This document shows, piece by piece, positions 1-64,000 of a stretch of DNA of 64,000 nucleotides. A program made the translations under genes and the position numbers. Under the pieces are notes generated by a model, which was not told the DNA's origin, made no database searches, and saw only the letters and a program-made list of their open reading frames with translations. Every line of letters begins with the position of its first letter. The first letter of the stretch is position 1. Source of the DNA: Christensenellaceae bacterium (GTDB taxonomy: Bacteria > Bacillota > Clostridia > Christensenellales > Christensenellaceae); the NCBI GenBank assembly GCA_022846035.1, contig AP025580.1:2480001-2544000 (forward strand), given 5' to 3'.

Positions 1-688
1 TGATCGTATCCAGCTTGAGCGTTTTTGTTTCGCCGTTCACCTTATAGGTAAACGAGGGCTTGACGTCCGTGCTCTCATTCAGCACCACGCTCCATTCGAG
101 CGTACGCTTTTGCCCCGCAGAAAGTGAAAAGGTATCGCCAATCTGCGCGCCGTTTTTGATCGGCGGCGCTTTCAGGGCGCAATCCGTTATTTTTACATTG
201 CCGTTATTTTGCAGTACAAAGGTAAACTTAACCTTGTCGCCCGCCTTAATGGTATCCGTACTAGCACTGGCGTTGCCGGACACGTCGACCACGCTTTCCT
301 TGCGCGTAATCGTAAAGGGCTGCGTGCTTACCGATTTCTCCGAGCCGTCCTCCGTCGTGAACGTCAACTCGAACACCATCTCATTGCCGATCATATCGTC
401 GCTGACCGACCATTCCGGATTGGTGTACGACTGCGTATCGCCGGACGCCATATTATCGAGCGAAACGGTATCGCCGCTTGCCGGATAATGCAGCTGCACA
501 TTCGAGATCGTCACGCCGGACGTATTGCTGACGTCAACGCTCAGCTTTACAGTGCCCGCGCTCGCAAGCGAAGCCGGACTGACCGTCGCCTTGATGCTTA
601 CGCCTGCGGCAGACGCAACGCCGCCAAGCGTCATACATAGTGTCAGTATGATCGCGATCGCCAGTATAACTGATACTAATTTCTTCAA
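1..688 (-). CDS. Secreted protein with CARDB/DUF11-like repeats (C-terminal part outside window)
   Basis: Reading the minus strand from a TTG at 688 gives an uninterrupted frame to the window edge (229 codons seen). A GGAGG box at 698-702 lies 9 nt upstream, which decides the TTG start. The N-terminus (KKLVSVILAIAIILTLCM) is a signal peptide ending near ASA. The rest is Ser/Thr/Val-rich with two beta-rich segments of the type found in CARDB/DUF11 cell-surface modules, for example one containing NGNVKITDC. It begins 32 nt after ilvE ends, so it may share that transcript. Substrate or partner is unknown. The C-terminus, where an anchor might be, is not visible. Confidence 0.75.
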   Translation of the reverse strand, partial: MKKLVSVILAIAIILTLCMTLGGVASAAGVSIKATVSPASLASAGTVKLSVDVSNTSGVTISNVQLHYPASGDTVSLDNMASGDTQSYTNPEWSVSDDMIGNEMVFELTFTTEDGSEKSVSTQPFTITRKESVVDVSGNASASTDTIKAGDKVKFTFVLQNNGNVKITDCALKAPPIKNGAQIGDTFSLSAGQKRTLEWSVVLNESTDVKPSFTYKVNGETKTLKLDTI

Positions 689-720
689 GATAGCTTACCT
701 CCGCTGAAAGGCCGGACGCC

Positions 721-1785
721 TTATATCGTTTCAGTCCAGCCGAATTTATCCTTGATTTCGCCGTATTGTATCCCTGTCAGTATATCATAAAATTCCATTG
801 CAAGCTTGCCCATTCCGCCGCCGGCAACCTGGAATGTCTCGTCGCCGTACATAAATTCGCCGACCGGACTCACCACTGCCGCCGTACCCGTACCGAACGC
901 CTCGCTCATTGCTCCGGATTTCGCCGTTTCAATGATTTCCTCGACGGAAACCTTGCGTTCCTCGACAGTAAGGCCCATATCGCGCGCGATTGTCATCACG
1001 CTGTCGCGCGTGATGCCCGGGAGGATACACCCGTCAAGCTCAGGCGTTACCAGTTTGCCGTCGATGATAAACATAATGTTCATCGAGCCGACTTCCTCTA
1101 CATATTTACGTTCCTCCGCATCCAGCCAGAGCACCTGGTCACATCCCTGTTCGTGCGCCTCAACACCGGCGATCAGGCTCGCCGCATAGTTTCCACCCGT
1201 TTTAGCGAAGCCCATACCGCCTTTGGCAGAACGCGTATATTCCTTTTCAATCAGAATCTTTACAGGCTGCATACCGTTTGCATAATAAGCGCCCACCGGT
1301 CCCATCATGATATAAAACGCGTATTCCTTTGCCGCGCGCACGCCGATAAACGGGTCCATCCCGATATAATTCGGACGGATGTAAAGCGACGTTCCTTTCT
1401 TAAGCGGAATCCAGTCCTGCTCGATCTTCACCAGCTCGCGGAGCGCCTGATGCGCGAACTCTTCGTCAAAAAGCGGCATCGCCAGACGTTTTGCGGAATT
1501 ATTCATCCTCTTGAAATTATCTTTGGCGCGGAACAGCGCGATATTCCCGTTTACCTGCCTGTAAGCTTTCAGCCCCTCGAAAACCTCCTGACTGTAGTGG
1601 AACACGGTCGCCGCCGGCGAAATCTTAAAATCCTCATATTTCTTGATTTGCGCGTCGTGCCATCCTTTTCCCTCGGTATAGCGCATAATGAACATATAGT
1701 CTGAAAAAATCGTTCCGAAACCAAGATTGCTCTCGTCCTCCGGTTTTTTCTTTAGCTCATTTGTCTCCAAAAATTTGATCTCCAT
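721..1785 (-). CDS. ilvE: Branched-chain amino acid aminotransferase
   Basis: Fold-type IV PLP aminotransferase of about 354 residues that interconverts Val/Leu/Ile and their 2-oxo acids in the cytoplasm. The PLP lysine sits in the FAKTGGNYAAS motif at about K195, followed by the EEVGSMNIMF stretch and a C-terminal YGEIKDKFGW ending usual for long bacterial BCATs. The frame is open up to a GTG at 1803, but an AGAGGA box at 1794-1799 is 8 nt before the ATG at 1785, which I take as the start. It lies 31 nt after the YigZ-family gene, in the same direction as tyrS and the upstream aminotransferase, so these probably form an operon. Confidence 0.93.
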   Translation of the reverse strand: MEIKFLETNELKKKPEDESNLGFGTIFSDYMFIMRYTEGKGWHDAQIKKYEDFKISPAATVFHYSQEVFEGLKAYRQVNGNIALFRAKDNFKRMNNSAKRLAMPLFDEEFAHQALRELVKIEQDWIPLKKGTSLYIRPNYIGMDPFIGVRAAKEYAFYIMMGPVGAYYANGMQPVKILIEKEYTRSAKGGMGFAKTGGNYAASLIAGVEAHEQGCDQVLWLDAEERKYVEEVGSMNIMFIIDGKLVTPELDGCILPGITRDSVMTIARDMGLTVEERKVSVEEIIETAKSGAMSEAFGTGTAAVVSPVGEFMYGDETFQVAGGGMGKLAMEFYDILTGIQYGEIKDKFGWTETI

Positions 1786-1816
1786 CTTCATCATCCTCTT
1801 CACTATATATATTATT

Positions 1817-2455
1817 TTAAAAACCGACTGTTTTCGTGATGTAGCGTTCCCCTAAAACCCGCATCACATCCGCACCAAAAAAGGCCTCCCGTATCTTTTT
1901 CTCAGCCTGGGCAAATACCGCCTGCCGCACTACCATACGCGCGTCTACCTTGTCCGTAAATTCTGCCGTGACCTGCGCGCCGTATTCGCCGGCAATACTT
2001 TGCAGTTTGGAATAATCCGCATATTCAACCGTAAACCCAAGCTCTATCGCCGGAATCATCCTCACTTTTTTCGCTTCGCTAAGCGAGCGCGTCACACTGG
2101 CGCCGTACGCCCGCGCAAGTCCTCCCGCGCCCAGCAGCGTCCCGCCGAAATACCGCGTCACTACCGCCAGAATATTCGTCAGTCCACTGTGCCTTAACAC
2201 CTCGAGCATCGGCAGTCCCGCAGTACCCTGCGGCTCGCCGTCGTCCGAACTTTTTTCAAACGACGCATCCGCTTTTAAAATCATCGCGGAACAATTATGC
2301 GTGGCGTTGTAGTGCTTCTTCCTGACTTTCAAAAGCTCCTCTGCCGCCTGCCGCTCTGATTCCACCGGAATCAGGGCGCAGATAAACCGCGATTTCTTGA
2401 TGACCGTTTCGCTTTCCGAGCGCTTTGCAAGGCAGGTATATTCTTTCAGCTCCAT
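1817..2455 (-). CDS. YigZ/IMPACT family protein
   Basis: About 212 residues, the usual size for the YigZ (UPF0029/IMPACT) family. The N-terminal domain carries the family signature around KKHYNATHNCSA, DDGEPQGTAG and RYFGGTLLGAGGL; a smaller C-terminal DUF1949-like domain (ferredoxin-like) follows. The family is conserved and has been linked to translation or proline-peptide handling, but its function is not settled. The ATG at 2455 lies 1 nt after the tyrS stop, suggesting translational coupling. An in-frame TTG at 2470 that would overlap tyrS is the alternative start. Confidence 0.85.
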   Translation of the reverse strand: MELKEYTCLAKRSESETVIKKSRFICALIPVESERQAAEELLKVRKKHYNATHNCSAMILKADASFEKSSDDGEPQGTAGLPMLEVLRHSGLTNILAVVTRYFGGTLLGAGGLARAYGASVTRSLSEAKKVRMIPAIELGFTVEYADYSKLQSIAGEYGAQVTAEFTDKVDARMVVRQAVFAQAEKKIREAFFGADVMRVLGERYITKTVGF

Positions 2456-2456
2456 A

Positions 2457-3680
2457 TCATTTAAGGACAATTTTATGGAAGACCTTCTTTCCCTTTTTGA
2501 TCATCGCGCCGCCGTCCGCCAAATCAGCTTCGCTCAAAGACGCAAATTCATCCGTGACTTTTTCGCCGTTCAAAAGCACGCCGCCCTGCGTAATGAGCCT
2601 GCGTCCTTCGCCGCGCGATTTTGTGAGCCCCGCTTTCATCATAATGTCGAGAAGCTGCGGGCACTCTGCAAGTTCCGCCGCGCTTATCTGTGTCGTGGGA
2701 ATGCTGCCGCCCGCGCCGCCGCCTCCAAAAAGCGCTTCCGCCGCGGTCTGCGCTTCTACAGCCGCTGCCTGTCCATGCACCTGCTTTGTTATCTCAAATG
2801 CAAGTATCTTTTTTGCATCATTGATCTCATGATCCTTTAGCGCAGAAAGCCTTTGCACCTCGTCCATCGGCAAAAACGTCAGCAGCGAAAGACATGTCTT
2901 AACGTCCGCGTCCGCCACATTGCGCCAATACTGGTAAAAATCGTAGGGCGGCGTTTTTTCCGGATCGAGCCACACCGCGCCCGATTCCGTTTTGCCCATC
3001 TTCTTGCCGTCGCTCTTTAAAAGCAGCGTAATGGTAAGCCCATACGCCTCTTTTTGCTCCTTGCGGCGGATGAGGTCCGCGCCCGCGAGGATATTGGACC
3101 ACTGGTCGTCCCCGCCCATTTCCAGCGTGCAGCCGTATTTGCGGTTCAACTCCAAAAAATCGTATGCCTGCATCAGCATATAGTTGAATTCAAAAAACGT
3201 CAGTCCCTTTTCCAGCCTCTGCTTATAACATTCCGCGCCCAACATCCTGTTCACGGAAAAGCACGTGCCGATCTCTCGCAGGAATTCCACGTAATTGAGG
3301 TCTAAAAGCCAGTCGGCATTGTCCACCATCAGCGCCCTGCCATCCGAAAAATCGAGGAACTTGCCGATCTGTTCGCGGAAACGGTCCGCGTTGTGCGCGA
3401 TCATCTCTCGCGTCATCATCTTGCGCATGTCTGACTTGCCGCTCGGGTCGCCGATCATCGTCGTGCCGCCGCCGATGAGCACGATCGGTACATGCCCCGC
3501 GCGCTGCATATGCGCCATCGCCATCAATTGTACAAAATGCCCCACGTGCAGGCTGTCCGCCGTCGCGTCAAAGCCCACGTAAAATTTGACCTTATCCCTG
3601 CCGAGCATCTCCTTGAGCCCTTCGTGGGTCGTCTGCTTTAAAAAACCTCTTTCCTGTAATGTATCAAAAACGTTTGCCAT
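2457..3680 (-). CDS. tyrS: Tyrosyl-tRNA synthetase
   Basis: Class I aminoacyl-tRNA synthetase of 407 residues that charges tRNA-Tyr. The HIGH-type motif is HVGH at residues 45-48 and the KMSKS-type motif is KMGKT near residue 230. YVGFDAT before it and [12 protein letters not shown] in the middle are typical of bacterial TyrRS, and a C-terminal S4 RNA-binding domain (about 340-400) is present. An AGGAG box precedes the ATG. The 70 nt to the upstream aminotransferase are too short for a T-box leader and I see none. Confidence 0.97.
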
Positions 3681-3750
3681 TTATCTAAACTCCTAAAATC
3701 TGCAGTTGAACTCGTTCCTCTTCTCAATAATGATCAACAATTTAATCAGG

Positions 3751-4920
3751 TTACACAAACTCCGTGATGATCTTTCCCATCTTCTCCACACCCTTTTCAA
3801 TATCCGGTATGGCAGGCATAGAAAAATTCATGCGCAGCGTGTTTTCGTGTCCGCCCTCTGCAAAAAACGGCGGTCCTACCACAAAGGCAACTTTCTGCCC
3901 CACGCAGGCGTCAAACACCTCGCGCGCATTGACCTTTTCCGGCAACGTTACCCAGACGAACAGCCCGCCGTCCGGATGTGTGCACACCGCGCTTGGGGGG
4001 AAATATTTGCCGATAGCGTCCAGCATTGCGTCGCGCTGCTTCTTATATTCGGCGCACAGCATTTTAACATGGCTGTCGTAATACCCGCGTTTTATAAATT
4101 CCATCACCATCGTTTGCGTCAGGTTGGATGTATGTACGTCCGCCCCCTGCTTTAAGAGGTTGAACTTTGCGATAATATCCTTATGCGCGATCGCATATCC
4201 CACGCGCAGTCCCGGCGAGATCGTCTTGGAAAAGCTTGCCAGCTTGCAAACGATGCCGCTTTGGTCGTAGGATTTGATACTTTCAAGCGGCTGCCCGCTA
4301 TAGCGAAGCTCTGCGTACGGATCGTCCTCTAAAATGAGCACGCCGTACTTTTCGCATATTTCATATACTTTCTGCCGTTTTTGCCCGCTCATCGTGATAC
4401 CCGAAGGATTTTGGAACGTGGGGATCGTGTACAGGAATTTCGGGTTGTATTGTTTGATCTTTTCTTCAAGCTCCGCAACGCAAAGCCCGTCTGCTTCCAT
4501 AGAAACGGTTTTTACGTCCGCGTCCGCCAGACGGAACGTCTGCAGCGCGCCCAAAAAGGACGGCGACTCCGCCAGCACCACGTCGCCTTGCTCGATCATC
4601 GTATGCGCGAAAAAATCAATCCCCTGCGAAGATCCCGAAAGAATCACGATTTCGTCCGTTTCTTTCATCATATCTTCGTTGCGGTATTTTAAAAGATCGA
4701 TAAACGCCGGAACGCCCAGAGTTCCGCCGTATTGCAGCACGCTCTTTCCGTTTTCCGCAATAATTTCTTCACTGATCTCCGCGAGCGTTTCCTCCGGAAA
4801 AAGCTCCGGCGACGGGTTCCCGCCGGCGAACGAGATCATGTCGGGAACGGCCAGCAATCCAAAGATTTTACGGATTTCGCTGCCGCCCACACCGTCAAAG
4901 CGTTTTGCAAATCGATACAT
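3751..4920 (-). CDS. PLP-dependent aminotransferase (MocR/2-aminoadipate aminotransferase type)
   Basis: Fold-type I aminotransferase of 389 residues without the GntR DNA-binding domain found in MocR regulators. The Schiff-base lysine is K232 in SFSKTISPGLRVGY, and SFAGGNPSPELFP at the N-terminus and LEDDPYAELRYSG are hallmarks of the LysN/2-aminoadipate or aromatic aminotransferase group. The ATG at 4920 is preceded by AGAGGA at 10 nt and so is preferred to an upstream in-frame ATG at 4989, which lies within the promoter. It heads the run leading into tyrS. The exact amino donor cannot be told from sequence. Confidence 0.88.
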   Translation of the reverse strand: MYRFAKRFDGVGGSEIRKIFGLLAVPDMISFAGGNPSPELFPEETLAEISEEIIAENGKSVLQYGGTLGVPAFIDLLKYRNEDMMKETDEIVILSGSSQGIDFFAHTMIEQGDVVLAESPSFLGALQTFRLADADVKTVSMEADGLCVAELEEKIKQYNPKFLYTIPTFQNPSGITMSGQKRQKVYEICEKYGVLILEDDPYAELRYSGQPLESIKSYDQSGIVCKLASFSKTISPGLRVGYAIAHKDIIAKFNLLKQGADVHTSNLTQTMVMEFIKRGYYDSHVKMLCAEYKKQRDAMLDAIGKYFPPSAVCTHPDGGLFVWVTLPEKVNAREVFDACVGQKVAFVVGPPFFAEGGHENTLRMNFSMPAIPDIEKGVEKMGKIITEFV

Positions 4921-4960
4921 TGGTTCTTCGTCCTCTCGTAAAAATAAGTATACATATGGT

Positions 4961-4989
4961 ATTATAGCGATTTCCCCGCCTAAATACAA
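4961..4989 (-). promoter_or_regulatory. Sigma-A promoter for the aminotransferase-tyrS run
   Basis: On the minus strand TTGTAT (4984-4989) and TATAAT (4961-4966) are separated by 17 nt. This gives a leader of about 35 nt before the ATG at 4920 and argues against the longer reading frame starting at 4989. Confidence 0.7.
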
Positions 4990-5083
4990 GACAAAATGAA
5001 AAGTGGTTCACAGTTTTTGCAACTTCAAAATCCGAAAATTGCAGTTTTCGCCATATTTTCTCTTGAAGTTTCTCTTGAAATGC

Positions 5084-5112
5084 AAAAAAGCGGAGCATGA
5101 CTTGCTCCGCTT
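5084..5112 (-). terminator. Intrinsic terminator after the alpha/beta hydrolase
   Basis: A perfect 10-bp stem (AAGCGGAGCA / TGCTCCGCTT, 5088-5112) with a 5-nt loop is followed on the minus strand by a run of T. It lies about 80 nt downstream of the hydrolase stop. Confidence 0.85.
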
Positions 5113-5194
5113 GTGCGTAATATCCAATTTCATTTGCCCTTTCAGGCCGTATTTTCTTATGCGTCCATGCGGGTATCCAAAATTCTGCCGACGC

Positions 5195-6142
5195 TTATTT
5201 CAGATAACGCCCGATAAACTTTTCCGCCGTTCCCCAATAGCCCGCCGGATCCGCCAGCGCGGCTTCGCCGTGCTGCGCGCCAGGCACCACAAGCCTTTCC
5301 TTTTCACAGGCCGCCGCGCCATATACTTCGTCCAGCATAAAGAATGGAACGAACGTATCCGCGTCCCCGTGGATAAACAGCGTAGGCGTCCTCGATTTCT
5401 TCACCTGTGCCACCGACGACGCTTCTTTGAAAGAATAGCCCGCCCTGCGTTTTGCCATACCGTTGGCAATATGCATGATGGGGAATTGCGGCAGGCCGAA
5501 CACTTTTTTTAGCTGGATCGTGAATTCTTCCCATACGGACGTATATCCGCAGTCCTCGATTGCCGCGCATACATTCTCCGGCAATTTTTCCCCTGTGGTC
5601 ATCATCACTGTCGCCGCGCCCATCGAAACGCCGTGCAGTATGATTTGCGCCTGCGGGTCTATGCGCAGGATCGTCTCGTTCATCCATTGGATTATGTCGT
5701 GCCGGTCCAGCCATCCCATGCCGTAATAATCGCCTTCCGAAAGGCCGCTTCCCCGCAGGTCCGGCAGCAGCACGTTATATCCTTTTTCATGCCAGTGCCT
5801 GGCCGCGACTCCGAGCTTAAGCCCGTTTCCCGAAAAACCGTGGATACAAACGATCCACACATGCGACGGCTTTTCAGCCGCAAGCTCCCTTGCCATAAGC
5901 TTTAACCCGTCGAAAGACATCTGCCCATGCATCACAAATTCCTGTGCGGCGAGCCACTGCTGCGCCAGCGCCTTTTCGTCCTTTTCGTCGGCCGCTTCCT
6001 GCTTGTTCGCATTGGTTTTCAGCACTTTTTCTTTTGTCTTTTTTGCGTTTACCGCAACGTCAAAAATTTTGTTCGCCGCCACCAGTACAACGATAAAAAA
6101 GGCAACGATCACCGCCGCGATCACGATCCATAACCACATCAT
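5195..6142 (-). CDS. Membrane-anchored alpha/beta hydrolase
   Basis: 315 residues. Residues 4-24 form one N-terminal membrane anchor, followed by a charged linker (30-62). The hydrolase core has an oxyanion HG at about 101-102, the nucleophile elbow GVSMG (Ser173), an acid in HGDAD near residue 260, and a catalytic His in AQHGEA near 291. This is the BAAT/DUF1749-like family seen in many Clostridia; the substrate (peptide, ester or amide) is unknown. The ATG at 6142 is chosen because AAGGAG lies 8 nt upstream; the frame stays open about 53 codons further without any support. It stands alone between a terminator and the XRE genes. Confidence 0.87.
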   Translation of the reverse strand: MMWLWIVIAAVIVAFFIVVLVAANKIFDVAVNAKKTKEKVLKTNANKQEAADEKDEKALAQQWLAAQEFVMHGQMSFDGLKLMARELAAEKPSHVWIVCIHGFSGNGLKLGVAARHWHEKGYNVLLPDLRGSGLSEGDYYGMGWLDRHDIIQWMNETILRIDPQAQIILHGVSMGAATVMMTTGEKLPENVCAAIEDCGYTSVWEEFTIQLKKVFGLPQFPIMHIANGMAKRRAGYSFKEASSVAQVKKSRTPTLFIHGDADTFVPFFMLDEVYGAAACEKERLVVPGAQHGEAALADPAGYWGTAEKFIGRYLK

Positions 6143-6311
6143 GCACAAAACTCCTTTGTTTTCCTGATGTTTCCGCTTTATAAATACCCTTTTGGGAGAT
6201 GTTTTAATCCGCTGATTCAGGGTGGCAAGTATTTGCGCGAACGAGTTTAACGGCGCGAAGCGCAGTTGGGTGTTTGAAGTGCAGCGCAAACACTTGACCA
6301 CTTTCTTTATC

Positions 6312-6536
6312 CTATTTCCTGTTGCTCAAGCCCAAAATGTAATCTGCCGACACGCGGTAAAATTTCGCGAGCGTCACAAGGTGCATGATCGGCATTTCAT
6401 TCTCACCCGTCTCATACCTCGAATAAACTTGTTGTGTGGTTTTTAAGATTTCGGCTATCTTAGTTTGTGTTAAATCATGATCTTCGCGCAATTCCCGAAT
6501 ACGGATACGATAGTTCTTTTGCACTGCCATCACCAT
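6312..6536 (-). CDS. Small XRE-family HTH regulator
   Basis: A 74-residue protein made almost entirely of one HTH_3 domain: LTQTKIAEILKTTQQVYSRYETGE is the recognition region, followed by the typical VSADYILGLSN ending. It starts 3 nt after the stop of another XRE gene, so the two are probably co-translated. Such tiny Cro/CI-like proteins often autoregulate; the target genes are not evident here. No phage or toxin gene adjoins them. Confidence 0.85.
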   Translation of the reverse strand: MVMAVQKNYRIRIRELREDHDLTQTKIAEILKTTQQVYSRYETGENEMPIMHLVTLAKFYRVSADYILGLSNRK

Positions 6537-6539
6537 TTT

Positions 6540-6785
6540 TCAGCCCAGCAAATCATTCACTGTCACTTTTAAAGTCGCCGCAATAATTTTCAATTCAATA
6601 TCCGTGACAAACCGTTCTCCGTTTTCGATACGGCGAACCGTGTTTTTATCCGCATCCATTCCATGCAATTGGAGCATTTCCGCAAGCTGGCGCTGTGATA
6701 CTTTAGGGCTCATTCCTTTTCTTAGGGCCGCTATCTTTTTCCCTGAAATATTATTCGTTCCATCGCTATTCTTCGTCTTATACAT
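6540..6785 (-). CDS. Small XRE-family HTH regulator
   Basis: An 81-residue single-domain HTH protein (SQRQLAEMLQLHG, then NTVRRIENGE and VTVNDLLG). The start at ATG 6785 has GAGG 7 nt upstream; a GTG six bases earlier overlaps that box. It forms a pair with the XRE gene just downstream. The two proteins are clearly different in sequence, so this is not a recent tandem copy. Confidence 0.83.
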   Translation of the reverse strand: MYKTKNSDGTNNISGKKIAALRKGMSPKVSQRQLAEMLQLHGMDADKNTVRRIENGERFVTDIELKIIAATLKVTVNDLLG

Positions 6786-6884
6786 TATCACACCTCAAAT
6801 GATTCACACCATAAGTCATTTACCTGATTTTAATGTGTAGGCAGGATATAATTGACTCATGTTATGATTCAATTGGTGATAAAT

Positions 6885-7146
6885 ATGAACAAACAAACGA
6901 CCTGCTGCTTTACCGGCCACCGCGCAACAACGCTATAAGGCGATACTCAAACAGGCCGACCGCAGCATTCTTTTGCAGCGCGGCTATACGGACGGCTGTT
7001 ATTTAAGGCGCAATGAATGGATGGTCGCCCATTCGTCCCATATGATCGCTCTGCTTGACCCGCGATTGCGCGGCGGCACGTCCTATACGGTATCTCTCGC
7101 GCGTGAGAACGGGCTTGATGTGCGCATCCTTAATCCGTCCGTCTGA
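6885..7146 (+). pseudogene. Decayed DUF1273/YpsA-like (SLOG) gene
   Basis: The ATG at 6885 (GGTGAT box just before) begins MNKQTTCCFTGHR, the N-terminal signature of DUF1273, but hits a stop at 6936. In another frame, 6934-7146 encodes 70 residues ending at a TGA, including YTDGCYLRRNEWMVAHSSH and GGTSYTVSLA, which match the C-terminal half of the same family. About half of the normal ~180-residue protein is missing between them. A TATAAT at 6847-6852 may be the relic of its promoter. An internal deletion with a frameshift is the simplest explanation. Confidence 0.72.
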
Positions 7147-7162
7147 AATTCGTAAAAATATG

Positions 7163-7192
7163 ATGACTACCTCTCTTGAAATATGCTATAAT
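7163..7192 (+). promoter_or_regulatory. Extended -10 promoter for the NifU-like/GGGtGRT operon
   Basis: TATAAT at 7187-7192 is preceded by TG one base before it (extended -10), with a weak -35 (ATGACT, 7163-7168) at 18 nt. The leader is about 58 nt and ends in a strong AAGGAGG box. Confidence 0.65.
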
Positions 7193-7256
7193 AACCTTTG
7201 TATGACTTAGTATTTCATTATTAAGGTAATCAATTTTTAAGGAGGTCGAAAATCCC

Positions 7257-7949
7257 ATGCAATACTCAAAAGAAGTAGAAGAAATGGTATGCGTGAAAAA
7301 GGGACCGCATCACGGCCCTGCTCCGATACCCGAAGAAGGCAAATGGGTAAAATCCAAACAGATCACAGACATCTCCGGTCTTACACACGGTGTAGGCTGG
7401 TGCGCTCCGCAGCAAGGTATGTGTAAGCTCACGCTCAACGTAAAAGACGGCATCATCGAAGAAGCGCTGATCGAAACAAGCGGCTGTTCGGGCATGACGC
7501 ACTCCGCCGCTATGGCAGGCGAAGCGATCGTCGGCAAGACGCTTTTAGAGGCGCTCAATACCGACCTCGTGTGCGACGCGATCAACACGGCAATGCGCGA
7601 ACTGTTCCTGCAGATCGCTTATGGCCGTACGCAGACGGCGTTCTCCGAAGGCGGGCTGCCGATTGGCGCGGGTCTTGAGGACCTCGGCAAGGGTCTCCGT
7701 TCGCAGGTCGGCACGATCTTCTCCACCAACGCCAAAGGCGTTCGTTACTTAGAGCTCGCCGAAGGGTATATCCTCGAAATGGCACTCGACAAAAACGACG
7801 AGGTCATCGGCTATAAGTTCGTACGCATGGGCAAGATGATGGAAGATATTCGCAACGGCGTGGAACCCAAGGTTGCTTACGAGAAGAACATCGGTACTTA
7901 CGGCAGATATGAAGACGCGGTCAAATACATCGACCCGCGCAAAGAATAA
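7257..7949 (+). CDS. NifU-like iron-sulfur cluster scaffold-type protein
   Basis: 230 residues. The first 100 resemble the NifU/IscU N-terminal fold, with cysteines at about C12, C49 (GWCAPQQGMC), C56 and C77 in ETSGCSGMTHSAAMAGEA. The rest, including a glycine-rich stretch (GLPIGAGLEDLGKGL), is specific to the subfamily that always sits next to GGGtGRT genes. By family it is labelled an iron-sulfur assembly scaffold, but the usual NifU cysteine spacing is changed, so cluster binding is inferred. Strong AAGGAGG box and own promoter. Translation ends 14 nt before the GGGtGRT start. Confidence 0.85.
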   Translation: MQYSKEVEEMVCVKKGPHHGPAPIPEEGKWVKSKQITDISGLTHGVGWCAPQQGMCKLTLNVKDGIIEEALIETSGCSGMTHSAAMAGEAIVGKTLLEALNTDLVCDAINTAMRELFLQIAYGRTQTAFSEGGLPIGAGLEDLGKGLRSQVGTIFSTNAKGVRYLELAEGYILEMALDKNDEVIGYKFVRMGKMMEDIRNGVEPKVAYEKNIGTYGRYEDAVKYIDPRKE

Positions 7950-7963
7950 GGAGGGCGATTACT

Positions 7964-8962
7964 ATGGCTACATTTGAAGGTTATGAAAGAAGAATTGCCC
8001 AGATCGAAAAATGCATGAAAGAATACGGGTTTTCTTCTCTTGATGAAGTAAAACAGTACACGATCGATAAAGGCCTTGACGTGGACGGTATCGTTCGCGG
8101 TATTCAGCCCATCGCTTTTGAAAACGCGGTTTGGGCATATACGCTGGGCGCGGCGATCGCGCTCAAAAAAGGATGCGCAAAGGCTTCTGAAGCGGCTTGC
8201 GCAATCGGCATTGGCCTGCAGGCGTTCTGCATTCCCGGCTCCGTCGCGGAGCAGCGTCTCGTCGGCCTGGGCCACGGCAACCTCGCGGCCATGCTTTTGG
8301 AAGAGCAGACAAAATGCTTCTGCTTCCTCGCCGGCCACGAATCTTTCGCGGCTGCGGAAGGCGCGATTGGTATTGCAAAGACGGCGAACAAGGTCCGCAA
8401 GGAAAGCTTGCAAGTCATCTTAAACGGCCTTGGCAAAGACGCCGCGCAAATCATCTCCCGTATCAACGGTTTTACGTATGTTGAAACAGATTATGATTAT
8501 GCGACAGGCAAGCTGAATATCGTTTCCGAAACAAAATATTCGGACGGCGACCGCTCCAAGGTGCGCTGCTATGGCTGCGACGACGTAAACGAGGGCGTTG
8601 CGGTCATGCGCCACGAGGGCGTGGACGTTTCCATCACAGGCAACTCCACCAATCCGACTCGTTTCCAGCATCCGGTTGCGGGTACCTACAAGAAATGGGC
8701 GATCGAAAATGGCAAGAAATACTTCTCCGTTGCTTCGGGCGGCGGCACGGGCAGAACGCTGCATCCTGACAATATGGCTGCGGGTCCCGCTTCCTACGGC
8801 ATGACGGATACAATGGGCCGTATGCACGGCGACGCGCAGTTCGCGGGCAGCTCTTCCGTTCCGGCTCACGTAGAGATGATGGGCCTCATCGGCATGGGCA
8901 ACAACCCGATGGTCGGCGCTTCCGTGGCGGTGGCTGTGGCGGTCGAGCAGGCTATGAAATAA
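7964..8962 (+). CDS. GGGtGRT family protein
   Basis: 332 residues with the naming motif GGGTGRT at 259-265, just after KYFSVASG. The protein is rich in conserved glycines and cysteines (C71, C79, C89, C118, C120, C202, C205) and has an N-terminal helical part (IAQIEKCMKEYGF). The family is widespread in anaerobes and has no demonstrated function. A GGAGGG box precedes the ATG. Being second in a two-gene operon behind a NifU-like scaffold suggests a metal-cluster or redox role, which is inference from context only. Confidence 0.92.
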   Translation: MATFEGYERRIAQIEKCMKEYGFSSLDEVKQYTIDKGLDVDGIVRGIQPIAFENAVWAYTLGAAIALKKGCAKASEAACAIGIGLQAFCIPGSVAEQRLVGLGHGNLAAMLLEEQTKCFCFLAGHESFAAAEGAIGIAKTANKVRKESLQVILNGLGKDAAQIISRINGFTYVETDYDYATGKLNIVSETKYSDGDRSKVRCYGCDDVNEGVAVMRHEGVDVSITGNSTNPTRFQHPVAGTYKKWAIENGKKYFSVASGGGTGRTLHPDNMAAGPASYGMTDTMGRMHGDAQFAGSSSVPAHVEMMGLIGMGNNPMVGASVAVAVAVEQAMK

Positions 8963-8968
8963 GGTCTT

Positions 8969-9012
8969 AAAAAATATCCCCGATTTTCATTAAAAATCGG
9001 GGATATTTTTAT
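8969..9012 (+). terminator. Bidirectional intrinsic terminator
   Basis: A long perfect stem (AAAATATCCCCGATTTT against its complement) with a short loop, ending in a T run at 9006-9010. It ends the GGGtGRT operon and, read on the other strand, lies 48 nt after the ABC exporter operon. Confidence 0.9.
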
Positions 9013-9059
9013 AGTTTGTGCCCATCTTCCAAGTTTTATACAAAAGCAGTAAAGTTTGC

Positions 9060-10943
9060 TTATGACAATTCCAGCTTGCCTGTATAAAGCTGGTAATAGG
9101 TTCCTTTCTGCTTGATCAGGTCTTCGTGTGTTCCTCGCTCAATAATCCTCCCATGCTCCAATACAATGATCGCGTCGCTGTTACGGATTGTAGACAACCT
9201 ATGGGCAATCACAAATACCGTTCTCCCTTTCATCAGGTTGTCCATACCCTTTTGAACGATCGCCTCTGTCCGTGTGTCGATGCTTGAAGTTGCTTCATCT
9301 AAAATCAAAACCGGCGGATCGGCAATAGCAGCCCTGGCAATTGCGAGAAGCTGCCTTTGCCCCTGTGATAGTTCTTCGCCATCTCCTGTCAGCATCGTAT
9401 CATATCCATTGGGCAGCCTTTGGATAAACTGGTCGGCATAGGCGAGTTTAGCGGCTTCGTGCACTTCTTCATCCGTTGCATCCAGCTTTCCATAACGGAT
9501 ATTATCCCGTATGGTTCCTGTGAATAAATGGGTGTCTTGCAGCACAATCCCCAAGGAATGCCGTAAATCCGCTTTTTTAATCTTGTTGATATTAATATCA
9601 TCATACCGTATTTTTCCATCCTGCACATCATAAAAACGGTTGATCAGATTTGTAATAGTCGTTTTTCCAGCGCCTGTAGAACCTACAAATGCGAGCTTCT
9701 GGCCGGGTTTTGCATATAGTGTCAGATCATGCAGCACCATTTTATCCGGCGCATATCCAAAGGACATATCGTAAAAGCGGACGTCGCCTTTTAGTTCCGT
9801 ATAGGTAACGGTTCCATCCGCTTGATGGGGATGCTTCCACGCCCACAAGCCCGTCCGTTTTTCACATTCCACAATATTCCCGTCCGCATCTTTTTTTGCA
9901 TTGACCAACGTTACATAACCGTCGTCCACTTCCGGTTCTTCATCCATCATATTAAAGATTCGTTCGGCGCCTGCAAGCGCCATGATGATCGTATTGAACT
10001 GTTGTGCAATTTGCATAAAAGGCTGGGTAAAGCTTTTTGTAAACTGGAGGTACGCGACGATCGTCCCGATCGTGATCCCCCCAATGCCGCCCAACAAAAG
10101 TACGCCTCCCAAAATCGCAGTCAGCACAAATAAAATATTTCCAATATTCCCCATGACGGGTCCCATCATGCTGGCAAACGTATGGGCCCGGGAAGAACTA
10201 TAGCATAGTTTGTCGTTCAGAATATCAAATTCTTCTCCGGATTTATCTTCATGGTTAAATACCTTAATCACGCGCTGTCCGTTCATTCGTTCTTCCACAT
10301 ATCCCGTTACTTCGGCAAGGTCCATCTGCTGTTTCACAAAATATTTTCCACTGTTACCGCCCAGTTTCCGCGCGACTATAAACATCACAAAAATCATAGC
10401 AATGGCAAGCAGCGTCAGGAGCGGGCTCAAAACCAGCATCGCAATAAATGTAACGATAATGGTAACGGCAGCCATTAAAACCTGCGGAATCGATTGATTG
10501 ATCATTTGTCGCAGGGTATCAGTATCATTGGTATACAAACTCATGGTTGAGCCGTTTGTATGTTGGTCAAAATACCGGATAGGAAGCGTCTGCATATGTT
10601 CAAACATTTCATCTCTTACGCGCTTTAAGATTCCTTGGCCGATCTTTACCATCAACCTGCTGTAAACGAACGAACCTATTACCCCGACAATAAAGATACA
10701 AGCCAGCACTGTGAGCGCCTGATATAATCCTCTGAAATCCGGATCGGCCTGTCCAACCAACGGAAGGATATAATCATCCAATAAATACCGCATAGAAAAA
10801 GAAACCGCAATCGAGGCAATGGAACATAATAAAATGCAGACAATAACGATCACAAATTCCTTTTTGTAGGTACCGGTCACATATTTTAAAAGTCTGCCCG
10901 CTGTTTTCAGTGTATGCTTTGTTGCTTTTCCCTGCTTATTCAT
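9060..10943 (-). CDS. ABC exporter half-transporter (permease-ATPase), catalytic partner
   Basis: 627 residues: six membrane segments (about 30-310), then a nucleotide-binding domain. Walker A GSTGAGKTT at 421-429, signature LSQGQRQLL, Walker B VLILDEATSS with the catalytic Glu present, and H-loop IAHRLSTI. An unusual insert of about 35 residues rich in charged residues and Trp (345-380) lies between the membrane and ATPase parts. Its start overlaps the end of the partner gene by 8 nt. With that partner it forms a heterodimeric multidrug-type exporter (BmrCD/TM287-288 type); the MarR gene in front suggests drug or toxic compound efflux. Confidence 0.93.
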   Translation of the reverse strand: MNKQGKATKHTLKTAGRLLKYVTGTYKKEFVIVIVCILLCSIASIAVSFSMRYLLDDYILPLVGQADPDFRGLYQALTVLACIFIVGVIGSFVYSRLMVKIGQGILKRVRDEMFEHMQTLPIRYFDQHTNGSTMSLYTNDTDTLRQMINQSIPQVLMAAVTIIVTFIAMLVLSPLLTLLAIAMIFVMFIVARKLGGNSGKYFVKQQMDLAEVTGYVEERMNGQRVIKVFNHEDKSGEEFDILNDKLCYSSSRAHTFASMMGPVMGNIGNILFVLTAILGGVLLLGGIGGITIGTIVAYLQFTKSFTQPFMQIAQQFNTIIMALAGAERIFNMMDEEPEVDDGYVTLVNAKKDADGNIVECEKRTGLWAWKHPHQADGTVTYTELKGDVRFYDMSFGYAPDKMVLHDLTLYAKPGQKLAFVGSTGAGKTTITNLINRFYDVQDGKIRYDDININKIKKADLRHSLGIVLQDTHLFTGTIRDNIRYGKLDATDEEVHEAAKLAYADQFIQRLPNGYDTMLTGDGEELSQGQRQLLAIARAAIADPPVLILDEATSSIDTRTEAIVQKGMDNLMKGRTVFVIAHRLSTIRNSDAIIVLEHGRIIERGTHEDLIKQKGTYYQLYTGKLELS

Positions 10944-12669
10944 TTTCAGACCTCCCCTTTACCTGTGATTCATAGACCTCCCGGTAAATCTGGTTGGTTT
11001 TTAATAATTCTTCCGGCGTTCCGATTCCGTTGATCTCGCCATTGTCAAGAATAATGATTTGATCCGCATCTTCAATAGAAGAAATCCTCTGTGAAATAAT
11101 AATTTTCGTTGTATCCGGAATTTCTTCTCGGAGCGCTTTGCGGATCATGGTGTCTGTTTTGGTATCGACTGCACTGGTGGAGTCGTCCAAGATAAGTATT
11201 TTCGGTTTTTTCAATAAGGCACGCGCAATACACAGCCTCTGTTTTTGGCCACCGGACACATTATTGCCGCCTTCCACAATCATCGTATCATACCCATGCG
11301 GGAACTCCTGGATAAAGCTGTCTGCCTGCGCGAGACGGCATACCCTCTGTACTTCTTCATCGCTGGCTGTCTCATCTCCCCAGCGGATATTGGCATAGAT
11401 CGTCCCCGTAAATAAGACATTTTTTTGCAATACCATAGCCACCTGGTCACGGAGGGCTTCAAGGTCATATTCCCGCACATCGACGCCGCCGACTTTGACG
11501 CTTCCGCCCGTTACGTCATAAAGCCTTGGAATCAGCTGCACAAGGGACGTTTTAGAACTCCCTGTTCCTCCGAAAATCCCAACCATTTGCCCCGACTTGA
11601 TATGCAGGTTTACGTTCTTCAATGCGAGTTTACCATCCTTACCTGCATAACTGAAATTTACATCCTCAAAGTCAATATCTCCATTCGCGACTTCTTCCAC
11701 TGCCCCCGTTTTGTTCTGCATCTCGGGCACTTCCTTCAACACTTCCTTAATACGGTCTGTCGAGGCTTCCGCAATCATAATCATAACAAATACGAATGAT
11801 ACGATCATCAGAGACATCAAAATTTGCATGGCGTAAACAAGTACGCTGGTTAATTCACCCGCTTCCATATTGCCGAAAGCGATCGCCTCTCCCCCGATCA
11901 GCACGATAACGAGGATCACTGCATACATGACAAACATCATAATCGGATTGTTCAAGGCAACAATTTTTTCCGCCTTTGTAAACAATTCAAATACCTTTTG
12001 GGAAACCTTTCGAAACTTCTTATTTTCATAATCTTCCCGTACATATGCTTTTACGACGCGCGCAGCATTTACATTTTCCTGGACGTCGTTATTCAACACG
12101 TCGTATTCATCAAATACCTTGATAAAATATTTGTGGGCTAATTTTGAAATGAAGATCAAAGAGAAACCCAACACCGGAATCGCGATCAGGAACAGGATTG
12201 CAATATCCGTATTAATACTGAATGTCATAACCATGGATAAGACAATCATAATCGGCGCACGAGCAAGCAGCCGGATGGAAAACATATATGCCATCTGTAC
12301 ATTGGTAATATCTGTCGTCATCCGCGTCACAAGGCTTGGCGCTGAAAAATGATCAATATTTTTAAATGAAAATGTCTGAACTTTATAAAAAATATCATGT
12401 CGCAGATTCCTTGCGTAACCGGCTCCTGCTTCTGCCGCAAATTTACCGGCCAGCGCGCCGAACAGCAACGCAAGCATTGCCATGACAACAAGCTCAATTC
12501 CTATCTGTATGACATAATTAATATCCTGTCCCTGAATCCCCACATCGATGATATTGGCCATCTGGTATGGAATCAATACTTCCATTAATACTTCTAGGAT
12601 GACAAAAACAGGAGCTAATATTGATTGCTTCTTATATTCGCGTATCGACTTAAATAATAACCTGTCCAT
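10936..12669 (-). CDS. ABC exporter half-transporter with degenerate ATPase site
   Basis: 577 residues: six membrane segments (about 17-300) and an ATPase domain with Walker A GGTGSSKTS at 367-375, signature VSGGQKQRL and Walker B ILILDDSTSAVD. The catalytic glutamate after Walker B is aspartate, the usual mark of the non-catalytic site in heterodimeric exporters. ATG 12669 follows an AGGTGA box; an in-frame GTG at 12678 lies too close to that box. The start lies inside the end of the marR gene, giving a compact MarR-ABC-ABC operon. Confidence 0.92.
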   Translation of the reverse strand: MDRLLFKSIREYKKQSILAPVFVILEVLMEVLIPYQMANIIDVGIQGQDINYVIQIGIELVVMAMLALLFGALAGKFAAEAGAGYARNLRHDIFYKVQTFSFKNIDHFSAPSLVTRMTTDITNVQMAYMFSIRLLARAPIMIVLSMVMTFSINTDIAILFLIAIPVLGFSLIFISKLAHKYFIKVFDEYDVLNNDVQENVNAARVVKAYVREDYENKKFRKVSQKVFELFTKAEKIVALNNPIMMFVMYAVILVIVLIGGEAIAFGNMEAGELTSVLVYAMQILMSLMIVSFVFVMIMIAEASTDRIKEVLKEVPEMQNKTGAVEEVANGDIDFEDVNFSYAGKDGKLALKNVNLHIKSGQMVGIFGGTGSSKTSLVQLIPRLYDVTGGSVKVGGVDVREYDLEALRDQVAMVLQKNVLFTGTIYANIRWGDETASDEEVQRVCRLAQADSFIQEFPHGYDTMIVEGGNNVSGGQKQRLCIARALLKKPKILILDDSTSAVDTKTDTMIRKALREEIPDTTKIIISQRISSIEDADQIIILDNGEINGIGTPEELLKTNQIYREVYESQVKGRSENE

Positions 12670-13123
12670 GCACTTCACCTTCGCTTTCTTTCTGACTCTC
12701 CGTGATGTTGTAATACATCTGCTCTAAGTAACGGCGCAGATTTTCTTGTTCCTCTTCGGACATTCCCCGCACAAGCCTTTTCTCCATGTTATTCCTGCTC
12801 TCGCTTAATTTTCTGAAAAAGCCTTTTTCTTGTCCCGTCAGGGTGACCGTCCGCATACGTTTATCCTTTTCGTCAACAGAGATTTCCACGAAACCTTTTT
12901 CCTTTAACAGCCGAAGGATATTTACTGTCGTGGGATGCGAGATCCTCATATAATCCTGGATATCTTTCTGGCTGCATATTCCGTTACCACCCTGTGTTTT
13001 TATAAAATGCAATACTTTCATTTGCTGCATCGTTAAATTAAATTCTTTGCAATTTGCATTTGCTTCCCTTCCTATGGTCTCGCTCAGTATTTTTATAATA
13101 CCTCCGATACTATGCGTATCCAT
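12650..13123 (-). CDS. MarR-family transcriptional regulator of the ABC exporter operon
   Basis: 157 residues with a winged helix: ICSQKDIQDYMRISHPTTVNILRLLKEKGFVE is the HTH region (residues about 50-80), then the wing DEKDKRMRTVTLT. Long dimerisation helices are at each end. The start has AAGGTGG 8 nt upstream. It is first in the operon with both exporter genes, and the promoter carries a 13-bp inverted repeat immediately downstream of the -10. The likely role is ligand-relieved autorepressor of the exporter. Confidence 0.92.
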   Translation of the reverse strand: MDTHSIGGIIKILSETIGREANANCKEFNLTMQQMKVLHFIKTQGGNGICSQKDIQDYMRISHPTTVNILRLLKEKGFVEISVDEKDKRMRTVTLTGQEKGFFRKLSESRNNMEKRLVRGMSEEEQENLRRYLEQMYYNITESQKESEGEVHGQVII

Positions 13124-13142
13124 AATAAATCCACCTTTTTAT

Positions 13143-13177
13143 GTAGTATGCTACATAAAAAATTTGTAGCATACTAC
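13143..13177 (-). promoter_or_regulatory. Probable MarR operator (double palindrome)
   Basis: GTAGTATGCTACA (13143-13155) and TGTAGCATACTAC (13165-13177) are perfect reverse complements separated by 9 nt of A/T. Each arm is itself nearly palindromic (TGTAG-N4-CTAC type), so two MarR dimers could bind about 22 bp, two helix turns, apart. The site lies between the -10 box and the marR start. Confidence 0.8.
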
Positions 13178-13179
13178 GT

Positions 13180-13208
13180 ATTATAAAAACATTTTTTACT
13201 GCTGTCAA
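13180..13208 (-). promoter_or_regulatory. Consensus sigma-A promoter of the marR-ABC operon
   Basis: Minus strand TTGACA (13203-13208), 17 nt, TATAAT (13180-13185): a perfect match in both boxes and spacing. Such a strong promoter fits tight repression by the operator that begins 3 nt downstream of the -10. Confidence 0.88.
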
Positions 13209-13324
13209 TAGCTTATTACGAGAGTTTTTTTTAATTCCTTTCGGTTTGTTTTTGATTTATGGATTCACTGGAGTACGGCAGACATTAAATGCGGTTGATA
13301 AAACGATGCATAAACCAAGAAATC

Positions 13325-13358
13325 AAAAAACACCGGAGAAATTCTCCGGTGTTTTTAT
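13325..13358 (-). terminator. Bidirectional terminator after the surface protein gene
   Basis: AAAAACACCGGAGAA and its complement TTCTCCGGTGTTTTT form a near-perfect stem flanked by A and T runs. Nearly the same sequence recurs at 17674-17706. Confidence 0.85.
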
Positions 13359-13362
13359 TTTG

Positions 13363-15612
13363 TTATTTATTCTCTTGCTTTTTATGCCGCACCGCCACGA
13401 CGCTCCCTACTGCTATCGCCGCAGCCGCAGCCGCCAAAAGCAGGATATACGGCGTCATATCCGTCGTATCGCCCGTCTTTGGCCTACTGTCTGTTTTGAT
13501 TGTTTCTGCCGTCTGCCCGCCTGTTTCGTTCATGCTGCCCTTTTCAATCAGGGCATATTTGCTGAAATGCTCCGTTGCGATATATGCCATCCCGTCCTGG
13601 GTCCTCACGCCATATTCCGACGTTGTTTTATCGTCGTTAATACGGTGGACCGCCAGCGCCGCCGTGTCATACCCATCGGGAACCGGAATACCCACCGTTA
13701 CCGCGCCGTTTGGCTGAACGGGATTTCCATCCGCGCCAATCAGGGTAATATCGTACAGGACAAATTTATCCGCTTTATTCTTCAATATATCTTTTGCGGC
13801 CGCGTAATCCTGATGGGATTCTGCAACCGCATTCACTACCATCTGCGTTCCATCCGGCAACATCCCCGCTTCCGCATAAAGCGTAATGCCTGTCGCCCCA
13901 TCCGCCAGATAAACCGGTTTTCCTATCGCCGGAATCACTGTATCGGCAAACTCGATTTCCTGCGTCAACGCTTCGTCTTTGAAATATTTTCCGCAATCCG
14001 CACAATACCAATATGCAATATTGCCGTTTTCCGTCGCTGTCGCCGCTTTTGCTTCAACCTTCACCGCATGATGGGTATGCGTGACTACCGGATCGCCGGT
14101 AACCTTTTTATCGTTTACCGTTACTGTTCCATTGCCGGAATTTGTTACGCTCACGCCGTCCGCCGTAATCAACAAATCAACATCCCCCTGCAGCACTTCA
14201 ACTTTGGAACCCGCAGGCGCCGACTTTACCTTATCCGCTATTTGCTCGCTCGTCCCGACTATGAATACGCCGTCTTGTCCGGCTTCCGTATAACTGGCTG
14301 CAACGCTTCCCTCGTCCACATAATCCATAGGGGACACCGTATATGTTCCGCCAAATATGGTTGCCGTTCCCGGCTGTTCCGAACTATATTCCTTTACGAT
14401 TGCAGGCGCGTCAAAATCTCCGCCGGATACTTTGTTGTCCGAGCCGCTGAACGTATAAAACACCGCGCCGCCGCTTTTTACCGTCAACGTGCTGTCTTCC
14501 GGTATGGTGGCATAGCGCGTCTGGAAAGCTTGGGCGTCGGCAGTAATCGTTCCGCCCGTTACCGTGACAGGAGTAAATGCCGCATAAACGCCCACCGTCG
14601 CGGATTCTATGTTTCCCCCTGAAATCTCAATAGAAGCAGCGCTGTTGTTGGCATAGATCGCTGCTTTTGAAGAATAAGTCGTGTTGGTCTTCACCGCGCC
14701 GCTCTCCATCGAAAAGGATCCCCCGTTTACATAAACCGCATTGGCGCCCTGCGCAACATTTTCCACTGTGCCGCCCGCAAGCGCAACCGTACTGCTGCCA
14801 TTTACATACAATGCGCTTCCACTGCTGCCACTGTTGACGACGTTACCTCCGGAAATAACGGCTATACTGCCACTGTTAGCATATAGGGCATCTCCGCTGG
14901 AAGTGGCATTTTCCACCGTACCGCCTTTCAGTTCAAAGGCTCCTCCGTTAACCTGAATCAGCATTTTCGAACTTCCGGAAATTCCTGCGTTCGTGATCTT
15001 TCCGCCGCCCGCGCTGTCTTCAATCGTAAGCCCGCCCGCCGTTTGTACAAAAAACGCTTCGCCGCCTGCCGCCGTTACCGTATATCCGTTCAAATCCAAT
15101 ACCAATGTGTCAGAGGGCGTTTCCGGACGCGAAATTGCCCAACTGCCGACCGTCACTTTTCCAGGCAAGGTAACAGGGTTCATCAATTTGTATTTTCCAC
15201 TGGTAGGCAAAGAATCGGCGGAAGTCCACTCCTCATATCCGCTTGCCTCCACCTGCGCCGGCGCCGCAGCAAGCATCGGTGCCGGCGCAAACATTTGCAC
15301 TAACGCATCGAACTTTGCCGTATCCAGCGTTTCCGCTCCCTCATCCAGCACGGCAATCGCCTCGGAGATTGCATCCACCTCCGCTCTCAGTCCATCCAAG
15401 GCGCTGTCATCCATTCCGGTTGTCTCTTCCGGCAATGGCAGCACAGCGATGCGCGCCTGCAACGCTTCTACTGCTGTAATCTCGGTCGTCGGTTCCGCCG
15501 GTTCCAAATCGCTGCTTCCGCTTTCCTGTGCAAAAGCGATACCTCCTGCAAGTGTCAGCCCCAACGTGATGCACAATGCTACCGAAATCATTTTCGTGTA
15601 GAATTTACGCAT
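13363..15612 (-). CDS. Cell-wall-anchored surface protein with beta-helix-like repeats and RPKTG motif
   Basis: 749 residues. Signal peptide (1-28, ending IAFA), helical low-complexity stretch (30-130), then a region of short repeats about 22-25 residues long rich in GG, N and S (GGTVENATSSGDALYAN and relatives, about 170-420), as in right-handed beta-helix adhesins. After this comes a bacterial Cys-containing module (YWYCADCGKYF) and an Ig-like segment. The C-terminus has RPKTGD at 710-715, a hydrophobic span and a positive tail (RHKKQENK): a sortase sorting signal of variant type. No sortase lies in the window. The Rrf2 gene is 22 nt upstream and may control it. Confidence 0.85.
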   Translation of the reverse strand: MRKFYTKMISVALCITLGLTLAGGIAFAQESGSSDLEPAEPTTEITAVEALQARIAVLPLPEETTGMDDSALDGLRAEVDAISEAIAVLDEGAETLDTAKFDALVQMFAPAPMLAAAPAQVEASGYEEWTSADSLPTSGKYKLMNPVTLPGKVTVGSWAISRPETPSDTLVLDLNGYTVTAAGGEAFFVQTAGGLTIEDSAGGGKITNAGISGSSKMLIQVNGGAFELKGGTVENATSSGDALYANSGSIAVISGGNVVNSGSSGSALYVNGSSTVALAGGTVENVAQGANAVYVNGGSFSMESGAVKTNTTYSSKAAIYANNSAASIEISGGNIESATVGVYAAFTPVTVTGGTITADAQAFQTRYATIPEDSTLTVKSGGAVFYTFSGSDNKVSGGDFDAPAIVKEYSSEQPGTATIFGGTYTVSPMDYVDEGSVAASYTEAGQDGVFIVGTSEQIADKVKSAPAGSKVEVLQGDVDLLITADGVSVTNSGNGTVTVNDKKVTGDPVVTHTHHAVKVEAKAATATENGNIAYWYCADCGKYFKDEALTQEIEFADTVIPAIGKPVYLADGATGITLYAEAGMLPDGTQMVVNAVAESHQDYAAAKDILKNKADKFVLYDITLIGADGNPVQPNGAVTVGIPVPDGYDTAALAVHRINDDKTTSEYGVRTQDGMAYIATEHFSKYALIEKGSMNETGGQTAETIKTDSRPKTGDTTDMTPYILLLAAAAAAIAVGSVVAVRHKKQENK

Positions 15613-15634
15613 TTTCCTTTTTCCTCTCTTCTTA

Positions 15635-16066
15635 TTAGGTTATTGATACATGTTCTTTCTTTTTAACTGCGGTGCTACTCGCCTTTTCGGCATTTTCTCC
15701 GGCATAAATATCACGGATGGTAAACCGCTTCAGGTCCGCTATCTGCCTTTCATAGATTTTTTTCATAAAGCGGCTGAACGGATCGTCTTCTGCATATTTG
15801 TCGTTGTTCTCATAAGAGCGATATTCAAAGAGGCGCAGGACGTCATAAAGGCTCACGTCTTCCGAACCTGGCTTTAACTGATAACCGCCGTTGCGTCCCT
15901 GTTCCGAAACCAATATTCCCGCGTTCTTCATTTCTCCCATGATCTTTAGGCAGTATTGGTAGGAAATACCAATATTCTCCACGATTTCCCCCGCAGTCGT
16001 CAGGGCGTTCCTGCGCGATGTGATATAGCCCAATATTTTCGCAGCATAAATTGTAGTAATTTTCAT
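15635..16066 (-). CDS. Rrf2-family transcriptional regulator
   Basis: 143 residues with an N-terminal winged helix (AKILGYITSRRNALTTAGEI, GISYQYCLKIMGEMKNAG, wing EQGRNGGYQL) and a dimerisation helix. It lacks the three-cysteine cluster of IscR/NsrR-type members (only C37 is present), so it probably senses something other than an Fe-S cluster. It is followed at 22 nt by the RPKTG surface protein in the same direction, a likely target or co-transcribed gene. Confidence 0.87.
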   Translation of the reverse strand: MKITTIYAAKILGYITSRRNALTTAGEIVENIGISYQYCLKIMGEMKNAGILVSEQGRNGGYQLKPGSEDVSLYDVLRLFEYRSYENNDKYAEDDPFSRFMKKIYERQIADLKRFTIRDIYAGENAEKASSTAVKKKEHVSIT

Positions 16067-16320
16067 CTCTTTTTACCTTTTACTAAAATTTATAATTTCA
16101 ACTGTGCTAATCAATAGATTTATACTGTCTTATTCAAGTATACTATTTGATTTATATATGCGCAATGTCTTTTTTTGAATAAATTTAATTTTATTTTTTC
16201 GTTTAAATAGTTCGTATTTACGCTTTTAATTAAAAAATCATTTCCTGATTAGTTTGGTTTTTAATTTAAAATTATTATATACAGTGTCTTTTTATATAGA
16301 TTGTTTGATGTTTTCCAAAC
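16067..16320. other. AT-rich intergenic region without a recognised gene
   Basis: About 250 nt, much richer in A/T than its neighbours. It should hold the promoter of the Rrf2 gene on the minus strand, but several TTGATT/TATAAA-like words occur and none has clearly correct spacing. No coding frame or stable RNA structure was recognised. Confidence 0.4.
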
Positions 16321-16353
16321 CAAAAAGGGGATTTGCATATATGCAAAATCCCC
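16321..16353 (-). terminator. Intrinsic terminator after the TetR pair
   Basis: GGGGATTTGCATA pairs with TATGCAAAATCCCC (16327-16353, one bulged base); on the minus strand the stem is followed by TTTTTGGTTT. It lies 30 nt after the second TetR gene. Confidence 0.75.
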
Positions 16354-16382
16354 ATCTCCACGCGCACCAGTGCCCTTGTATT

Positions 16383-16973
16383 TTATTGTTCTTTCACTTT
16401 AAGGTGCAGAATATCTTCTATAATCATACGAATAACAGGCTTTAAATCACCTTCTACAACAATTCCTTTATTGATCATGCGCATAGCAAGGCCGGGAAGC
16501 ATAGTATTGATTACATCAAATACGTCCGCATATTTTTCCTCCGGCACTTTGCACCTGCGAAAATAATCTTTCGCTATTTCTTCAAAATCAAAGCGGCGGT
16601 GCCGGAAATGTTCCACGATACACTGGCTTGCTTTTCTCCCACCCTCATCGGAATAGATCAATATTCCAAAGTTAGGATTCCTTACCAGAAAACGGATCGA
16701 CTCTTCGCAAAGTACCAGGAAAGGCTCTTCGTCCTTGCGTTTTTTCACCATAGCCGAAATATAGATACTCATCTGTGTAAGGATCTCCGCAATGACGCTC
16801 CCCATAAGGTCTTCTTTATTTCTAAAATAACGATAAGGAACCTGGTGCGTAAGACCACACCTTGATGCCAGCTTTCTGGCGGAAAATCCCTCCATGCCGT
16901 CCTCTTTTATCATAACGACTGCCGTTTTCAGCAAAATGTTTTTTGTCGTGTTAAGCTCGCCGTGTCTCGTCAT
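16383..16973 (-). CDS. TetR/AcrR-family regulator (second of a pair)
   Basis: 196 residues. The N-terminal HTH (SARKLASRCGLTHQVPYRYFRNKEDLMGSV) is typical TetR; the remaining helices would form the ligand pocket. Its start lies 23 nt inside the end of the upstream TetR gene. No transporter or enzyme gene is next to it, so the target is unknown. It is only distantly similar to its partner. Confidence 0.88.
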   Translation of the reverse strand: MTRHGELNTTKNILLKTAVVMIKEDGMEGFSARKLASRCGLTHQVPYRYFRNKEDLMGSVIAEILTQMSIYISAMVKKRKDEEPFLVLCEESIRFLVRNPNFGILIYSDEGGRKASQCIVEHFRHRRFDFEEIAKDYFRRCKVPEEKYADVFDVINTMLPGLAMRMINKGIVVEGDLKPVIRMIIEDILHLKVKEQ

Positions 16974-17553
16974 TTATACCGCCCTTAAAAATCGTCCCGT
17001 TCATGCATGCCAGCGCCGTTGTAACAATCTTTCGGATACGTTCCTCCCCATCTTCGCTGCTTTTATCCACAGTATAGGGCATGCCCTCCAACAGAGCGCT
17101 CAGCACCATATGCCGGTAATATGTGACGCGCCGCTCCTCCGATTCGTCAAGAAGAAACGGATAGTCCGTCACATAACGCCATATCTCTCCCAGTTCTTCA
17201 ATATAATACTGCGTCATTGGGGTTTGTATGAAAATCTGGCTTAACAAGCGAAAATATTGTTCATAATAGGAATAATATTCCCGTTCCAGCTTCATAAACC
17301 GCTCCACCGGATCCTTTTCCTGTAATATTTCATCGGAGTAAAGGTGCCCCATCAGCTTACGCAGTATTTTATTTTTAATTTCATTATAAAAATCGTTCGC
17401 GTCCTCGAAATAATTGTATGGCCCTTTGGGCGTCATTCCGCACTCCCGTGCGATTTTCCGAATAGAAAAATCTTTCACTCCGTGTTTGCGAATCAGCTCG
17501 ATTCCTTTATCTATGAGTTTGTTTCTTTGTTCCCTGCTTTTTTGTTCCCGCAT
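16951..17553 (-). CDS. TetR/AcrR-family regulator (first of a pair)
   Basis: 200 residues with the TetR HTH (IRKIARECGMTPKGPYNYFEDANDFY) and a helical ligand domain containing many Tyr residues (EREYYSYYEQYF). Its overlap with the next TetR gene implies translational coupling. Two TetR proteins from one transcript could act as a heterodimer or as sequential regulators; nothing in the sequence decides this. Confidence 0.88.
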   Translation of the reverse strand: MREQKSREQRNKLIDKGIELIRKHGVKDFSIRKIARECGMTPKGPYNYFEDANDFYNEIKNKILRKLMGHLYSDEILQEKDPVERFMKLEREYYSYYEQYFRLLSQIFIQTPMTQYYIEELGEIWRYVTDYPFLLDESEERRVTYYRHMVLSALLEGMPYTVDKSSEDGEERIRKIVTTALACMNGTIFKGGINDETRRA

Positions 17554-17671
17554 CTCTTATCGTCTTTCTTTCTGTATTCATTTTTATCATACCATAAAAA
17601 TCAGGTTTTGTTTTGATTTTGCCTATTTTTCATGTTGACCTAATATTAAATATTATTTTTCGGACCGTACG

Positions 17672-17706
17672 CATAAAAACACCGGAGAAATTTTCCGGTG
17701 TTTTTA
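17672..17706 (-). terminator. Bidirectional terminator after the GGDEF-EAL gene
   Basis: AAAAACACCGG...CCGGTGTTTTT stem flanked by A and T runs, 6 nt after the GGDEF-EAL stop. It differs at one base from the terminator at 13326-13356. Confidence 0.85.
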
Positions 17707-17711
17707 TCTCG

Positions 17712-19988
17712 CTACTTTTCTTGCTGTTTTTCACGGTGTTCCTCGACGAACACATCAAATTCTTCTATAGGAAGCGGCGGAGAGAATACATATCCCTGTA
17801 CCATATCGCAGCCGATAGAACGCAGGAATTCCACTTGCTCCGGATACTCCACGCCCTCTGCCACCGTTTTCATGCGGAGCGCCTGCGCCATATTGACGAT
17901 GCCTTTCACAAGTTCCCTGTCGCGGTGTGCGTTTTTCCCCTCGCGGAAAAACAGCATGTCGATCTTCAGCACGTCCATTGGCAAATCTTTTAATATATTG
18001 AGCGAGGAATGTCCCGCGCCAAAGTCGTCCAGCGAACACAGGAAGCCGTTTTTCTGGAATTCTTCCACAATGTTCTGGAACAAATCGTGGTTATCAAAAA
18101 CAATGCTTTCCGTGAACTCCAGCTCGATACGCCTGTCGGGTATCCGGTACTTATTCTTAATCCCGATATACCTGTCCACAAAGTCCGGCTGCAGCATGCA
18201 CAGCCTGGAAACATTCACAGAAATCACCACCGGCGTTTCAAGGCCGCCGAGGAGCCTTTCACGGTATAACCTGCAAACAGACTCAAGCATATATTCGTCG
18301 AGTTTGATGACAAATCCGTTGCGCTCAAATAGCGGAATGAATTCTGAGGGCGGCAGGAGGCCCAGCTCCGGACTGATCCAGCGCACCAGCGCCTCCGCGC
18401 CTGCGGCGACGTCCCCGTGCTGTATGTCGATCTTAGGCTGCATATATACCTTGAACTCCCCGTCGCGCAGGGCGTTTTCCATCCTTGCCTCAAGAACGGC
18501 GTCATGTAGTATTTTATCCCTCATTTTTTCCGAGTAAAACGCATATTGCGGGCCGTTGAGGTTCTTGACGGATTTCTGCGCAACATTGGCGCGGTCGAGC
18601 ATACCGTTCACAGTCAGCTCCCCGTCCTGCCCGTCGATCACGTATATCCCTGAACAAAGCTCCAGCTTATATCCGTGATCCGCCGTCTCGTGGTACGCCG
18701 CCAGCTTTTTACAAATCTCCATAAACCGCAGGGCCGACTCTTCGCGCGATATATATTCGCGTAACACGACGAAATTGTCGCCCGTTACACGGCAAAAAGC
18801 CTCTCCCTCGCGCATATCCGACGCGATGAGGTCCGCCCAATACTTAAGCACCCTATCCCCCGCGTCATATCCGAACAGGTCGTTTACCACTTTGAAATTT
18901 TTGAGGTCGCTGTACCAGAGGGAATATTGCTTCCCGTTCTTTTTACAGAGCAGCTTGCGCGCATCAGTTAAGAACTTCGAATAATTGTGGTATCCTGTAA
19001 GCGGATCGTTAAACGCCACCTTTTTGAGCGCATCCATGCCTTTGTCGTTTGTACGCTTAATCAGCAACATCAGGAATATGAATACCAATATCGCCCCCGC
19101 AATAATGCCGATAAGCCCCCATGTCATGACGGCGACCGTCTGATTGATTTCCGCTTCCGGTACAACGCTGAATATGAACCAGTCGTTAACGCCGAGCGGC
19201 GTATAAGACGCCCACAAATGCTCCCCGCGATGCGTATACTCTATAAATCCGCTTTTCCCTTGGGCAAGGTCCGCCTTAAGTCTGACGCGTTCGTCTTCCT
19301 CAAAGGGATAAACGGTAAAAATATTAAGCGCGTCCTCCCCCTGGTCCACAGACGGATGCGTGGAGCGTATCACATACGTGCCGTCGTCGCTGATAATACT
19401 CGCATAGCCCTTGCCGTTGAACATGGACGTGTCAACAATATTACTCAATATACTCGCTTCATTTACGGCGCACAATACTTTAACGACCTCGCCATTGTGC
19501 CAGATTGGAACCGCGAAATAGTTCACCCAAAAATCACCGATTTCCGCTTTCTGTGTTTTTGTGATTACATTTTCGCCAGCGTACGCCCTGTCCACAAAGT
19601 CCTTATCCTGCAGATCCACATTATAATAAGGAACACCGCTTATATCGACGCCGTTTGTAATTCCGTCCCTGTCCGTAAAGCCCATACGGACAAACGTATT
19701 GTTCCGGTTGATTGCGTCAAGAACAGGCAGCAGCGCCTCAAAATCCGGATCGTCCATCGAGCCGATGATCCCTGCGATACCGTCCAGCGTCTGGAAATCC
19801 CCCTGCACCTGCTTGTCGACGGCCATTTTGCTTTGCTGCGCAACCTCCTGCATATATGCGCGCGTTTCTTTCTTGTTTTCATCGACCGCATAACGCAAAA
19901 AAAGCACGCTTGCCAGGAGGAAGACGGCGCACACGATCACGGCAATGATATAAATCCGTTGTTGGAGGATCCTCTGCATTTTTCCCAT
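17712..19988 (-). CDS. dCache sensor with degenerate GGDEF and intact EAL domain (c-di-GMP phosphodiesterase)
   Basis: 758 residues. TM1 at 12-32, an extracellular dCache-like ligand domain (35-285), TM2 at 288-310, GGDEF-like domain (320-480) and EAL domain (495-745). The GGDEF signature is TGDNF (402-406), so cyclase activity is unlikely. The EAL domain keeps EALVRW (532-537), the NVSR and EFTES stretches, DDFGAG, KIDMLF and AEGVE, so c-di-GMP hydrolysis is expected, possibly with GTP-binding control from the GGDEF part. Start at ATG 19988 fits the first membrane segment; an ATG 9 nt later is possible. Monocistronic, flanked by terminators. Confidence 0.9.
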   Translation of the reverse strand: MGKMQRILQQRIYIIAVIVCAVFLLASVLFLRYAVDENKKETRAYMQEVAQQSKMAVDKQVQGDFQTLDGIAGIIGSMDDPDFEALLPVLDAINRNNTFVRMGFTDRDGITNGVDISGVPYYNVDLQDKDFVDRAYAGENVITKTQKAEIGDFWVNYFAVPIWHNGEVVKVLCAVNEASILSNIVDTSMFNGKGYASIISDDGTYVIRSTHPSVDQGEDALNIFTVYPFEEDERVRLKADLAQGKSGFIEYTHRGEHLWASYTPLGVNDWFIFSVVPEAEINQTVAVMTWGLIGIIAGAILVFIFLMLLIKRTNDKGMDALKKVAFNDPLTGYHNYSKFLTDARKLLCKKNGKQYSLWYSDLKNFKVVNDLFGYDAGDRVLKYWADLIASDMREGEAFCRVTGDNFVVLREYISREESALRFMEICKKLAAYHETADHGYKLELCSGIYVIDGQDGELTVNGMLDRANVAQKSVKNLNGPQYAFYSEKMRDKILHDAVLEARMENALRDGEFKVYMQPKIDIQHGDVAAGAEALVRWISPELGLLPPSEFIPLFERNGFVIKLDEYMLESVCRLYRERLLGGLETPVVISVNVSRLCMLQPDFVDRYIGIKNKYRIPDRRIELEFTESIVFDNHDLFQNIVEEFQKNGFLCSLDDFGAGHSSLNILKDLPMDVLKIDMLFFREGKNAHRDRELVKGIVNMAQALRMKTVAEGVEYPEQVEFLRSIGCDMVQGYVFSPPLPIEEFDVFVEEHREKQQEK

Positions 19989-20165
19989 ATATGCCCTGTC
20001 CGGTATTATTATTAGACCTGCTCCGCTAACAAACTCGCAAGGAACATACTTTACGTTGATAATAATACCATGGAACGCTCGCAAGGGCAATCATAAAGTC
20101 TGCCCTCCTCTCGCCGCGCTTCTTTTGTCACGGCGGCACATTCCCCCGCTTTTTTCCTCCATTAT

Positions 20166-20196
20166 AAAAAAGATCGCTCCTTTGCAGGTAGCGATC
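20166..20196 (-). terminator. Intrinsic terminator after the acyltransferase/zinc-ribbon pair
   Basis: GATCGCT...AGCGATC stem (20172-20196) followed on the minus strand by TTTTTT. It lies 70 nt after the zinc-ribbon gene. A second stem (GCGCCTATCTAGGCGC, 20203-20218) stands just before it on that transcript; together they could be a structured 3' end. Confidence 0.78.
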
Positions 20197-20265
20197 AATT
20201 ACGCGCCTATCTAGGCGCCCAGGACGACAGCTAAGATACCGCTTTATTTTCTACGTAAATCCCTT

Positions 20266-20943
20266 TTAGAAACGCACCCGCCGCACGGCCGTTTCCTTAT
20301 ATTTCTTATTGGCAAACATAAGCATCCCCAAAAACGTCACCAGGGAATAGGCCGCGCTCATAAAAAACGTCCAGAACATATGCACAACGCCTATCTCCAC
20401 CGCGATCATCGGCGCAAACCCGATCACCAGTATCATAAAGCCATAAAGCAGGTATTCGCTCCACAGCATTTTGCGTTTGCATACAATATAGGTTGCCAGG
20501 GAAATCATCGCCGCCGCTTCGATCGGGATACCAAATATAAGCGACCAGAGTCCGCCGCCCGCGTTCAGGTCAAATACAATGAGCATCAGCGAGATCATGA
20601 CTACCTGCACAAAAAACTTGACGCTGCCGCGCGTCTTGGAACGAATCGTATGCAGCACCAAAACCCAGATATAACCAAGAATCACAGCTATATCCAAAAA
20701 CCAATAGCCGCCCTCCGTTCCGCGCGTCAGTAAGTTAATAAATGCGCAAACCGCTACGATAATCATCGAAACCACAAGGGCTTGGTACCGCGCACCTGTA
20801 TTTGGCGCCGGCGCCTCTTTTTTCACACGATAGACGGGATACGCTTCGTGCTTTGTTTTATTTTCATCAGAGGCAAGCGTTTCCCCGCATAACGGACATA
20901 CACTTCCCTCCACCCTTACATTACAATGTTCACAACGCTTCAT
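20266..20943 (-). CDS. Zinc-ribbon membrane protein (DUF6320 type), copy 1
   Basis: 225 residues. An N-terminal zinc ribbon (CEHCNVRVEGSVCPLCG, two CxxC pairs) is followed by a Lys/Pro linker and six membrane segments (about 58-215). ATG 20943 is chosen because the zinc ribbon begins there and a GGGGTAA box is 7 nt upstream; it overlaps the end of the acyltransferase gene by 14 nt. A paralogous pair with the same order and overlap is at 29536-31490. Function unknown; tight coupling implies a membrane partner for the acyltransferase. Confidence 0.8.
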   Translation of the reverse strand: MKRCEHCNVRVEGSVCPLCGETLASDENKTKHEAYPVYRVKKEAPAPNTGARYQALVVSMIIVAVCAFINLLTRGTEGGYWFLDIAVILGYIWVLVLHTIRSKTRGSVKFFVQVVMISLMLIVFDLNAGGGLWSLIFGIPIEAAAMISLATYIVCKRKMLWSEYLLYGFMILVIGFAPMIAVEIGVVHMFWTFFMSAAYSLVTFLGMLMFANKKYKETAVRRVRF

Positions 20944-22213
20944 TACAGTTACCCCAATTATTGGTATAGATGTCAATGTCCTCGCTCACGTTCCGTGCCA
21001 GAAAGCGGAAAAAGTGGCGGATCATGTTTGCCTGCTTAATAGAGCGGATAAACGAAATCGTCATTTTCCCATTCACCGAACACATACAGCAGTTGACGGG
21101 ACTGCGTTCCGTCGGATAAATCACCGTTTCCATACGGTCCACAAGCGGCTTCATATCGTCCGGCAACTTTACCTCGCCCACGTTCGAAACCGTCATTGTC
21201 TTAACGTCCTCGCTGAAAAACGCAAATACAAATCTCGTGCCCGCGTCCCTCATAAATCTCGGAACACCCTGCACCACAGGGTTCTCCATCACGCCGCAGC
21301 TCTCCGCCACCGCGCTTTTTAATTGATCGGTCTTTGTCTTTTCCTTAAGCTGCGTCATAACCTTATCAAGGATCGCTTCAAATGTCAAATACGTATCGGT
21401 GGGGATGGTGATATTGACGATACAAAAGAAATTCCGCAGCGTCTTCGATGGGAAAACGCTCCGCAAGTTCACCGGCACGGAAATGACAATCGGCTCCTCG
21501 TCGATCCCCTCACGCACTTCCTCATGATAAATGGAATAAACGGCCAGCGCGGTCAAATATGCCGTAATCGTCGCGGCGCGGCGTTTCGCTTCCCTTTTTA
21601 ACGCCTCTACGCTCACCGTTCCCTGCACCACATTATGCCCGTACGGTTCAAATACCGTTCCCTTGACCTTAAATGCCGCCGGCGCCTTTACAATCTTTTT
21701 TTTATGCGCCGGATCGTGATAGCGCAAAAGAGCGTCTTCCGCTTCCTCCGCCGTTGGCTCGTCCTCCGGCAACAGCACCATCCCCTGCGGATCAATCTTT
21801 TTTCCCTGCAGCCGGAAATACGCAAGCAGCAGCGTCTTTAAAAATTCTACCGCGCCCGTACCGTCTGCCAGCGCGTGAAACATCTCAAGCGAGATTCTCT
21901 TTTCATGGTAGAGGATACGGAACAGGTAGCCGTTGTTCTCGCCCTCGCCGATCATACCGCATGGGTAATCCCGCTCCCTAAAAATACGGAACGGCTCGCC
22001 TACCTGTTCAAAATGCTGGTCAAACGCGGTGGAAGCAAGCTTCACCGTAAACACCGGAAACCGCTTTAAAATGCTATCCACCGCCTGTTGCAGCAGGCCG
22101 CCATCTATCTCTTGCGTCAATACCGCTGCAATCCGGTAGATAGACGTATTTGTTTTTCTGGTCACGGGCGGAAACAGGGTCGCCGCCGTATCCAGTTTAT
22201 ATTCGGTGTTCAT
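20930..22213 (-). CDS. Condensation-type acyltransferase (alcohol acetyltransferase-like), copy 1
   Basis: 427 residues with the CoA-dependent acyltransferase/condensation fold. The active-site HxxxDG motif is HALADG at 113-118 in EMFHALADGTGAVEFLKTLL, and the second conserved part around VISVPVNLRSVFPSKTLRNF corresponds to the latch and floor region. No carrier or adenylation domain is attached, so it likely acylates a small alcohol, lipid or sugar, as suggested for the alcohol acetyltransferase/PapA group. ATG 22213 has GAGG upstream. The acceptor and the acyl group are unknown. Confidence 0.82.
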   Translation of the reverse strand: MNTEYKLDTAATLFPPVTRKTNTSIYRIAAVLTQEIDGGLLQQAVDSILKRFPVFTVKLASTAFDQHFEQVGEPFRIFRERDYPCGMIGEGENNGYLFRILYHEKRISLEMFHALADGTGAVEFLKTLLLAYFRLQGKKIDPQGMVLLPEDEPTAEEAEDALLRYHDPAHKKKIVKAPAAFKVKGTVFEPYGHNVVQGTVSVEALKREAKRRAATITAYLTALAVYSIYHEEVREGIDEEPIVISVPVNLRSVFPSKTLRNFFCIVNITIPTDTYLTFEAILDKVMTQLKEKTKTDQLKSAVAESCGVMENPVVQGVPRFMRDAGTRFVFAFFSEDVKTMTVSNVGEVKLPDDMKPLVDRMETVIYPTERSPVNCCMCSVNGKMTISFIRSIKQANMIRHFFRFLARNVSEDIDIYTNNWGNCNEAL

Positions 22214-22270
22214 AGAACCTCGTTTTCTTGTTTCATCGCCCACATAGGATCTTAGGCGTACCTTGGCAAA

Positions 22271-22298
22271 TGGGAGAGGATTTTCTCATCCTCTCCCA
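22271..22298 (-). terminator. Stem-loop terminator after the DUF4097 operon
   Basis: TGGGAGAGGA / TCCTCTCCCA, a perfect 10-bp stem (22271-22298). The T tract on the minus strand is short (ATTTG), so termination may be partial. Confidence 0.6.
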
Positions 22299-22355
22299 TT
22301 TTACCATGTCCGTCGTACGGAACTTATAAAGAATTCTTAAAATATCATTAAATTT

Positions 22356-23357
22356 TTACCTGTTGATGATGTCGAGCGATCCCGATACCGTATTAATATT
22401 GAGTTCTATCCCGCCGTTCCCGTACTGGTCGTTCTTCATCGCGAAGTCGTTTCTGGTGCTGCCCGATACCGTATCATACGACAACGTAAAGCCGTCGTTT
22501 TCCGGAAGGATGATCTCTACCGCGCCCGAGATCGTATCCGCTGAGATTTCTTCCAGCTTGTCCGCGTTGCCGCATGCAAAACGAACCGCACCGCTTGTCG
22601 TATCCGCGGACATTTTCCCTGCCTTTTCCGTCGTTACCGTTACCGAACCGGATGTGCTTGAAATATCCGTATCCAGGAAAGTTCCCTGTGCCGAAATCGC
22701 GCCCGAGACCGTATCCGCGCGGAAAGTATCCGCAGAAATGCCGTTTACCTCAATGCTTCCGCTCGTACTGTCGGTTTTCATTTCTCCAAATATACCGTTG
22801 CTTAGGGCGATCATACCGGACGTCGTATCAAACACCCCTCGTTTCGCGCCGACTCCCCGCGAGGTAATGGAACCGGAAACCGTGCTAACCTCGAGCGTTC
22901 CCGCATAGTCCTTAGGTATATAAAGCGTCACCTTGATGTCCTTGCTCTTGCCCCAGTCTGTAAAGATCGTGCGTTTCACGCGGCCACTCTGCACGAGCAG
23001 TTCGCCGTTCTTGGTACCATAGTGCATAATGTCTTCTTCGTCAAGCTGCTTATTGCTCGTTTGTTCCGCGCGGATCATCGCATCGTCCGAAAGAACGACT
23101 TCCACGCGTTCTTCCACAAACTGTAAGGAGATTCTCTTAATGCCGTTGCTGTCTTTTTCAAAATTTGTACTTGTTTGCGCGTCGTCCGGCAATTGGTCAA
23201 AGAAGCCGTTTAAGTTGATTCCCACATTGGAAAACACATTTGATACGCCCGACCATGCGTTGTTCCACCACGTACCGCCGATGATTCCCCAAACCAGGAT
23301 AACCGTGAGGATCACGGCAATCACCGTCCAAATTACGATTTTACCTATTTTACTCAT
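22356..23357 (-). CDS. DUF4097 family beta-strand repeat protein, membrane-anchored
   Basis: 333 residues. One N-terminal membrane helix (6-28) then a DUF4097 putative adhesin domain made of about ten short repeats with the core D(T/S)xSGxI, such as VSTVSGSITSRG and ADTTSGAVRFAC, a beta-solenoid pattern. It is last in the PadR-HAAS-2TM-DUF4097 operon, an arrangement known from many Bacillota as an envelope-stress-like module (compare LiaG/YvlB relatives). The exact role is unknown. Confidence 0.87.
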   Translation of the reverse strand: MSKIGKIVIWTVIAVILTVILVWGIIGGTWWNNAWSGVSNVFSNVGINLNGFFDQLPDDAQTSTNFEKDSNGIKRISLQFVEERVEVVLSDDAMIRAEQTSNKQLDEEDIMHYGTKNGELLVQSGRVKRTIFTDWGKSKDIKVTLYIPKDYAGTLEVSTVSGSITSRGVGAKRGVFDTTSGMIALSNGIFGEMKTDSTSGSIEVNGISADTFRADTVSGAISAQGTFLDTDISSTSGSVTVTTEKAGKMSADTTSGAVRFACGNADKLEEISADTISGAVEIILPENDGFTLSYDTVSGSTRNDFAMKNDQYGNGGIELNINTVSGSLDIINR

Positions 23358-23369
23358 ATCCTTGCTCCC

Positions 23370-23720
23370 TTATTTTACGTTGACCTTGACGATCTGCTGG
23401 ATTGCCGCTCCGATCAGAAAAATCACCCAGCTCAGCGCCCACGCTCCTGTTGTAAAGCTAATCAAAAAGTATAATACCACGATTGCAATCCACATTGCGC
23501 TCGTATAGGCCGAAATTTTCTGGTCGCGTGTCTGCGTCTCGTTCTGCGTCATGGTTGCAGCCTTTATAATTTGCTCCGTTGCCGCGCCGATCAAAAAGAT
23601 GATCCAGGTAATATACCACGCGCCCGTTCCAAAGCTGATCAGAAAATATGCCGCGACTACAATCAGCCAAAACGCGCTCTGATATGCCTTACATTTCTCC
23701 CTTTGCTGCTTTTCATCCAT
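23370..23720 (-). CDS. Small membrane protein made of two tandem 2-TM modules
   Basis: 116 residues formed by two copies of a module of about 55 residues. Each has a short charged segment, then a helix like AFWLIVVAAYFLISF and the block AWYITWIIFLIGAATEQIIK (second copy AWALSWVIFLIGAAIQQIVK). A third copy ends the adjacent HAAS protein. ATG 23720 is used because AGGTGA lies 6 nt before it. Function unknown; probably works in the membrane with its operon partners. Confidence 0.8.
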   Translation of the reverse strand: MDEKQQREKCKAYQSAFWLIVVAAYFLISFGTGAWYITWIIFLIGAATEQIIKAATMTQNETQTRDQKISAYTSAMWIAIVVLYFLISFTTGAWALSWVIFLIGAAIQQIVKVNVK

Positions 23721-23732
23721 TGTAATCACCTC

Positions 23733-24377
23733 TTATTTCCTGGCAGATACCTTGATGATCTGTTCCACCGCCGCCGCGATCAGGAAGATGATCCAGGTAA
23801 TGTACCAGGCCATCGTCAGAAAGCTTAAGATAAAGTAAAGCGCTACCACCAACGACCAGAACGCGCCCAGGTAGGCCGAGCGTTTTTCATTCTTCGTCTT
23901 GTTCTCTACCTGCCATTGTTTAAAGTCCTCAACCATCGTATCGTCCATTTTTTCATATTTGGGCCGCATGGAGCTGTTGTAAACCAACAATCCTGTCGCA
24001 ATGGCGATCAGCGCAAACATCAGCGTAAGGCCGATAACCGGCTGGCCGGACGTTCCCATAATGATAATTGTCACCGGTGACAAAATATAAAGCGCGACCG
24101 CGATCGCCACCAGCTTTGCCGATTTCCTGCGTTCCTCTTCCGTCTTTTGTTTGTCCGCAGGACTGTAATCGCTTGCGCTTGCAATCAATTCGTCTACATC
24201 TCCCACGCTGCTCTTTACGACCTCATACGCTTCTTGCTCCGTCGCGCCCGACTCGATCAGGTCGTAATATTTTTCTTTCAGGTTCATAAAGATTTCCTGA
24301 CGCAGCTCGATCATCTTTTTTGTCTTGGGCGCATCCGCAAACAGGTTTTCCACATATTGGCGTAAATTTTCTTCCAT
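23733..24377 (-). CDS. HAAS/DUF1700-domain membrane protein
   Basis: 214 residues. Residues 1-70 form the HAAS signalling domain (EEAYEVVKSSVGDVDELI), followed by membrane helices (about 88-130) and a C-terminal 2-TM module (LGAFWSLVVALYFIL, AWYITWIIFLIAAAVEQIIK) shared with the next gene. HAAS proteins are found after PadR regulators and are thought to transmit signals between the regulator and membrane partners. GGGAGG box 8 nt before the ATG. Confidence 0.86.
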   Translation of the reverse strand: MEENLRQYVENLFADAPKTKKMIELRQEIFMNLKEKYYDLIESGATEQEAYEVVKSSVGDVDELIASASDYSPADKQKTEEERRKSAKLVAIAVALYILSPVTIIIMGTSGQPVIGLTLMFALIAIATGLLVYNSSMRPKYEKMDDTMVEDFKQWQVENKTKNEKRSAYLGAFWSLVVALYFILSFLTMAWYITWIIFLIAAAVEQIIKVSARK

Positions 24378-24416
24378 TTTTTGATCCTCCCGTTATGATT
24401 CCATACAAATTAATTA

Positions 24417-24737
24417 TTATATCAGGCTGTCGATCAGTTTTTTCGTCTTTGCCCAATCTTCCTTGTTTGTCTCATAAAGCGCCCGTCCAAGCGGTGTCAC
24501 CCGATAATACCGCCTGCGCGCGCCTGTTGTCTCGTCTCCCCAGTAGGATTCTATCATCCCCGCGTTTTCCAGCCTGCGGAATGCGGAATAAAGCGTCGCT
24601 TCCTTCAGCTCGTATTCCCCCAGCGTCGTCTGCTGGATCGATTTATTGATTTCATATCCATAACTGTCTTTTTTGAGCAGTTGCGCCAGTATGATCGTCT
24701 CCGTATGCCCACGGATCAAATCTGATGTTAAGGACAT
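24417..24737 (-). CDS. PadR-family transcriptional regulator
   Basis: 106 residues: a winged helix (LLKKDSYGYEINKSI, ELKEATLYSAFRRLENAGMIESYW, wing TGARRRYYRVTPLG) plus a short C-terminal helix. ATG 24737 has GGAGG 8 nt upstream; a longer frame exists but lacks a binding site. First gene of the operon with the HAAS, 2-TM and DUF4097 genes, which it should repress. A TACA-N-TGTA half-palindrome covers the -10. Confidence 0.9.
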   Translation of the reverse strand: MSLTSDLIRGHTETIILAQLLKKDSYGYEINKSIQQTTLGEYELKEATLYSAFRRLENAGMIESYWGDETTGARRRYYRVTPLGRALYETNKEDWAKTKKLIDSLI

Positions 24738-24776
24738 TAGGTATTGCCTCCTCTCCATATATCTCACTTTTCAATT

Positions 24777-24808
24777 TACATTGTATTATCATATACCTCG
24801 CCTGTCAA
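24777..24808 (-). promoter_or_regulatory. padR operon promoter with candidate operator
   Basis: Minus strand TTGACA (24803-24808), 17 nt, TACAAT (24780-24785). TACATTGTA at 24777-24785 is an odd palindrome over the -10, and TACATTG/CAATGTA half-sites recur at the -35 side, consistent with PadR autorepression. Confidence 0.65.
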
Positions 24809-24840
24809 TGTATATTTCAAAAAAAGATATTGTTTCTCTC

Positions 24841-24869
24841 TTGACATTGCTTTCACGCTATATTAACAT
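24841..24869 (+). promoter_or_regulatory. Promoter of the MFS transporter gene
   Basis: TTGACA at 24841-24846, 17 nt, TAACAT at 24864-24869. It fires away from the padR promoter only 33 bp distant, so PadR could affect both directions. Confidence 0.5.
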
Positions 24870-24923
24870 AACAATTCAGGCTCTAAACACAAAAACACTT
24901 TAGGCAAAGGGAGGCGACGGACT

Positions 24924-26180
24924 TTGACACAGGAGAATAAAACAACGGCTGCCGCAAAACAGCCGGATCTTAAATACGCCGGCTGGCAGAGGAAAGTCAT
25001 ACTATTTTTATCCGGACAGACCGTTTCGTTGTTCGGTTCTTCCCTTGTCCAGTTTGCCATCGTCTGGTATATCACGCTTTCCACACAATCCGGAAGTATC
25101 ATGACGATCTCTTCCATCTGCGCGTTCGCACCACAGGTGGTGATTTCACTTTTTTCAGGCGTATGGGCGGACCGTTATAACCGCCGCATCCTCATCATCG
25201 GGGCGGACGCCATGGTCGCGAGCGCGACCTTTATTCTCGCGCTCTTTTTCCTGACTGGCCACGACGACCTGTGGATGATTTTTCTGGTTTCCGCGGTACG
25301 TTCCGTGGGCGCAGGCATCCAAACGCCGGCGGTCAATGCTTTCCTGCCCCAGATCGTTCCGCAGGAAAAGCTGACGCGTATCGGCGGGATTAACGGCAGC
25401 CTGCAGTCAGTTATGTTTATTTTATCACCGGCAGCCGCAGGCGCCCTTCTTTCCTTTACCGAGCTGGAATATACTTTCTTCATTGACGTAGGCACCGCCG
25501 CGATCGCGATCGTCATTATGTTCTGCCTAAAGGTGCCCGCGCATGAAAAAGCACGGCTTAAACAAAAGGGCGGTTATTTCGACGACCTTAAGGCCGGCCT
25601 CAAATACGTGCTGGGGAGCGGATTTTTCCGCGCGTACTTTATCTTTTATGCGCTGTTTTTCATCCTTATTGTTCCGGCAGCTCAGCTCACGCCGCTCATG
25701 GTCTCCCGCACTTTTGGCGACGAATACTGGCGGCTTTCCGCTACGGAGATCGCCTTTTCCGTCGGCGGCGTTGTCGGCGGTATCGTCATTTCCGTATGGG
25801 GCGGCTTCAAAAACCGTATGCATTCCATCGCGCTTTGCTGCATACTCTTCGGTATTTTCACCGCTCTTGTAGGCATTGTGCCCGGCTTTATCGTATTTCT
25901 GGTGCTGATGTTTTTCACCGGAACCACCGTGCCTCTGTTCACTACCCCCTCAATGGTACTGCTCCAGGAGCAGGTCGACCCGAATATGCAGGGCCGCGTG
26001 TTCAGCCTCACGCAAATCGTCATGACGGCCATGATGCCGCTTGGCATGGCTTTCTTCGGCCCCCTTGCCGACCAGGTACGCATCGAGACGCTGATGGTCA
26101 TCACCGGTATTTGCGGCGCGATCGTAGGCGTGCTCATCTTCTTCAACAAGCACTTCAAGCACGGCCTGATTACGGAATAG
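24924..26180 (+). CDS. MFS transporter (enterobactin/macrolide exporter-like)
   Basis: 418 residues with twelve predicted membrane helices. GVWADRYNRRILIIGADAM after TM2-TM3 is the MFS motif A (GxxaDRxxRR), and NMQGRVFSLTQIV in the second half is typical of MFS_3 efflux proteins. The TTG start at 24924 is set by AAGGGAGG 9 nt upstream. Probably exports a drug-like or siderophore-like compound; no substrate gene is nearby. Followed by the aromatic acid exporter-like gene 52 nt later. Confidence 0.87.
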   Translation: MTQENKTTAAAKQPDLKYAGWQRKVILFLSGQTVSLFGSSLVQFAIVWYITLSTQSGSIMTISSICAFAPQVVISLFSGVWADRYNRRILIIGADAMVASATFILALFFLTGHDDLWMIFLVSAVRSVGAGIQTPAVNAFLPQIVPQEKLTRIGGINGSLQSVMFILSPAAAGALLSFTELEYTFFIDVGTAAIAIVIMFCLKVPAHEKARLKQKGGYFDDLKAGLKYVLGSGFFRAYFIFYALFFILIVPAAQLTPLMVSRTFGDEYWRLSATEIAFSVGGVVGGIVISVWGGFKNRMHSIALCCILFGIFTALVGIVPGFIVFLVLMFFTGTTVPLFTTPSMVLLQEQVDPNMQGRVFSLTQIVMTAMMPLGMAFFGPLADQVRIETLMVITGICGAIVGVLIFFNKHFKHGLITE

Positions 26181-26232
26181 GCTTTTTGTTTAGAAATACT
26201 TATGAATCTTAGTACAGAAGAGGCGAATATCA

Positions 26233-26745
26233 ATGGATCTTAGCTACCGTCTCGGATACCGCGCAATCAAGACAGCGATCGCTGTCTTTGTCTGCCTGCT
26301 GCTCGGCTACCTCCTTAACCGGACCGCCGCCTTTGCAGTCATCGCGGCTATCCTGTGTATCCAGCCCACATACGATAAATCAAAGCATACGGGGCTGCAC
26401 CGTATCTTAGGAACGATCCTCGGCTCCCTGTTCAGCTTTGTACCCTTAGAGCTTGCGACCATCATTCCCCAGTCCGCCGAGTACTTGTTCTTGCTGATCT
26501 TGCCCGGCATGATTCTTTTACTGATTTTCGTCTGCAACATTCTGGGTATCAAGGATTCCGTCGGTCCAAGCTGCGTGATCTTCATGGCCATCGTTCTTCT
26601 GCATGCTGGCACCACGCTCGATACGCTCCCCTATGTATTGACGCGGACGGCAGAGACGGTCGCGGGCGTGCTGGTCGCGCTGCCCATCAACCGTTTCCTG
26701 TTCAATCCCCGGGAACTGACGTCCTGCGGGAGCGACGACAAATAA
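26233..26745 (+). CDS. Aromatic acid exporter (ArAE/FUSC) family membrane protein
   Basis: 170 residues, four membrane helices (about 11-30, 34-52, 78-103, 112-150). The block LGYRAIKTAIAVFVC followed by AFAVIAAILCIQPT is the N-terminal signature of the ArAE_1/FUSC family. It ends after the membrane part, so it lacks the cytoplasmic C-terminal domain found in longer members; short versions are common in Bacillota. Downstream is a decayed methyltransferase gene. Role in efflux is inferred from the family. Confidence 0.8.
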   Translation: MDLSYRLGYRAIKTAIAVFVCLLLGYLLNRTAAFAVIAAILCIQPTYDKSKHTGLHRILGTILGSLFSFVPLELATIIPQSAEYLFLLILPGMILLLIFVCNILGIKDSVGPSCVIFMAIVLLHAGTTLDTLPYVLTRTAETVAGVLVALPINRFLFNPRELTSCGSDDK

Positions 26746-26758
26746 TTCCTTACGACCA

Positions 26759-27134
26759 ATGGGCGCGGGCGAATGGCACGTCCTCAAAACCATATTGCCT
26801 GATTTTACAGGCAAACGCGTGCTCGACCTTGGCTGCGGTTTTGGCTGGCACTGGCAGCAAGGACTGGTATTATGACGGCTAGGGGAATATCGCGCACTGG
26901 CCGGTCGACCGTTACTTTACCGTGGGAAAGCGTAATACTCTGTTTTTAGGCGAACAGGTCGTAAAATACCATAAAACATTAACCACCTACCTGAACACCT
27001 TGCTGACATCGGGTTTTACGATTACCGGCCTCATATAGCCGCAGCCAAGCAAGGAGATGCTCGATACCGTACCGAACATGGAAGACGAACTGCGCCGCCC
27101 GATGATGCTGCTCGTATTGGCGGAGAAAAAATAA
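26759..27134 (+). pseudogene. Decayed class I SAM-dependent methyltransferase gene
   Basis: The ATG at 26759 begins a frame with motif I VLDLGCGFGWHW. At about 26862 the reading shifts by one base to a frame encoding DWYYDG and GNIAHWPVDRYF, typical of the C-terminal part of YcgJ/UbiE-like methyltransferases, interrupted by TAG at 26880-26882 and again at 27036-27038, ending at TAA 27132. About 100 codons between motif I and the C-terminal part are missing. So the gene has an internal deletion, a frameshift and two nonsense codons. Confidence 0.85.
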
Positions 27135-27142
27135 AAAATATC

Positions 27143-27173
27143 AAAAAGACGAGGCTGTCTGCCTCGTCTTTTT
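27143..27173 (+). terminator. Bidirectional intrinsic terminator
   Basis: AAAAAGACGAGGC / GCCTCGTCTTTTT, a perfect 13-bp stem with a 5-nt loop and T runs on both strands. It serves the decayed methyltransferase on the plus strand and the SRP RNA on the minus strand. Confidence 0.9.
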
Positions 27174-27189
27174 TAAACTAAAGCCGTAC

Positions 27190-27455
27190 ACCTCACTTTG
27201 AATTTACTCTCATGAGAGGAACTCATATCGCTGACTCAGAACAGGCACGCCTGCGGCACACGCGGCAATTTGCTTACTGCTGCTTCCGTCAGGACCTGAC
27301 AGGGTTCACAACGCAACGTTGCACAGGACCCATCCATCAACATCAAACGACATGTTCCATACCTTACAAGAGAAACCCTCGGTGAGGAATTCAACCCCGC
27401 TATAGCGGCTTGCGGGTTACAGGACACCGCTAACTCCCCGTCTAGTACGGCAAAC
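27190..27455 (-). ncRNA. ffs: Signal recognition particle RNA, large Bacillus/Clostridia type
   Basis: The minus strand carries TCAGGTCCTGACGGAAGCAG, the Ffh-binding domain IV hairpin (here with the GGAA-type loop slightly altered to TGACGGAAG), followed by TGCCGCAGGCGTGCCTG. The 5' part, TTGCCGTACTAGACGGGG then AGTTAGCGGTGTCCTGTA, matches the Alu domain of the Bacillus SRP RNA. Length about 265 nt, close to the 271 nt of that RNA; the ends are approximate. It binds Ffh and guides membrane protein insertion. It follows purA by about 15 nt and shares its strand. Confidence 0.93.
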
Positions 27456-27469
27456 TAAAAAACAATTTT

Positions 27470-28747
27470 TTACAGCCCACGGAAAATACATTCCTCGCGG
27501 CCCGCGCCAACGCCGATCATTTTGACCGGAACGCCGGTATGCTGCTCGATGAACTCCACATATGCTTTCGCCGCATCCGGCAGGTCCTCGTACTTGCGGA
27601 TATGCGAGAGGTCGGATGTCCATCCATCAAATTCCTTATAAACCGGCCTTGCCTTGCTGAGTGTTTCCAGCGACGCCGGATAAGTATTTACTATTTTACC
27701 ATCAATGTCATACCCAGTGCAAATAAAAACTTTATTAAATCCGCCGAGCGTATCCATGCGCGACAGTGCAAAGCCGGTAATACCGCTTGTTTTTGCGGCA
27801 AAATCGACAATTACAAGGTCCAGCCACCCGCAACGGCGCGGTCTTCCCGTCACCGTTCCGAATTCGTTCCCCTTTTTGCGGATCTCGTCTCCCGTGGCGT
27901 CATGAAGCTCTGTCACAAACGGACCCTCGCCTACGCGCGTCGTATACGCTTTGACTACGCCGATGACGTCCGTAATTACCTGCGGTCCCACGCCCGCGCC
28001 CGAGCCGACGCCGCCCGTATTGGGATGCGAGGATGTCACATACGGGTATGTGCCGAAATCAATATCGAGCAGCATGCCCTGCGCGCCCTCGAACAACAGC
28101 GTTTTGCCCGCATCATGGTATTCGTGCAAAAGCGAAACGCTGTCACACACAAACGGCTTGAAATATTTTGCATACGCGCGGAACTCTTCCAGGATCTCTT
28201 CATAATTTAAAGGCTCACCGCCATAAACTTTGGTAATGATCTCGTTTTTATCTTCCACACATTTTTTCAGCTTCGCAGGAAAACTTTCTTCGTCCATCAG
28301 GTCACACATGCGCAGGCCTACGCGCCCCGTCTTGTCCATATAGCACGGACCGATACCGTTGCCCGTCGTACCGATCTTAAAATCGCCCAGCTTTTTCTCA
28401 TTGAGTTCGTCAAGCACCCTGTGGTACGGCATAATCAGATGCGCGCGGTCGCTCACGTAAAGGTTCTCCACCGAAACGCCCCGCTCCGCAAGATATTCGA
28501 TCTCCGTTTTGAGCGCTTTTAAATCCACGACCACACCGTTGGCGATCACGCACGGCTTTCCCTTTGAAAGGATACCCGACGGAATCAGGCGCAGCTTATA
28601 TGTCACGCCGTCTGCAACCACGGTATGTCCCGCGTTGTTTCCGCCCTGATAACGCACCACCATATCCGCTTTGGATGCGAGATAGTCAACAAATCTTCCT
28701 TTTCCCTCGTCGCCCCACTGAGCGCCGAAAACTACGATACCGGCCAT
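27470..28747 (-). CDS. purA: Adenylosuccinate synthetase
   Basis: 425 residues; joins IMP and aspartate using GTP in AMP synthesis. GTP-binding GDEGKG at 12-17, the catalytic NNAGHTVV region near residue 37-44, GTTGNGIGPCYMDK and VTGRPRRCGWLDLV are all intact, and the length is standard. ACAGGAG precedes the ATG. It has its own promoter with a structured leader. No other purine gene adjoins it. Confidence 0.97.
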   Translation of the reverse strand: MAGIVVFGAQWGDEGKGRFVDYLASKADMVVRYQGGNNAGHTVVADGVTYKLRLIPSGILSKGKPCVIANGVVVDLKALKTEIEYLAERGVSVENLYVSDRAHLIMPYHRVLDELNEKKLGDFKIGTTGNGIGPCYMDKTGRVGLRMCDLMDEESFPAKLKKCVEDKNEIITKVYGGEPLNYEEILEEFRAYAKYFKPFVCDSVSLLHEYHDAGKTLLFEGAQGMLLDIDFGTYPYVTSSHPNTGGVGSGAGVGPQVITDVIGVVKAYTTRVGEGPFVTELHDATGDEIRKKGNEFGTVTGRPRRCGWLDLVIVDFAAKTSGITGFALSRMDTLGGFNKVFICTGYDIDGKIVNTYPASLETLSKARPVYKEFDGWTSDLSHIRKYEDLPDAAKAYVEFIEQHTGVPVKMIGVGAGREECIFRGL

Positions 28748-28813
28748 TTCAGTTCACTCCTGTCCCGTTTAAAATTTATTGGCAGCGTCAAAGCGCGAAC
28801 CTCTTCCCTGAAA

Positions 28814-28855
28814 CAAAAAAAATACCGCTGGGAACATAACGCCCCCTTGCGATAT
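28814..28855 (-). promoter_or_regulatory. purA leader hairpin with T run (possible attenuator)
   Basis: On the minus strand ATATCGC pairs with GCGGTAT (28849-28855 with 28822-28828), extended by an inner GGG/CCC, and is followed by eight T. The stem begins almost at the predicted start of the purA transcript, so it may be an attenuator, a 5'-stabilising hairpin or a barrier to upstream transcription. Confidence 0.45.
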
Positions 28856-28863
28856 CCTATTTT

Positions 28864-28893
28864 AGTGTAACAAAAAAAATATATATCCGTCAA
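28864..28893 (-). promoter_or_regulatory. purA promoter
   Basis: Minus strand TTGACG (28888-28893), 18 nt spacer, TACACT (28864-28869). The leader to the ATG would be about 110 nt. Confidence 0.65.
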
Positions 28894-29055
28894 CTTTTTT
28901 TCATTTACAGCAGCTTTTTTCCGCCAGGCCCCGATTCGCGGTTGCTTTTTCCTCTCATAAATAATATGATAACAGTAGATAAAACATACAGCGCGCCGCG
29001 ATCCTTTTCCAGCATTTATCCCATTGATCTTTCGCGGCGGATGAAAGGGGCTTCC

Positions 29056-29472
29056 ATGAAAAAAAGAATCATCTTAATCTGCCTGGTCCTTGTTTTTGCC
29101 GTGTCGCTGATTTCCTGCGCCGCAGCAATTACTTTCCAGACATCCGGCGCCCAGTACGAGGTCGTCGAGATGAAAACTGCGGAACAATCAAATAACCTTA
29201 CTGCGTCGGGCGGCAATACGCTTTTCGTTATGGTCCTGAGCGCAGACGACAAAACCCTCGACGACGCCCAAAACGCTTTTTTAAGTGTGGACGGTGCCCC
29301 CGCGTCCGTATCGGACGGTTCCGGAAGCTATGAATGCAGGGAAATGTCCTTTAAAACGGACGGCAGCAGGGTGCAGATAGAATTGGTGTTCGAGGTCCCC
29401 GCATCCTTTGCGCAAGTAAAGGACTTCACGCTGTCCGGCAACGGCTTTGGCCCTGTGAGCCTGAAAAAATAG
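29056..29472 (+). CDS. Small lipoprotein of unknown function
   Basis: 138 residues. The signal peptide KKRIILICLVLVFAVSLISC ends in a lipobox (LISC, Cys20), so the mature protein is a lipid-anchored extracellular domain of about 118 residues, beta-rich and without recognised motifs. ATG 29056 is chosen because AAAGGGG lies 5 nt upstream and the signal peptide starts there. Flanked by purA (divergent) and a terminator; monocistronic. Confidence 0.72.
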   Translation: MKKRIILICLVLVFAVSLISCAAAITFQTSGAQYEVVEMKTAEQSNNLTASGGNTLFVMVLSADDKTLDDAQNAFLSVDGAPASVSDGSGSYECREMSFKTDGSRVQIELVFEVPASFAQVKDFTLSGNGFGPVSLKK

Positions 29473-29486
29473 CGCTTGTAAAAGCA

Positions 29487-29519
29487 AAGAACCACGGATG
29501 ATACCGTGGTTCTTTTTTT
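29487..29519 (+). terminator. Intrinsic terminator after the lipoprotein gene
   Basis: AGAACCACGG / CCGTGGTTCT stem with a 6-nt loop followed by seven T (29514-29519). The minus-strand sequence also carries A/T runs, so it may also serve the zinc-ribbon gene at 29536. Confidence 0.9.
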
Positions 29520-29535
29520 GTAAAACCGTAAATCA

Positions 29536-30216
29536 TCACATATGGAAGCGTTTTTGCATTTCCACTTTCAAATACCGCAGGGCAAACCGCAATATCCCCA
29601 GTATCGTGATCCCGCTGGCAAATGTGGAAAGCGCCATCAGGAAAAACGATTGCCTGACTCCCACCAGATATAAAACAAGCGGGATAAATCCCAGGGCCAC
29701 AAAGAGGATCGCGTACATCAGGTTGCCGCGCCAATGGGATTTGTGGTTGTAGGAATAAATATCGATATACGCGATGCCCAGCGCTAAAATGAGCGGCAGC
29801 ATGTATTGGTACGACCAGCCCGTCCTGCCGCCAACAAAATCAAAGGCCATGAACATGGCGATAAGCGTAACCATCTGCAGCAGCACCTTGATCCCCGCGA
29901 ACCAGTCGGAAAGAATCGTTCCCTTAACCAGCACCCAGGCGTAAAGCGTGGGCGCAGCCACCGCTAAAAACCATGGCCTGCCGTCCCAGGTAAAAATATT
30001 GATGGCGATACAAAGGATAATTACCACAAACGTCGCCAGCAGCAAATAGTCCATGACCAGACTGTGGCGGTCGACATACCGCCGGCGCGAAACCTGCGGG
30101 TATAATTCGTTTTCATCTGGTGTTTCAGTGAGTTTTTTTCCGCAGAGCGGGCAGTTCCCGTAGCAGTTGTCCACATATACGCAGCATTCGTCGCAGAAAT
30201 TCATTTTGTGCTCCAT
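29536..30216 (-). CDS. Zinc-ribbon membrane protein (DUF6320 type), copy 2
   Basis: 226 residues: zinc ribbon with four cysteine clusters (CDECCVYVDNCYGNCPLCG), linker with YPQVSRRRYVDRHS, and six membrane segments (about 53-212). AGGGG is 6 nt before the ATG at 30216, which overlaps the acyltransferase end by 16 nt. It shares order, overlap and topology with the 20266-20943 protein, but sequence identity is modest, so the duplication is old. Confidence 0.82.
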   Translation of the reverse strand: MEHKMNFCDECCVYVDNCYGNCPLCGKKLTETPDENELYPQVSRRRYVDRHSLVMDYLLLATFVVIILCIAINIFTWDGRPWFLAVAAPTLYAWVLVKGTILSDWFAGIKVLLQMVTLIAMFMAFDFVGGRTGWSYQYMLPLILALGIAYIDIYSYNHKSHWRGNLMYAILFVALGFIPLVLYLVGVRQSFFLMALSTFASGITILGILRFALRYLKVEMQKRFHM

Positions 30217-31490
30217 GTGTTTCCCCTCACTTCCACATCCATTCCCAGCGTCTTTGAGAAATGCTCGAAAAAGCAGCGCGTAATATCTGTCTCCTGGATG
30301 CCGCGCGCAAGCGTGACCACCATTTTGTCCTGATAAGAGACCACAACGCAGTTCATCGGGTTCATTTCGCTTACCCCAAGCGCATAATATACCTGCTTAA
30401 TATGCTTTTCCATCGTCTTTGGGAACCGTGCCGTGCGCAGGTTGGAAAGGACCGCCGTATACGCCCCTTCCCCATAGGATTTATAGCTGCTCGAAACGAC
30501 GATGTTTTTCATGAAAAGCGGTGTCATCCGGATAAACGGATTTTGCTCATACTTCACATTCTTGTTGATATTGGCGGAAATCCGTTCCTTTGTAAGCCCC
30601 TCTTTCAGTTGTCCGGAGATTTCTTCCAATATCTGATCAAAATCAAGCTCGCCCTCCACCGCCATGCCCACATTGGCAAAGGAAATAAAATTACGCAGCG
30701 TATGGGATGGAAACATATTCCGAAGATCCATCGGTACGGAGATAATAATCGGTTTTTTGACTTTTCTTGGAATCAGCAGTTGTTCCTTGGCAATGCAATA
30801 CAAAAGCAGCGCCGCAATATACGCAGATACGGTTACGCCTTTTTCCTTGACCCTCGCCAGCAATTGCTTTAAATCGATGATACCATGCGTCAGAAAAATG
30901 CCGTCGTCGTCGTTGCGCGTGCCCAGGATATGGTATGCCTTTGGCTGCTTTAGCTTATTAAACGCACCCTTGGCGTCGTAATAGGTGCTGAAGCTGTTCT
31001 CCAGTTCGTCCGCGCTCACCTTGCCCTCTGCGTCCAGCACCATGTCTTCCGCATCCATATCGTATCCGCACAGCTTGAAATATTCATAGAGCAACGTTTT
31101 CAGGAATTCGATCGCTCCCGCGCCGTCCGAGAGCCCGTGAAAGCATTCCATAGTCACGTTCTTTTTGTAATACATCACGTTGAACAAAAATCCGTTGTTG
31201 ATGAAATCCTTTAAACGCTTACATGGAAAACCCGTCTCTTCCTTTACCACTGGCAGCGCGCCGTTCGGTTCCAAATAATACCAGAACATTCCTCGCTTAA
31301 GCGTGACGGCAAACGAGGGAAAGCGCGGCATGATTTTGACAAGCGCCTCCTGCAGCTTGTCCTTGTCAACGTCCGTATCGAGCTCCAGCATCAGCCGGAA
31401 CGTCGTGTTGTTATGCGTCTGTGAGATGGACGGATATATTTTAGCCGCCGTATCCAGTTGATACCAATCCCGCTTCTGTGGTTTTTTCAT
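30201..31490 (-). CDS. Condensation-type acyltransferase (alcohol acetyltransferase-like), copy 2
   Basis: 429 residues. HxxxDG motif HGLSDG at 118-123 within ECFHGLSDGAGAIEFLKTLL; the second conserved block is IISVPMDLRNMFPSHTLRNF, which closely matches that of the copy at 20930. The family fold is CoA- or carrier-dependent acyl transfer. Starts with WYQLDTAAKIYPSISQ, again parallel to YKLDTAATLFPPVTRK in copy 1. Preceded by a 27-nt stem-loop, 25 nt upstream. Function likely parallels that of copy 1 with another acceptor. Confidence 0.83.
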   Translation of the reverse strand: MKKPQKRDWYQLDTAAKIYPSISQTHNNTTFRLMLELDTDVDKDKLQEALVKIMPRFPSFAVTLKRGMFWYYLEPNGALPVVKEETGFPCKRLKDFINNGFLFNVMYYKKNVTMECFHGLSDGAGAIEFLKTLLYEYFKLCGYDMDAEDMVLDAEGKVSADELENSFSTYYDAKGAFNKLKQPKAYHILGTRNDDDGIFLTHGIIDLKQLLARVKEKGVTVSAYIAALLLYCIAKEQLLIPRKVKKPIIISVPMDLRNMFPSHTLRNFISFANVGMAVEGELDFDQILEEISGQLKEGLTKERISANINKNVKYEQNPFIRMTPLFMKNIVVSSSYKSYGEGAYTAVLSNLRTARFPKTMEKHIKQVYYALGVSEMNPMNCVVVSYQDKMVVTLARGIQETDITRCFFEHFSKTLGMDVEVRGNTWSTK

Positions 31491-31514
31491 CGCTTCTCTT
31501 TTCTTCGGATTCTA

Positions 31515-31541
31515 CAAGAGGGGGCGTGCCGCCCCCTCTTG
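31515..31541 (-). terminator. Strong GC stem-loop after upp
   Basis: CAAGAGGGGGC / GCCCCCTCTTG, a perfect 11-bp stem with a 5-nt loop, 31 nt downstream of the upp stop. It lacks a T tract on the minus strand, so it may be a weak terminator or an RNA-stabilising element between the housekeeping operon and the acyltransferase pair. Confidence 0.5.
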
Positions 31542-31571
31542 CTGTCAATCGATACTTGTTGCCGTATTCTT

Positions 31572-32685
<1,114 letters not shown>

Positions 32686-32772
32686 AACGTAACACTCCTT
32701 AAAAATGAATACTTACAGGAAAATTATACAACAAGCGGCTGGCGAATTCCACAGTTACGCCCTAATTTATAT

Positions 32773-32807
32773 AAAAAAAGACAATGCCCGAAAAGCGCAT
32801 TGTCTTT
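32773..32807 (-). terminator. Intrinsic terminator between the arginine phosphatase and rpiB
   Basis: AAAGACAATGC / GCATTGTCTTT 11-bp stem, 9-nt loop, followed on the minus strand by seven T. It splits the housekeeping run: rpiB and upp may depend on readthrough or a promoter in 32686-32772, where none is obvious. Confidence 0.85.
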
Positions 32808-32814
32808 CAAAAAT

Positions 32815-33300
32815 CTATCGCTGTCCACGCTCCAGGCGTGCGATCAGCATTTTTATCGCTTCTTTGATCTGCGCCGCGCTCTGGCGGTATTCTTCCATCC
32901 CCTCGTCAAAGGGATCCATAATATCGCAGGAATTGTCAATCGGTTCCCCGTCGATCCCCTTTGCGTACCCGAGCAATGTGTGCACCTTGGATACCTCTTC
33001 GGGCGCGATCACTTCAATATGCTCCATTTGTTCCTTGCTCATGGCAAGAATAAGGTCCGCCCACTGCGCCAGTTCGGAAGTAAAAGGCTCCGCCTCGTGA
33101 CGCTTTAATTCAAGTCCCATTTCCTGTACGACACGCACCGCTTCCTCTGTTGCCTCAGCTCCTTCGCAGGCAAATGTACCGGCAGATTTTGACTTTACAT
33201 CGCCATGAAGGATGCTACTTCGGTCTACCGCATCGTCCATCAAAGTTTCCGCAATCGGGCTTCTGCATGTATTACCCGTACAAACAAACAATACATTCAT
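32815..33300 (-). CDS. Low-molecular-weight phosphatase, protein-arginine phosphatase (YwlE) type
   Basis: 161 residues. The P-loop is CTGNTCRS with Cys7 and Arg13, and Thr11 where tyrosine phosphatases have Ile; in YwlE this Thr selects phospho-arginine. The general acid region is DIMDPFDEG. The start is taken at ATG 33300, as family members begin MxxxFVCTGNTCRSP, although the AGGAGG box is unusually far (15 nt). The order Sua5-YwlE-RpiB-Upp is also that of Bacillus. It would reverse protein arginine phosphorylation by McsB, which is not in the window. Confidence 0.9.
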   Translation of the reverse strand: MNVLFVCTGNTCRSPIAETLMDDAVDRSSILHGDVKSKSAGTFACEGAEATEEAVRVVQEMGLELKRHEAEPFTSELAQWADLILAMSKEQMEHIEVIAPEEVSKVHTLLGYAKGIDGEPIDNSCDIMDPFDEGMEEYRQSAAQIKEAIKMLIARLERGQR

Positions 33301-33304
33301 GATT

Positions 33305-34369
33305 TTATAATTTTTCCTCCTTGGCGGTAATGACTTCATGTCCCGCCGCTCTGATTATTCTGTTCATCACCGCAAGACCCATCTTGTCCTCCTGCGCGTG
33401 AAAAAGCACCAGTTTGAAATTCTGTTCGTCCATCTCGCGAAGCACGCGAAAAAGCGCGGCCTCTGCGCTGTGCGCGTCTGCGCCCAAAAGCACAACGTTT
33501 TTAACATCCGGATAAAGCCCCGCGCAATCGTCGAGGCATAGTACCGCAGTTTTCTTTCCCTGCGCTTTACCATTATGATACATGGTGTTTATGGTTTTCG
33601 CAACCTCTTTTTTAGCGCCTTTTAATACGATTACCCTCGCGTCCGGCGAATAGTGCTTATATTTCATGCCCGGCGAGGCGCATATCTCGTCCTGCTTAAG
33701 CTCCCCTAACACACTCGGATGAACGCGTACCTTTCCTACGGCCTGCACGATCATTTCCGGCGTAATATCGCCCGGGCGCAGGATCACGGGAACGTCTCCC
33801 GTTGCGTCCACAACGGTGGATTCCACGCCCACCGCGCACGGCCCGCCGTCGATGATAAGCGGCACGCGGCCGCACAAATCCTCATAGGCGTGCATTGCAA
33901 GGGTCGGGCTCGGCCTGCCGGACGTATTCGCGCTGGGCGCCGCTACCGGCACGCCCGCCAAGGCGATGATCCCGCGCGCAATATCGTTGTCCGGCATGCG
34001 CACCGCTACCGTCTCAAGGCCCGCGCTGACCTCAGAGGGAATCGCATCTGATTTTTTTACAATAATAGAAATCGGTCCCGGCCAAAATGCTTTCATCAAA
34101 GCGCGCGCCGTAGCGCTTACTTCCTTTGCCACATCCTTTACCTGAGCTGCATCCGCAATATGGACGATCAGCGGATTATCCTGCGGCCGCCCTTTGGCAA
34201 GAAAAATATTCTTTACCGCCTCGGCTGAAAACGCGTTTGCTCCCAGGCCGTAAACGGTTTCGGTGGGCATCACCACCAAACCGCCCCTTTTCAGTTCGTC
34301 CGCGCCCTCGCGGATCGCGCCCTCAAAATCCTTGGCCGCGAACACGGTCCTTGTCGCATATCGCATCAT
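33305..34369 (-). CDS. L-threonylcarbamoyladenylate synthase (Sua5/YwlC type)
   Basis: 354 residues: YrdC domain (about 15-200; VVMPTETVYGLGANAF, KGRPQDNPLIVHI, PSANTSGRPSPT, RPGDITPEMI) plus the C-terminal Sua5 domain (about 230-345). Makes threonylcarbamoyl-AMP for t6A37 of ANN-reading tRNAs. The ATG at 34369 overlaps the ZIP gene stop (ATGA), indicating coupling; an in-frame ATG at 34366 is equally possible. Confidence 0.93.
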   Translation of the reverse strand: MMRYATRTVFAAKDFEGAIREGADELKRGGLVVMPTETVYGLGANAFSAEAVKNIFLAKGRPQDNPLIVHIADAAQVKDVAKEVSATARALMKAFWPGPISIIVKKSDAIPSEVSAGLETVAVRMPDNDIARGIIALAGVPVAAPSANTSGRPSPTLAMHAYEDLCGRVPLIIDGGPCAVGVESTVVDATGDVPVILRPGDITPEMIVQAVGKVRVHPSVLGELKQDEICASPGMKYKHYSPDARVIVLKGAKKEVAKTINTMYHNGKAQGKKTAVLCLDDCAGLYPDVKNVVLLGADAHSAEAALFRVLREMDEQNFKLVLFHAQEDKMGLAVMNRIIRAAGHEVITAKEEKL

Positions 34370-35127
34370 AACAGCACCACCAATACAAACCCAATGAAAA
34401 CTCCGGCGGCAATGGAGATCCATGTCGCCGCGCTCTTATACATACCAATTGCTTCGGGAATAAGTTCCCGCAGTGTCAAATAAAGCATAGCGCCGCCGCC
34501 AAACGACACGCTGCCCGCGAAAAACACCGGCGAGAGGTCGCCGATCGCCGCGCCGATCAGCGCGCCTACGGCCATAGGCGCCGCCGCCAATACCGCGATC
34601 AAAAAAATCTTTCCATAGGGAACCTTTCCCAGCTTCAGCGGGATGGCGAGCCCCATTCCCTCGGGAATATTATGCACGAACAAAAGCACCGCCAAGCCTG
34701 CGCCAAACTCAGCCGCCGCCGTAAGCCCGCTTCCGAGAGCAAGCCCCTCCGGCAGATTATGCACGCCGATCCCCAGCGCCAGCAAAAGCCCTGAGCGTAC
34801 GAGCCGCTTTTCCTTAAGGCCCTGTATGATACTGTCGTCATGCCCCGAGGGCACGTCGTAATGCGGCAGAAATTTATTGACGATCAACACGGCCAGCGCC
34901 CCCAGTATAAAGAAAACGAGCGTCCAATGCCACGCAGCCGCTTCCAGGGATTCCGGCAGCATATCGAACAAAACGATGGCAAGCATAATACCGCCGGATA
35001 TGCCCATCAAGGCCGCGGATATCCGGTTCGATTTCACTTTGATAAAGAATGTTGCCACCGCACCGATCCCCGTTCCCATCGCCCCTACGAGCGCGCCGAT
35101 CAGCGTTGCATAAAGAATCGTATTCAT
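34366..35127 (-). CDS. ZIP-family divalent metal transporter
   Basis: 253 residues with eight predicted membrane helices. Metal-site helices IV and V carry HNLPEGLALGSG and HNIPEGMGLAIPL, the ZIP signature. A variable loop between TM3 and TM4 holds histidines (DVPSGHDDS). Likely imports Zn or Fe. It sits between prfA (6 nt) and the Sua5 gene (4-nt overlap), an insertion relative to the Bacillus order. The ribosome binding site is weak. Confidence 0.92.
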   Translation of the reverse strand: MNTILYATLIGALVGAMGTGIGAVATFFIKVKSNRISAALMGISGGIMLAIVLFDMLPESLEAAAWHWTLVFFILGALAVLIVNKFLPHYDVPSGHDDSIIQGLKEKRLVRSGLLLALGIGVHNLPEGLALGSGLTAAAEFGAGLAVLLFVHNIPEGMGLAIPLKLGKVPYGKIFLIAVLAAAPMAVGALIGAAIGDLSPVFFAGSVSFGGGAMLYLTLRELIPEAIGMYKSAATWISIAAGVFIGFVLVVLL

Positions 35128-35133
35128 TTCAAA

Positions 35134-36195
35134 TTACTGCGCGAGCTTCCTTTGCCTTTCATCCAGAATAAGCGCGTCGATCATCTCGTCCATATCCCCG
35201 TCCAAAAACGCTTCCAGCTTGTAAAGCGTCAGGCCGATCCGATGATCCGTTACCCGCCCCTGCGGAAAATTGTACGTACGGATACGTTCGCTCCGGTCTC
35301 CGGAGCCGACCTGACTTTTGCGGTTTTCGGACATCTCGCTGTCCGCCGCGCCCTTATACAGGTCATATAAACGCGACGCAAGCACTTTCATCGCTTTCGC
35401 TTTGTTTTTAATCTGGGATTTTTCATCCTGGCAGGTTACGACAAGCCCCGAAGGGATATGTGTGATGCGTACCGCGCTGTCCGTCGTGTTGACGCTTTGC
35501 CCGCCGTGCCCGCCGCTGCGGAACACGTCCACGCGCAAATCGTTGGGATTAATGTTGACTTCCACTTCCTCCGCCTCGGGCAGCACCGCCACCGTCGCCG
35601 CCGAGGTATGGATACGCCCCGAGGATTCCGTATCCGGAACGCGCTGCACGCGGTGCACGCCGCTCTCGTATTTCAGGCGCGAATACGCGCCTTTGCCGGC
35701 GATAGACACCACTATTTCCTTGACGCCGCCAAGCTCCGTGACATTGGAAGAAAGCGTCTCCATCGTAAAACCGTGCCGCTCTGCATAGCGCGTATACATA
35801 CGCAGCAAATCTCCCCCGAAAAGCGCGGCCTCGTCTCCGCCCGTGCCTGCGCGTATCTCCAGAATAACGTTTTTATCGTCATTTTTATCCTTTGGAATCA
35901 GCAGAACCTTAAGTTCTGCCTCCGCTTCTTCCTTTTGCTTCAAAAGCTGCTCCAGCTCCTCTTTCGCCAGCGCAAGGAGCTCTTCGTCGCTTTCCGTTTC
36001 GATGATTTCCCTGTTTCCCGCGATATGATCAAGGATCGTGGCATAGCTGTCATATGCCGCCGCAATATCCGCGATGGACGCCTGCTCCTGCGCCAGCGCG
36101 CGGAAACGGTCCTGGTTGCCGATCACTTCCGGATCGGAAAGCTCCCTGGAAATTTCGTCATACCGTTCCTTGATCTTTTTCAGTTTGTCCTGCAT
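35134..36195 (-). CDS. prfA: Peptide chain release factor 1
   Basis: 353 residues; reads UAA and UAG. GGQ at 231-233 in [14 protein letters not shown], the PxT-type recognition loop near residue 185 ([10 protein letters not shown]), and [20 protein letters not shown] in the last third are all present. PrmC, which methylates the GGQ glutamine, is encoded immediately upstream. Confidence 0.97.
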
Positions 36196-36198
36196 ATA

Positions 36199-37050
36199 TT
36201 ACCCCTCGTAATCACTGTAAGGCGCGCTTACAAAACGCGGCTTTCCGCTTAAATCATAACCAGTTTTTATCTTAACAAATCCACTTTCTTTTAGCAAGGC
36301 GCATACGCGCTCAGCCTGCGTATCGCCAATCTCCAGAACCAGCGCGCCGCCCGCATTCAGGTATCGCGGGCTGAGCGCGGCAAGGCGCTCATAAAACGCG
36401 TATCCGTCATGGTCTGCCCATAGCGCGAGGGCAGGCTCATATTCCCTTACCTGCGTTTCCAGTCTCTTGTAATCCCCGTTGCTGATATACGGCGGGTTGC
36501 AGACGATCAAATCAATCTTTTCCGTCACCGGTTCAAATAGATCCCCCTGCAAAAAGCGAATATCCCGATCTTCCGCGAGCATTTCCTTATTTCGTCGCGC
36601 CACCGCCAGCGCGCTTTCCGAAATATCCGACAGATATACCGTTTCCAGCGCTCCCTCGAGCGACAACGTGATGCCGATCGCGCCGCTCCCGCAGCATAAA
36701 TCAAGGGCCGTACGCAATCCGCGGTCGCGCGCAAGCAAAAGCGCCGCTTCCACTACGCTTTCCGTATCAAAGCGCGGGATCAGAACGCGTTCATCCACCA
36801 AAAAGGGCCGTCCGTAAAAATACTTTTCGCCTGTCACATACGCGAGCGGTTTTCCCGTAAGACGCTGCTTAAGCAGCTCTTCCACCTGCCGCTCATACGG
36901 GCAGGTATCGAAAAAGCGCACATGCAGCTGCGAAAAATCGCCGCCGTACACATGCGCTAATATCACCTTTGCCTCAGCTTCCGCTTCCGGATAGCCCGCG
37001 CTTAAAAGCGCCTTTTTTGTATTCCTGTATACGTCTCCCCAATTACTCAT
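36199..37050 (-). CDS. prmC: Release factor glutamine methyltransferase
   Basis: 283 residues: helical N-terminal domain (1-85) that grips the release factor, then a SAM methyltransferase domain with ALDLCCGSGAIG (115-126) and the catalytic NPPY at 185-188. N5-methylates the GGQ glutamine of RF1/RF2. ATG 37050 overlaps the DUF1385 stop by 4 nt and prfA starts 3 nt after prmC ends. Confidence 0.96.
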   Translation of the reverse strand: MSNWGDVYRNTKKALLSAGYPEAEAEAKVILAHVYGGDFSQLHVRFFDTCPYERQVEELLKQRLTGKPLAYVTGEKYFYGRPFLVDERVLIPRFDTESVVEAALLLARDRGLRTALDLCCGSGAIGITLSLEGALETVYLSDISESALAVARRNKEMLAEDRDIRFLQGDLFEPVTEKIDLIVCNPPYISNGDYKRLETQVREYEPALALWADHDGYAFYERLAALSPRYLNAGGALVLEIGDTQAERVCALLKESGFVKIKTGYDLSGKPRFVSAPYSDYEG

Positions 37051-38075
37051 TGGTTTGCGAGTGTTTCCTGTCCTGACGGCTGCGCCGCCATATCCTTGAA
37101 GTCGGCCGGCGAACCGTCGATCTTGTGACTGTATTTACGCGCCAGCTCGTCAATTTCCTCATCCGTTTTTTTGTCCTCGGCCGCGAGGAAAGAAACGAGC
37201 GCCACCTCGATCATGCCGTCGTCAGGCTCGCGCGTCGTCAGATACTGCAGCGCCATGCCCGGCTTGCGGAGCGCCATAGTGAACTTATTGTCGTATTTTG
37301 CGACCAGCTTGAGTATTTCGTACGAAACGCCCGCCACAACGGGCAGCATCAAAAGCCGCAGCCCAATACGGATCGCCCAGTTTTCGCTCCAGCCCAGCAG
37401 CGTAAAGAGCAGGATCGAGATAATCATGACGATCAAAAGGAAACTCGTGCCGCAGCGCGGATGCAGCCGCGTATTTTCCCGCGCATGCTCCACGTCCATC
37501 GGCATATCGTGCTCAAAGCAGTTGATGACCTTATGCTCCGCGCCATGATAACCAAAAAGCCGCTTAATATCTTTCATGTTGGAAATCGCCACCAGATAAA
37601 TCAGAAACATCCCTACGCGGATCAGGCCGTCCACCAGGTTCTTTCCCAGCGAACTGTCAATATACGGCGTGATCCATCCTGTGATCAGGTTGGGCAGAAT
37701 AAAAAACAATCCCACCGCGATCACCAGAGCGATTACCACGGCAAAGAAAATAGCCACGTCCATCGGATTTTTTCCCGTCTTTTCGGCAATAAACTCATCT
37801 GCCTTGGACGGTTCCATTTCGTCGTCCTCGGGATCGTACATCTTCGCCGCGTCCGTGATCGTCTTGACTCCCGAAATCATCATTTCCACAAAGTTTACCA
37901 CTCCGCGGATGATGGGCACGTTCAATATCTTATATCTGGCGGAAAGCGACTGCGAACGCTGCTTTTGCGTCACAATCTCGCCGCTTTCACGTCTTACGGC
38001 AATGGCGGTCGTTTCCGGAGAACGCATCATCACGCCCTCCAAAACGCCCTGCCCGCCAATACTTGTACGTTTCAT
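37047..38075 (-). CDS. DUF1385 membrane protein (YqhQ type)
   Basis: 342 residues beginning with the family signature IGGQGVLEGVMMRSPE. Membrane helices at about 110-130, 145-165, 200-240; YHGAEHKVINCFEH and ARENTRLHPRCGTSFLL, both with conserved His/Cys, lie between them and suggest a metal site. Its function is unknown, but it is linked to rpmE-prmC-prfA in many Clostridia. A tail of about 45 charged residues (KKTDEEIDELARKYSHK and beyond) is specific to this lineage. Confidence 0.9.
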   Translation of the reverse strand: MKRTSIGGQGVLEGVMMRSPETTAIAVRRESGEIVTQKQRSQSLSARYKILNVPIIRGVVNFVEMMISGVKTITDAAKMYDPEDDEMEPSKADEFIAEKTGKNPMDVAIFFAVVIALVIAVGLFFILPNLITGWITPYIDSSLGKNLVDGLIRVGMFLIYLVAISNMKDIKRLFGYHGAEHKVINCFEHDMPMDVEHARENTRLHPRCGTSFLLIVMIISILLFTLLGWSENWAIRIGLRLLMLPVVAGVSYEILKLVAKYDNKFTMALRKPGMALQYLTTREPDDGMIEVALVSFLAAEDKKTDEEIDELARKYSHKIDGSPADFKDMAAQPSGQETLANQ

Positions 38076-38169
38076 TCATTCCTCTTTCTGCGATACAAAA
38101 AACAGACCGTAAGAATACCATCCGACGGCCTGCAGTTTTTTACACGCGAATATGATGAAATAGGCGGCA

Positions 38170-38370
38170 TTATTTCATGCCGTATCTCTTCTTAAATCTA
38201 TCCACACGACCGCCTGTATCGACAAGCTTCTGTCTTCCTGTGAAGAACGGATGGCATTTCGAGCAGATGTCCACTCTCATTTCCGATTTTGTAGAACCGG
38301 TTTTAAAAGTTTCTCCGCAAGCGCACGTTACTGTGCATTCGCCATACTTCGGATGAATTCCTTCTTTCAT
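38170..38370 (-). CDS. rpmE: Ribosomal protein L31 (zinc-binding form)
   Basis: 66 residues. Cys16, Cys18, Cys36 and Cys39 ([17 protein letters not shown]) form the zinc site of the C+ form. Start [10 protein letters not shown] has a GAGGTGA box. First gene of the conserved operon, 94 nt before the DUF1385 gene. The longer downstream gap could allow separate control. Confidence 0.97.
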
Positions 38371-38407
38371 TCCATCTCACCTCTTTTTCCAAAAGTAGTA
38401 TTATTTA

Positions 38408-38435
38408 TTATATCACACACAAATCAAAAATCAAC
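38408..38435 (-). promoter_or_regulatory. rpmE promoter
   Basis: Minus strand TTGATT (38430-38435), 16 nt, TATAAT (38408-38413); the leader would be about 30 nt. No Zur-type operator is evident. Confidence 0.65.
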
Positions 38436-38619
38436 ACCTTTCCTTAAGAAAATTCATAGTTTCTTTACAGTTATATCCCCCCTGCGCGGGGATCGTGTAC
38501 CGGATACGTTATAACGGACAGTTTGAATGGTTACCGATACATATACCGCCTGTTCGTTTTGGCGCAATCAACGTTATTCACCTGTTGCAAGGATAAAGTT
38601 TATCGTATATCATAATTAT

Positions 38620-39378
38620 ATGAACAGAAGCGATAAATTCCGCATCAAGAAATATCAGGTACTGAGTCCGAAAATAAAGACTCCTGTGCGTATCGCGCAG
38701 GTTTCCGATTTGCACGAAAAAGAGTTTGGGGAAAACAATCGCTTTCTTTTTGAGGCGGTGGAGGGCCTGAAACCGGATATGATCGTCATCACGGGCGATA
38801 TGGTCTACGATACCTATACGAAGCAACCAAACGACGCCTATATCGGCAATGTGGCCGCGTGGGCTCCCAAGGTCGCTCCGTCTTTTTTTGTGACGGGCAA
38901 CCACGAACGTATCTGGCCGGAATATGTCAAGGATATTTTTGTGCAAAACGGCGTTACCGTTTTGGAAAATTGTTTTGCGGCCTTTACCAAAGGCGATACG
39001 ATAATAGACGTCGGCGGGGTCGAGGACCCAACCGTGGATAAACGCGGCTATGAGAAGCTGCGCTTTCCAGACGATGATCGTTTTCACCTGCTGCTGGCGC
39101 ACGATCCCGCGCCCTTTTCCTTTGGCTATACGCAAACCGGCGCAGACCTTATCCTATGCGGCCATACGCATGGCGGACAGATCCGCTTCCCCGGCGGAAA
39201 GGCGATCGTCTCTCCCGGCGACCACAGGCCTTTTCCCAAATATTCCGACGGACTTTATACAAACGGAAAAATACAGATGATTATCAGCATGGGGCTTGGA
39301 GTAAGCGTAATCCCTTTCCGCCTGTTCACGCCGCGCGAAGTATTACTCATTCACCTGCTGCCAGAAAATAATAAATGA
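38620..39378 (+). CDS. Metallophosphoesterase (YkuE/calcineurin-like)
   Basis: 252 residues with the dimetal phosphoesterase motifs: VSDLHEKEFG (DxH), TGDMVYD (GDxxD-like), TGNHERIW (GNHE), LLLAHDPAPF and CGHTHGGQ (GHTH). Related to the YkuE/LpxH-like family of membrane-edge phosphoesterases, but there is no N-terminal membrane helix. ATG 38620 is the best start by homology although no clear binding box precedes it; a frame open to 38527 is the alternative. A TTGCAA-17-TATCAT pair ends just before the ATG, so a near-leaderless mRNA is possible. Overlapped operon with the PfkB kinase. Confidence 0.85.
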   Translation: MNRSDKFRIKKYQVLSPKIKTPVRIAQVSDLHEKEFGENNRFLFEAVEGLKPDMIVITGDMVYDTYTKQPNDAYIGNVAAWAPKVAPSFFVTGNHERIWPEYVKDIFVQNGVTVLENCFAAFTKGDTIIDVGGVEDPTVDKRGYEKLRFPDDDRFHLLLAHDPAPFSFGYTQTGADLILCGHTHGGQIRFPGGKAIVSPGDHRPFPKYSDGLYTNGKIQMIISMGLGVSVIPFRLFTPREVLLIHLLPENNK

Positions 39379-39395
39379 AAGGATGATAAATAATT

Positions 39396-40367
39396 ATGGA
39401 AGGAAAAGAATATGATATTGTTTCACTTGGCGAACTTTTGATGGACATGACGCCCTTTGGCACCTCTCCGGACGGCCAGCCTCTTTTTGAGATCAATCCG
39501 GGCGGCGCGGTGGCAAACGCCCTCGCCATGGCCGCCTCTTTGGGTTCTAAGTGTCTTCTGATGAGCAAAGTCGGTAATGATTCGTTCGGCCGTATGCTTC
39601 TTTCAGCGACTGAAAAGGCGGGGATCGACCCTTGCGGTATCCTCACCGATCCATACATTCCGACGACGCTGGCTCTTGTGAGCCTCGACGAAAACGGCGA
39701 GCGCGATTTTACCTTTTACCGCAAGCCGGGCGCGGACATCATGTACCGCCGCGACGAAGTTCTTCTCGACGCGGTCGCTCACTCCCATATCTTCCATTTC
39801 GGCACGCTTTCCTTAGTCGATGCGCCATGCAAGGAAGCAACTTTGGCCTGCGTGGAGCACGCACAAAAAAACGGATGCCTGGTTTCCTTTGATCCCAACA
39901 TCCGGATGTTTTTGTGGGAAGATAAAGACGCGCTGCACAGCGCGATTCATTATGGACTTGCGCATTGCAGTATCCTTAAAATATCCGACGATGAAATTCT
40001 GTATTATACAGGCGAAAACGAACTGCAAAGCGCCCTTTTAAAGCTGCGTTCTTCCTATCCGAACCTGCGGCTTATCTTCGTGACCTGCGGCGCGGACGGC
40101 TGCCTGATGCATCATGAAAACGAGTCTGTCCAGGTATCCGGATGCCGCCAGGAAAATATTGTCGATACGACCGGCGCCGGAGATTCTTTCATGGGTACCT
40201 GCCTGCATTATATTGTGAAAGCGGGACTTACCTCCCTCAATGCCGAAGCCCTCACGGACATCGTAAAGCGTGCCAATGCCGCCGCTTCTCTTGTGATCGG
40301 GCGCAAAGGCGCCTTTTCCAAAATGCCCTCCGAAAGCGAAATCATGCAGGCGCAAGGTCGCGTTTAG
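39396..40367 (+). CDS. PfkB-family carbohydrate kinase (fructokinase-like)
   Basis: 323 residues. N-terminal sugar-binding [13 protein letters not shown] and [20 protein letters not shown]/anion-hole and catalytic Asp in [11 protein letters not shown] near residue 256. This fits fructokinase/2-keto-3-deoxygluconate kinase-like members. 17 nt after the phosphoesterase. Its end overlaps the converging E1 beta gene by 4 nt and there is no visible terminator. A clear paralog starts at 63750. Confidence 0.9.
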
Positions 40368-41344
40368 TCGCCGATCAGCGCTTTCACCGCGCGCTTGATT
40401 TCCGCTACATCCGGCACCACATATTTTTCCAATTCGGGGTTATAGGGGATAGGCACGTCCTTTCCGCATAACCTCCTGATTGGCGCGTCCAAAAAATAGA
40501 ACGCTTCGCTGTCGCCGACCGCCGCGTAAATCTCCCCGCCGAAACCGCCTGTCTGGGCCGCCTCGTGCACGATCAATACCCTGCCTGTTTTTTTAGCGGA
40601 CCGTACCAGGGTTTCCACATCGAGCGGCACCAGCGTACGCGGATCCACGACCTCTACGTCGATCCCTTCCTCTGCCAGCTCGCCGGCGGCCTGCATGCAG
40701 GTATAGAGCATTCGCCCATAGGTAATCACAGTCACGTCGCGTCCGCTGCGTTTGACGTCCGCAACGCCGATCGGTACCGTATACTCCCCGTTGGGGATTT
40801 CCCCTTTCTGTTTATATAAAAGCTTGTTTTCCAAAAACACCACCGGATTATCATCGCGGATCGCCGACTTCAGCAGTCCTTTAAAATCGTATGGCGTAGC
40901 CGGCATAACCACCTTGAGGCCCGGCACGTGGCATACCCACGCCTCCAGGCTCTGGCTGTGCTGGGCCGCCGCGCCCGTTCCCGAACCGCCGGGAGCGCGC
41001 AGCACAAGCGGTACGCGCACCTGTCCCGCCAGCATATACCGCAGCTTGGCCGCCTGGTTTGCAAGCTGGTCCATCGCGATCGTGATAAAATCCGCAAACA
41101 TCAGTTCCGCGACCGGACGCATGCCTGCCATTGCCGCGCCTGTCGCCGCGCCCATGATCGCCGCTTCGGAAATCGGCGTATCCCGCACGCGCTCCGGACC
41201 GAATTCGTCGAGCATACCTACCGAAACACCAAAAGGCCCGCCGTATTTTCCAACGTCCTCACCCAACAGAAACACCCGTTCGTCCCGGCGCATTTCCTCC
41301 GACATCGCTTCCCTGATTGCCTGCAGGCATGTAACTTCCTTCAC
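40364..41344 (-). CDS. 2-oxoacid/acetoin dehydrogenase E1 component, beta subunit
   Basis: 326 residues, the usual E1 beta size. TPP/transketolase central domain ([15 protein letters not shown]) and C-terminal domain ([34 protein letters not shown]). GTG 41344 is taken as start: GAGGAA lies 6 nt upstream inside the 10-nt gap after the alpha gene, and [14 protein letters not shown] aligns with other E1 betas; an ATG at 41362 would overlap the alpha gene. No E2 or E3 gene follows, so the acceptor of the TPP-bound intermediate is unclear. Confidence 0.9.
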
Positions 41345-41354
41345 AGCGCTTTCC

Positions 41355-42311
41355 TCACACATAAATATAGTCCAGTATTTCGGAACGGTCAGGATACTCG
41401 CTTTTTTCCGCAAAAGCAACGGCATCCTCTATTTCCTGTGCCGCTTTTTCCTTGTTTTGTTCAATCTCCCTGGCAGTAAAGCCATTTTCAAGCATGCATT
41501 GCTCCATCCGCATAATCGGGTCCCTCTGCTTCCATTCGTCGATCTCTTCCCGCGTACGGTATACGTTGGCGTCGCTCTTCGAATGTCCCATATAACGGTA
41601 GGTGATACACTCAAGGAGAATCGGGCCGTTTTTTTTCACTTGTTCTACCGCTTTAAGCGTTTCTTCGTACACCAGCACCGCGTCGTTTCCGTCTATCGTT
41701 TTACCCGGCATGCCGTACCCCGCCGCCCTGTCGGAGATATGCCCCGCGCGCACGCTGTAGGAAACGGGCGTCGACACCGCGTACTGGTTGTTTTCGCATA
41801 CGAATAACACCGGAAGCTTCCAAACTGCCGCCAGGTTCAGCGATTCGTGGAAAGTCCCCGTATTGCTCGCGCCGTCGCCGAAAAAACATACGACGACGTT
41901 ATCCTTTTTTCGCATTCTAAGCGCCAGGGCGGCGCCCACGGCGATGGGCTGTCCGCCGCCTACCACGCCGTTTGCTCCAAGGTTCCCGCGCGAAATGTCG
42001 GCAATATGCATAGAGCCGCCCTTGCCCTTGCATGTTCCCGTCCTTTTTCCGAGCAGTTCGGCCATCATACCGTTTAAATCAATACCCTTGCTGATGCAGT
42101 GTCCGTGGCCCCTGTGCGTGCTTGTGATCAGGTCTTCTAAGTCCAGCGCGCTGCAAACTCCCGCGGCGACGGCTTCCTCTCCGATATACAGGTGCGTCGT
42201 ACCGTGTATTTTGCCCATGGAGAAAAAATACGCCACTTTTTCTTCGAACTTTCGGGTCAGTAACATTTTCATATGTATTTCGTTCAAAACTTGCTTGTTC
42301 GGCTGTGCCAA
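41355..42311 (-). CDS. 2-oxoacid/acetoin dehydrogenase E1 component, alpha subunit
   Basis: 318 residues. TPP motif [17 protein letters not shown]...CENN (the standard GDG-N~25-NN), [12 protein letters not shown] and [13 protein letters not shown] are characteristic of the acetoin/branched-chain E1 alpha group. The phosphorylation-loop region [19 protein letters not shown] is intact. TTG start at 42311 has GGAGG 7 nt before it. Lies directly after the iron alcohol dehydrogenase. Substrate could be acetoin, pyruvate or a polyol-derived 2-keto compound. Confidence 0.9.
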
Positions 42312-42334
42312 AATCCTACCTCCCTGCCGGTCCC

Positions 42335-43435
42335 TCAGTAATGATAGATGCTGATCACGTCCTCCCGCGAGATCGGCACGCGGGTATTTTGAATATTGTG
42401 CTTTCCCATCACCTCGTCGGCATACGCTTCTATGATCTCGTCGGCAAGCCGCTCGTCACTTCTTATCTCACCCACCAGCATGCCGATGGTTTCCGCAAAT
42501 TCATCCATACCCGCAAGTCCCATCAGGGAAAGCAGCTCCGCAATCAGTTCCGGTTCATGTTTTTGCCAAAAGCGCATATAATTTGTCAAGATAAGCGCCA
42601 TTGCCCTGCCGTGCGGAATATGCGCGATAGAGGTCATCGGGTAACTCATGCCGTGCAATGCGGTCGTGCGCGTCTGCGAAACGACCACGCCGCCCATCAG
42701 CGACCCCATCATCAGCTTTTCCCGTCCGGCAGTATCCAGCGAATTGCGTAGGATCGCCTGAAAACAACCGGCGATATTCCGTATCCCCTCCCGCGCAATC
42801 GCCTGCACAAGAGGATTGGTCGTCACCGCGAAAATACTTTCCAGCGAATGCGTCAGCGCGTCGAGCGCGGTGTTGATCGTCACGCCCATGGGCACTGTCA
42901 TCGTATAACGCGGGTCCAAAAACGCGAGCCTGGAAAAAATATATGGGGAATTCAGGTTGTTCTTTGTTCCTTTTTTATCGTCGATGATCATTGCGTACGG
43001 CGTGACCTCGCTGCCCGTTCCGGACGTCGTCGGCACGCATACCAACGGCAGCACGTCGCTTGTATACTTTGTAGAGAAAACAGCCTCGTCCGCTACGTCC
43101 TGCCGCGCGAGCACGCACATTGCTTTGGCTGCGTCCATCGGGCTGCCGCCGCCTGCGGCGATCACAAAATCAGCCCCAAACTCTCTGCAGGCATCCGCGC
43201 CCTTGCGGACGCTGCCTAAGGTCGGATTGCTTTGCACGCTGTCAAAAATCCGGTAACTGATCCCGTTTTTTTCCAATATCTGCGTGATCTCTTTTTCCGA
43301 TCCGTTCAGTTTGGAAGAAACCGGATCGGTTACAATAAACGCTTTCCCGCCAAGTTTTTTCAGCTCGGCGGCATATTTTCTGATACAGCCTTCCCCCATG
43401 TGTATATGCGTAGGCAGGAAAAAACCAATCTCCAT
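42335..43435 (-). CDS. Iron-containing alcohol dehydrogenase
   Basis: 366 residues. NAD-binding GGGSPMDAAKAM near residue 95, metal-site histidines in NTALDALTHSLE and SIAHIPHGRAMAL, plus SGTGSEVTPYAMI typical of group III Fe-ADHs (1,3-propanediol, lactaldehyde, glycerol types). Fits reduction of an aldehyde or oxidation of a polyol in this cluster. 19 nt after the FGGY kinase. Confidence 0.92.
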   Translation of the reverse strand: MEIGFFLPTHIHMGEGCIRKYAAELKKLGGKAFIVTDPVSSKLNGSEKEITQILEKNGISYRIFDSVQSNPTLGSVRKGADACREFGADFVIAAGGGSPMDAAKAMCVLARQDVADEAVFSTKYTSDVLPLVCVPTTSGTGSEVTPYAMIIDDKKGTKNNLNSPYIFSRLAFLDPRYTMTVPMGVTINTALDALTHSLESIFAVTTNPLVQAIAREGIRNIAGCFQAILRNSLDTAGREKLMMGSLMGGVVVSQTRTTALHGMSYPMTSIAHIPHGRAMALILTNYMRFWQKHEPELIAELLSLMGLAGMDEFAETIGMLVGEIRSDERLADEIIEAYADEVMGKHNIQNTRVPISREDVISIYHY

Positions 43436-43454
43436 GCTTTCGGTCCGTCCTTTC

Positions 43455-44969
43455 TCAAATTCTCCACATACCCCTCACGGGCGCCAGAGAATGGTAGATT
43501 TCTTCATAAATTTTCTGGTTTTTCTGATAGAGCTTTTTAAGCTGCGGATCCGGCTCTACCGTCTGCCTACAGCGCGCCGCCTTGTCGATGCCGTCCTGCA
43601 CATTCTTGAAAATGCCGACCGCAACGCCGGCCAGGATCGCCACGCCCAGCACGGGCGCTTCGTTGGTGTCCATTTGCTCAATAATCCTGCCCGATGTGTT
43701 GGCGCGCAGGTGAAGCGTAAAATCGGAACGCGCGCCGCCGCCGTTGATACGAACTTTCTCGAAATCCGACGTCATGCGCGCCATCAGGTCGCACATCATC
43801 GCGAACTCATGGGCGATTCCTTCGTATACCGCTTTGTATAACGCATGGCGCGACACAGCCGGCGAAAGCCCGTAAATACTTCCCCGCGCGCGCGGATCAT
43901 TATAAGGACAGCATGAACCGACCATATGCGGCGTCACAAAAATATCCGTCGGCCCCTGCGGAAGCTTTTGTACTTCGCGCGCCAGAACCTCGTATACCGA
44001 AACGCCTTCTTTTTCAGCCGCCATGCGGTCCTCACCGCATAGTTCGTTTACAAACCATTTGGTGCATAAGCCTGCCGGAAAATACGCAAAGTTTGCATAC
44101 AGTCCGTCCAGATGGCAAAAGGTATTGAGGCAGCAATCATAAGCCTCGTCCGAGCTGTTTACTTCTGTCGTCAGCGTCGTCAGGCCCTCATACGAGCCCG
44201 CCGAGCAGGATACCAACCCGGGTTTTATTACGCCCGAGCCGATCAGGCCGTTGAAATGGTCAAATCCGCCCGATACGACTGTCACTCCCTCGCTAAGCCC
44301 TAAAAACGCGGCGTGCTCACGGTCGAGTTTACCCACCACCTGTCCTGACGGAATGGGAACAGAAAGCTTTTCCCTTTCCACACCGGCCGCGTATAAGATC
44401 TCGTCCGACCAGTCGCGCTTATGGATGTCGAACATCAGTGTCCGGCAGCAGTTGGAATAATTGCATACCGGATCGAGCCCCAGGCTCAGCATAATATAAT
44501 CCTCGCACGAGCAAAATTTATAGGTCGCGGCATATCCCTGCGGATTGTGTTTCTTAAACCACATGATGTTGGATAAGGCATACATCGGATGCGGCGGCGT
44601 ACCCGTAATCTGGTACAACCGTTTTGCCGGAATCTTCGCCGTCAGTTCTTCTATTTCCACAAACGCCCGGTTGTCCGCATTCATAAACGCAGGAACCAGC
44701 GCTTTCCTGTCTCTGCCCACGGGTATGATCGTCTCGCCGTGCGAACTGATCGCCATCGCGATAATCGGATCATGCGTAAGTTTGGCGGATATTTCCCGCG
44801 ATATATCCCTGATCGCATTCAAAAAGCATTCTGCGTCCAGCTCGCACCATCCCGGTTTTGCGCTGAACGTCTGATAATCTTTCTCTGATTTTGCAAGCAC
44901 GTTGCCCGCGTAATCAAACGCCACGCCCTTGCACGCCCCTGTTCCCAGGTCGATTCCCAAAATGCTCAT
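43455..44969 (-). CDS. FGGY-family carbohydrate kinase (xylulokinase-like)
   Basis: 504 residues, both FGGY domains. Starts with the phosphate-binding ILGIDLGTGACKGVAF; the middle has GVTVVSGGFDHFNGLIGSG and the end VRINGGGARSDFTLHLRANTSG (FGGY signature 2). Closest in character to xylulokinase/ribulokinase-like kinases acting on a ketopentose or ketotetrose made by the neighbouring polyol dehydrogenase. GAGGAG box. 94 nt of structured RNA separates it from the dehydrogenase. Confidence 0.9.
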   Translation of the reverse strand: MSILGIDLGTGACKGVAFDYAGNVLAKSEKDYQTFSAKPGWCELDAECFLNAIRDISREISAKLTHDPIIAMAISSHGETIIPVGRDRKALVPAFMNADNRAFVEIEELTAKIPAKRLYQITGTPPHPMYALSNIMWFKKHNPQGYAATYKFCSCEDYIMLSLGLDPVCNYSNCCRTLMFDIHKRDWSDEILYAAGVEREKLSVPIPSGQVVGKLDREHAAFLGLSEGVTVVSGGFDHFNGLIGSGVIKPGLVSCSAGSYEGLTTLTTEVNSSDEAYDCCLNTFCHLDGLYANFAYFPAGLCTKWFVNELCGEDRMAAEKEGVSVYEVLAREVQKLPQGPTDIFVTPHMVGSCCPYNDPRARGSIYGLSPAVSRHALYKAVYEGIAHEFAMMCDLMARMTSDFEKVRINGGGARSDFTLHLRANTSGRIIEQMDTNEAPVLGVAILAGVAVGIFKNVQDGIDKAARCRQTVEPDPQLKKLYQKNQKIYEEIYHSLAPVRGMWRI

Positions 44970-45000
44970 ATCGTCTCCTCTTCTTTTAAGGCTTACGTCC

Positions 45001-45032
45001 GGCAGGGAGAACGCTCCGGTTTTCCCCCTGCC
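45001..45032 (-). other. Intercistronic stem-loop between dehydrogenase and kinase genes
   Basis: GGCAGGG pairs with CCCTGCC across a loop of 18 nt, with extra pairing near the stem (GAA/TTC). There is no T tract on the minus strand, so it is more likely an mRNA stabiliser or attenuator than a terminator. Confidence 0.45.
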
Positions 45033-45063
45033 CCGCCATATATATATTTCTTAGAAAGAAAAT

Positions 45064-45837
45064 TTACTGAACCGTATACCCGCCGTCGATCAACAGGTTT
45101 TCACCGTTGATCATATTCGCCGCGTCGCTTGACAGGAACAGGATCGCCGCCGCGATTTCATCCGGATAGCAAAAACGCCCACACGGTATCTTTTTCTTCA
45201 TTTGCACCGCGTCGTCTCCCTGCCATATCTTTTCTCCCATCTCCGTGAGTACGACCGTAGGCGAAACTAGGTTGGCATTGATATTGTACTGCGCCCATTC
45301 CAGCGCCAGCGTCTTTACCATACCGATAAGCCCCGCTTTGCTCGCCGTATAAGCGACGTGCCTGTCCGTTGCGATCACGCCCCCCTGCGAGGCCACGCAG
45401 ATAATTTTTCCGCCGCCCAGCTCCATCATCGCGCGTCCGACCGCCTGGCACAGGAAAAACGGCGCTTTCAAGTTGACCAGCATCGTCTTATCCCACATTT
45501 CTTCCGTCATGCCGATCGCATAGTCCACCAGTCCTACGCCCGCCACACTTGCCAAAATATCGATCGTGCCAAAGCGTTCCAGCGTCTTGTCGACGATCAT
45601 CTGCCCCGACTTCATATCCGTCAGGTCGCATACGACCGGCAGGGTTTTTATTCCATATTGCCGCGCGATTTCGTCCGCAAATTCGGCGACGTCCGGATTC
45701 ATGTCGATGAGCACGATCTTAGCGCCGCTTTTCGCATACGCATGTACCGTCGCCTTTCCAATGCCGTTCGCCGCGCCCGTTACCAGCGCGACTTTATCCT
45801 TGATTGAAATCGTTCCGTCAAATGGTTTATAATTCAT
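45064..45837 (-). CDS. SDR-family polyol dehydrogenase (GolD/DthD type)
   Basis: 257 residues. Rossmann TGAANGIG near residue 20, catalytic Ser and YTASK (Tyr about 168, Lys about 172), and C-terminal LIDGGYTVQ. KDKVALVTGAANGIGKA and VSPTVVLTEMG closely resemble the GolD/DthD group, known to oxidise D-arabitol or D-threitol to the ketose with NAD. This is the likely first enzymatic step of the cluster. 36 nt after the ABC permease gene. Confidence 0.86.
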   Translation of the reverse strand: MNYKPFDGTISIKDKVALVTGAANGIGKATVHAYAKSGAKIVLIDMNPDVAEFADEIARQYGIKTLPVVCDLTDMKSGQMIVDKTLERFGTIDILASVAGVGLVDYAIGMTEEMWDKTMLVNLKAPFFLCQAVGRAMMELGGGKIICVASQGGVIATDRHVAYTASKAGLIGMVKTLALEWAQYNINANLVSPTVVLTEMGEKIWQGDDAVQMKKKIPCGRFCYPDEIAAAILFLSSDAANMINGENLLIDGGYTVQ

Positions 45838-45873
45838 GGATCACATCTCCTTTGCAAAACATCTCTGCCATAT

Positions 45874-46839
45874 TTATTTCTTAGTGCTGTTCGTAAAGTG
45901 GTCAAGCATGACTGCCAGTATGATCACAATACCTGTTGCAATCTGTTGGTAATACGACTGCACATTTAAAAGCGTCATGCCGTTTTTGAGCACTGCCAGA
46001 ATCAACGCGCCGAGCACCGTTCCGATTACACTCCCTTTGCCGCCCGCCAGGCTCGCGCCGCCGATGGCCGAAGCTGCGATCGCGTCCAGTTCGTATCCGG
46101 TTGCGGCGGTCGGTTCCGCCGCGCCCAGCCTGCCGACCATGACTACGGCGCCCAAAGCGCAGGCCAGTCCGCTGATCACATACGCCGTCATTTTATATTT
46201 GGTGACGTTGATACCGGATAGCTTCGCCGCTTCCACATTACCGCCGATAGCAAAAATGTATACGCCGATCTTTGTAAATTTAAGCAAACAATATACCAGC
46301 AGCACGATCGCGATCATAATAATTACCGGTACGGGAATAATGCCGATTTTTCCGCCGATAACCGATGTATACGAATCCGGCACGCCGGGTACCGGCTTTC
46401 CTGTCGTATAGACAAGGGCAAGACCGCGATAAATACTCATTGTTCCCAGCGTTACCAAAAAGGGCTGCAGGTTGAAAACCGAAATCAGCGAGCCGTTGAT
46501 CAGGCCCATCAATACGCCCAGCGCCAGCGCCGCCAAAACCGCCAGAAATGCGTTCGTTCCGTTTACCAGCATCTGGGCCAGGACCACGCCGCATACCGCC
46601 AGAATCGGCCCGACAGATAAATCGATACCGCCGGTGATGATGACGACAGTCATACCAAGGGCTACTATAATGTTGATAGACGCCTGCAGCACAACGCTGA
46701 TCAGGTTCCGCTCATTAAAGAAATGAGGTGAAATGATGGTGAAAAACACGCATATCGCCAGCAGGCACAGCAGTACGCCGCCTTGCCGCGCAAATTTTTT
46801 CCATCCGCTCTCTTTGATCGTATACCTCGTTGTTTCCAT
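45874..46839 (-). CDS. Sugar ABC transporter permease (RbsC type)
   Basis: 321 residues, 8-10 predicted membrane helices, with the family signature GGIDLSVGPILAVCGV, the EAA-like GGNVEAAKLSGINV and GASLAGGKGSVIGTVLGALI. Homodimeric permease of the CUT2 family. Starts 3 nt after the ATPase gene (GGAGGGG box). Imports the polyol or sugar delivered by the binding protein. Confidence 0.95.
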   Translation of the reverse strand: METTRYTIKESGWKKFARQGGVLLCLLAICVFFTIISPHFFNERNLISVVLQASINIIVALGMTVVIITGGIDLSVGPILAVCGVVLAQMLVNGTNAFLAVLAALALGVLMGLINGSLISVFNLQPFLVTLGTMSIYRGLALVYTTGKPVPGVPDSYTSVIGGKIGIIPVPVIIMIAIVLLVYCLLKFTKIGVYIFAIGGNVEAAKLSGINVTKYKMTAYVISGLACALGAVVMVGRLGAAEPTAATGYELDAIAASAIGGASLAGGKGSVIGTVLGALILAVLKNGMTLLNVQSYYQQIATGIVIILAVMLDHFTNSTKK

Positions 46840-46842
46840 CTC

Positions 46843-48345
46843 TTAAACCCCTCCCATTGCATATCTTAGTATTCTGACTTCGTCCGCCTCTTCGCGGTTT
46901 AAGTCCGCCGTTACCTTGCCTTCATGCATGACCAGTATCCTGTCGCTCATTCCCATGATCTCCGGCAGTTCGGACGATACCATGATAATGGAACTGCCGT
47001 TTTTGACAAACTCGTCCATCAGCCTGTATATCTCGCTTTTCGCACCGACGTCAAGGCCGCGCGTCGGTTCGTCAAAAATCAGAATTTGCGCATCCACGCT
47101 CATCCATTTCGCCAGCACCACCTTTTGCTGGTTGCCGCCGCTCAAATTGACCGTGTGCGTCTGCGGATTGGGCGGAGTGACTTTTAGCTCGTCAATAAAG
47201 CGTTCCGTGTTTCTCAGCATCGCCCCATGGCTTATCAGGCCGCACTTCATGGATTTATCAAGCGAACTCATATTGATGTTGTAATTATTGGATAACTCGC
47301 CCACAAAGCCTTGGGATTTCCGCTCCTCCGGCAGCAGCGCCAGCCCTTTCTCAATGGCCTGCTGGGGCGATTTGATTTTCACGTGTTCTCCGTTGATGTA
47401 TACTTCGCCGCTCGTCAGGGGATCGACCCCGAAGATGGCGCGCACGACTTCCGTCCGCCCCGCGCCTACCAGCCCCGCGATGCCCAGGATCTCCCCACGG
47501 TGAAGCTCGAAGCTGACATCCTCGAACACATCGTCCGAAGTCAAAGATTCCACCTTTAAGACGACTTCGTCCGTTGAAAAATTTTTGCTGTGATGCATAA
47601 ATTCCGTGACGTCGCGCCCGACCATCAGGCCGACCAGCGTCTGTTTGTCGATGTCTTTTACATCATGCGTTGAAATATACTGGCCGTCGCGCAGTACGGT
47701 AACCCTGTCCGCAATCTCAAAAATTTCTTCTAAGCGGTGGGATACATAAATGATCGACGTTCCGTTTTCTCTCAATCGCCGGATCGTTTTGAACAACTGG
47801 TCCGTCTCGCTTTTGGAAAGGCTGGCCGTCGGTTCGTCAAACGCGATTACCGACGAATTGTACATCAGTGTCCGCGCAATCGCCACCATCTGCATCTGGG
47901 CTACGCTTAAGTTTTTGACCGGCTCCTTGCTCGTGAAAGTGCATTCCAACTCTTTAAGCGTTTCGTCGCATTTTTTGTATAATTTCTTATGATCTATAAA
48001 CATATCAGCACGGTGCATCGGTTCGTTTCCAAGCAATACGTTTTGCCCGACCGTCAGCTCTTTTACCAGGTTTAATTCCTGATGCACCATGTTTATGCCA
48101 AGTTTACTTGCGCTGTTGGGATTTTTCACCCGGATATTCTGTCCGTTAAAGACGATGTCCCCGCTGTCAGGGTGGTATACACCCTTCAGGATATTCAGTA
48201 GTGTAGATTTTCCTGCGCCGTTTTCCCCCACAAGGGCGTGTACTTCTCCTTTTCTGATCGAGAAATCCACGTCCATCAGCGCCTTGACGCCGGGAAAAGT
48301 TTTGGTAATTTTGTTGAAGTGTAAAATATCTTCATATGCAGCCAC
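46843..48345 (-). CDS. Sugar ABC transporter ATPase (RbsA/MglA type)
   Basis: 500 residues with two tandem ATPase domains. NBD1: Walker A GENGAGKST, Walker B VIAFDEPTASL; NBD2: degenerate Walker A VGAGRTE, LSGGNQQKVV, Walker B ILIFDEPTRGLDVG. GTG start at 48345 follows AAGGAGG by 8 nt. Powers the CUT2 permease at 45874. Confidence 0.95.
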   Translation of the reverse strand: MAAYEDILHFNKITKTFPGVKALMDVDFSIRKGEVHALVGENGAGKSTLLNILKGVYHPDSGDIVFNGQNIRVKNPNSASKLGINMVHQELNLVKELTVGQNVLLGNEPMHRADMFIDHKKLYKKCDETLKELECTFTSKEPVKNLSVAQMQMVAIARTLMYNSSVIAFDEPTASLSKSETDQLFKTIRRLRENGTSIIYVSHRLEEIFEIADRVTVLRDGQYISTHDVKDIDKQTLVGLMVGRDVTEFMHHSKNFSTDEVVLKVESLTSDDVFEDVSFELHRGEILGIAGLVGAGRTEVVRAIFGVDPLTSGEVYINGEHVKIKSPQQAIEKGLALLPEERKSQGFVGELSNNYNINMSSLDKSMKCGLISHGAMLRNTERFIDELKVTPPNPQTHTVNLSGGNQQKVVLAKWMSVDAQILIFDEPTRGLDVGAKSEIYRLMDEFVKNGSSIIMVSSELPEIMGMSDRILVMHEGKVTADLNREEADEVRILRYAMGGV

Positions 48346-48379
48346 GTTTCCTGCCTCCTTACTTGATTGTTTTGGATGG

Positions 48380-48453
48380 ACGGGAGCCCTGCCGCCGTCA
48401 GGCTTCGGGCCCCGTTCCCATCTCTGTTTCAGGCAGACCCCTTAAGGGGGTTC
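48380..48453 (-). other. Intercistronic stem-loops between binding protein and ATPase genes
   Basis: A GC-rich hairpin (ACGGG...CCCGT outer stem, inner AGCCTG/CAGGGCT, 48380-48415) and a perfect palindrome CCCCTTAAGGGG (48438-48449) lie in the 119-nt gap. They have no T tract. Such structures often protect the abundant binding-protein mRNA and reduce downstream expression. Confidence 0.55.
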
Positions 48454-48464
48454 AGATCTTTTCC

Positions 48465-49607
48465 TTACGCTGCCGGTGCAGCTACATGTTCCGTATAATT
48501 GTTGATGTCAAGAACAAGCTGCGGTACTTCTACGACTCTCGGAATATCCTGTCCCGCCAGCAGCCGCAGGGCCACTTCGCCGTTCAGTTTTCCGCCGACA
48601 TACAGGTTGAGGTCAACCGTAGCCGTAAGATCGCCCGCTGCGATCGAATCGATCGCGCCTTCAATACCATCCGAACCGACGACCGCTACTTTGCCGAGCT
48701 TACCGGCTTCTTTCACAGCTTCGATCGCGCCCAGCGCCATCGTATCGTTGTTGCAGTAGATACCTACGAGGTCGGGATACTGGTTCAAAAGGTCGGTCGC
48801 TACGTCCATTGCTTTCTGGCGATCCCAGTCGGCGGGCGTGCTCGCAACGACTTCCATGTCAGGATACTCCGCGATACCTTCCTTAAAACCAGCCGTTCTC
48901 TGGATTGCCGCATAAGCGCCGGCCAATCCTTCGATACAAGCTACCTGGCCTTTTTCGCCCGCAAACTCCGCGATGTAGTCCGCCGCCAGTTTGCCGGTGT
49001 CAATGGAGATGTTGCCGACAAAGCTCTTCGCGTCATTGATCTGCGCATCGAAAAGGTTCACCACCAAAATGCCGGATTCGTTCGCCTGTTTTACAGCCGC
49101 GTCCAGCGTCGTGTTGGACTGCGGCGCTAAAAGCAATGCGTCATACCCCTTGGACAGCATGGATTCCGTCATCGCCAGCTGCTCTACGCTGTCCGATTCA
49201 CTCTTGGGAGCCTGCAGGTCCACTGTGACGCCGAGGGGTTCCACATAATCTTTCACGCCCTGAGAAATCGAGGTCCAGGACTCGTTTGCCAGCGTCTTTA
49301 CGACAACGCCCATCGAGATGTTTGCAAAATCCAGGTCCAAATCCTCGATCGGTCCGAATTTTGCTTCGAGCTGGTCACCGGAAATAGAGTCTTCGCAATA
49401 GTCCGCGTCAAACATTTCTGTCTGCGCTGCAGCCGACTCAGATTCTTCGGCTGGTTTGCTTTCCTGCTGAGTCGCCTCGGCTGGTTTGCTTTCCTGGGCC
49501 GCAGACTCGGAAGTCGCCGCCGAGCTTTCTGCCGCAGGCTGCGCGCTGCATGCAACCATCGCAAAAACCAGTGTCAAGCAAAGTAAAACTACCAGAACTT
49601 TTTTCAT
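48465..49607 (-). CDS. Sugar ABC transporter substrate-binding lipoprotein (CUT2/RbsB type)
   Basis: 380 residues. Lipoprotein signal KKVLVVLLCLTLVFAMVAC (lipobox MVAC), a low-complexity linker with QESKPAE repeats (about 25-60), then a type I periplasmic-binding fold: LLLAPQSNTTLDAAVKQ, GNISIDTGKLAADYI, IYCNNDTMALGAIEAV, VVGSDGIEGAIDSI. ATG 49607 has GGAGG at 8 nt. First gene of the importer; the two-component system lies just upstream, 96 nt away, and probably senses the same substrate. Confidence 0.95.
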   Translation of the reverse strand: MKKVLVVLLCLTLVFAMVACSAQPAAESSAATSESAAQESKPAEATQQESKPAEESESAAAQTEMFDADYCEDSISGDQLEAKFGPIEDLDLDFANISMGVVVKTLANESWTSISQGVKDYVEPLGVTVDLQAPKSESDSVEQLAMTESMLSKGYDALLLAPQSNTTLDAAVKQANESGILVVNLFDAQINDAKSFVGNISIDTGKLAADYIAEFAGEKGQVACIEGLAGAYAAIQRTAGFKEGIAEYPDMEVVASTPADWDRQKAMDVATDLLNQYPDLVGIYCNNDTMALGAIEAVKEAGKLGKVAVVGSDGIEGAIDSIAAGDLTATVDLNLYVGGKLNGEVALRLLAGQDIPRVVEVPQLVLDINNYTEHVAAPAA

Positions 49608-49739
49608 ACAAAAAACCTCCATCAATTTGTTTTTTTGCGTCATACCCGGTTGTTGATTTTATTGTAAATTTGAGCAAAATAGAAAACAACGTGACGATAT
49701 TCTTATTGGTGGTACAAAATTCGCTTTTTGAAAAAATGG

Positions 49740-51176
49740 TTATTGTTCGTCTTTTGGGATAGGTAAACTGATCTCCACACTTGTTCCGTGGCTTTCTGAT
49801 CCATAAATCCGCAGGCCGTATTCTTCCCCGTAATGCAGGCGTATCCTCTTGTTCACATTGAATAACCCAATGCTGGTGTGAGAGGTGCCGTGCGGTTCTA
49901 CGTCCTTTCCCGACACCAGACAATCGTTGAGGTCGATCAGGTCCTCGCGCGGCATGCCGATACCGTCGTCCTCGATCAGGATAATCAGCCGTTTTTCCGT
50001 GCGGTATGCCTGGATGGAAATGTTGCCGTGTCCCTGCTTTGGTTCCAACCCATGAAAAACGGCATTTTCCACGATAGGCTGCACGATCAGCTTGGGAATC
50101 AGGCAGTCGCGCACGTCAGGTTCGATCGTCTCCGCAACCGTAAATTTGTCGTTGAAACGGTATTGCTGGATCATAATATAGTTATGGATGTTGGCCAGTT
50201 CTTCCTTAAGCTTTACCTGCGGTCCTTTCCTGCTGATGCTGTAACGGAACATATCCGAAAGAGCTTTCGTCATCGCCTCGATATTGTCCGCCCCCTGCGC
50301 GATCGCGATCCCCCTTATGGAATCGAGCGTATTATAAAGCAGATGCGGGTTAATCTGACTTTGCAGGGCGTCCAGTTCAGCCTGCGTCTTCATGATTCCC
50401 GTAGAATATTCCTTGGCCACCATCGACTGGTATTTTTCGATCATATTCTGCAGGTCCGCGTACAGCGAATGCAGAGGATGGTTTTCCGGAATCACCGCAA
50501 AATCGCCGCTGCGGCCCGCCACCATTCCGTGTACCGTACGCTCTATCAGGAAAATAGGTTTGATAATATTTTTATTGAACGCATAAATAATGATGACAAA
50601 CGCCAACACCAATACGATTGTCAGTATCACTACCGGCTGCGGCGTGCCCATGCTGCCCGCAAGCAGTTCTTCCCCATCCACCAGATACAGCAGGGTATCC
50701 GCGCTGTCCGGCACAGCAGCGTAAAACAAATAGTCCGCGCGGCCATCCGCGCCCTGGTATTTCAATACATTTTTTTGTTCCTGTACATCCGCTTTTATAT
50801 CCTCTTCGATAATGCCCTGTTCATACGGCAGGTCTTTCCTGGTACCTCCGGCCGCTGTAATTTCCCCACGCGCCGCGTCGAGCACATAAAGCCGTCCTTT
50901 TACCGGCGCGCTCGCGCCTATAAGCTCCTGCGCTTTTTCAGCGTTCCCGCCCGTGCTCGCGAGGGCGGCGTAACTCAGGGATGTATTGACCGTCTCGGTG
51001 CGGTAAATTTCTTTCTCCCTGTCGATTTCCTGCGCGCTCAGGTTTGCAAAAACAACAATCGAAACAACCATCGCGGCAAACAGCAGCCCAAACATCAGCG
51101 CCAGATTGATCTGCATGCTGCTGATACGCGTATTTTCTTTAAAATGGAGAAAAGTATTTTTTAGTTTTTGCATCAT
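49740..51176 (-). CDS. Sensor histidine kinase (YesM/LytS family)
   Basis: 478 residues. TM1 at 23-45, extracellular sensor (47-180), TM2 at 182-200, HAMP (202-255) and kinase domain. Phospho-acceptor His278 in SQINPHLLYNTLDSI; N-box VQPIVENAVFHGL; G-box DDGIGM. His_kinase family typical of YesM, paired with AraC-type response regulators. Starts 11 nt after the regulator gene. The small sensor loop may touch the sugar-binding protein. Confidence 0.93.
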   Translation of the reverse strand: MMQKLKNTFLHFKENTRISSMQINLALMFGLLFAAMVVSIVVFANLSAQEIDREKEIYRTETVNTSLSYAALASTGGNAEKAQELIGASAPVKGRLYVLDAARGEITAAGGTRKDLPYEQGIIEEDIKADVQEQKNVLKYQGADGRADYLFYAAVPDSADTLLYLVDGEELLAGSMGTPQPVVILTIVLVLAFVIIIYAFNKNIIKPIFLIERTVHGMVAGRSGDFAVIPENHPLHSLYADLQNMIEKYQSMVAKEYSTGIMKTQAELDALQSQINPHLLYNTLDSIRGIAIAQGADNIEAMTKALSDMFRYSISRKGPQVKLKEELANIHNYIMIQQYRFNDKFTVAETIEPDVRDCLIPKLIVQPIVENAVFHGLEPKQGHGNISIQAYRTEKRLIILIEDDGIGMPREDLIDLNDCLVSGKDVEPHGTSHTSIGLFNVNKRIRLHYGEEYGLRIYGSESHGTSVEISLPIPKDEQ

Positions 51177-51187
51177 ACAAGGGTTCC

Positions 51188-52798
51188 TCAGGTGAAAAGT
51201 TTACGGTATTCCGTCGGATTGATGCCCACTCGTTTTTTAAAAACCTTGCTGAAATATCGGGCGTCGTTATACCCTACCATTTTCATGATGTCCGCCGTAC
51301 GGTATTTCTTTTTTAAGAGCAACTCTTTGGCGATGTTCATGCGGTAATCTGTCAGGTATTCCATGATTGTCGTGTTCATTTCCTGTTTAAACAGCAGGCT
51401 TGCGTATTTGGAGCTTAAAAAAACGGTGGCGCTAATATCCTCCAGACCGATATTTTCCATATAGTGGTCGTGTATAAAACGTTTGATCTGTTCCACCGTG
51501 CGTTTTTGCTGGTCCTTTTGATTCAGCGAATAAAAATCCTTAGCCGCCCGTATCATCCCTGTTATGTGCATAATCATTTCTTCTATGGAATAGCTTTCGC
51601 GAATATCCCTTATCAGCTTTTCCTGCGTGATCTCCTCAAATTCCACAGGATCTTTCCTGCGTCGGATCACGTTAAAGAGGATGTCGGCGATTTTTTCAGC
51701 CAGCTCGAATACCAGCGCCGGATGAAGCTTTAAGGGCTGCTGCATGATCTCCCTGATCGTCTTTTCCAGCGACTGTGTGTCCAAAACGTCCATCTGCCGT
51801 ATCAAACGGCTTTCCTTTTCGAAAGAAAGCACGTCTTCCAGGCTTCTTTTGGCATATTCTTCGCCGGATATACTGATCACGTTCCTGTCCTTATGGTAAA
51901 TGCGCGCACGCGCCGCCACTTCGGCGTTCAAAAAAGAATCCCGCAGTCCCTCAAGGTCCGAAGACTCTTCACCGATGCCGATGACCAGTCCGTAATCTCG
52001 GTGCATATGCACCTTTTCCATCACTTTTTCATAGGAATCATAAATATTCTCCAGCACCGCCGATTGTTTATCTTCCCCGTAATTCAGTAAAAAAGCCACC
52101 TGCCCCGGCAAAGTAAACTTGACGGTATCGTAACAGTTCGGCTCAAACCTGCCCGGCAGCAGGTCGTAAATATTGTCGGTGATATTCTGGCGCAGCGTTT
52201 CGTCGCTGCCGCTTTTTGCCCCCGCGCCGGTTATGTCATAAAGGACCGCGCGGTATTTGCCCTGCTTAAAACGCGCCCCGTATTCTTCACATATCTCCTC
52301 CATTGTTTTCTGCTCTTTGATCTCCCCAAACATCAGCTTGCGGAAATAGTCTTCTTTCAAATGGGAAATGCTCTGTATCAGCCTGTCCTTCACGCGGTTG
52401 TTTTCACTTTCTTCTTCATGGCGCTGCATGATACTTTTCCTGACGCGCAGCAATACGTTCGTCAGTTCGGTTTTATCGATAGGTTTTAACAAATAGGCGA
52501 ATACGCCGTTTTCCAGCGCCTGCCGCGCATAATCAAAATCGCTGTATCCACTGATGACCACGCAAATCGTATCCGGCAGGCTGCTTCTTAAACGTTCCGT
52601 CAGCGAAAGCCCCGTGAATCCCGGCATCCTTATATCGGTGATCACCAGATCCGGCTTTTTTTCCAGAATCATCTCCAGCGCCCTCTGCCCGTCGTCCGCA
52701 TCTCCGACCAGCTCAAAGCCCAGTTCTTGCCAGTCGATCAGGCTTTTGATCAACTGGCACACCCATATTTCGTCATCCACCACAATCGTTCTAATCAT
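51188..52798 (-). CDS. AraC-type response regulator (YesN family)
   Basis: 536 residues. Receiver domain 1-120 with VVDDE (D8-D9) and phospho-acceptor D55 in VITDIRMPG; a central region (150-420) as in YesN; C-terminal double HTH AraC domain (about 435-536; ISATVFLSSKYASLLFKQEM, YNDARYFSKVFKKRVGINPTEYRK). ATG 52798 follows AAGGAG by 6 nt. Should activate the downstream importer promoter after kinase signalling. Confidence 0.94.
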   Translation of the reverse strand: MIRTIVVDDEIWVCQLIKSLIDWQELGFELVGDADDGQRALEMILEKKPDLVITDIRMPGFTGLSLTERLRSSLPDTICVVISGYSDFDYARQALENGVFAYLLKPIDKTELTNVLLRVRKSIMQRHEEESENNRVKDRLIQSISHLKEDYFRKLMFGEIKEQKTMEEICEEYGARFKQGKYRAVLYDITGAGAKSGSDETLRQNITDNIYDLLPGRFEPNCYDTVKFTLPGQVAFLLNYGEDKQSAVLENIYDSYEKVMEKVHMHRDYGLVIGIGEESSDLEGLRDSFLNAEVAARARIYHKDRNVISISGEEYAKRSLEDVLSFEKESRLIRQMDVLDTQSLEKTIREIMQQPLKLHPALVFELAEKIADILFNVIRRRKDPVEFEEITQEKLIRDIRESYSIEEMIMHITGMIRAAKDFYSLNQKDQQKRTVEQIKRFIHDHYMENIGLEDISATVFLSSKYASLLFKQEMNTTIMEYLTDYRMNIAKELLLKKKYRTADIMKMVGYNDARYFSKVFKKRVGINPTEYRKLFT

Positions 52799-52827
52799 TC
52801 CTGACTCCTTTTCCCACCCGTTGCAGC

Positions 52828-54324
52828 TTAGTTGATCGCCCTCGAAAGCACCTCTTCCTCGCTGAAATCTTCTTTCGTTAACTCGGCGGTGATCATTCCT
52901 TCTTTCATCACAAGGATCCTGTCGCATACCTCAAACAAATCCGGTATCTCAGATGAGACGACGACAATCCCCTTTCCTTCGCAGCTCATTTCCTTAATCA
53001 GGGAAAGGATTTCCACCTTTGCGATCACGTCGATCCCTTTTGTCGGCTCGTCCAGCAGCAAAATGTCCGGCTTATAAGACAGGTATTTTGCAAACAGCAT
53101 CTTCTGCTGGTTGCCGCCGCTCATCCGCGTGACGGCTCCCGTCCTTTTACGCGGTTTAATCTCCAGGCGTTCAATAAAAAATTCTGTCAGAGCGCGCCGC
53201 AGACGGAATATTAAAAAACCGAGCCTTGAAAACCGTCCGACACTTGAAATCGTCATGTTTTCTTCCATTGTGAGGTTCATAAACAGCCCCTGCCTGATCC
53301 GTTCTTCGGGCATCATTCCGATCTTATGCCGGATCGCCGTAAGCGGGCTCCTGATCTCAAGTTGTTTTCCATTGATCCAAATCGTGCCCGCCCGCTTTTT
53401 CCTGAGCCCGAACAATACGCTTAAAAGCTCGGTTCTTCCCGCGCCGACAATGCCCGCGATACCCAGTACCTCGCCCCTTTTCAGGCTGAAGCTAATATCC
53501 CGCAGCAACTGCCCATCATAAAGCGACTCCACGCGTAGTACTTCCTGCCCTGTTCCCTTGGGATTTTCCTCCCGCTCCCACACTTGCATCTTCTGGCTCT
53601 GGCCTGCCATCAGGGAAATCAGCTTGTCTCTGGTGCATTCGTCCGCGCGGAACGTGCCCACCATCAATCCGTCGCACAACACGCTAATCCGGTCCGCCAC
53701 CTGGAACACCTCGTCCAGCTTATGGGAAATAAAAAGGACCGGAACGCCTTCCGCCTTTAGCTTGAAAATAATTTTTTTAATGATTTCAAATTTGCTTTTC
53801 GAAAGGGAGGACGTCGCTTCATCTAAGATCAGGAAAGACGGATGTGTCGCCATTGCCTTAGCAACCATAATAAGCTGCCATTGCGCAAACGACAGGGACG
53901 ACATATGCATATACGGATCCAGGTCAAGCTCCAGTTCCAAAAGAAGCTTTTTCGCTTCCTCATGCATCTGCCTGTGGTTCAAAAACGGCCCCGATTTGTA
54001 GTATATTTCGTTTCCCAGAAAAATATTTTGCGCAATATCCAGTTCCGGCACGATCTCCGGCTCCTGGTGCACGATGTGGATGCCAAGCTTTTGCGCGGCA
54101 AAAGGAGAGTTCAATTGCACCTGGTTTTCCCGCCAGTAAATACGCCCCGCGTCTTTGGGACAAACGCCGCCCGCAATCCCCGCCAGCGTCGATTTTCCGC
54201 CGCCGTTTTTGCTTACGAGCGCCAAAACCTCGCCTTTATTCAGGCTAAGGCTCACGTTATTGAGCACTACATTATTCATAAATGTCTTGCAGATACAGTC
54301 CATGCGAAAAACTTCAATTTTCAC
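52828..54324 (-). CDS. RbsA-like double ATPase without its own permease
   Basis: 498 residues with two ATPase domains. NBD1 Walker A is SKNGGGKST and the signature LSFAQWQLIM is changed from LSxGQ to LSFAQ; Walker B is LILDEATSSL. NBD2 has VGAGRTE, MSGGNQQKML and LLLDEPTKGIDV. GTG 54324 has AAGAGG 6 nt upstream and is preferred to an earlier TTG. It is 29 nt before the response regulator gene and has no permease or binding protein of its own. It may serve the downstream importer, another permease elsewhere, or act as a signalling ATPase. Confidence 0.85.
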   Translation of the reverse strand: MKIEVFRMDCICKTFMNNVVLNNVSLSLNKGEVLALVSKNGGGKSTLAGIAGGVCPKDAGRIYWRENQVQLNSPFAAQKLGIHIVHQEPEIVPELDIAQNIFLGNEIYYKSGPFLNHRQMHEEAKKLLLELELDLDPYMHMSSLSFAQWQLIMVAKAMATHPSFLILDEATSSLSKSKFEIIKKIIFKLKAEGVPVLFISHKLDEVFQVADRISVLCDGLMVGTFRADECTRDKLISLMAGQSQKMQVWEREENPKGTGQEVLRVESLYDGQLLRDISFSLKRGEVLGIAGIVGAGRTELLSVLFGLRKKRAGTIWINGKQLEIRSPLTAIRHKIGMMPEERIRQGLFMNLTMEENMTISSVGRFSRLGFLIFRLRRALTEFFIERLEIKPRKRTGAVTRMSGGNQQKMLFAKYLSYKPDILLLDEPTKGIDVIAKVEILSLIKEMSCEGKGIVVVSSEIPDLFEVCDRILVMKEGMITAELTKEDFSEEEVLSRAIN

Positions 54325-54348
54325 CTGATACCTCTTTGCATTGTTCAA

Positions 54349-54384
54349 TAAGCCCCGCCCGCAATGCCATTGCGGCGGGCTTCT
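54349..54384 (-). other. Leader hairpin before the RbsA-like ATPase gene
   Basis: GCCCGCCGCAATG and CATTGCGGGCGGGGC form a strong, nearly perfect stem 25 nt before the GTG start. T tract absent. It might be an attenuator in the leader. Confidence 0.45.
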
Positions 54385-54456
54385 TAAAAATGTGTGCCGT
54401 CAACTTCCACACGATTCGTCCGTCTGGCCGCACCATCTTTGACCTGTACTTAAAAT

Positions 54457-54486
54457 ATAACATATCGGTTGTTACTTATGTGTCAA
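54457..54486 (-). promoter_or_regulatory. Candidate promoter for the ATPase/two-component run
   Basis: Minus strand TTGACA at 54481-54486 with either TGTTAT (18 nt) or TATGTT (16 nt) as -10. A GTTACTTATGT word overlaps it and is similar to the ACATATGT words near two other promoters of the region. Confidence 0.45.
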
Positions 54487-54518
54487 TATCACGAAATTTA
54501 ATCTGTTAGCTTACTATA

Positions 54519-55307
54519 TCAATATGAAATCAGGCTGTAAAGCGGTTCTTGCAAACGATGCGCAACGCCGCATAAAAAGCGGGCCGCCTGCGTATCGTCC
54601 ATCTTCCCTCGGTCAAAGCCAAGGCTTAAACAAAGCATTTTTTTGTAACCGGCTGTTCCCTGCGCAATTTCTTCCACCATGCCGATCCCGAGCGCCGCGC
54701 TGCTTCCGGCACATACCTCGGGCGCCAGCCCCGTGATCTCAAAACTACTCAGATCACAGACGGTGAATACAGGGGCTTTACGGACCGTGGGGAAAGGCTG
54801 CCCGTCCGCCCGCCCTGTTTGCAGGTCTTCCACCAGTCCGGTAATTTTTCCCAGAGACAGTTTATCAAGATTCCCTATCACCCGCATAGGCCGTTTCTTC
54901 CCGTCCCGCGCAGGCAAAATAACGCCGACATCCAGATCGCGGCCGCTATTCGCAACCTCTTGCCGAAAGACAGCCGCCACGGCTTGGAGCACAAAAACGC
55001 TGAGCGGTATTTCTATCCCCGCCTGCCGCGTGATTTCCGCGCTTATTTCAAGGAGGGCGCCCACGTCCGCCCTTGCTTGCAGCATGCCAATGGATGGCGG
55101 AACCGCTATGCCGGCAGCATTCCTCTGCCGCCCGACCGCCTGCAAAACATCCTGTTTTTTCACCTGTCCGGCCATGCCCGTAGGCGTTATGCAGGCAAGG
55201 ATAATACCGTTTTCCCGCGCAAGCTTCCTTGCGACCGGCGTTGCGGCGATTCCGGGCCGGTGCCTTTTCTTCCTGTCGCAATCCGCCGCGTCTGTTTTGT
55301 ATCCCAT
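54519..55307 (-). CDS. E2-like 2-oxoacid dehydrogenase acyltransferase domain protein, degenerate and lipoyl-free
   Basis: 262 residues. Residues 20-58 (ATPVARKLARENGI, GQVKKQDVLQAV) are the peripheral-subunit-binding domain of E2 proteins, and 70-250 are the E2 catalytic (chloramphenicol acetyltransferase-like) domain, recognisable from LDVGVILPARDGK and the ending AARFLCGVAHRLQEP. There is no lipoyl domain. In place of FDHRVVDG the protein has FDRGKMDD (231-238): the catalytic His is Arg and the Gly is Asp. Acyl transfer by the usual route is therefore unlikely. It follows the glycyl radical activase by 24 nt. Confidence 0.85.
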   Translation of the reverse strand: MGYKTDAADCDRKKRHRPGIAATPVARKLARENGIILACITPTGMAGQVKKQDVLQAVGRQRNAAGIAVPPSIGMLQARADVGALLEISAEITRQAGIEIPLSVFVLQAVAAVFRQEVANSGRDLDVGVILPARDGKKRPMRVIGNLDKLSLGKITGLVEDLQTGRADGQPFPTVRKAPVFTVCDLSSFEITGLAPEVCAGSSAALGIGMVEEIAQGTAGYKKMLCLSLGFDRGKMDDTQAARFLCGVAHRLQEPLYSLISY

Positions 55308-55331
55308 TGTCAGCGCCCCTCTCCTATTTCT

Positions 55332-56273
55332 TTATCCGCCAATCGTTACCTCAAATCCCTTATCTTCAAAAAACCGCCTGATATACTCCATCCGTCCAGG
55401 CTCCGGCGGCAGTATATCCCCCGGCGGATACCGCCTGTTAAGCCTTTTGTATTTACCCATGCCCAGCCTGTGATATGGCAAAAGGTCTATCCTCCTTACG
55501 CTTGGCGCCTGTTTTTCCAGAAAATCGCGCGTCATATGGAAATTGTCCATGCTGTCGTTATATCCCGGGACCACCGGTATCCGGACGACGATTTCCTGTC
55601 CCTCTGCGGCCAGTCTTTTCAGGTTTTCAAGGATCGTCCGGTTGTCCGCACCCATCTGTTTGCTGTGTATTTGGGGATCCATCTGTTTTAAGTCATATAA
55701 AACCAGATCTATATCCCTGGCCGCGCGTTCCACTTTCGCCCACGGTGCGCATCCGCTCGTTTCCAGGCATGTGGATATTCCCTTTTCCTTACACTGCTTT
55801 GCCGCCCGCGCCACAAATTCAGCCTGCGTCAACGCCTCGCCGCCTGAAAATGTCACGCCGCCGCCCGAGGCCTCATAATACGAAAAATCTTTCATGACCT
55901 CGCCTACCACCTCAGAGATGCTCATCCATTTTCCCGCCATGGCCAGCGCCTCCGTCGGACAGGCGAGAGTGCATGCCCCGCAGCTTTTGCATTTATCCCT
56001 ATCGATTACGATTCCCGTTTTTCCCAGCTCCAGCGCATGACAGGGGCAGCTTTTCAGGCAATCCCCGCAGCCGACGCACCGCTCCTGCCAGTACCAAAGT
56101 TCGGAAACCGCGTCCTGAGATTCCGGATTTGCGCACCACAGGCAGCGCAATGGACATCCCTTTAAAAAGATCACCGTGCGGATTCCCGGCCCGTCGTGCA
56201 GCGCATAACGCTCTATTTCAAAAACATTTCCTTTGATTTCTTTTCCGTCCACGCTCTCCGCCTTATAACACAT
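55332..56273 (-). CDS. Glycyl radical enzyme activating protein (radical SAM)
   Basis: 313 residues. Radical SAM motif CPLRCLWC (Cys40, 44, 47), followed by two ferredoxin-type clusters (CVGCGDCLKSC; CKSCGACTLAC) inserted as in other GRE activases, then SGGEAL, ETSG and VVPGYND. It makes the glycyl radical on the enzyme encoded just upstream. ATG 56273 lies inside the end of that gene (11-nt overlap); GTG seven codons later is an alternative because its ribosome binding site is better. Confidence 0.92.
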   Translation of the reverse strand: MCYKAESVDGKEIKGNVFEIERYALHDGPGIRTVIFLKGCPLRCLWCANPESQDAVSELWYWQERCVGCGDCLKSCPCHALELGKTGIVIDRDKCKSCGACTLACPTEALAMAGKWMSISEVVGEVMKDFSYYEASGGGVTFSGGEALTQAEFVARAAKQCKEKGISTCLETSGCAPWAKVERAARDIDLVLYDLKQMDPQIHSKQMGADNRTILENLKRLAAEGQEIVVRIPVVPGYNDSMDNFHMTRDFLEKQAPSVRRIDLLPYHRLGMGKYKRLNRRYPPGDILPPEPGRMEYIRRFFEDKGFEVTIGG

Positions 56274-58680
56274 GTTCCGTACGCTCGATAATATCATCCT
56301 GCGTCGCAGGCTCAAGACTGTTGAACAGGGCGCTGTATCCCGCGACCCTTACCACAAGGTCCGTATACTCCTCTGGCTTTTTCTGCGCCTCGCGCATCAT
56401 TTCGGAAGACACCACGTTAAACTGAATATGCCAGCCCATTTTTTTGAAAAACGCCTTGATGAGCGAAGCTACTTTCTTAAGCCCCTCATCCGTTGCCATC
56501 ATCTCCGGCGTGATCTTAATGTTCAAAAGATTTCCGCCCGTGATCAGCATGTTAGGCATCTTGGCGACGGAATTCAATACGGCTGTCGGCCCGAGCGTAT
56601 CCGTTCCATGGTATGGCGAGCATCCTTCTGCCAGCGCCTCTCCCGCACATCTGCCGTCCGCGCTTGCTCCTACCTTAATGCCGCTCGGTACGTTTCCGGA
56701 TATGGTTGCGGTGCACGGATAACTGAAGCAGCCGATCGGTCCCCGCCCAAAACGCGTATTCCTGTATTTTTCAAGTTCGCGGATAAACATACGGTACAGT
56801 TTATCTGCCAGCAGGTCGACAGCGTCGTCGTCATTTCCGAATTTAGGCGCTTTATGGATCAGTATCTGCCGGATACGCGGTCCGTCCTCGCAGTCAAAAT
56901 TTGCCGCCAATACTTCCAGCAGCTTTTTTCCATCTATCCTGTGTTCTTCAAACACCAGCCTGCGGATCGCCGCGAGGCTGTTGGCCGCATTGGTAATGCC
57001 CGTCTCCGGTCCGGTCGTCATATCGTATACCGCGCCCCCCTCTTTGGGCGTTTTCCCGCGACGGATACAGTCCTGTACGAGCCCCGAGCAAAACGCATCC
57101 GGCACTAACTCTTCAATCGCATAATCGATTACGTGCTCGCCCACAAAGCGCAGCTTTACATAGTATTCCATCTGGCGCTCAAGCGCCTGCCAAAGATCGC
57201 CGAAGTCCTGATACGAGGCCAAATCCTTTTCCTCTGGTAAAAGCGCGATTCCGGTGCGGGGGTCTTTCCCGCCGTTTAATGTAATTTCCAAAATTTTGGG
57301 AAAGTTCGTAAAGCTCATGCCCGCCGCGCGGTATCCGTATTTGCCCGGCACGATGGGTTCGATACAGCCCACCATCGCATAGTTGTTGGCGTCCGCTTCC
57401 GCGATTCCCCTGCTTTTAAGCGACGGGATCATCAACGCGTCGTTGTGCATCGCCGGCATACCGAAACCAAGTTTAATTACCTCCGCGCACTTCAATAGGT
57501 ATTCCTCAGGATTTTTTTCATGGTAGCGCGCCGATACGTTGGGCTGGGGCAACTGTGTCAACGAGACACTGTCTAGGCATAACATGGTCAACTCGTTGAC
57601 TGCGTCCCGTCCGTCCGGCGTAATCCCGCCCAGTGTAAGGTTTTGGTATGTGGGACCGCCGCCTGAAAAACGCGTGTGCGACCACGGGCGGATTTTGATA
57701 ATCCCAAAAGCCTTTACCCACAAACAGCCGAGCAGCTCGGCCGCCTCTTCCCGCGTAAGCCTGCCTTGTGCAATATCCTCCTGATAGAGCCCATACAGGT
57801 ATTGATCCAGTCTTCCAAAGGACATTGAGTGGCCGTTGCTTTCAATCTGTGAAATCAGGTGGGCAAACCACACCGACTGTACGCCCTCGTAAAACGTTTC
57901 CGCCGGATATTCCGGCGAACGACTGCACACCGCCGCTATTTTTTCAAGTTCCGCTTTCCTCCGCGGGTCTGTTTCTTTTAAGGCCAGTTCCTCCGCAAGC
58001 CTTGCATACCGGCGCGCAAAGTTTACTACCCCTTCATAGGCGGTAGTTACCGCTTCATAAAATATCCTTTTATGAAATGCCGCAGGGTCCGCCTCATCCA
58101 GCTTCTCCATTTCCTTGCGCACATCGTCCAGTATCCCCCGCACGCCGCACTGTACGATTTTTTCGAAATCGAGCATGATGTGCCCGTCTCCGGACGTCAT
58201 GTTTCCGTTGGCCGAAAAAACGCCCATCTCGTAGGTATCCCTGACTTCCTGTGGCAATGTTTTTATGGCACGGTCTTCCACCGTCTTGCCGCGCCACCAC
58301 CGCGCGATCTCGAGCAATTCCTCGCGTACCTTGGGCGATACCTTAAAACGGTCTCCCGGGCGCTTGGGCAGCTCGTCGATCTCTTCAAAAATCCAGTTGA
58401 TATTATATTCCGGAAAAATAGCCGCCGCGCACTGCTTGCCCGCCTGATGTCCGGCGATGAGCTGGCCGTTTTCAATAAAAACAGTCATGTTTTCAAGTAT
58501 ATTTTTGAGCGCCTTTGCCCTGCGCAGAATCATCGGCATATCCTGTGTCTGCCGGTATGCCTGTGTTAAGTAACGCGCGCGCTGCACGCACACTTCCTGT
58601 TCGATCATCAGCGCATCTTTCTTGAGCCTGGCAATTCTTTCCTTTTGCCTTTCCGATAAATCCGGACTGGTATACTGCAT
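56263..58680 (-). CDS. Glycyl radical enzyme (dehydratase/lyase, PflD family)
   Basis: 805 residues. Active site GCIEP with Cys439 and Glu441, and the glycyl radical motif RVAGYSALFNSL with Gly781. The single Cys with Glu two residues on separates it from pyruvate formate-lyase (Cys-Cys) and places it with the dehydratase, decarboxylase and C-N/C-S/C-O lyase group. It does not show a diagnostic substrate set I can name, so the substrate is open. AAGGAGG box. First gene of the operon, own promoter. Confidence 0.92.
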   Translation of the reverse strand: MQYTSPDLSERQKERIARLKKDALMIEQEVCVQRARYLTQAYRQTQDMPMILRRAKALKNILENMTVFIENGQLIAGHQAGKQCAAAIFPEYNINWIFEEIDELPKRPGDRFKVSPKVREELLEIARWWRGKTVEDRAIKTLPQEVRDTYEMGVFSANGNMTSGDGHIMLDFEKIVQCGVRGILDDVRKEMEKLDEADPAAFHKRIFYEAVTTAYEGVVNFARRYARLAEELALKETDPRRKAELEKIAAVCSRSPEYPAETFYEGVQSVWFAHLISQIESNGHSMSFGRLDQYLYGLYQEDIAQGRLTREEAAELLGCLWVKAFGIIKIRPWSHTRFSGGGPTYQNLTLGGITPDGRDAVNELTMLCLDSVSLTQLPQPNVSARYHEKNPEEYLLKCAEVIKLGFGMPAMHNDALMIPSLKSRGIAEADANNYAMVGCIEPIVPGKYGYRAAGMSFTNFPKILEITLNGGKDPRTGIALLPEEKDLASYQDFGDLWQALERQMEYYVKLRFVGEHVIDYAIEELVPDAFCSGLVQDCIRRGKTPKEGGAVYDMTTGPETGITNAANSLAAIRRLVFEEHRIDGKKLLEVLAANFDCEDGPRIRQILIHKAPKFGNDDDAVDLLADKLYRMFIRELEKYRNTRFGRGPIGCFSYPCTATISGNVPSGIKVGASADGRCAGEALAEGCSPYHGTDTLGPTAVLNSVAKMPNMLITGGNLLNIKITPEMMATDEGLKKVASLIKAFFKKMGWHIQFNVVSSEMMREAQKKPEEYTDLVVRVAGYSALFNSLEPATQDDIIERTEHVL

Positions 58681-58744
58681 TTGGTTTCCTCCTTACCGTA
58701 TCCGTCTGCCCTCCGGGCGGCCGGATCTGATTCACAGAATAGGA

Positions 58745-58772
58745 ACATATGTAACTAATAATTACATTATTA
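58745..58772 (-). promoter_or_regulatory. Candidate operator downstream of the glycyl radical enzyme promoter
   Basis: ACATATGT (58745-58752) and TAATAAT-TAC-ATTATTA (58756-58772), two palindromes in tandem, lie just downstream of the -10. ACATATGT also occurs in the hexulose-phosphate operon promoter (63635-63642). Confidence 0.55.
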
Positions 58773-58777
58773 ACTAA

Positions 58778-58806
58778 ATTGTATCCCAATTCGGTAAAAA
58801 AATCAA
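58778..58806 (-). promoter_or_regulatory. Promoter of the glycyl radical enzyme operon
   Basis: Minus strand TTGATT (58801-58806), 17 nt, TACAAT (58778-58783). The leader is about 90 nt. Nothing gene-like was seen between it and the end of the SorC gene (58807-58979); only a weak 5-bp stem at 58948-58969. Confidence 0.7.
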
Positions 58807-58979
58807 GTGGCAACCAAAGAAAACTCCCACGGCAATCAAATGATAGAGCCCTGCATAGTTTTGAGTATGCCAAAACCGTCGGCAGCAATACTACCGGCAT
58901 TTCCCGCAAAAAATGCTGTTTATTCATTTTGTATTATGAAGATAAACCAGGCAACGTGTATCGCGCCTGTTTTATTTGG

Positions 58980-59924
58980 CTATTTTAAAAGTTCCTCGGC
59001 CGTATTGGAATCCGTGACCAGCACGTCGATCCAGCGCCCGAGCATGGCCGCTTTGATCACCTTGACCTTGTTTTCGCCAAGCGCAATGCCCACCACATGC
59101 CGCGCGTCCGTGCAAATCTGCTCCAGCTCCGCCGCAACGATCCTGTCATTGACGCTGTGGCTCAGAATCCTGCCGTTTTTGTCCACAAAACGCATGGCCA
59201 GATCGCCGACCGCGCCCTCTTCTTCCAGCTTATTGACCTCTTCTTCCGTCACGTATCCGCTGTCAAGAAGGGTAGAGTTCCATAACGATCCGATACTCAA
59301 AAGGACGATGTCCGACTTTTCCCCCGCCTGCACCGCATCTGCGATCATCGGATCCTTTAAGAAAATATCCCGTTCTTCCCTGCTGCCCGTTAAGGCCGGC
59401 GCATGCAAAAGAATGCACTGCGCTTCCAGGGCGTTGGCAATTTTACCGGCAATCTGGTTGCTGAGGATTTCCGGATTTTTCCCAAAACCGCCAACCAGCG
59501 AAACCACGGTAACGTCCGGATGGCGCAACGGAATAAACTCGTCGGCAACTGCCGCCAGGGTCTTTCCCCAATATACGCCCAGCGTATCGTTAGGGCGGAT
59601 AGCCGAAATCAGGTAATGCGCCGCCGCGCGGCCAAGGTCTTTTAAGCTGCTTTGCGGGTCCGTACTGCGGATAACCGTCGCCTTTTTGATCCCGTAACGT
59701 TCGCACAACGCTTCCTCGACCTGCACAATACCGGCGGAGGGAGACATCACCTCGATACGCACGATACCCATTTCTTCGGCGCGCTTGAGCATTTTCGATA
59801 CCCACGGCCTCGTAACGCCCATACGGTTTGCTACCTCTTCCTGGGACAGGCCGTACGTATAGTAAAGCTCCGCTGCAAGAACGATCTTATGATAAATTGT
59901 CCTGTTCTTCCTACCTGTCTCCAT
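58980..59924 (-). CDS. SorC/DeoR-family sugar-responsive transcriptional regulator
   Basis: 314 residues: N-terminal HTH (LYYTYGLSQEEVANRMGVTRPWVSKML) and a sugar-phosphate-binding domain with SLVGGFGKNPE, APALTGSREERD and GEKSDIVLLSIGSLW. ATG 59924 is chosen: AAGGA lies 7 nt upstream, the length is standard, and the frame's earlier ATG at 59999 falls inside the -10 box of the promoter. Between the two operons it probably controls; the effector would be a pathway sugar phosphate. Confidence 0.9.
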   Translation of the reverse strand: METGRKNRTIYHKIVLAAELYYTYGLSQEEVANRMGVTRPWVSKMLKRAEEMGIVRIEVMSPSAGIVQVEEALCERYGIKKATVIRSTDPQSSLKDLGRAAAHYLISAIRPNDTLGVYWGKTLAAVADEFIPLRHPDVTVVSLVGGFGKNPEILSNQIAGKIANALEAQCILLHAPALTGSREERDIFLKDPMIADAVQAGEKSDIVLLSIGSLWNSTLLDSGYVTEEEVNKLEEEGAVGDLAMRFVDKNGRILSHSVNDRIVAAELEQICTDARHVVGIALGENKVKVIKAAMLGRWIDVLVTDSNTAEELLK

Positions 59925-59997
59925 CGGTTCATCCTTTTGGGGCGCGTTTTTCACCGCCGTTTCCCCCGTGCTGATATGTCTTGTGTTTCTGCGTTTC

Positions 59998-60026
59998 ATT
60001 ATACCCGAATCCTTACTAAAATACAA
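59998..60026 (-). promoter_or_regulatory. Promoter of the SorC-family gene
   Basis: Minus strand TTGTAT (60021-60026), 17 nt, TATAAT (59998-60003). The transcript would start near 59990, downstream of the ATG at 59999, which rules that ATG out as translation start from this promoter. Confidence 0.7.
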
Positions 60027-60058
60027 TATTCGCCGCTGTTTTGCGGAGGTATGTTATG

Positions 60059-60087
60059 AAAAAAGCACCGGACATACCGGTGCTTTT
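60059..60087 (-). terminator. Intrinsic terminator of the hexulose-phosphate operon
   Basis: AAAAGCACCGG / CCGGTGCTTTT stem with a 5-nt loop followed by TTTTTTC on the minus strand, 14 nt after the bicupin stop. Confidence 0.88.
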
Positions 60088-60100
60088 CATCATTTCCCGC

Positions 60101-61018
60101 TCACAGTTTGACCGCGCAGAAATACGCCGTTATCAGGTCGTTTTCATAATTGAACAATTGGTACTCCATCCCTTTGGGAATAAAAAGCGCTTCCTGATCG
60201 CCGATCTGGTAGGATTCCCGCGTTTCCGTCATGAATACGCTCAGCGTTCCCTTGTGGATATAGTAAACGGCGTCGCCCTCGTGCCTGCACGGCTCGGACA
60301 TGCGCGCGCCTTTGCCTCCCGTCGGAATCACAACCTCCGCAACCTGCATAAAATCGTTACTGACCACGAACTTCATCAAAAGCGGGTTCTCCTGTCCGTT
60401 GATAACCATCAGCTTCTTGCTTTCCGGAATGTAATGGAACATTTGCGGATATTCGCGCGCGGTCGGGCCATCCACCGGCCATGCTCCAAGATCCGAGATA
60501 TTGCCCATGTAATTGGTGCCCGGATATTTTGCAAAGTTGTCGAACTCTTTCTTTCCCTTTGCATTGAGCACATTGTAGGTACCGATCGTATCCGTGGGAA
60601 ATTCCTGCTCCGCAAAAATCTTCGGCGCCAGCACCGCCATCGTCCTCACCTTTTCCTGCGTGAAATTATAGCCTACGTGCACTGCGCCCATCGGCATTAA
60701 CAGCCCCTCGCCGGCGTGTACGTCCACGACCTGTCCCGATACGGTATTGAGCATCGTGAGTTTTCCCTCGAGCACAATGTAAACCTCGTCGCCCGCATGG
60801 TAATCCGGCGGTTCAAACCGTCCGCCCGGCGAAATATCATAGGTCGTACAGGTAATCTCGTTGGTGCTCAGGTAGACAAAGCTAATATCGCTGTAATCCA
60901 TGCCGAGGTCAGGCGTCGGATAGATAAACGGCGCAACCATGTCGCGCGTAATATGGATGGGCTTATCGCGCGGTTCTTCCGTATAGGGATGGTTTTGAAA
61001 GGTACATTTGGCTATCAT
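60101..61018 (-). CDS. Bicupin protein, probable sugar-related enzyme
   Basis: 305 residues with two cupin domains. Cupin 1 (about 60-130): HAGDEVYIVLEGKLTML, then LLMPMGAVHVG; cupin 2 (about 210-300): HEGDAVYYIHKGTLSVFM, then FIPKGMEYQL. First and second motif His/Glu residues look able to hold a metal, though the usual pattern HxH is reduced to HxxD. No known bicupin family could be assigned. Last gene of the hexulose-phosphate operon, so it may isomerise or bind a sugar or sugar phosphate. Confidence 0.78.
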   Translation of the reverse strand: MIAKCTFQNHPYTEEPRDKPIHITRDMVAPFIYPTPDLGMDYSDISFVYLSTNEITCTTYDISPGGRFEPPDYHAGDEVYIVLEGKLTMLNTVSGQVVDVHAGEGLLMPMGAVHVGYNFTQEKVRTMAVLAPKIFAEQEFPTDTIGTYNVLNAKGKKEFDNFAKYPGTNYMGNISDLGAWPVDGPTAREYPQMFHYIPESKKLMVINGQENPLLMKFVVSNDFMQVAEVVIPTGGKGARMSEPCRHEGDAVYYIHKGTLSVFMTETRESYQIGDQEALFIPKGMEYQLFNYENDLITAYFCAVKL

Positions 61019-61055
61019 AATACTCTCCTCCTTGATTTTAAAACGGATTTCCTGT

Positions 61056-61622
61056 TTATTCCAGGTTTGCGTGGCAACGCCACAATTCTTCCATTTTTAT
61101 ATTGTTTTGTTCAATAATCATTTTCGCAGCCGTGTCTCCCAATAAAAGCAGGCATTGTTCAAACAGGCTTGTCATCGGTTGTATGGACTGCGTTTCATCC
61201 GGCAGATACAGCTTCGTGCGGGCAGGAATGCGTACCGCCACGTCCGCCAGTTTTGCCATTGTGCTTTGGGGATTGGCGCCAATATATACGATCTTCGCGC
61301 CGAAGCCCTTTGCTTTCCTGGCCATGGCGACCGGAATCATAGATTCCCCGCTGCCCGAGCCGACTACCAGCGTATCCTTGTCCGTAATTGCAGGCTCCGT
61401 GATCTGCCCCACGCAGTATGTCGCGATGCCAAGGTGGGCAAGCCGTTTGGCGATGGCCTCAAGCGACAGCATTACTCTTCCCACGCCGGTAAAAAAAACT
61501 TTCTGTGAAGAAAGCAGCGTTTCGATAAACGCCTGCACCTCCTCCGGCCTGACTTTTAAAAGCGTATCCTTACATTCTCCTGTGATACCCCTTACGGTAT
61601 CTTCATACGATACTTGTCCCAT
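61056..61622 (-). CDS. SIS-domain 6-phospho-3-hexuloisomerase-like protein, second copy
   Basis: 188 residues. SIS fold with FFTGVGRVMLSLEAIAKRL, VGSGSGESMIP and the family ending CHANLE. Closest in form to PHI (HxlB), which turns 3-hexulose-6-P into fructose-6-P. ATG 61622 is 8 nt after AAGGAGG; an ATG two codons earlier lies too close to it. It is a distinct paralog of the SIS gene at 62386 in the same operon. Confidence 0.85.
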   Translation of the reverse strand: MGQVSYEDTVRGITGECKDTLLKVRPEEVQAFIETLLSSQKVFFTGVGRVMLSLEAIAKRLAHLGIATYCVGQITEPAITDKDTLVVGSGSGESMIPVAMARKAKGFGAKIVYIGANPQSTMAKLADVAVRIPARTKLYLPDETQSIQPMTSLFEQCLLLLGDTAAKMIIEQNNIKMEELWRCHANLE

Positions 61623-61637
61623 AGTCATTGCCTCCTT

Positions 61638-62372
61638 TTATCCGCGCGCCTGAAGTCCTTGCCCGATCAGCTTTTGCAGTCGGTCAAAATTCGTTTTTAC
61701 ATCGCCGCCCCTGCTGAAAATACTGGACGTTCCGGCAACCACCGTATCAAGGCCCGCGCATACCTGTTCTTCCACGTTTTCAAAGTAAACCCTACCGTCG
61801 ACGGTGATCGTCGTATCAAGTCCGCGCCGGACGATCGTCTCGCTTAAGTCGTACATTTTCCGTGTCACAAAATCATATTGATCTGCGCCGGGCATAGACG
61901 CGTAACCCGGGTTAATGCGCATCAGCAATACAAAGTCGCAAAGCTCCAAGGCATATTCGATCGTTCCTATCGGTGTTGCCGGCGTAAGCGCCACGCCCGC
62001 CTTAAGGCCTGCGGTCCTGATCTGCGAAAGCTTTTTGCAGATATGCCGTTCCGTTTCCACATGAAAACAGATGCGTTCCGCCCCGATACCAACCATCTCG
62101 TCCACGAAAAAATCATTTTGCATTGCCATGATGTGTACATCATACGTAAGGGATGTTTTTTCCTTTAACTGTTTGACCGTATCCACGCCAATGGGCATGC
62201 TTGGGCTGAAATACCCGTCGAGAATATCGACGTGCAGCATTTTGCAACCGGCCCGTTCCAAAACCTTTACTCCCTGTTCCAGGTTGCACAAGTCCATGCA
62301 GATCAGCGACGGGGAAACAGCCGCGACGTCCGCAGGCTTTCTGGATGTCACCAGAGAAATATTTTCATTCAT
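61638..62372 (-). CDS. Ribulose-phosphate 3-epimerase-like protein
   Basis: 244 residues, TIM barrel of the Rpe family: VSPSLICMDLCNLEQ, MLHVDILDGYF, DVHIMAMQN, and MRINPGYA in place of the usual VNPGFGGQ. The conserved DGR near the end (VDGRVYFENV) replaces DGG. These changes suggest a non-standard ketose phosphate substrate, as in allulose-6-P epimerases. AAGGAG box; 13 nt after the first PHI gene. Confidence 0.83.
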   Translation of the reverse strand: MNENISLVTSRKPADVAAVSPSLICMDLCNLEQGVKVLERAGCKMLHVDILDGYFSPSMPIGVDTVKQLKEKTSLTYDVHIMAMQNDFFVDEMVGIGAERICFHVETERHICKKLSQIRTAGLKAGVALTPATPIGTIEYALELCDFVLLMRINPGYASMPGADQYDFVTRKMYDLSETIVRRGLDTTITVDGRVYFENVEEQVCAGLDTVVAGTSSIFSRGGDVKTNFDRLQKLIGQGLQARG

Positions 62373-62385
62373 TTGTCCCCGCTCC

Positions 62386-62940
62386 TTATTCCAGATTTGC
62401 GTGCAGGCGGAACATAATTTCCGAGGTCGTATTGTTTATTTCCATCAACCGCAGGACCACATAGTCAAGATACAAAAGCACGCTTTGTTCAAACAGTGAC
62501 CCCATCGGCTGTATGGATTCAATATTCGCTTTTTGATCGGATTTTGCCGTGGGGGCACTGATCCTTATCACCACGTCCGCCAGCCGTCCGATCGTCGCCT
62601 CCGGAAAAATCGTAACGGTTGCCAGCCGCGCGCCGATTTCCTTACATTTTTTGGCCATCGAAACAAGGCTTCCCGTCTCTCCAGAGCCACTGGCGATCAG
62701 GAGCAGGTCGCCTTTTTCAATGGAGGGCGTCACGATCTCCCCCACCACGAATACCTTTTTTCCCATATGCATCAAACGCATGGCAAAACAGTTTACCATC
62801 AGGCCGCTGCGGCCCCTTCCCGCAATAAAAATACGTTTCGCCTGTTGTATGCAATCCACGAGCTGCACAGTCTGCTCTTCCTTGATACTGCCCAGCGTTG
62901 CTTCCAGTTCCTTTGTGATCGTCAAAATATCCGCGCTCAT
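62386..62940 (-). CDS. hxlB: 6-phospho-3-hexuloisomerase
   Basis: 184 residues, SIS domain with FIAGRGRSGLMVNCFAMRLMHMG, IASGSGETGS and IESIQPMGSLFEQ, ending RLHANLE. These are standard PHI features. Together with the hexulose-phosphate synthase it converts ribulose-5-P plus formaldehyde to fructose-6-P or runs the reverse. GGGGAG box. 15 nt after the synthase. Confidence 0.88.
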   Translation of the reverse strand: MSADILTITKELEATLGSIKEEQTVQLVDCIQQAKRIFIAGRGRSGLMVNCFAMRLMHMGKKVFVVGEIVTPSIEKGDLLLIASGSGETGSLVSMAKKCKEIGARLATVTIFPEATIGRLADVVIRISAPTAKSDQKANIESIQPMGSLFEQSVLLYLDYVVLRLMEINNTTSEIMFRLHANLE

Positions 62941-62955
62941 ATTCCGCTCCCCCCG

Positions 62956-63585
62956 TTAGTTCATTTTTTCGCGGATCAGCTTGGCCTTCGCCGTCCGGTC
63001 GCCCTGCGTCATGATGCCCTCGCCCACAATGATGACCTCCGGCTCCAGCCGTACATAAGCGTCCACGCTCTCCGCCGTGATTCCGCCCGCAAGCGCGATC
63101 TTGCTGGATTTGATATGCTTTTGTATCTTTCCGAAATGCTCGTCCATGCTCATACCCGGACGCTGCAGGTCCTTTGAGGTATGCAGGCAGATATAGTGTA
63201 CGCCCATTTCCTCCAACCGCTCGATACGCGCTTCAAGGTCCTTTACCGCCAGCAGGTCCGCCATGATTGCTTTTTCGTAAGCGTTTGCGCAATCCACGGC
63301 GGCCTTGATAGTCGCGTCCTCCGTCGCGGCCATAACCGTAACAATATCCGCGCCCGCCGCAAAGGCAACACCCGCTTCATATTGCCCCGCGTCCATAATT
63401 TTCAGGTCCGCCAACACCTCGTGCTGCGGATATTTTTCCTTAATCTGCGTAACGATAGGCAGGCCGCATTCCATAAGAAGCGGCGTACCCATTTCGATGA
63501 TGTCCACATATTCGGCGACTTCTTCCAAAATCTTGCTGGTTTTATCCAAATTCTCGCAAAAATCCATTGCCAATTGAAGTTTCAT
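62956..63585 (-). CDS. hxlA: 3-hexulose-6-phosphate synthase (or 3-keto-L-gulonate-6-P decarboxylase family)
   Basis: 209 residues, OMP decarboxylase-like barrel. MKLQLAMDF at the start and VLADLKIMDAG (catalytic DxKxxD) followed by GADIVTVMAATEDATI agree best with HPS; 3-keto-L-gulonate-6-P decarboxylases of the same superfamily share the DxKxxD, so the choice rests on the adjacent PHI gene. First gene of its operon behind a consensus promoter. If HPS, it condenses formaldehyde with ribulose-5-P. Confidence 0.86.
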   Translation of the reverse strand: MKLQLAMDFCENLDKTSKILEEVAEYVDIIEMGTPLLMECGLPIVTQIKEKYPQHEVLADLKIMDAGQYEAGVAFAAGADIVTVMAATEDATIKAAVDCANAYEKAIMADLLAVKDLEARIERLEEMGVHYICLHTSKDLQRPGMSMDEHFGKIQKHIKSSKIALAGGITAESVDAYVRLEPEVIIVGEGIMTQGDRTAKAKLIREKMN

Positions 63586-63616
63586 AATCGGTTCTACCCC
63601 CTGTTGAATTTAGTTC

Positions 63617-63645
63617 ATTATAAAACCATTAGGCACATATGTCAA
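63617..63645 (-). promoter_or_regulatory. Consensus promoter of the hexulose-phosphate operon
   Basis: Minus strand TTGACA (63640-63645), 17 nt, TATAAT (63617-63622): perfect in both boxes. ACATATGT (63635-63642) overlaps the -35 and the spacer, a good place for a repressor. Repression is expected because the boxes are perfect. Confidence 0.85.
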
Positions 63646-63686
63646 CTATATTTATTTCTTTTTAGGAACTTTTGTAAACTTTTTTC

Positions 63687-63716
63687 TTGACTTTGCTCCC
63701 CCGCAGCGTTTATGCT
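63687..63716 (+). promoter_or_regulatory. Divergent promoter of the PfkB kinase gene
   Basis: TTGACT (63687-63692), 18 nt, TATGCT (63711-63716), 33 nt before the start codon. It faces away from the hexulose-phosphate promoter 41 bp off. Confidence 0.6.
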
Positions 63717-63749
63717 AAAGATGAAGAAACCTGCAACGGAGGCAACACT

Positions 63750-64000
63750 ATGAATAAAAAACAATTTGATATTCTTGCCCTTGGCGAACTCCTCATCGAC
63801 ATGGCGCCGCACGATCCATCCGCTTCCGGCGGCCAATTATTCGAGGCCAACCCCGGCGGCGCGCCCTGCAACGTTCTTGCTATGGCCGCCAAACTCGGTT
63901 CCGTCTGTTCCTTTATCGGCAAGGTGGGCGACGATACTTTCGGCCGCGCCCTGCGCGATACGGTAAAGCAGCTCGGGATCGACACCCGTTGCCTGAAAAC
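63750..64000 (+). CDS. PfkB-family carbohydrate kinase (N-terminal part, cut by window edge)
   Basis: 83 codons seen. ATG 63750 follows ACGGAGG by 7 nt. FDILALGELLIDMAP and NPGGAPCNVLAMAAKLG are the sugar-binding side of PfkB kinases and are a close match to the kinase at 39396. It is divergent from the hexulose-phosphate operon, so it may supply fructose-type phosphate to it. Truncated by the window edge, not broken. Confidence 0.9.
   Translation, partial: MNKKQFDILALGELLIDMAPHDPSASGGQLFEANPGGAPCNVLAMAAKLGSVCSFIGKVGDDTFGRALRDTVKQLGIDTRCLK

Follow-up and report, generated by a model that had tools for sequence, protein, structure and literature searches.

A probably inactive E2-like protein in a glycyl radical enzyme operon of a Christensenellaceae bacterium, possibly kept as a docking subunit

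In the 64,000-nucleotide stretch of Christensenellaceae contig AP025580.1 analysed here (the window), we characterised an E2-like protein of 262 aa, denoted E2L, that has no lipoyl domain and has lost the catalytic His (54519..55307, minus strand; from open frame, Pfam, alignment and hhalign). The reading that we favor, with slightly less than even confidence, is that E2L is a lineage-specific, catalytically dead E2 that has been kept as a docking subunit resembling E3BP/protein X. Since the active site has been lost and the peripheral-subunit-binding domain (PSBD), which grips partner proteins, has been retained, E2L is probably a docking protein and not a catalyst.

E2L is encoded by the third gene of an operon. 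The glycyl radical enzyme (GRE) of this operon has 805 aa and belongs to the PFL2/dehydratase group (56263..58680, minus strand). It contains Cys439 and Gly781, and matches the Pfam profiles PFL-like and Gly_radical with 706 and 117 bits, respectively. It is followed by a radical SAM activase (55332..56273, minus strand; Radical_SAM, 62.6 bits), whose listed ORF has CxxxCxxC at residue 54. That ORF begins with a TTG at 56315; translation more likely starts at an ATG at 56273, which overlaps the GRE stop. All expected features of a PFL2/dehydratase GRE are present, namely the thiyl Cys, the C-terminal glycyl motif, and a paired activase. E2L starts 24 bases past the activase stop, with the ribosome-site-like sequence AGGAGAGG 10 bases ahead of its ATG. 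The three genes had been described in a first-pass annotation of the window and are real. A SorC/DeoR-type regulator lies upstream of the GRE (58980..60026, minus strand), and in genome G009 a relative of this regulator (258 bits) and the GRE relative lie about 2.7 kb apart. The top-scoring solved relatives of the window GRE are YbiW-type GREs (PDB 8id7 and 8yjn; 719 bits), with 6xs4 close behind. YbiW is described, in PMC12441222 citing Ma et al., as converting 1,5-anhydroglucitol-6-phosphate to 1-deoxyfructose-6-phosphate.

In order to see what E2L has lost, we compared it to E2 acyltransferases, in which a lipoyl domain is found on the E2 or on the E3 of the same operon. E2L gave no Pfam match to a lipoyl domain, and none of the 10 Biotin_lipoyl matches in the genome falls inside the window. 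At residues 231-238 (54594..54617, minus strand), FDRGKMDD replaces FDHRxxDG, and the alignment places Arg233 in the column of the catalytic His of DHRxxDG and Gly234 in that of the Arg. DHR is present in 31 of the 34 listed E2-like ORFs (30 by pattern and L108 by eye); two of the remaining three are N-terminal pieces and the third, L103, has an unrelated tail. The earlier claims of a missing lipoyl domain and of FDHRVVDG changed to FDRGKMDD are therefore borne out. The claim that E2L keeps the full E2 catalytic fold is contradicted, as the Pfam 2-oxoacid_dh match covers only profile positions 112-228 of 232 at 37.1 bits, compared to 239.1-298.8 bits in the seven other scanned E2s, and the alignment shows that E2L lacks both the RKxIAxxMxxS stretch at the N-terminus and the NxS hairpin. 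What remains is an eroded acyltransferase (CAT) domain at residues 67-262 (54522..55109, minus strand), without the RKxIAxxM helix of a full CAT domain and with 16 of 47 conserved catalytic-domain columns retained. The comparison supports a loss of the acyltransferase residues and an inactive C-terminal domain, as judged from the sequence. It is very improbable, in our view, that E2L is still catalytic or binds CoA or acyl groups via other residues, for instance as an acyl-CoA sensor. Such chemistry would agree with CAT homology that hhalign against 13 E2s traces up to residue 260 (probability 99.2, E=1.5e-19) and with a Cys that occupies the Ser/Thr position of FTxSNLG, but the His and Arg are both lost, PIINxP reads PEVCAG, and the N-terminal helix is missing.

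The PSBD of E2L (residues 20-57; 55137..55250, minus strand) is well conserved. Its retention had also been noted in the first-pass annotation, and the Pfam E3_binding match agrees (6.6e-10; 39.5 bits, at the low end of the 39.3-61.5 bits of four other E2s with a single PSBD stretch). Mean identity of this PSBD to 31 other PSBD segments is 0.406, above the means of 25 of these 31, where segments were picked by a pattern that favors typical PSBDs. With one best segment per E2, the value is 0.411, above 18 of 25 E2s; six of the 31 E2s gave no segment (three without the helix motif and three without the PSBD pattern). Mean identity of the CAT domain is 0.229, below all 28 other E2s compared, the three of 31 without the helix motif having been omitted. 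At the sequence level, the PSBD of E2L is thus conserved like that of other E2s, and its CAT domain diverges further than any other in the comparison. Both the frame and the E2 homology of E2L exceed chance, the homology by the hhalign result above. The codon score of E2L is 0.364 per codon in frame, with the other five frames at 0.08 or less, and is lower than that of 15 of the 16 window genes used to train the codon table. We also simulated neutral drift on four E2 genes, using the final 230 codons of each; at 30-25% identity, 0-2 of 1000 frames stayed open, with indels ignored. As an open frame hardly ever survives drift to the divergence of E2L, this gene has probably been maintained over the greater part of its history. 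The simulation is also compatible with a recent loss of function.

We then consider homologs and neighborhoods. No E2L ortholog was found in samples of 396 genomes of the order, 391 of the class, and 398 of the phylum, which overlap and include the genome itself and in some of which only part of the first-look candidates was scored. Consequently, cross-species conservation of E2L cannot be shown. An exact-peptide scan of genome contigs across phyla returned no E2L match; exact peptides were the sole coverage of other phyla, and the same method missed the GRE relatives of 70-71% identity in G004 and G009. Phage sequences gave no match. Sixteen plasmid records matched E2L, all below 60% identity, and the best 8 of the 16 have identities of 21.7-25.8%, with seven annotated as E2 and one as hypothetical. 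It is similarly very doubtful that E2L was transferred from an unsampled, divergent E2-like family of another phylum, where it would have a function of its own. The long branch of E2L, the lack of close kin in the phylum samples, and the weakness of exact-peptide scanning would fit such an origin, and the empty contig scan, the low identity of all plasmid matches, and the phage result argue against it.

The closest GRE relatives that we inspected, three at 63-71% and seven at 45-52% identity, have no E2-like gene nearby (0 of 10) in stretches of 11-20 kb, some ending at contig ends. For four remoter GREs (35-43%), an E2 is found in the same stretch, but this E2 lies inside a complete E1-E2-E3 operon and keeps its His. 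In a raw count over the 32 non-window E1 loci, a GRE is found in the stretches of L065, L068, L070 and L077 and on the contig of L098; of two near-identical operons of E1, short E2 and E3, L065 has a GRE in its stretch and L064 has none. Because there is no ortholog in the genomes searched and no E2-like gene beside the 10 GRE relatives, E2L is not a conserved GRE partner, and we rejected that role; the check for a shared GRE neighborhood proposed with the first-pass annotation showed none. It is improbable that E2L is dedicated to this particular GRE, as an accessory subunit or as a sensor: its place in the operon, directly behind the activase, speaks for it, but the GRE loci above do not, and we know of no GRE subunit that resembles an E2.

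The same annotation held that lack of a conserved neighborhood would make E2L a decaying gene. The lack is observed, although plain decay is opposed by the drift simulation and the PSBD. Decay, in which E2L would have been a divergent E2 for some time before it lost its function fairly recently, with the gene now on its way out, is an explanation that we take seriously and yet consider unlikely. It would account for the missing ortholog, the absence near the closest GRE relatives, the CAT deletions, the lowish codon score, and an end branch of 3.64, the longest in the E2 tree (31 bacterial E2s; L103 and ORFs of at most 300 aa excluded; E2L in no starred set). However, the frame is intact and preceded by a ribosome-site-like sequence, codon use is coding-like, and the PSBD is as conserved as other PSBDs.

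If E2L docks another protein, the likeliest partner would be the pair of E1 alpha (41355..42311, minus strand), whose ThDP motif is intact, and E1 beta (40364..41389, minus strand; true start probably near 41362). This pair lies about 12 kb downstream of E2L on the same strand, with no E2 or E3 close by. The genome has five E1-beta loci and five PSBD proteins; four match within 3 kb, and only the window E1 pair and E2L are left unmatched. The E2-E3 genes at 561-565 kb were considered as candidates in need of the window pair and ruled out, as they have E1 genes of their own. In the E1 tree, the window pair falls in a clade with L067, L084, L098, L066 and L063 (97% SH-aLRT), and the rows nearest to E2L by path in the E2 tree are L087, L066, L063 and L084, its place being unsure. 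The trees place the E1 pair near one E2/E1 subfamily and E2L, weakly, near the same one. Four other E1 pairs (L100, L101, L102 and L104), from four congeneric genomes, likewise have no E2 or E3 in stretches of 18 kb. PSBD searches of six relatives, including these four genomes, showed no E2L-like protein, so a lone E1 pair does not imply E2L, and the idea that every E2-less pair has such a partner was discarded.

In the docking reading, E2L would be a diverged, dead copy of an E2 from a pyruvate/acetoin-dehydrogenase-like complex, having lost acyl transfer to CoA and holding E1 and/or E3 by its PSBD. The CAT remnant may serve as an anchor, by self-association or by joining the core of another of the genome's E1/E2 systems, of which there are four. 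By its place in the GRE operon, E2L would then be expressed along with the same sugar/polyol catabolic region and would not act directly on the GRE. The contrast of PSBD and CAT, the coding-like frame, the drift simulation, the E1 tree, the tree path of E2L, and matching by exclusion all support this reading; we count against it the 12 kb gap, the E1 pairs of the genus that have no E2L-like protein, the missing ortholog, the unsure tree placement, and the low codon score. From the earlier proposal of a scaffold, perhaps docking the E1 pair, a likely docking role with that pair as best candidate stands, and a conserved GRE role does not. We further propose, as a speculative extension with a low chance of being correct in full, that E2L is an independent bacterial counterpart of E3BP/protein X, docking the E2-less E1 pair (or E3); the YbiW-type GRE would make a 1-deoxy-ketose phosphate, an acetoin-like hydroxyketone, from which the ThDP-dependent E1 would split off an acetyl unit, leaving a shorter sugar phosphate. 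E2L and the GRE would be co-expressed because both serve one route. We know of no inactive E2 paralogue acting as a docking protein in bacteria, and among the literature titles listed, several on ubiquitin, none announces one. If correct, docking would mean E3BP-like evolution outside eukaryotes and a testable partner model for E1 pairs without E2/E3, four more of which were seen in the genus, and the pathway would link radical sugar dehydration with ThDP-dependent acetyl release. If E2L is decaying instead, it is an ordinary relic.

We compared E2L to known E2-type proteins. L063, whose E1-E1-E2-E3 operon occupies 559-565 kb of this genome, and its G004 counterpart L066 have a PSBD followed by CAT and are among the best phmmer scores to E2L (69-70 bits) and the nearest by tree path; unlike E2L, they possess a lipoyl domain and two stretches of PSBD, read FDHRCVDG at the active site, and have a complete CAT domain. 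Short E2s of 313-320 aa (L064 in the same genome; L065, L068, L073, L075 and L077 in relatives) share PSBD and CAT with E2L and have no room for a lipoyl domain, but they keep the His (DHRHxDG), and their genes adjoin those of an E1 pair and of an E3 of 575-582 aa. Two of these short E2s, scanned with Pfam, have a full CAT domain and no lipoyl domain, and the one such E3 scanned has an N-terminal lipoyl domain. Lipoyl-less E2s are ordinary in the genus, and given these six we dismissed lipoyl loss as a surprising feature of E2L. The precedent for an inactive E2 variant is eukaryotic E3BP/protein X, which recruits E3 and of which some fungal forms have no lipoyl domain, according to PMC7494870. 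Such proteins are E2-related and inactive and keep the PSBD (PMC7494870 and PMC8146983), and E2L shares these features as an E2 relative with a PSBD and an apparently inactive C-terminal domain. E2L differs in being bacterial, in a CAT domain truncated at its N-terminus, in E3 binding that is only putative, and in a lipoyl-less form found within protein X in some fungal sequences only (PMC7494870). E2L has a weak match to the protein X chain 8ohs_C (E=0.0054), which ranks behind bacterial E2 chains. By analogy, and with no family membership implied, E2L may work like E3BP/protein X.

The window (G000:C1:2480001-2544000) belongs to a single-contig genome of 2.77 Mb and contains the three genes named in the first-pass annotation, all on the minus strand: a glycyl radical enzyme (GRE; 56263-58680; 805 aa, Cys439, Gly781), a radical-SAM activase (55332-56315 as listed, with the ATG at 56273 being the likelier start) and a 262-aa E2-like protein (E2L; 54519-55307). 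E2L starts 24 bases past the activase stop, and its start is preceded by AGGAGAGG. The surroundings include a GolD/DthD-family dehydrogenase, an FGGY kinase, an iron alcohol dehydrogenase, an E1 pair, a hexuloisomerase and an epimerase, and the operon position suggests that E2L shares its regulation with a region for sugar or polyol catabolism. The first four of these lie with ABC sugar transporter genes in a same-strand run (40364-49643) resembling a polyol route that ends in a ThDP enzyme without E2 or E3. Upstream of the GRE (60101-63585), a RuMP-like or rare-sugar set comprises a cupin-type protein and a hexulose-phosphate-synthase-like protein (both named by eye), together with 6-phospho-3-hexuloisomerase (HxlB) and a protein resembling ribulose-phosphate epimerase.

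The earlier claims that E2L keeps the peripheral-subunit-binding domain (PSBD), has no lipoyl domain and has lost the catalytic His are all borne out. The Pfam scan gives E3_binding (39.5 bits) and 2-oxoacid_dh (37.1 bits, covering profile positions 112-228 of 232), with no match to a lipoyl domain, and hhalign against an alignment of 13 E2s covers residues 18-260 (probability 99.2, E=1.5e-19). In the alignments, the His and Arg of DHRxxDG are replaced by Arg and Gly, respectively, PEVCAG stands where E2s have PIINxP, and a Cys occupies the Ser/Thr position of FTxSNLG, which we take to be catalytic. The "full E2 catalytic fold" is too strong a description, since E2L lacks both the N-terminal RKxIAxxMxxS segment and the NxS hairpin and, among 47 catalytic-domain columns conserved across 80% or more of 28 further E2s, keeps 16 and is gapped in 6, compared to a median of 94% kept (minimum 78%) in other E2s.

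The two domains have diverged unequally. The PSBD score of E2L (39.5 bits) compares with 39.3, 40.8, 44.8 and 61.5 in four other E2s having a single PSBD stretch and 54.5-80.1 in three having two, whereas its catalytic-domain score is 37 versus 239-299 in the same seven. In mean PSBD identity (0.406), E2L exceeds 25 of 31 other PSBD segments; with each protein represented by its best segment alone, it exceeds 18 of 25. Its catalytic-domain identity (0.229) is below all 28 others. Codon use of E2L matches its reading frame: the score is 0.364 per codon in its own frame and at most 0.08 in the remaining five, low yet inside the range (0.332-0.696) of the 16 window genes on which the codon table was itself trained. 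Starting from four actual E2 genes, we also simulated neutral substitution (1000 runs, indels ignored). Open frames were left in 0-2 runs per 1000 at 30% or 25% identity, 2-6 at 40% and 3-20 at 50%. At such divergence, neutral drift thus hardly ever leaves an open frame, and the bulk of the divergence probably arose while the gene was maintained as a protein, although its function may have been lost recently.

Searches of 60 relatives (best non-self match 38.8 bits) and of samples of 396 order, 391 class and 398 phylum genomes, which overlap and include the own genome, turned up no E2L ortholog; the top match in the order sample (59.9 bits) is a normal E2 that has a lipoyl domain and YDHRSIDG. 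Scanning genome_contigs for exact peptides gave none; this method reaches only close kin, as it missed two GRE relatives of 70-71% identity. Phage records gave no match, and 16 plasmid records matched, every one below 60% identity; the 8 listed ones have 21.7-25.8% identity (7 annotated as E2, 1 hypothetical). DHR is present in 31 of 34 listed E2-like ORFs (30 from the pattern and L108 by eye); the remaining three are two N-terminal pieces and L103, with a seemingly unrelated C-terminus. E2 genes apparently in pieces or with an unrelated tail in the assemblies (L103:221-1333, L106:10267-11287, L108:7477-8199, L074:9832-11036) may reflect decay or assembly errors.

The proposed association of an E2-like gene with this GRE clade did not extend to relatives: none of 10 fetched stretches, around the nearest GREs (G004, 70%; G009, 71%; a Spirochaetes MAG, 63%) and seven further ones (45-52%), gave an E2-like gene (phmmer or tblastn, E<=1e-3). 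In G009, an E1 pair lies ~9.4 kb from the GRE on one contig, which ends ~50 bases past the pair, and the SorC regulator of the window has a relative (258 bits) ~2.7 kb from the GRE. Four remoter GREs (35-43%; L065, L068, L070, L077) share one stretch with complete E1-E2-E3 operons. These loci and L098 have a GRE on a common stretch or contig with an E1(-E2-E3) operon; SorC regulators and FGGY kinases accompany several of them. GRE matches (E<=1e-100) vary widely within the genus (own genome 7, G004 14, G005 8, G001 3, G003 1, G002 0).

The candidate partner of E2L is the window E1 pair (alpha 41355-42311, beta 40364-41389, both minus), 12 kb away. The own genome has five E1-beta loci (E<=1e-60) and five PSBD proteins; four pairs are at most 3 kb apart, leaving this E1 pair and E2L. 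The alpha subunit has an intact ThDP motif, and the pair is 64-65% identical to that at 559-561 kb and clusters with L067, L084, L098, L066 and L063 (97% SH-aLRT). In the E2 tree, path length puts L087, L066, L063 and L084 nearest to E2L, but its branch is 3.64 and its placement unsure. Counting against the link, four other E1 pairs (L100, L101, L102, L104; four genomes of the genus) show neither E2 nor E3 within the 18 kb fetched. By eye, a gene of one kind precedes the pair in both L100 and L101, and the same downstream genes follow it in L100-L102. Among the PSBD matches of six relatives, those examined include no E2L-like protein: all but two are in 320-550 aa frames, like ordinary or short E2s, and those two are weak matches in 134-136 aa frames.

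The best solved relatives of the GRE include YbiW, which is reported to convert 1,5-anhydroglucitol-6-phosphate to 1-deoxyfructose-6-phosphate (PMC12441222). Such a product is an acetoin-like hydroxyketone, the type of compound that an acetoin-dehydrogenase-like E1 could plausibly use as substrate, which would link the pathways. Speculatively, from this product and the GRE-E1 loci (L065, L068, L070, L077, L098), radical dehydration would come first and a ThDP complex would then cleave the deoxy-ketose phosphate in acetoin-dehydrogenase fashion.

An E2 without a lipoyl domain is normal here. Six operons (L064 in the own genome; L065, L068, L073, L075, L077 in relatives) consist of E1 alpha, E1 beta, a 313-320 aa E2 and a 575-582 aa E3; neither short E2 scanned by Pfam has a lipoyl domain, and the one long E3 scanned carries one at its N-terminus. 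Unlike E2L, all six short E2s keep the His. E2L is most readily understood as a dead E2 retained as a docking protein, presumably binding E1 or E3. It would thereby resemble E3BP/protein X, described as a catalytically inactive E2 variant recruiting E3, with the lipoyl domain absent from some fungal protein X sequences (PMC7494870; PMC8146983).
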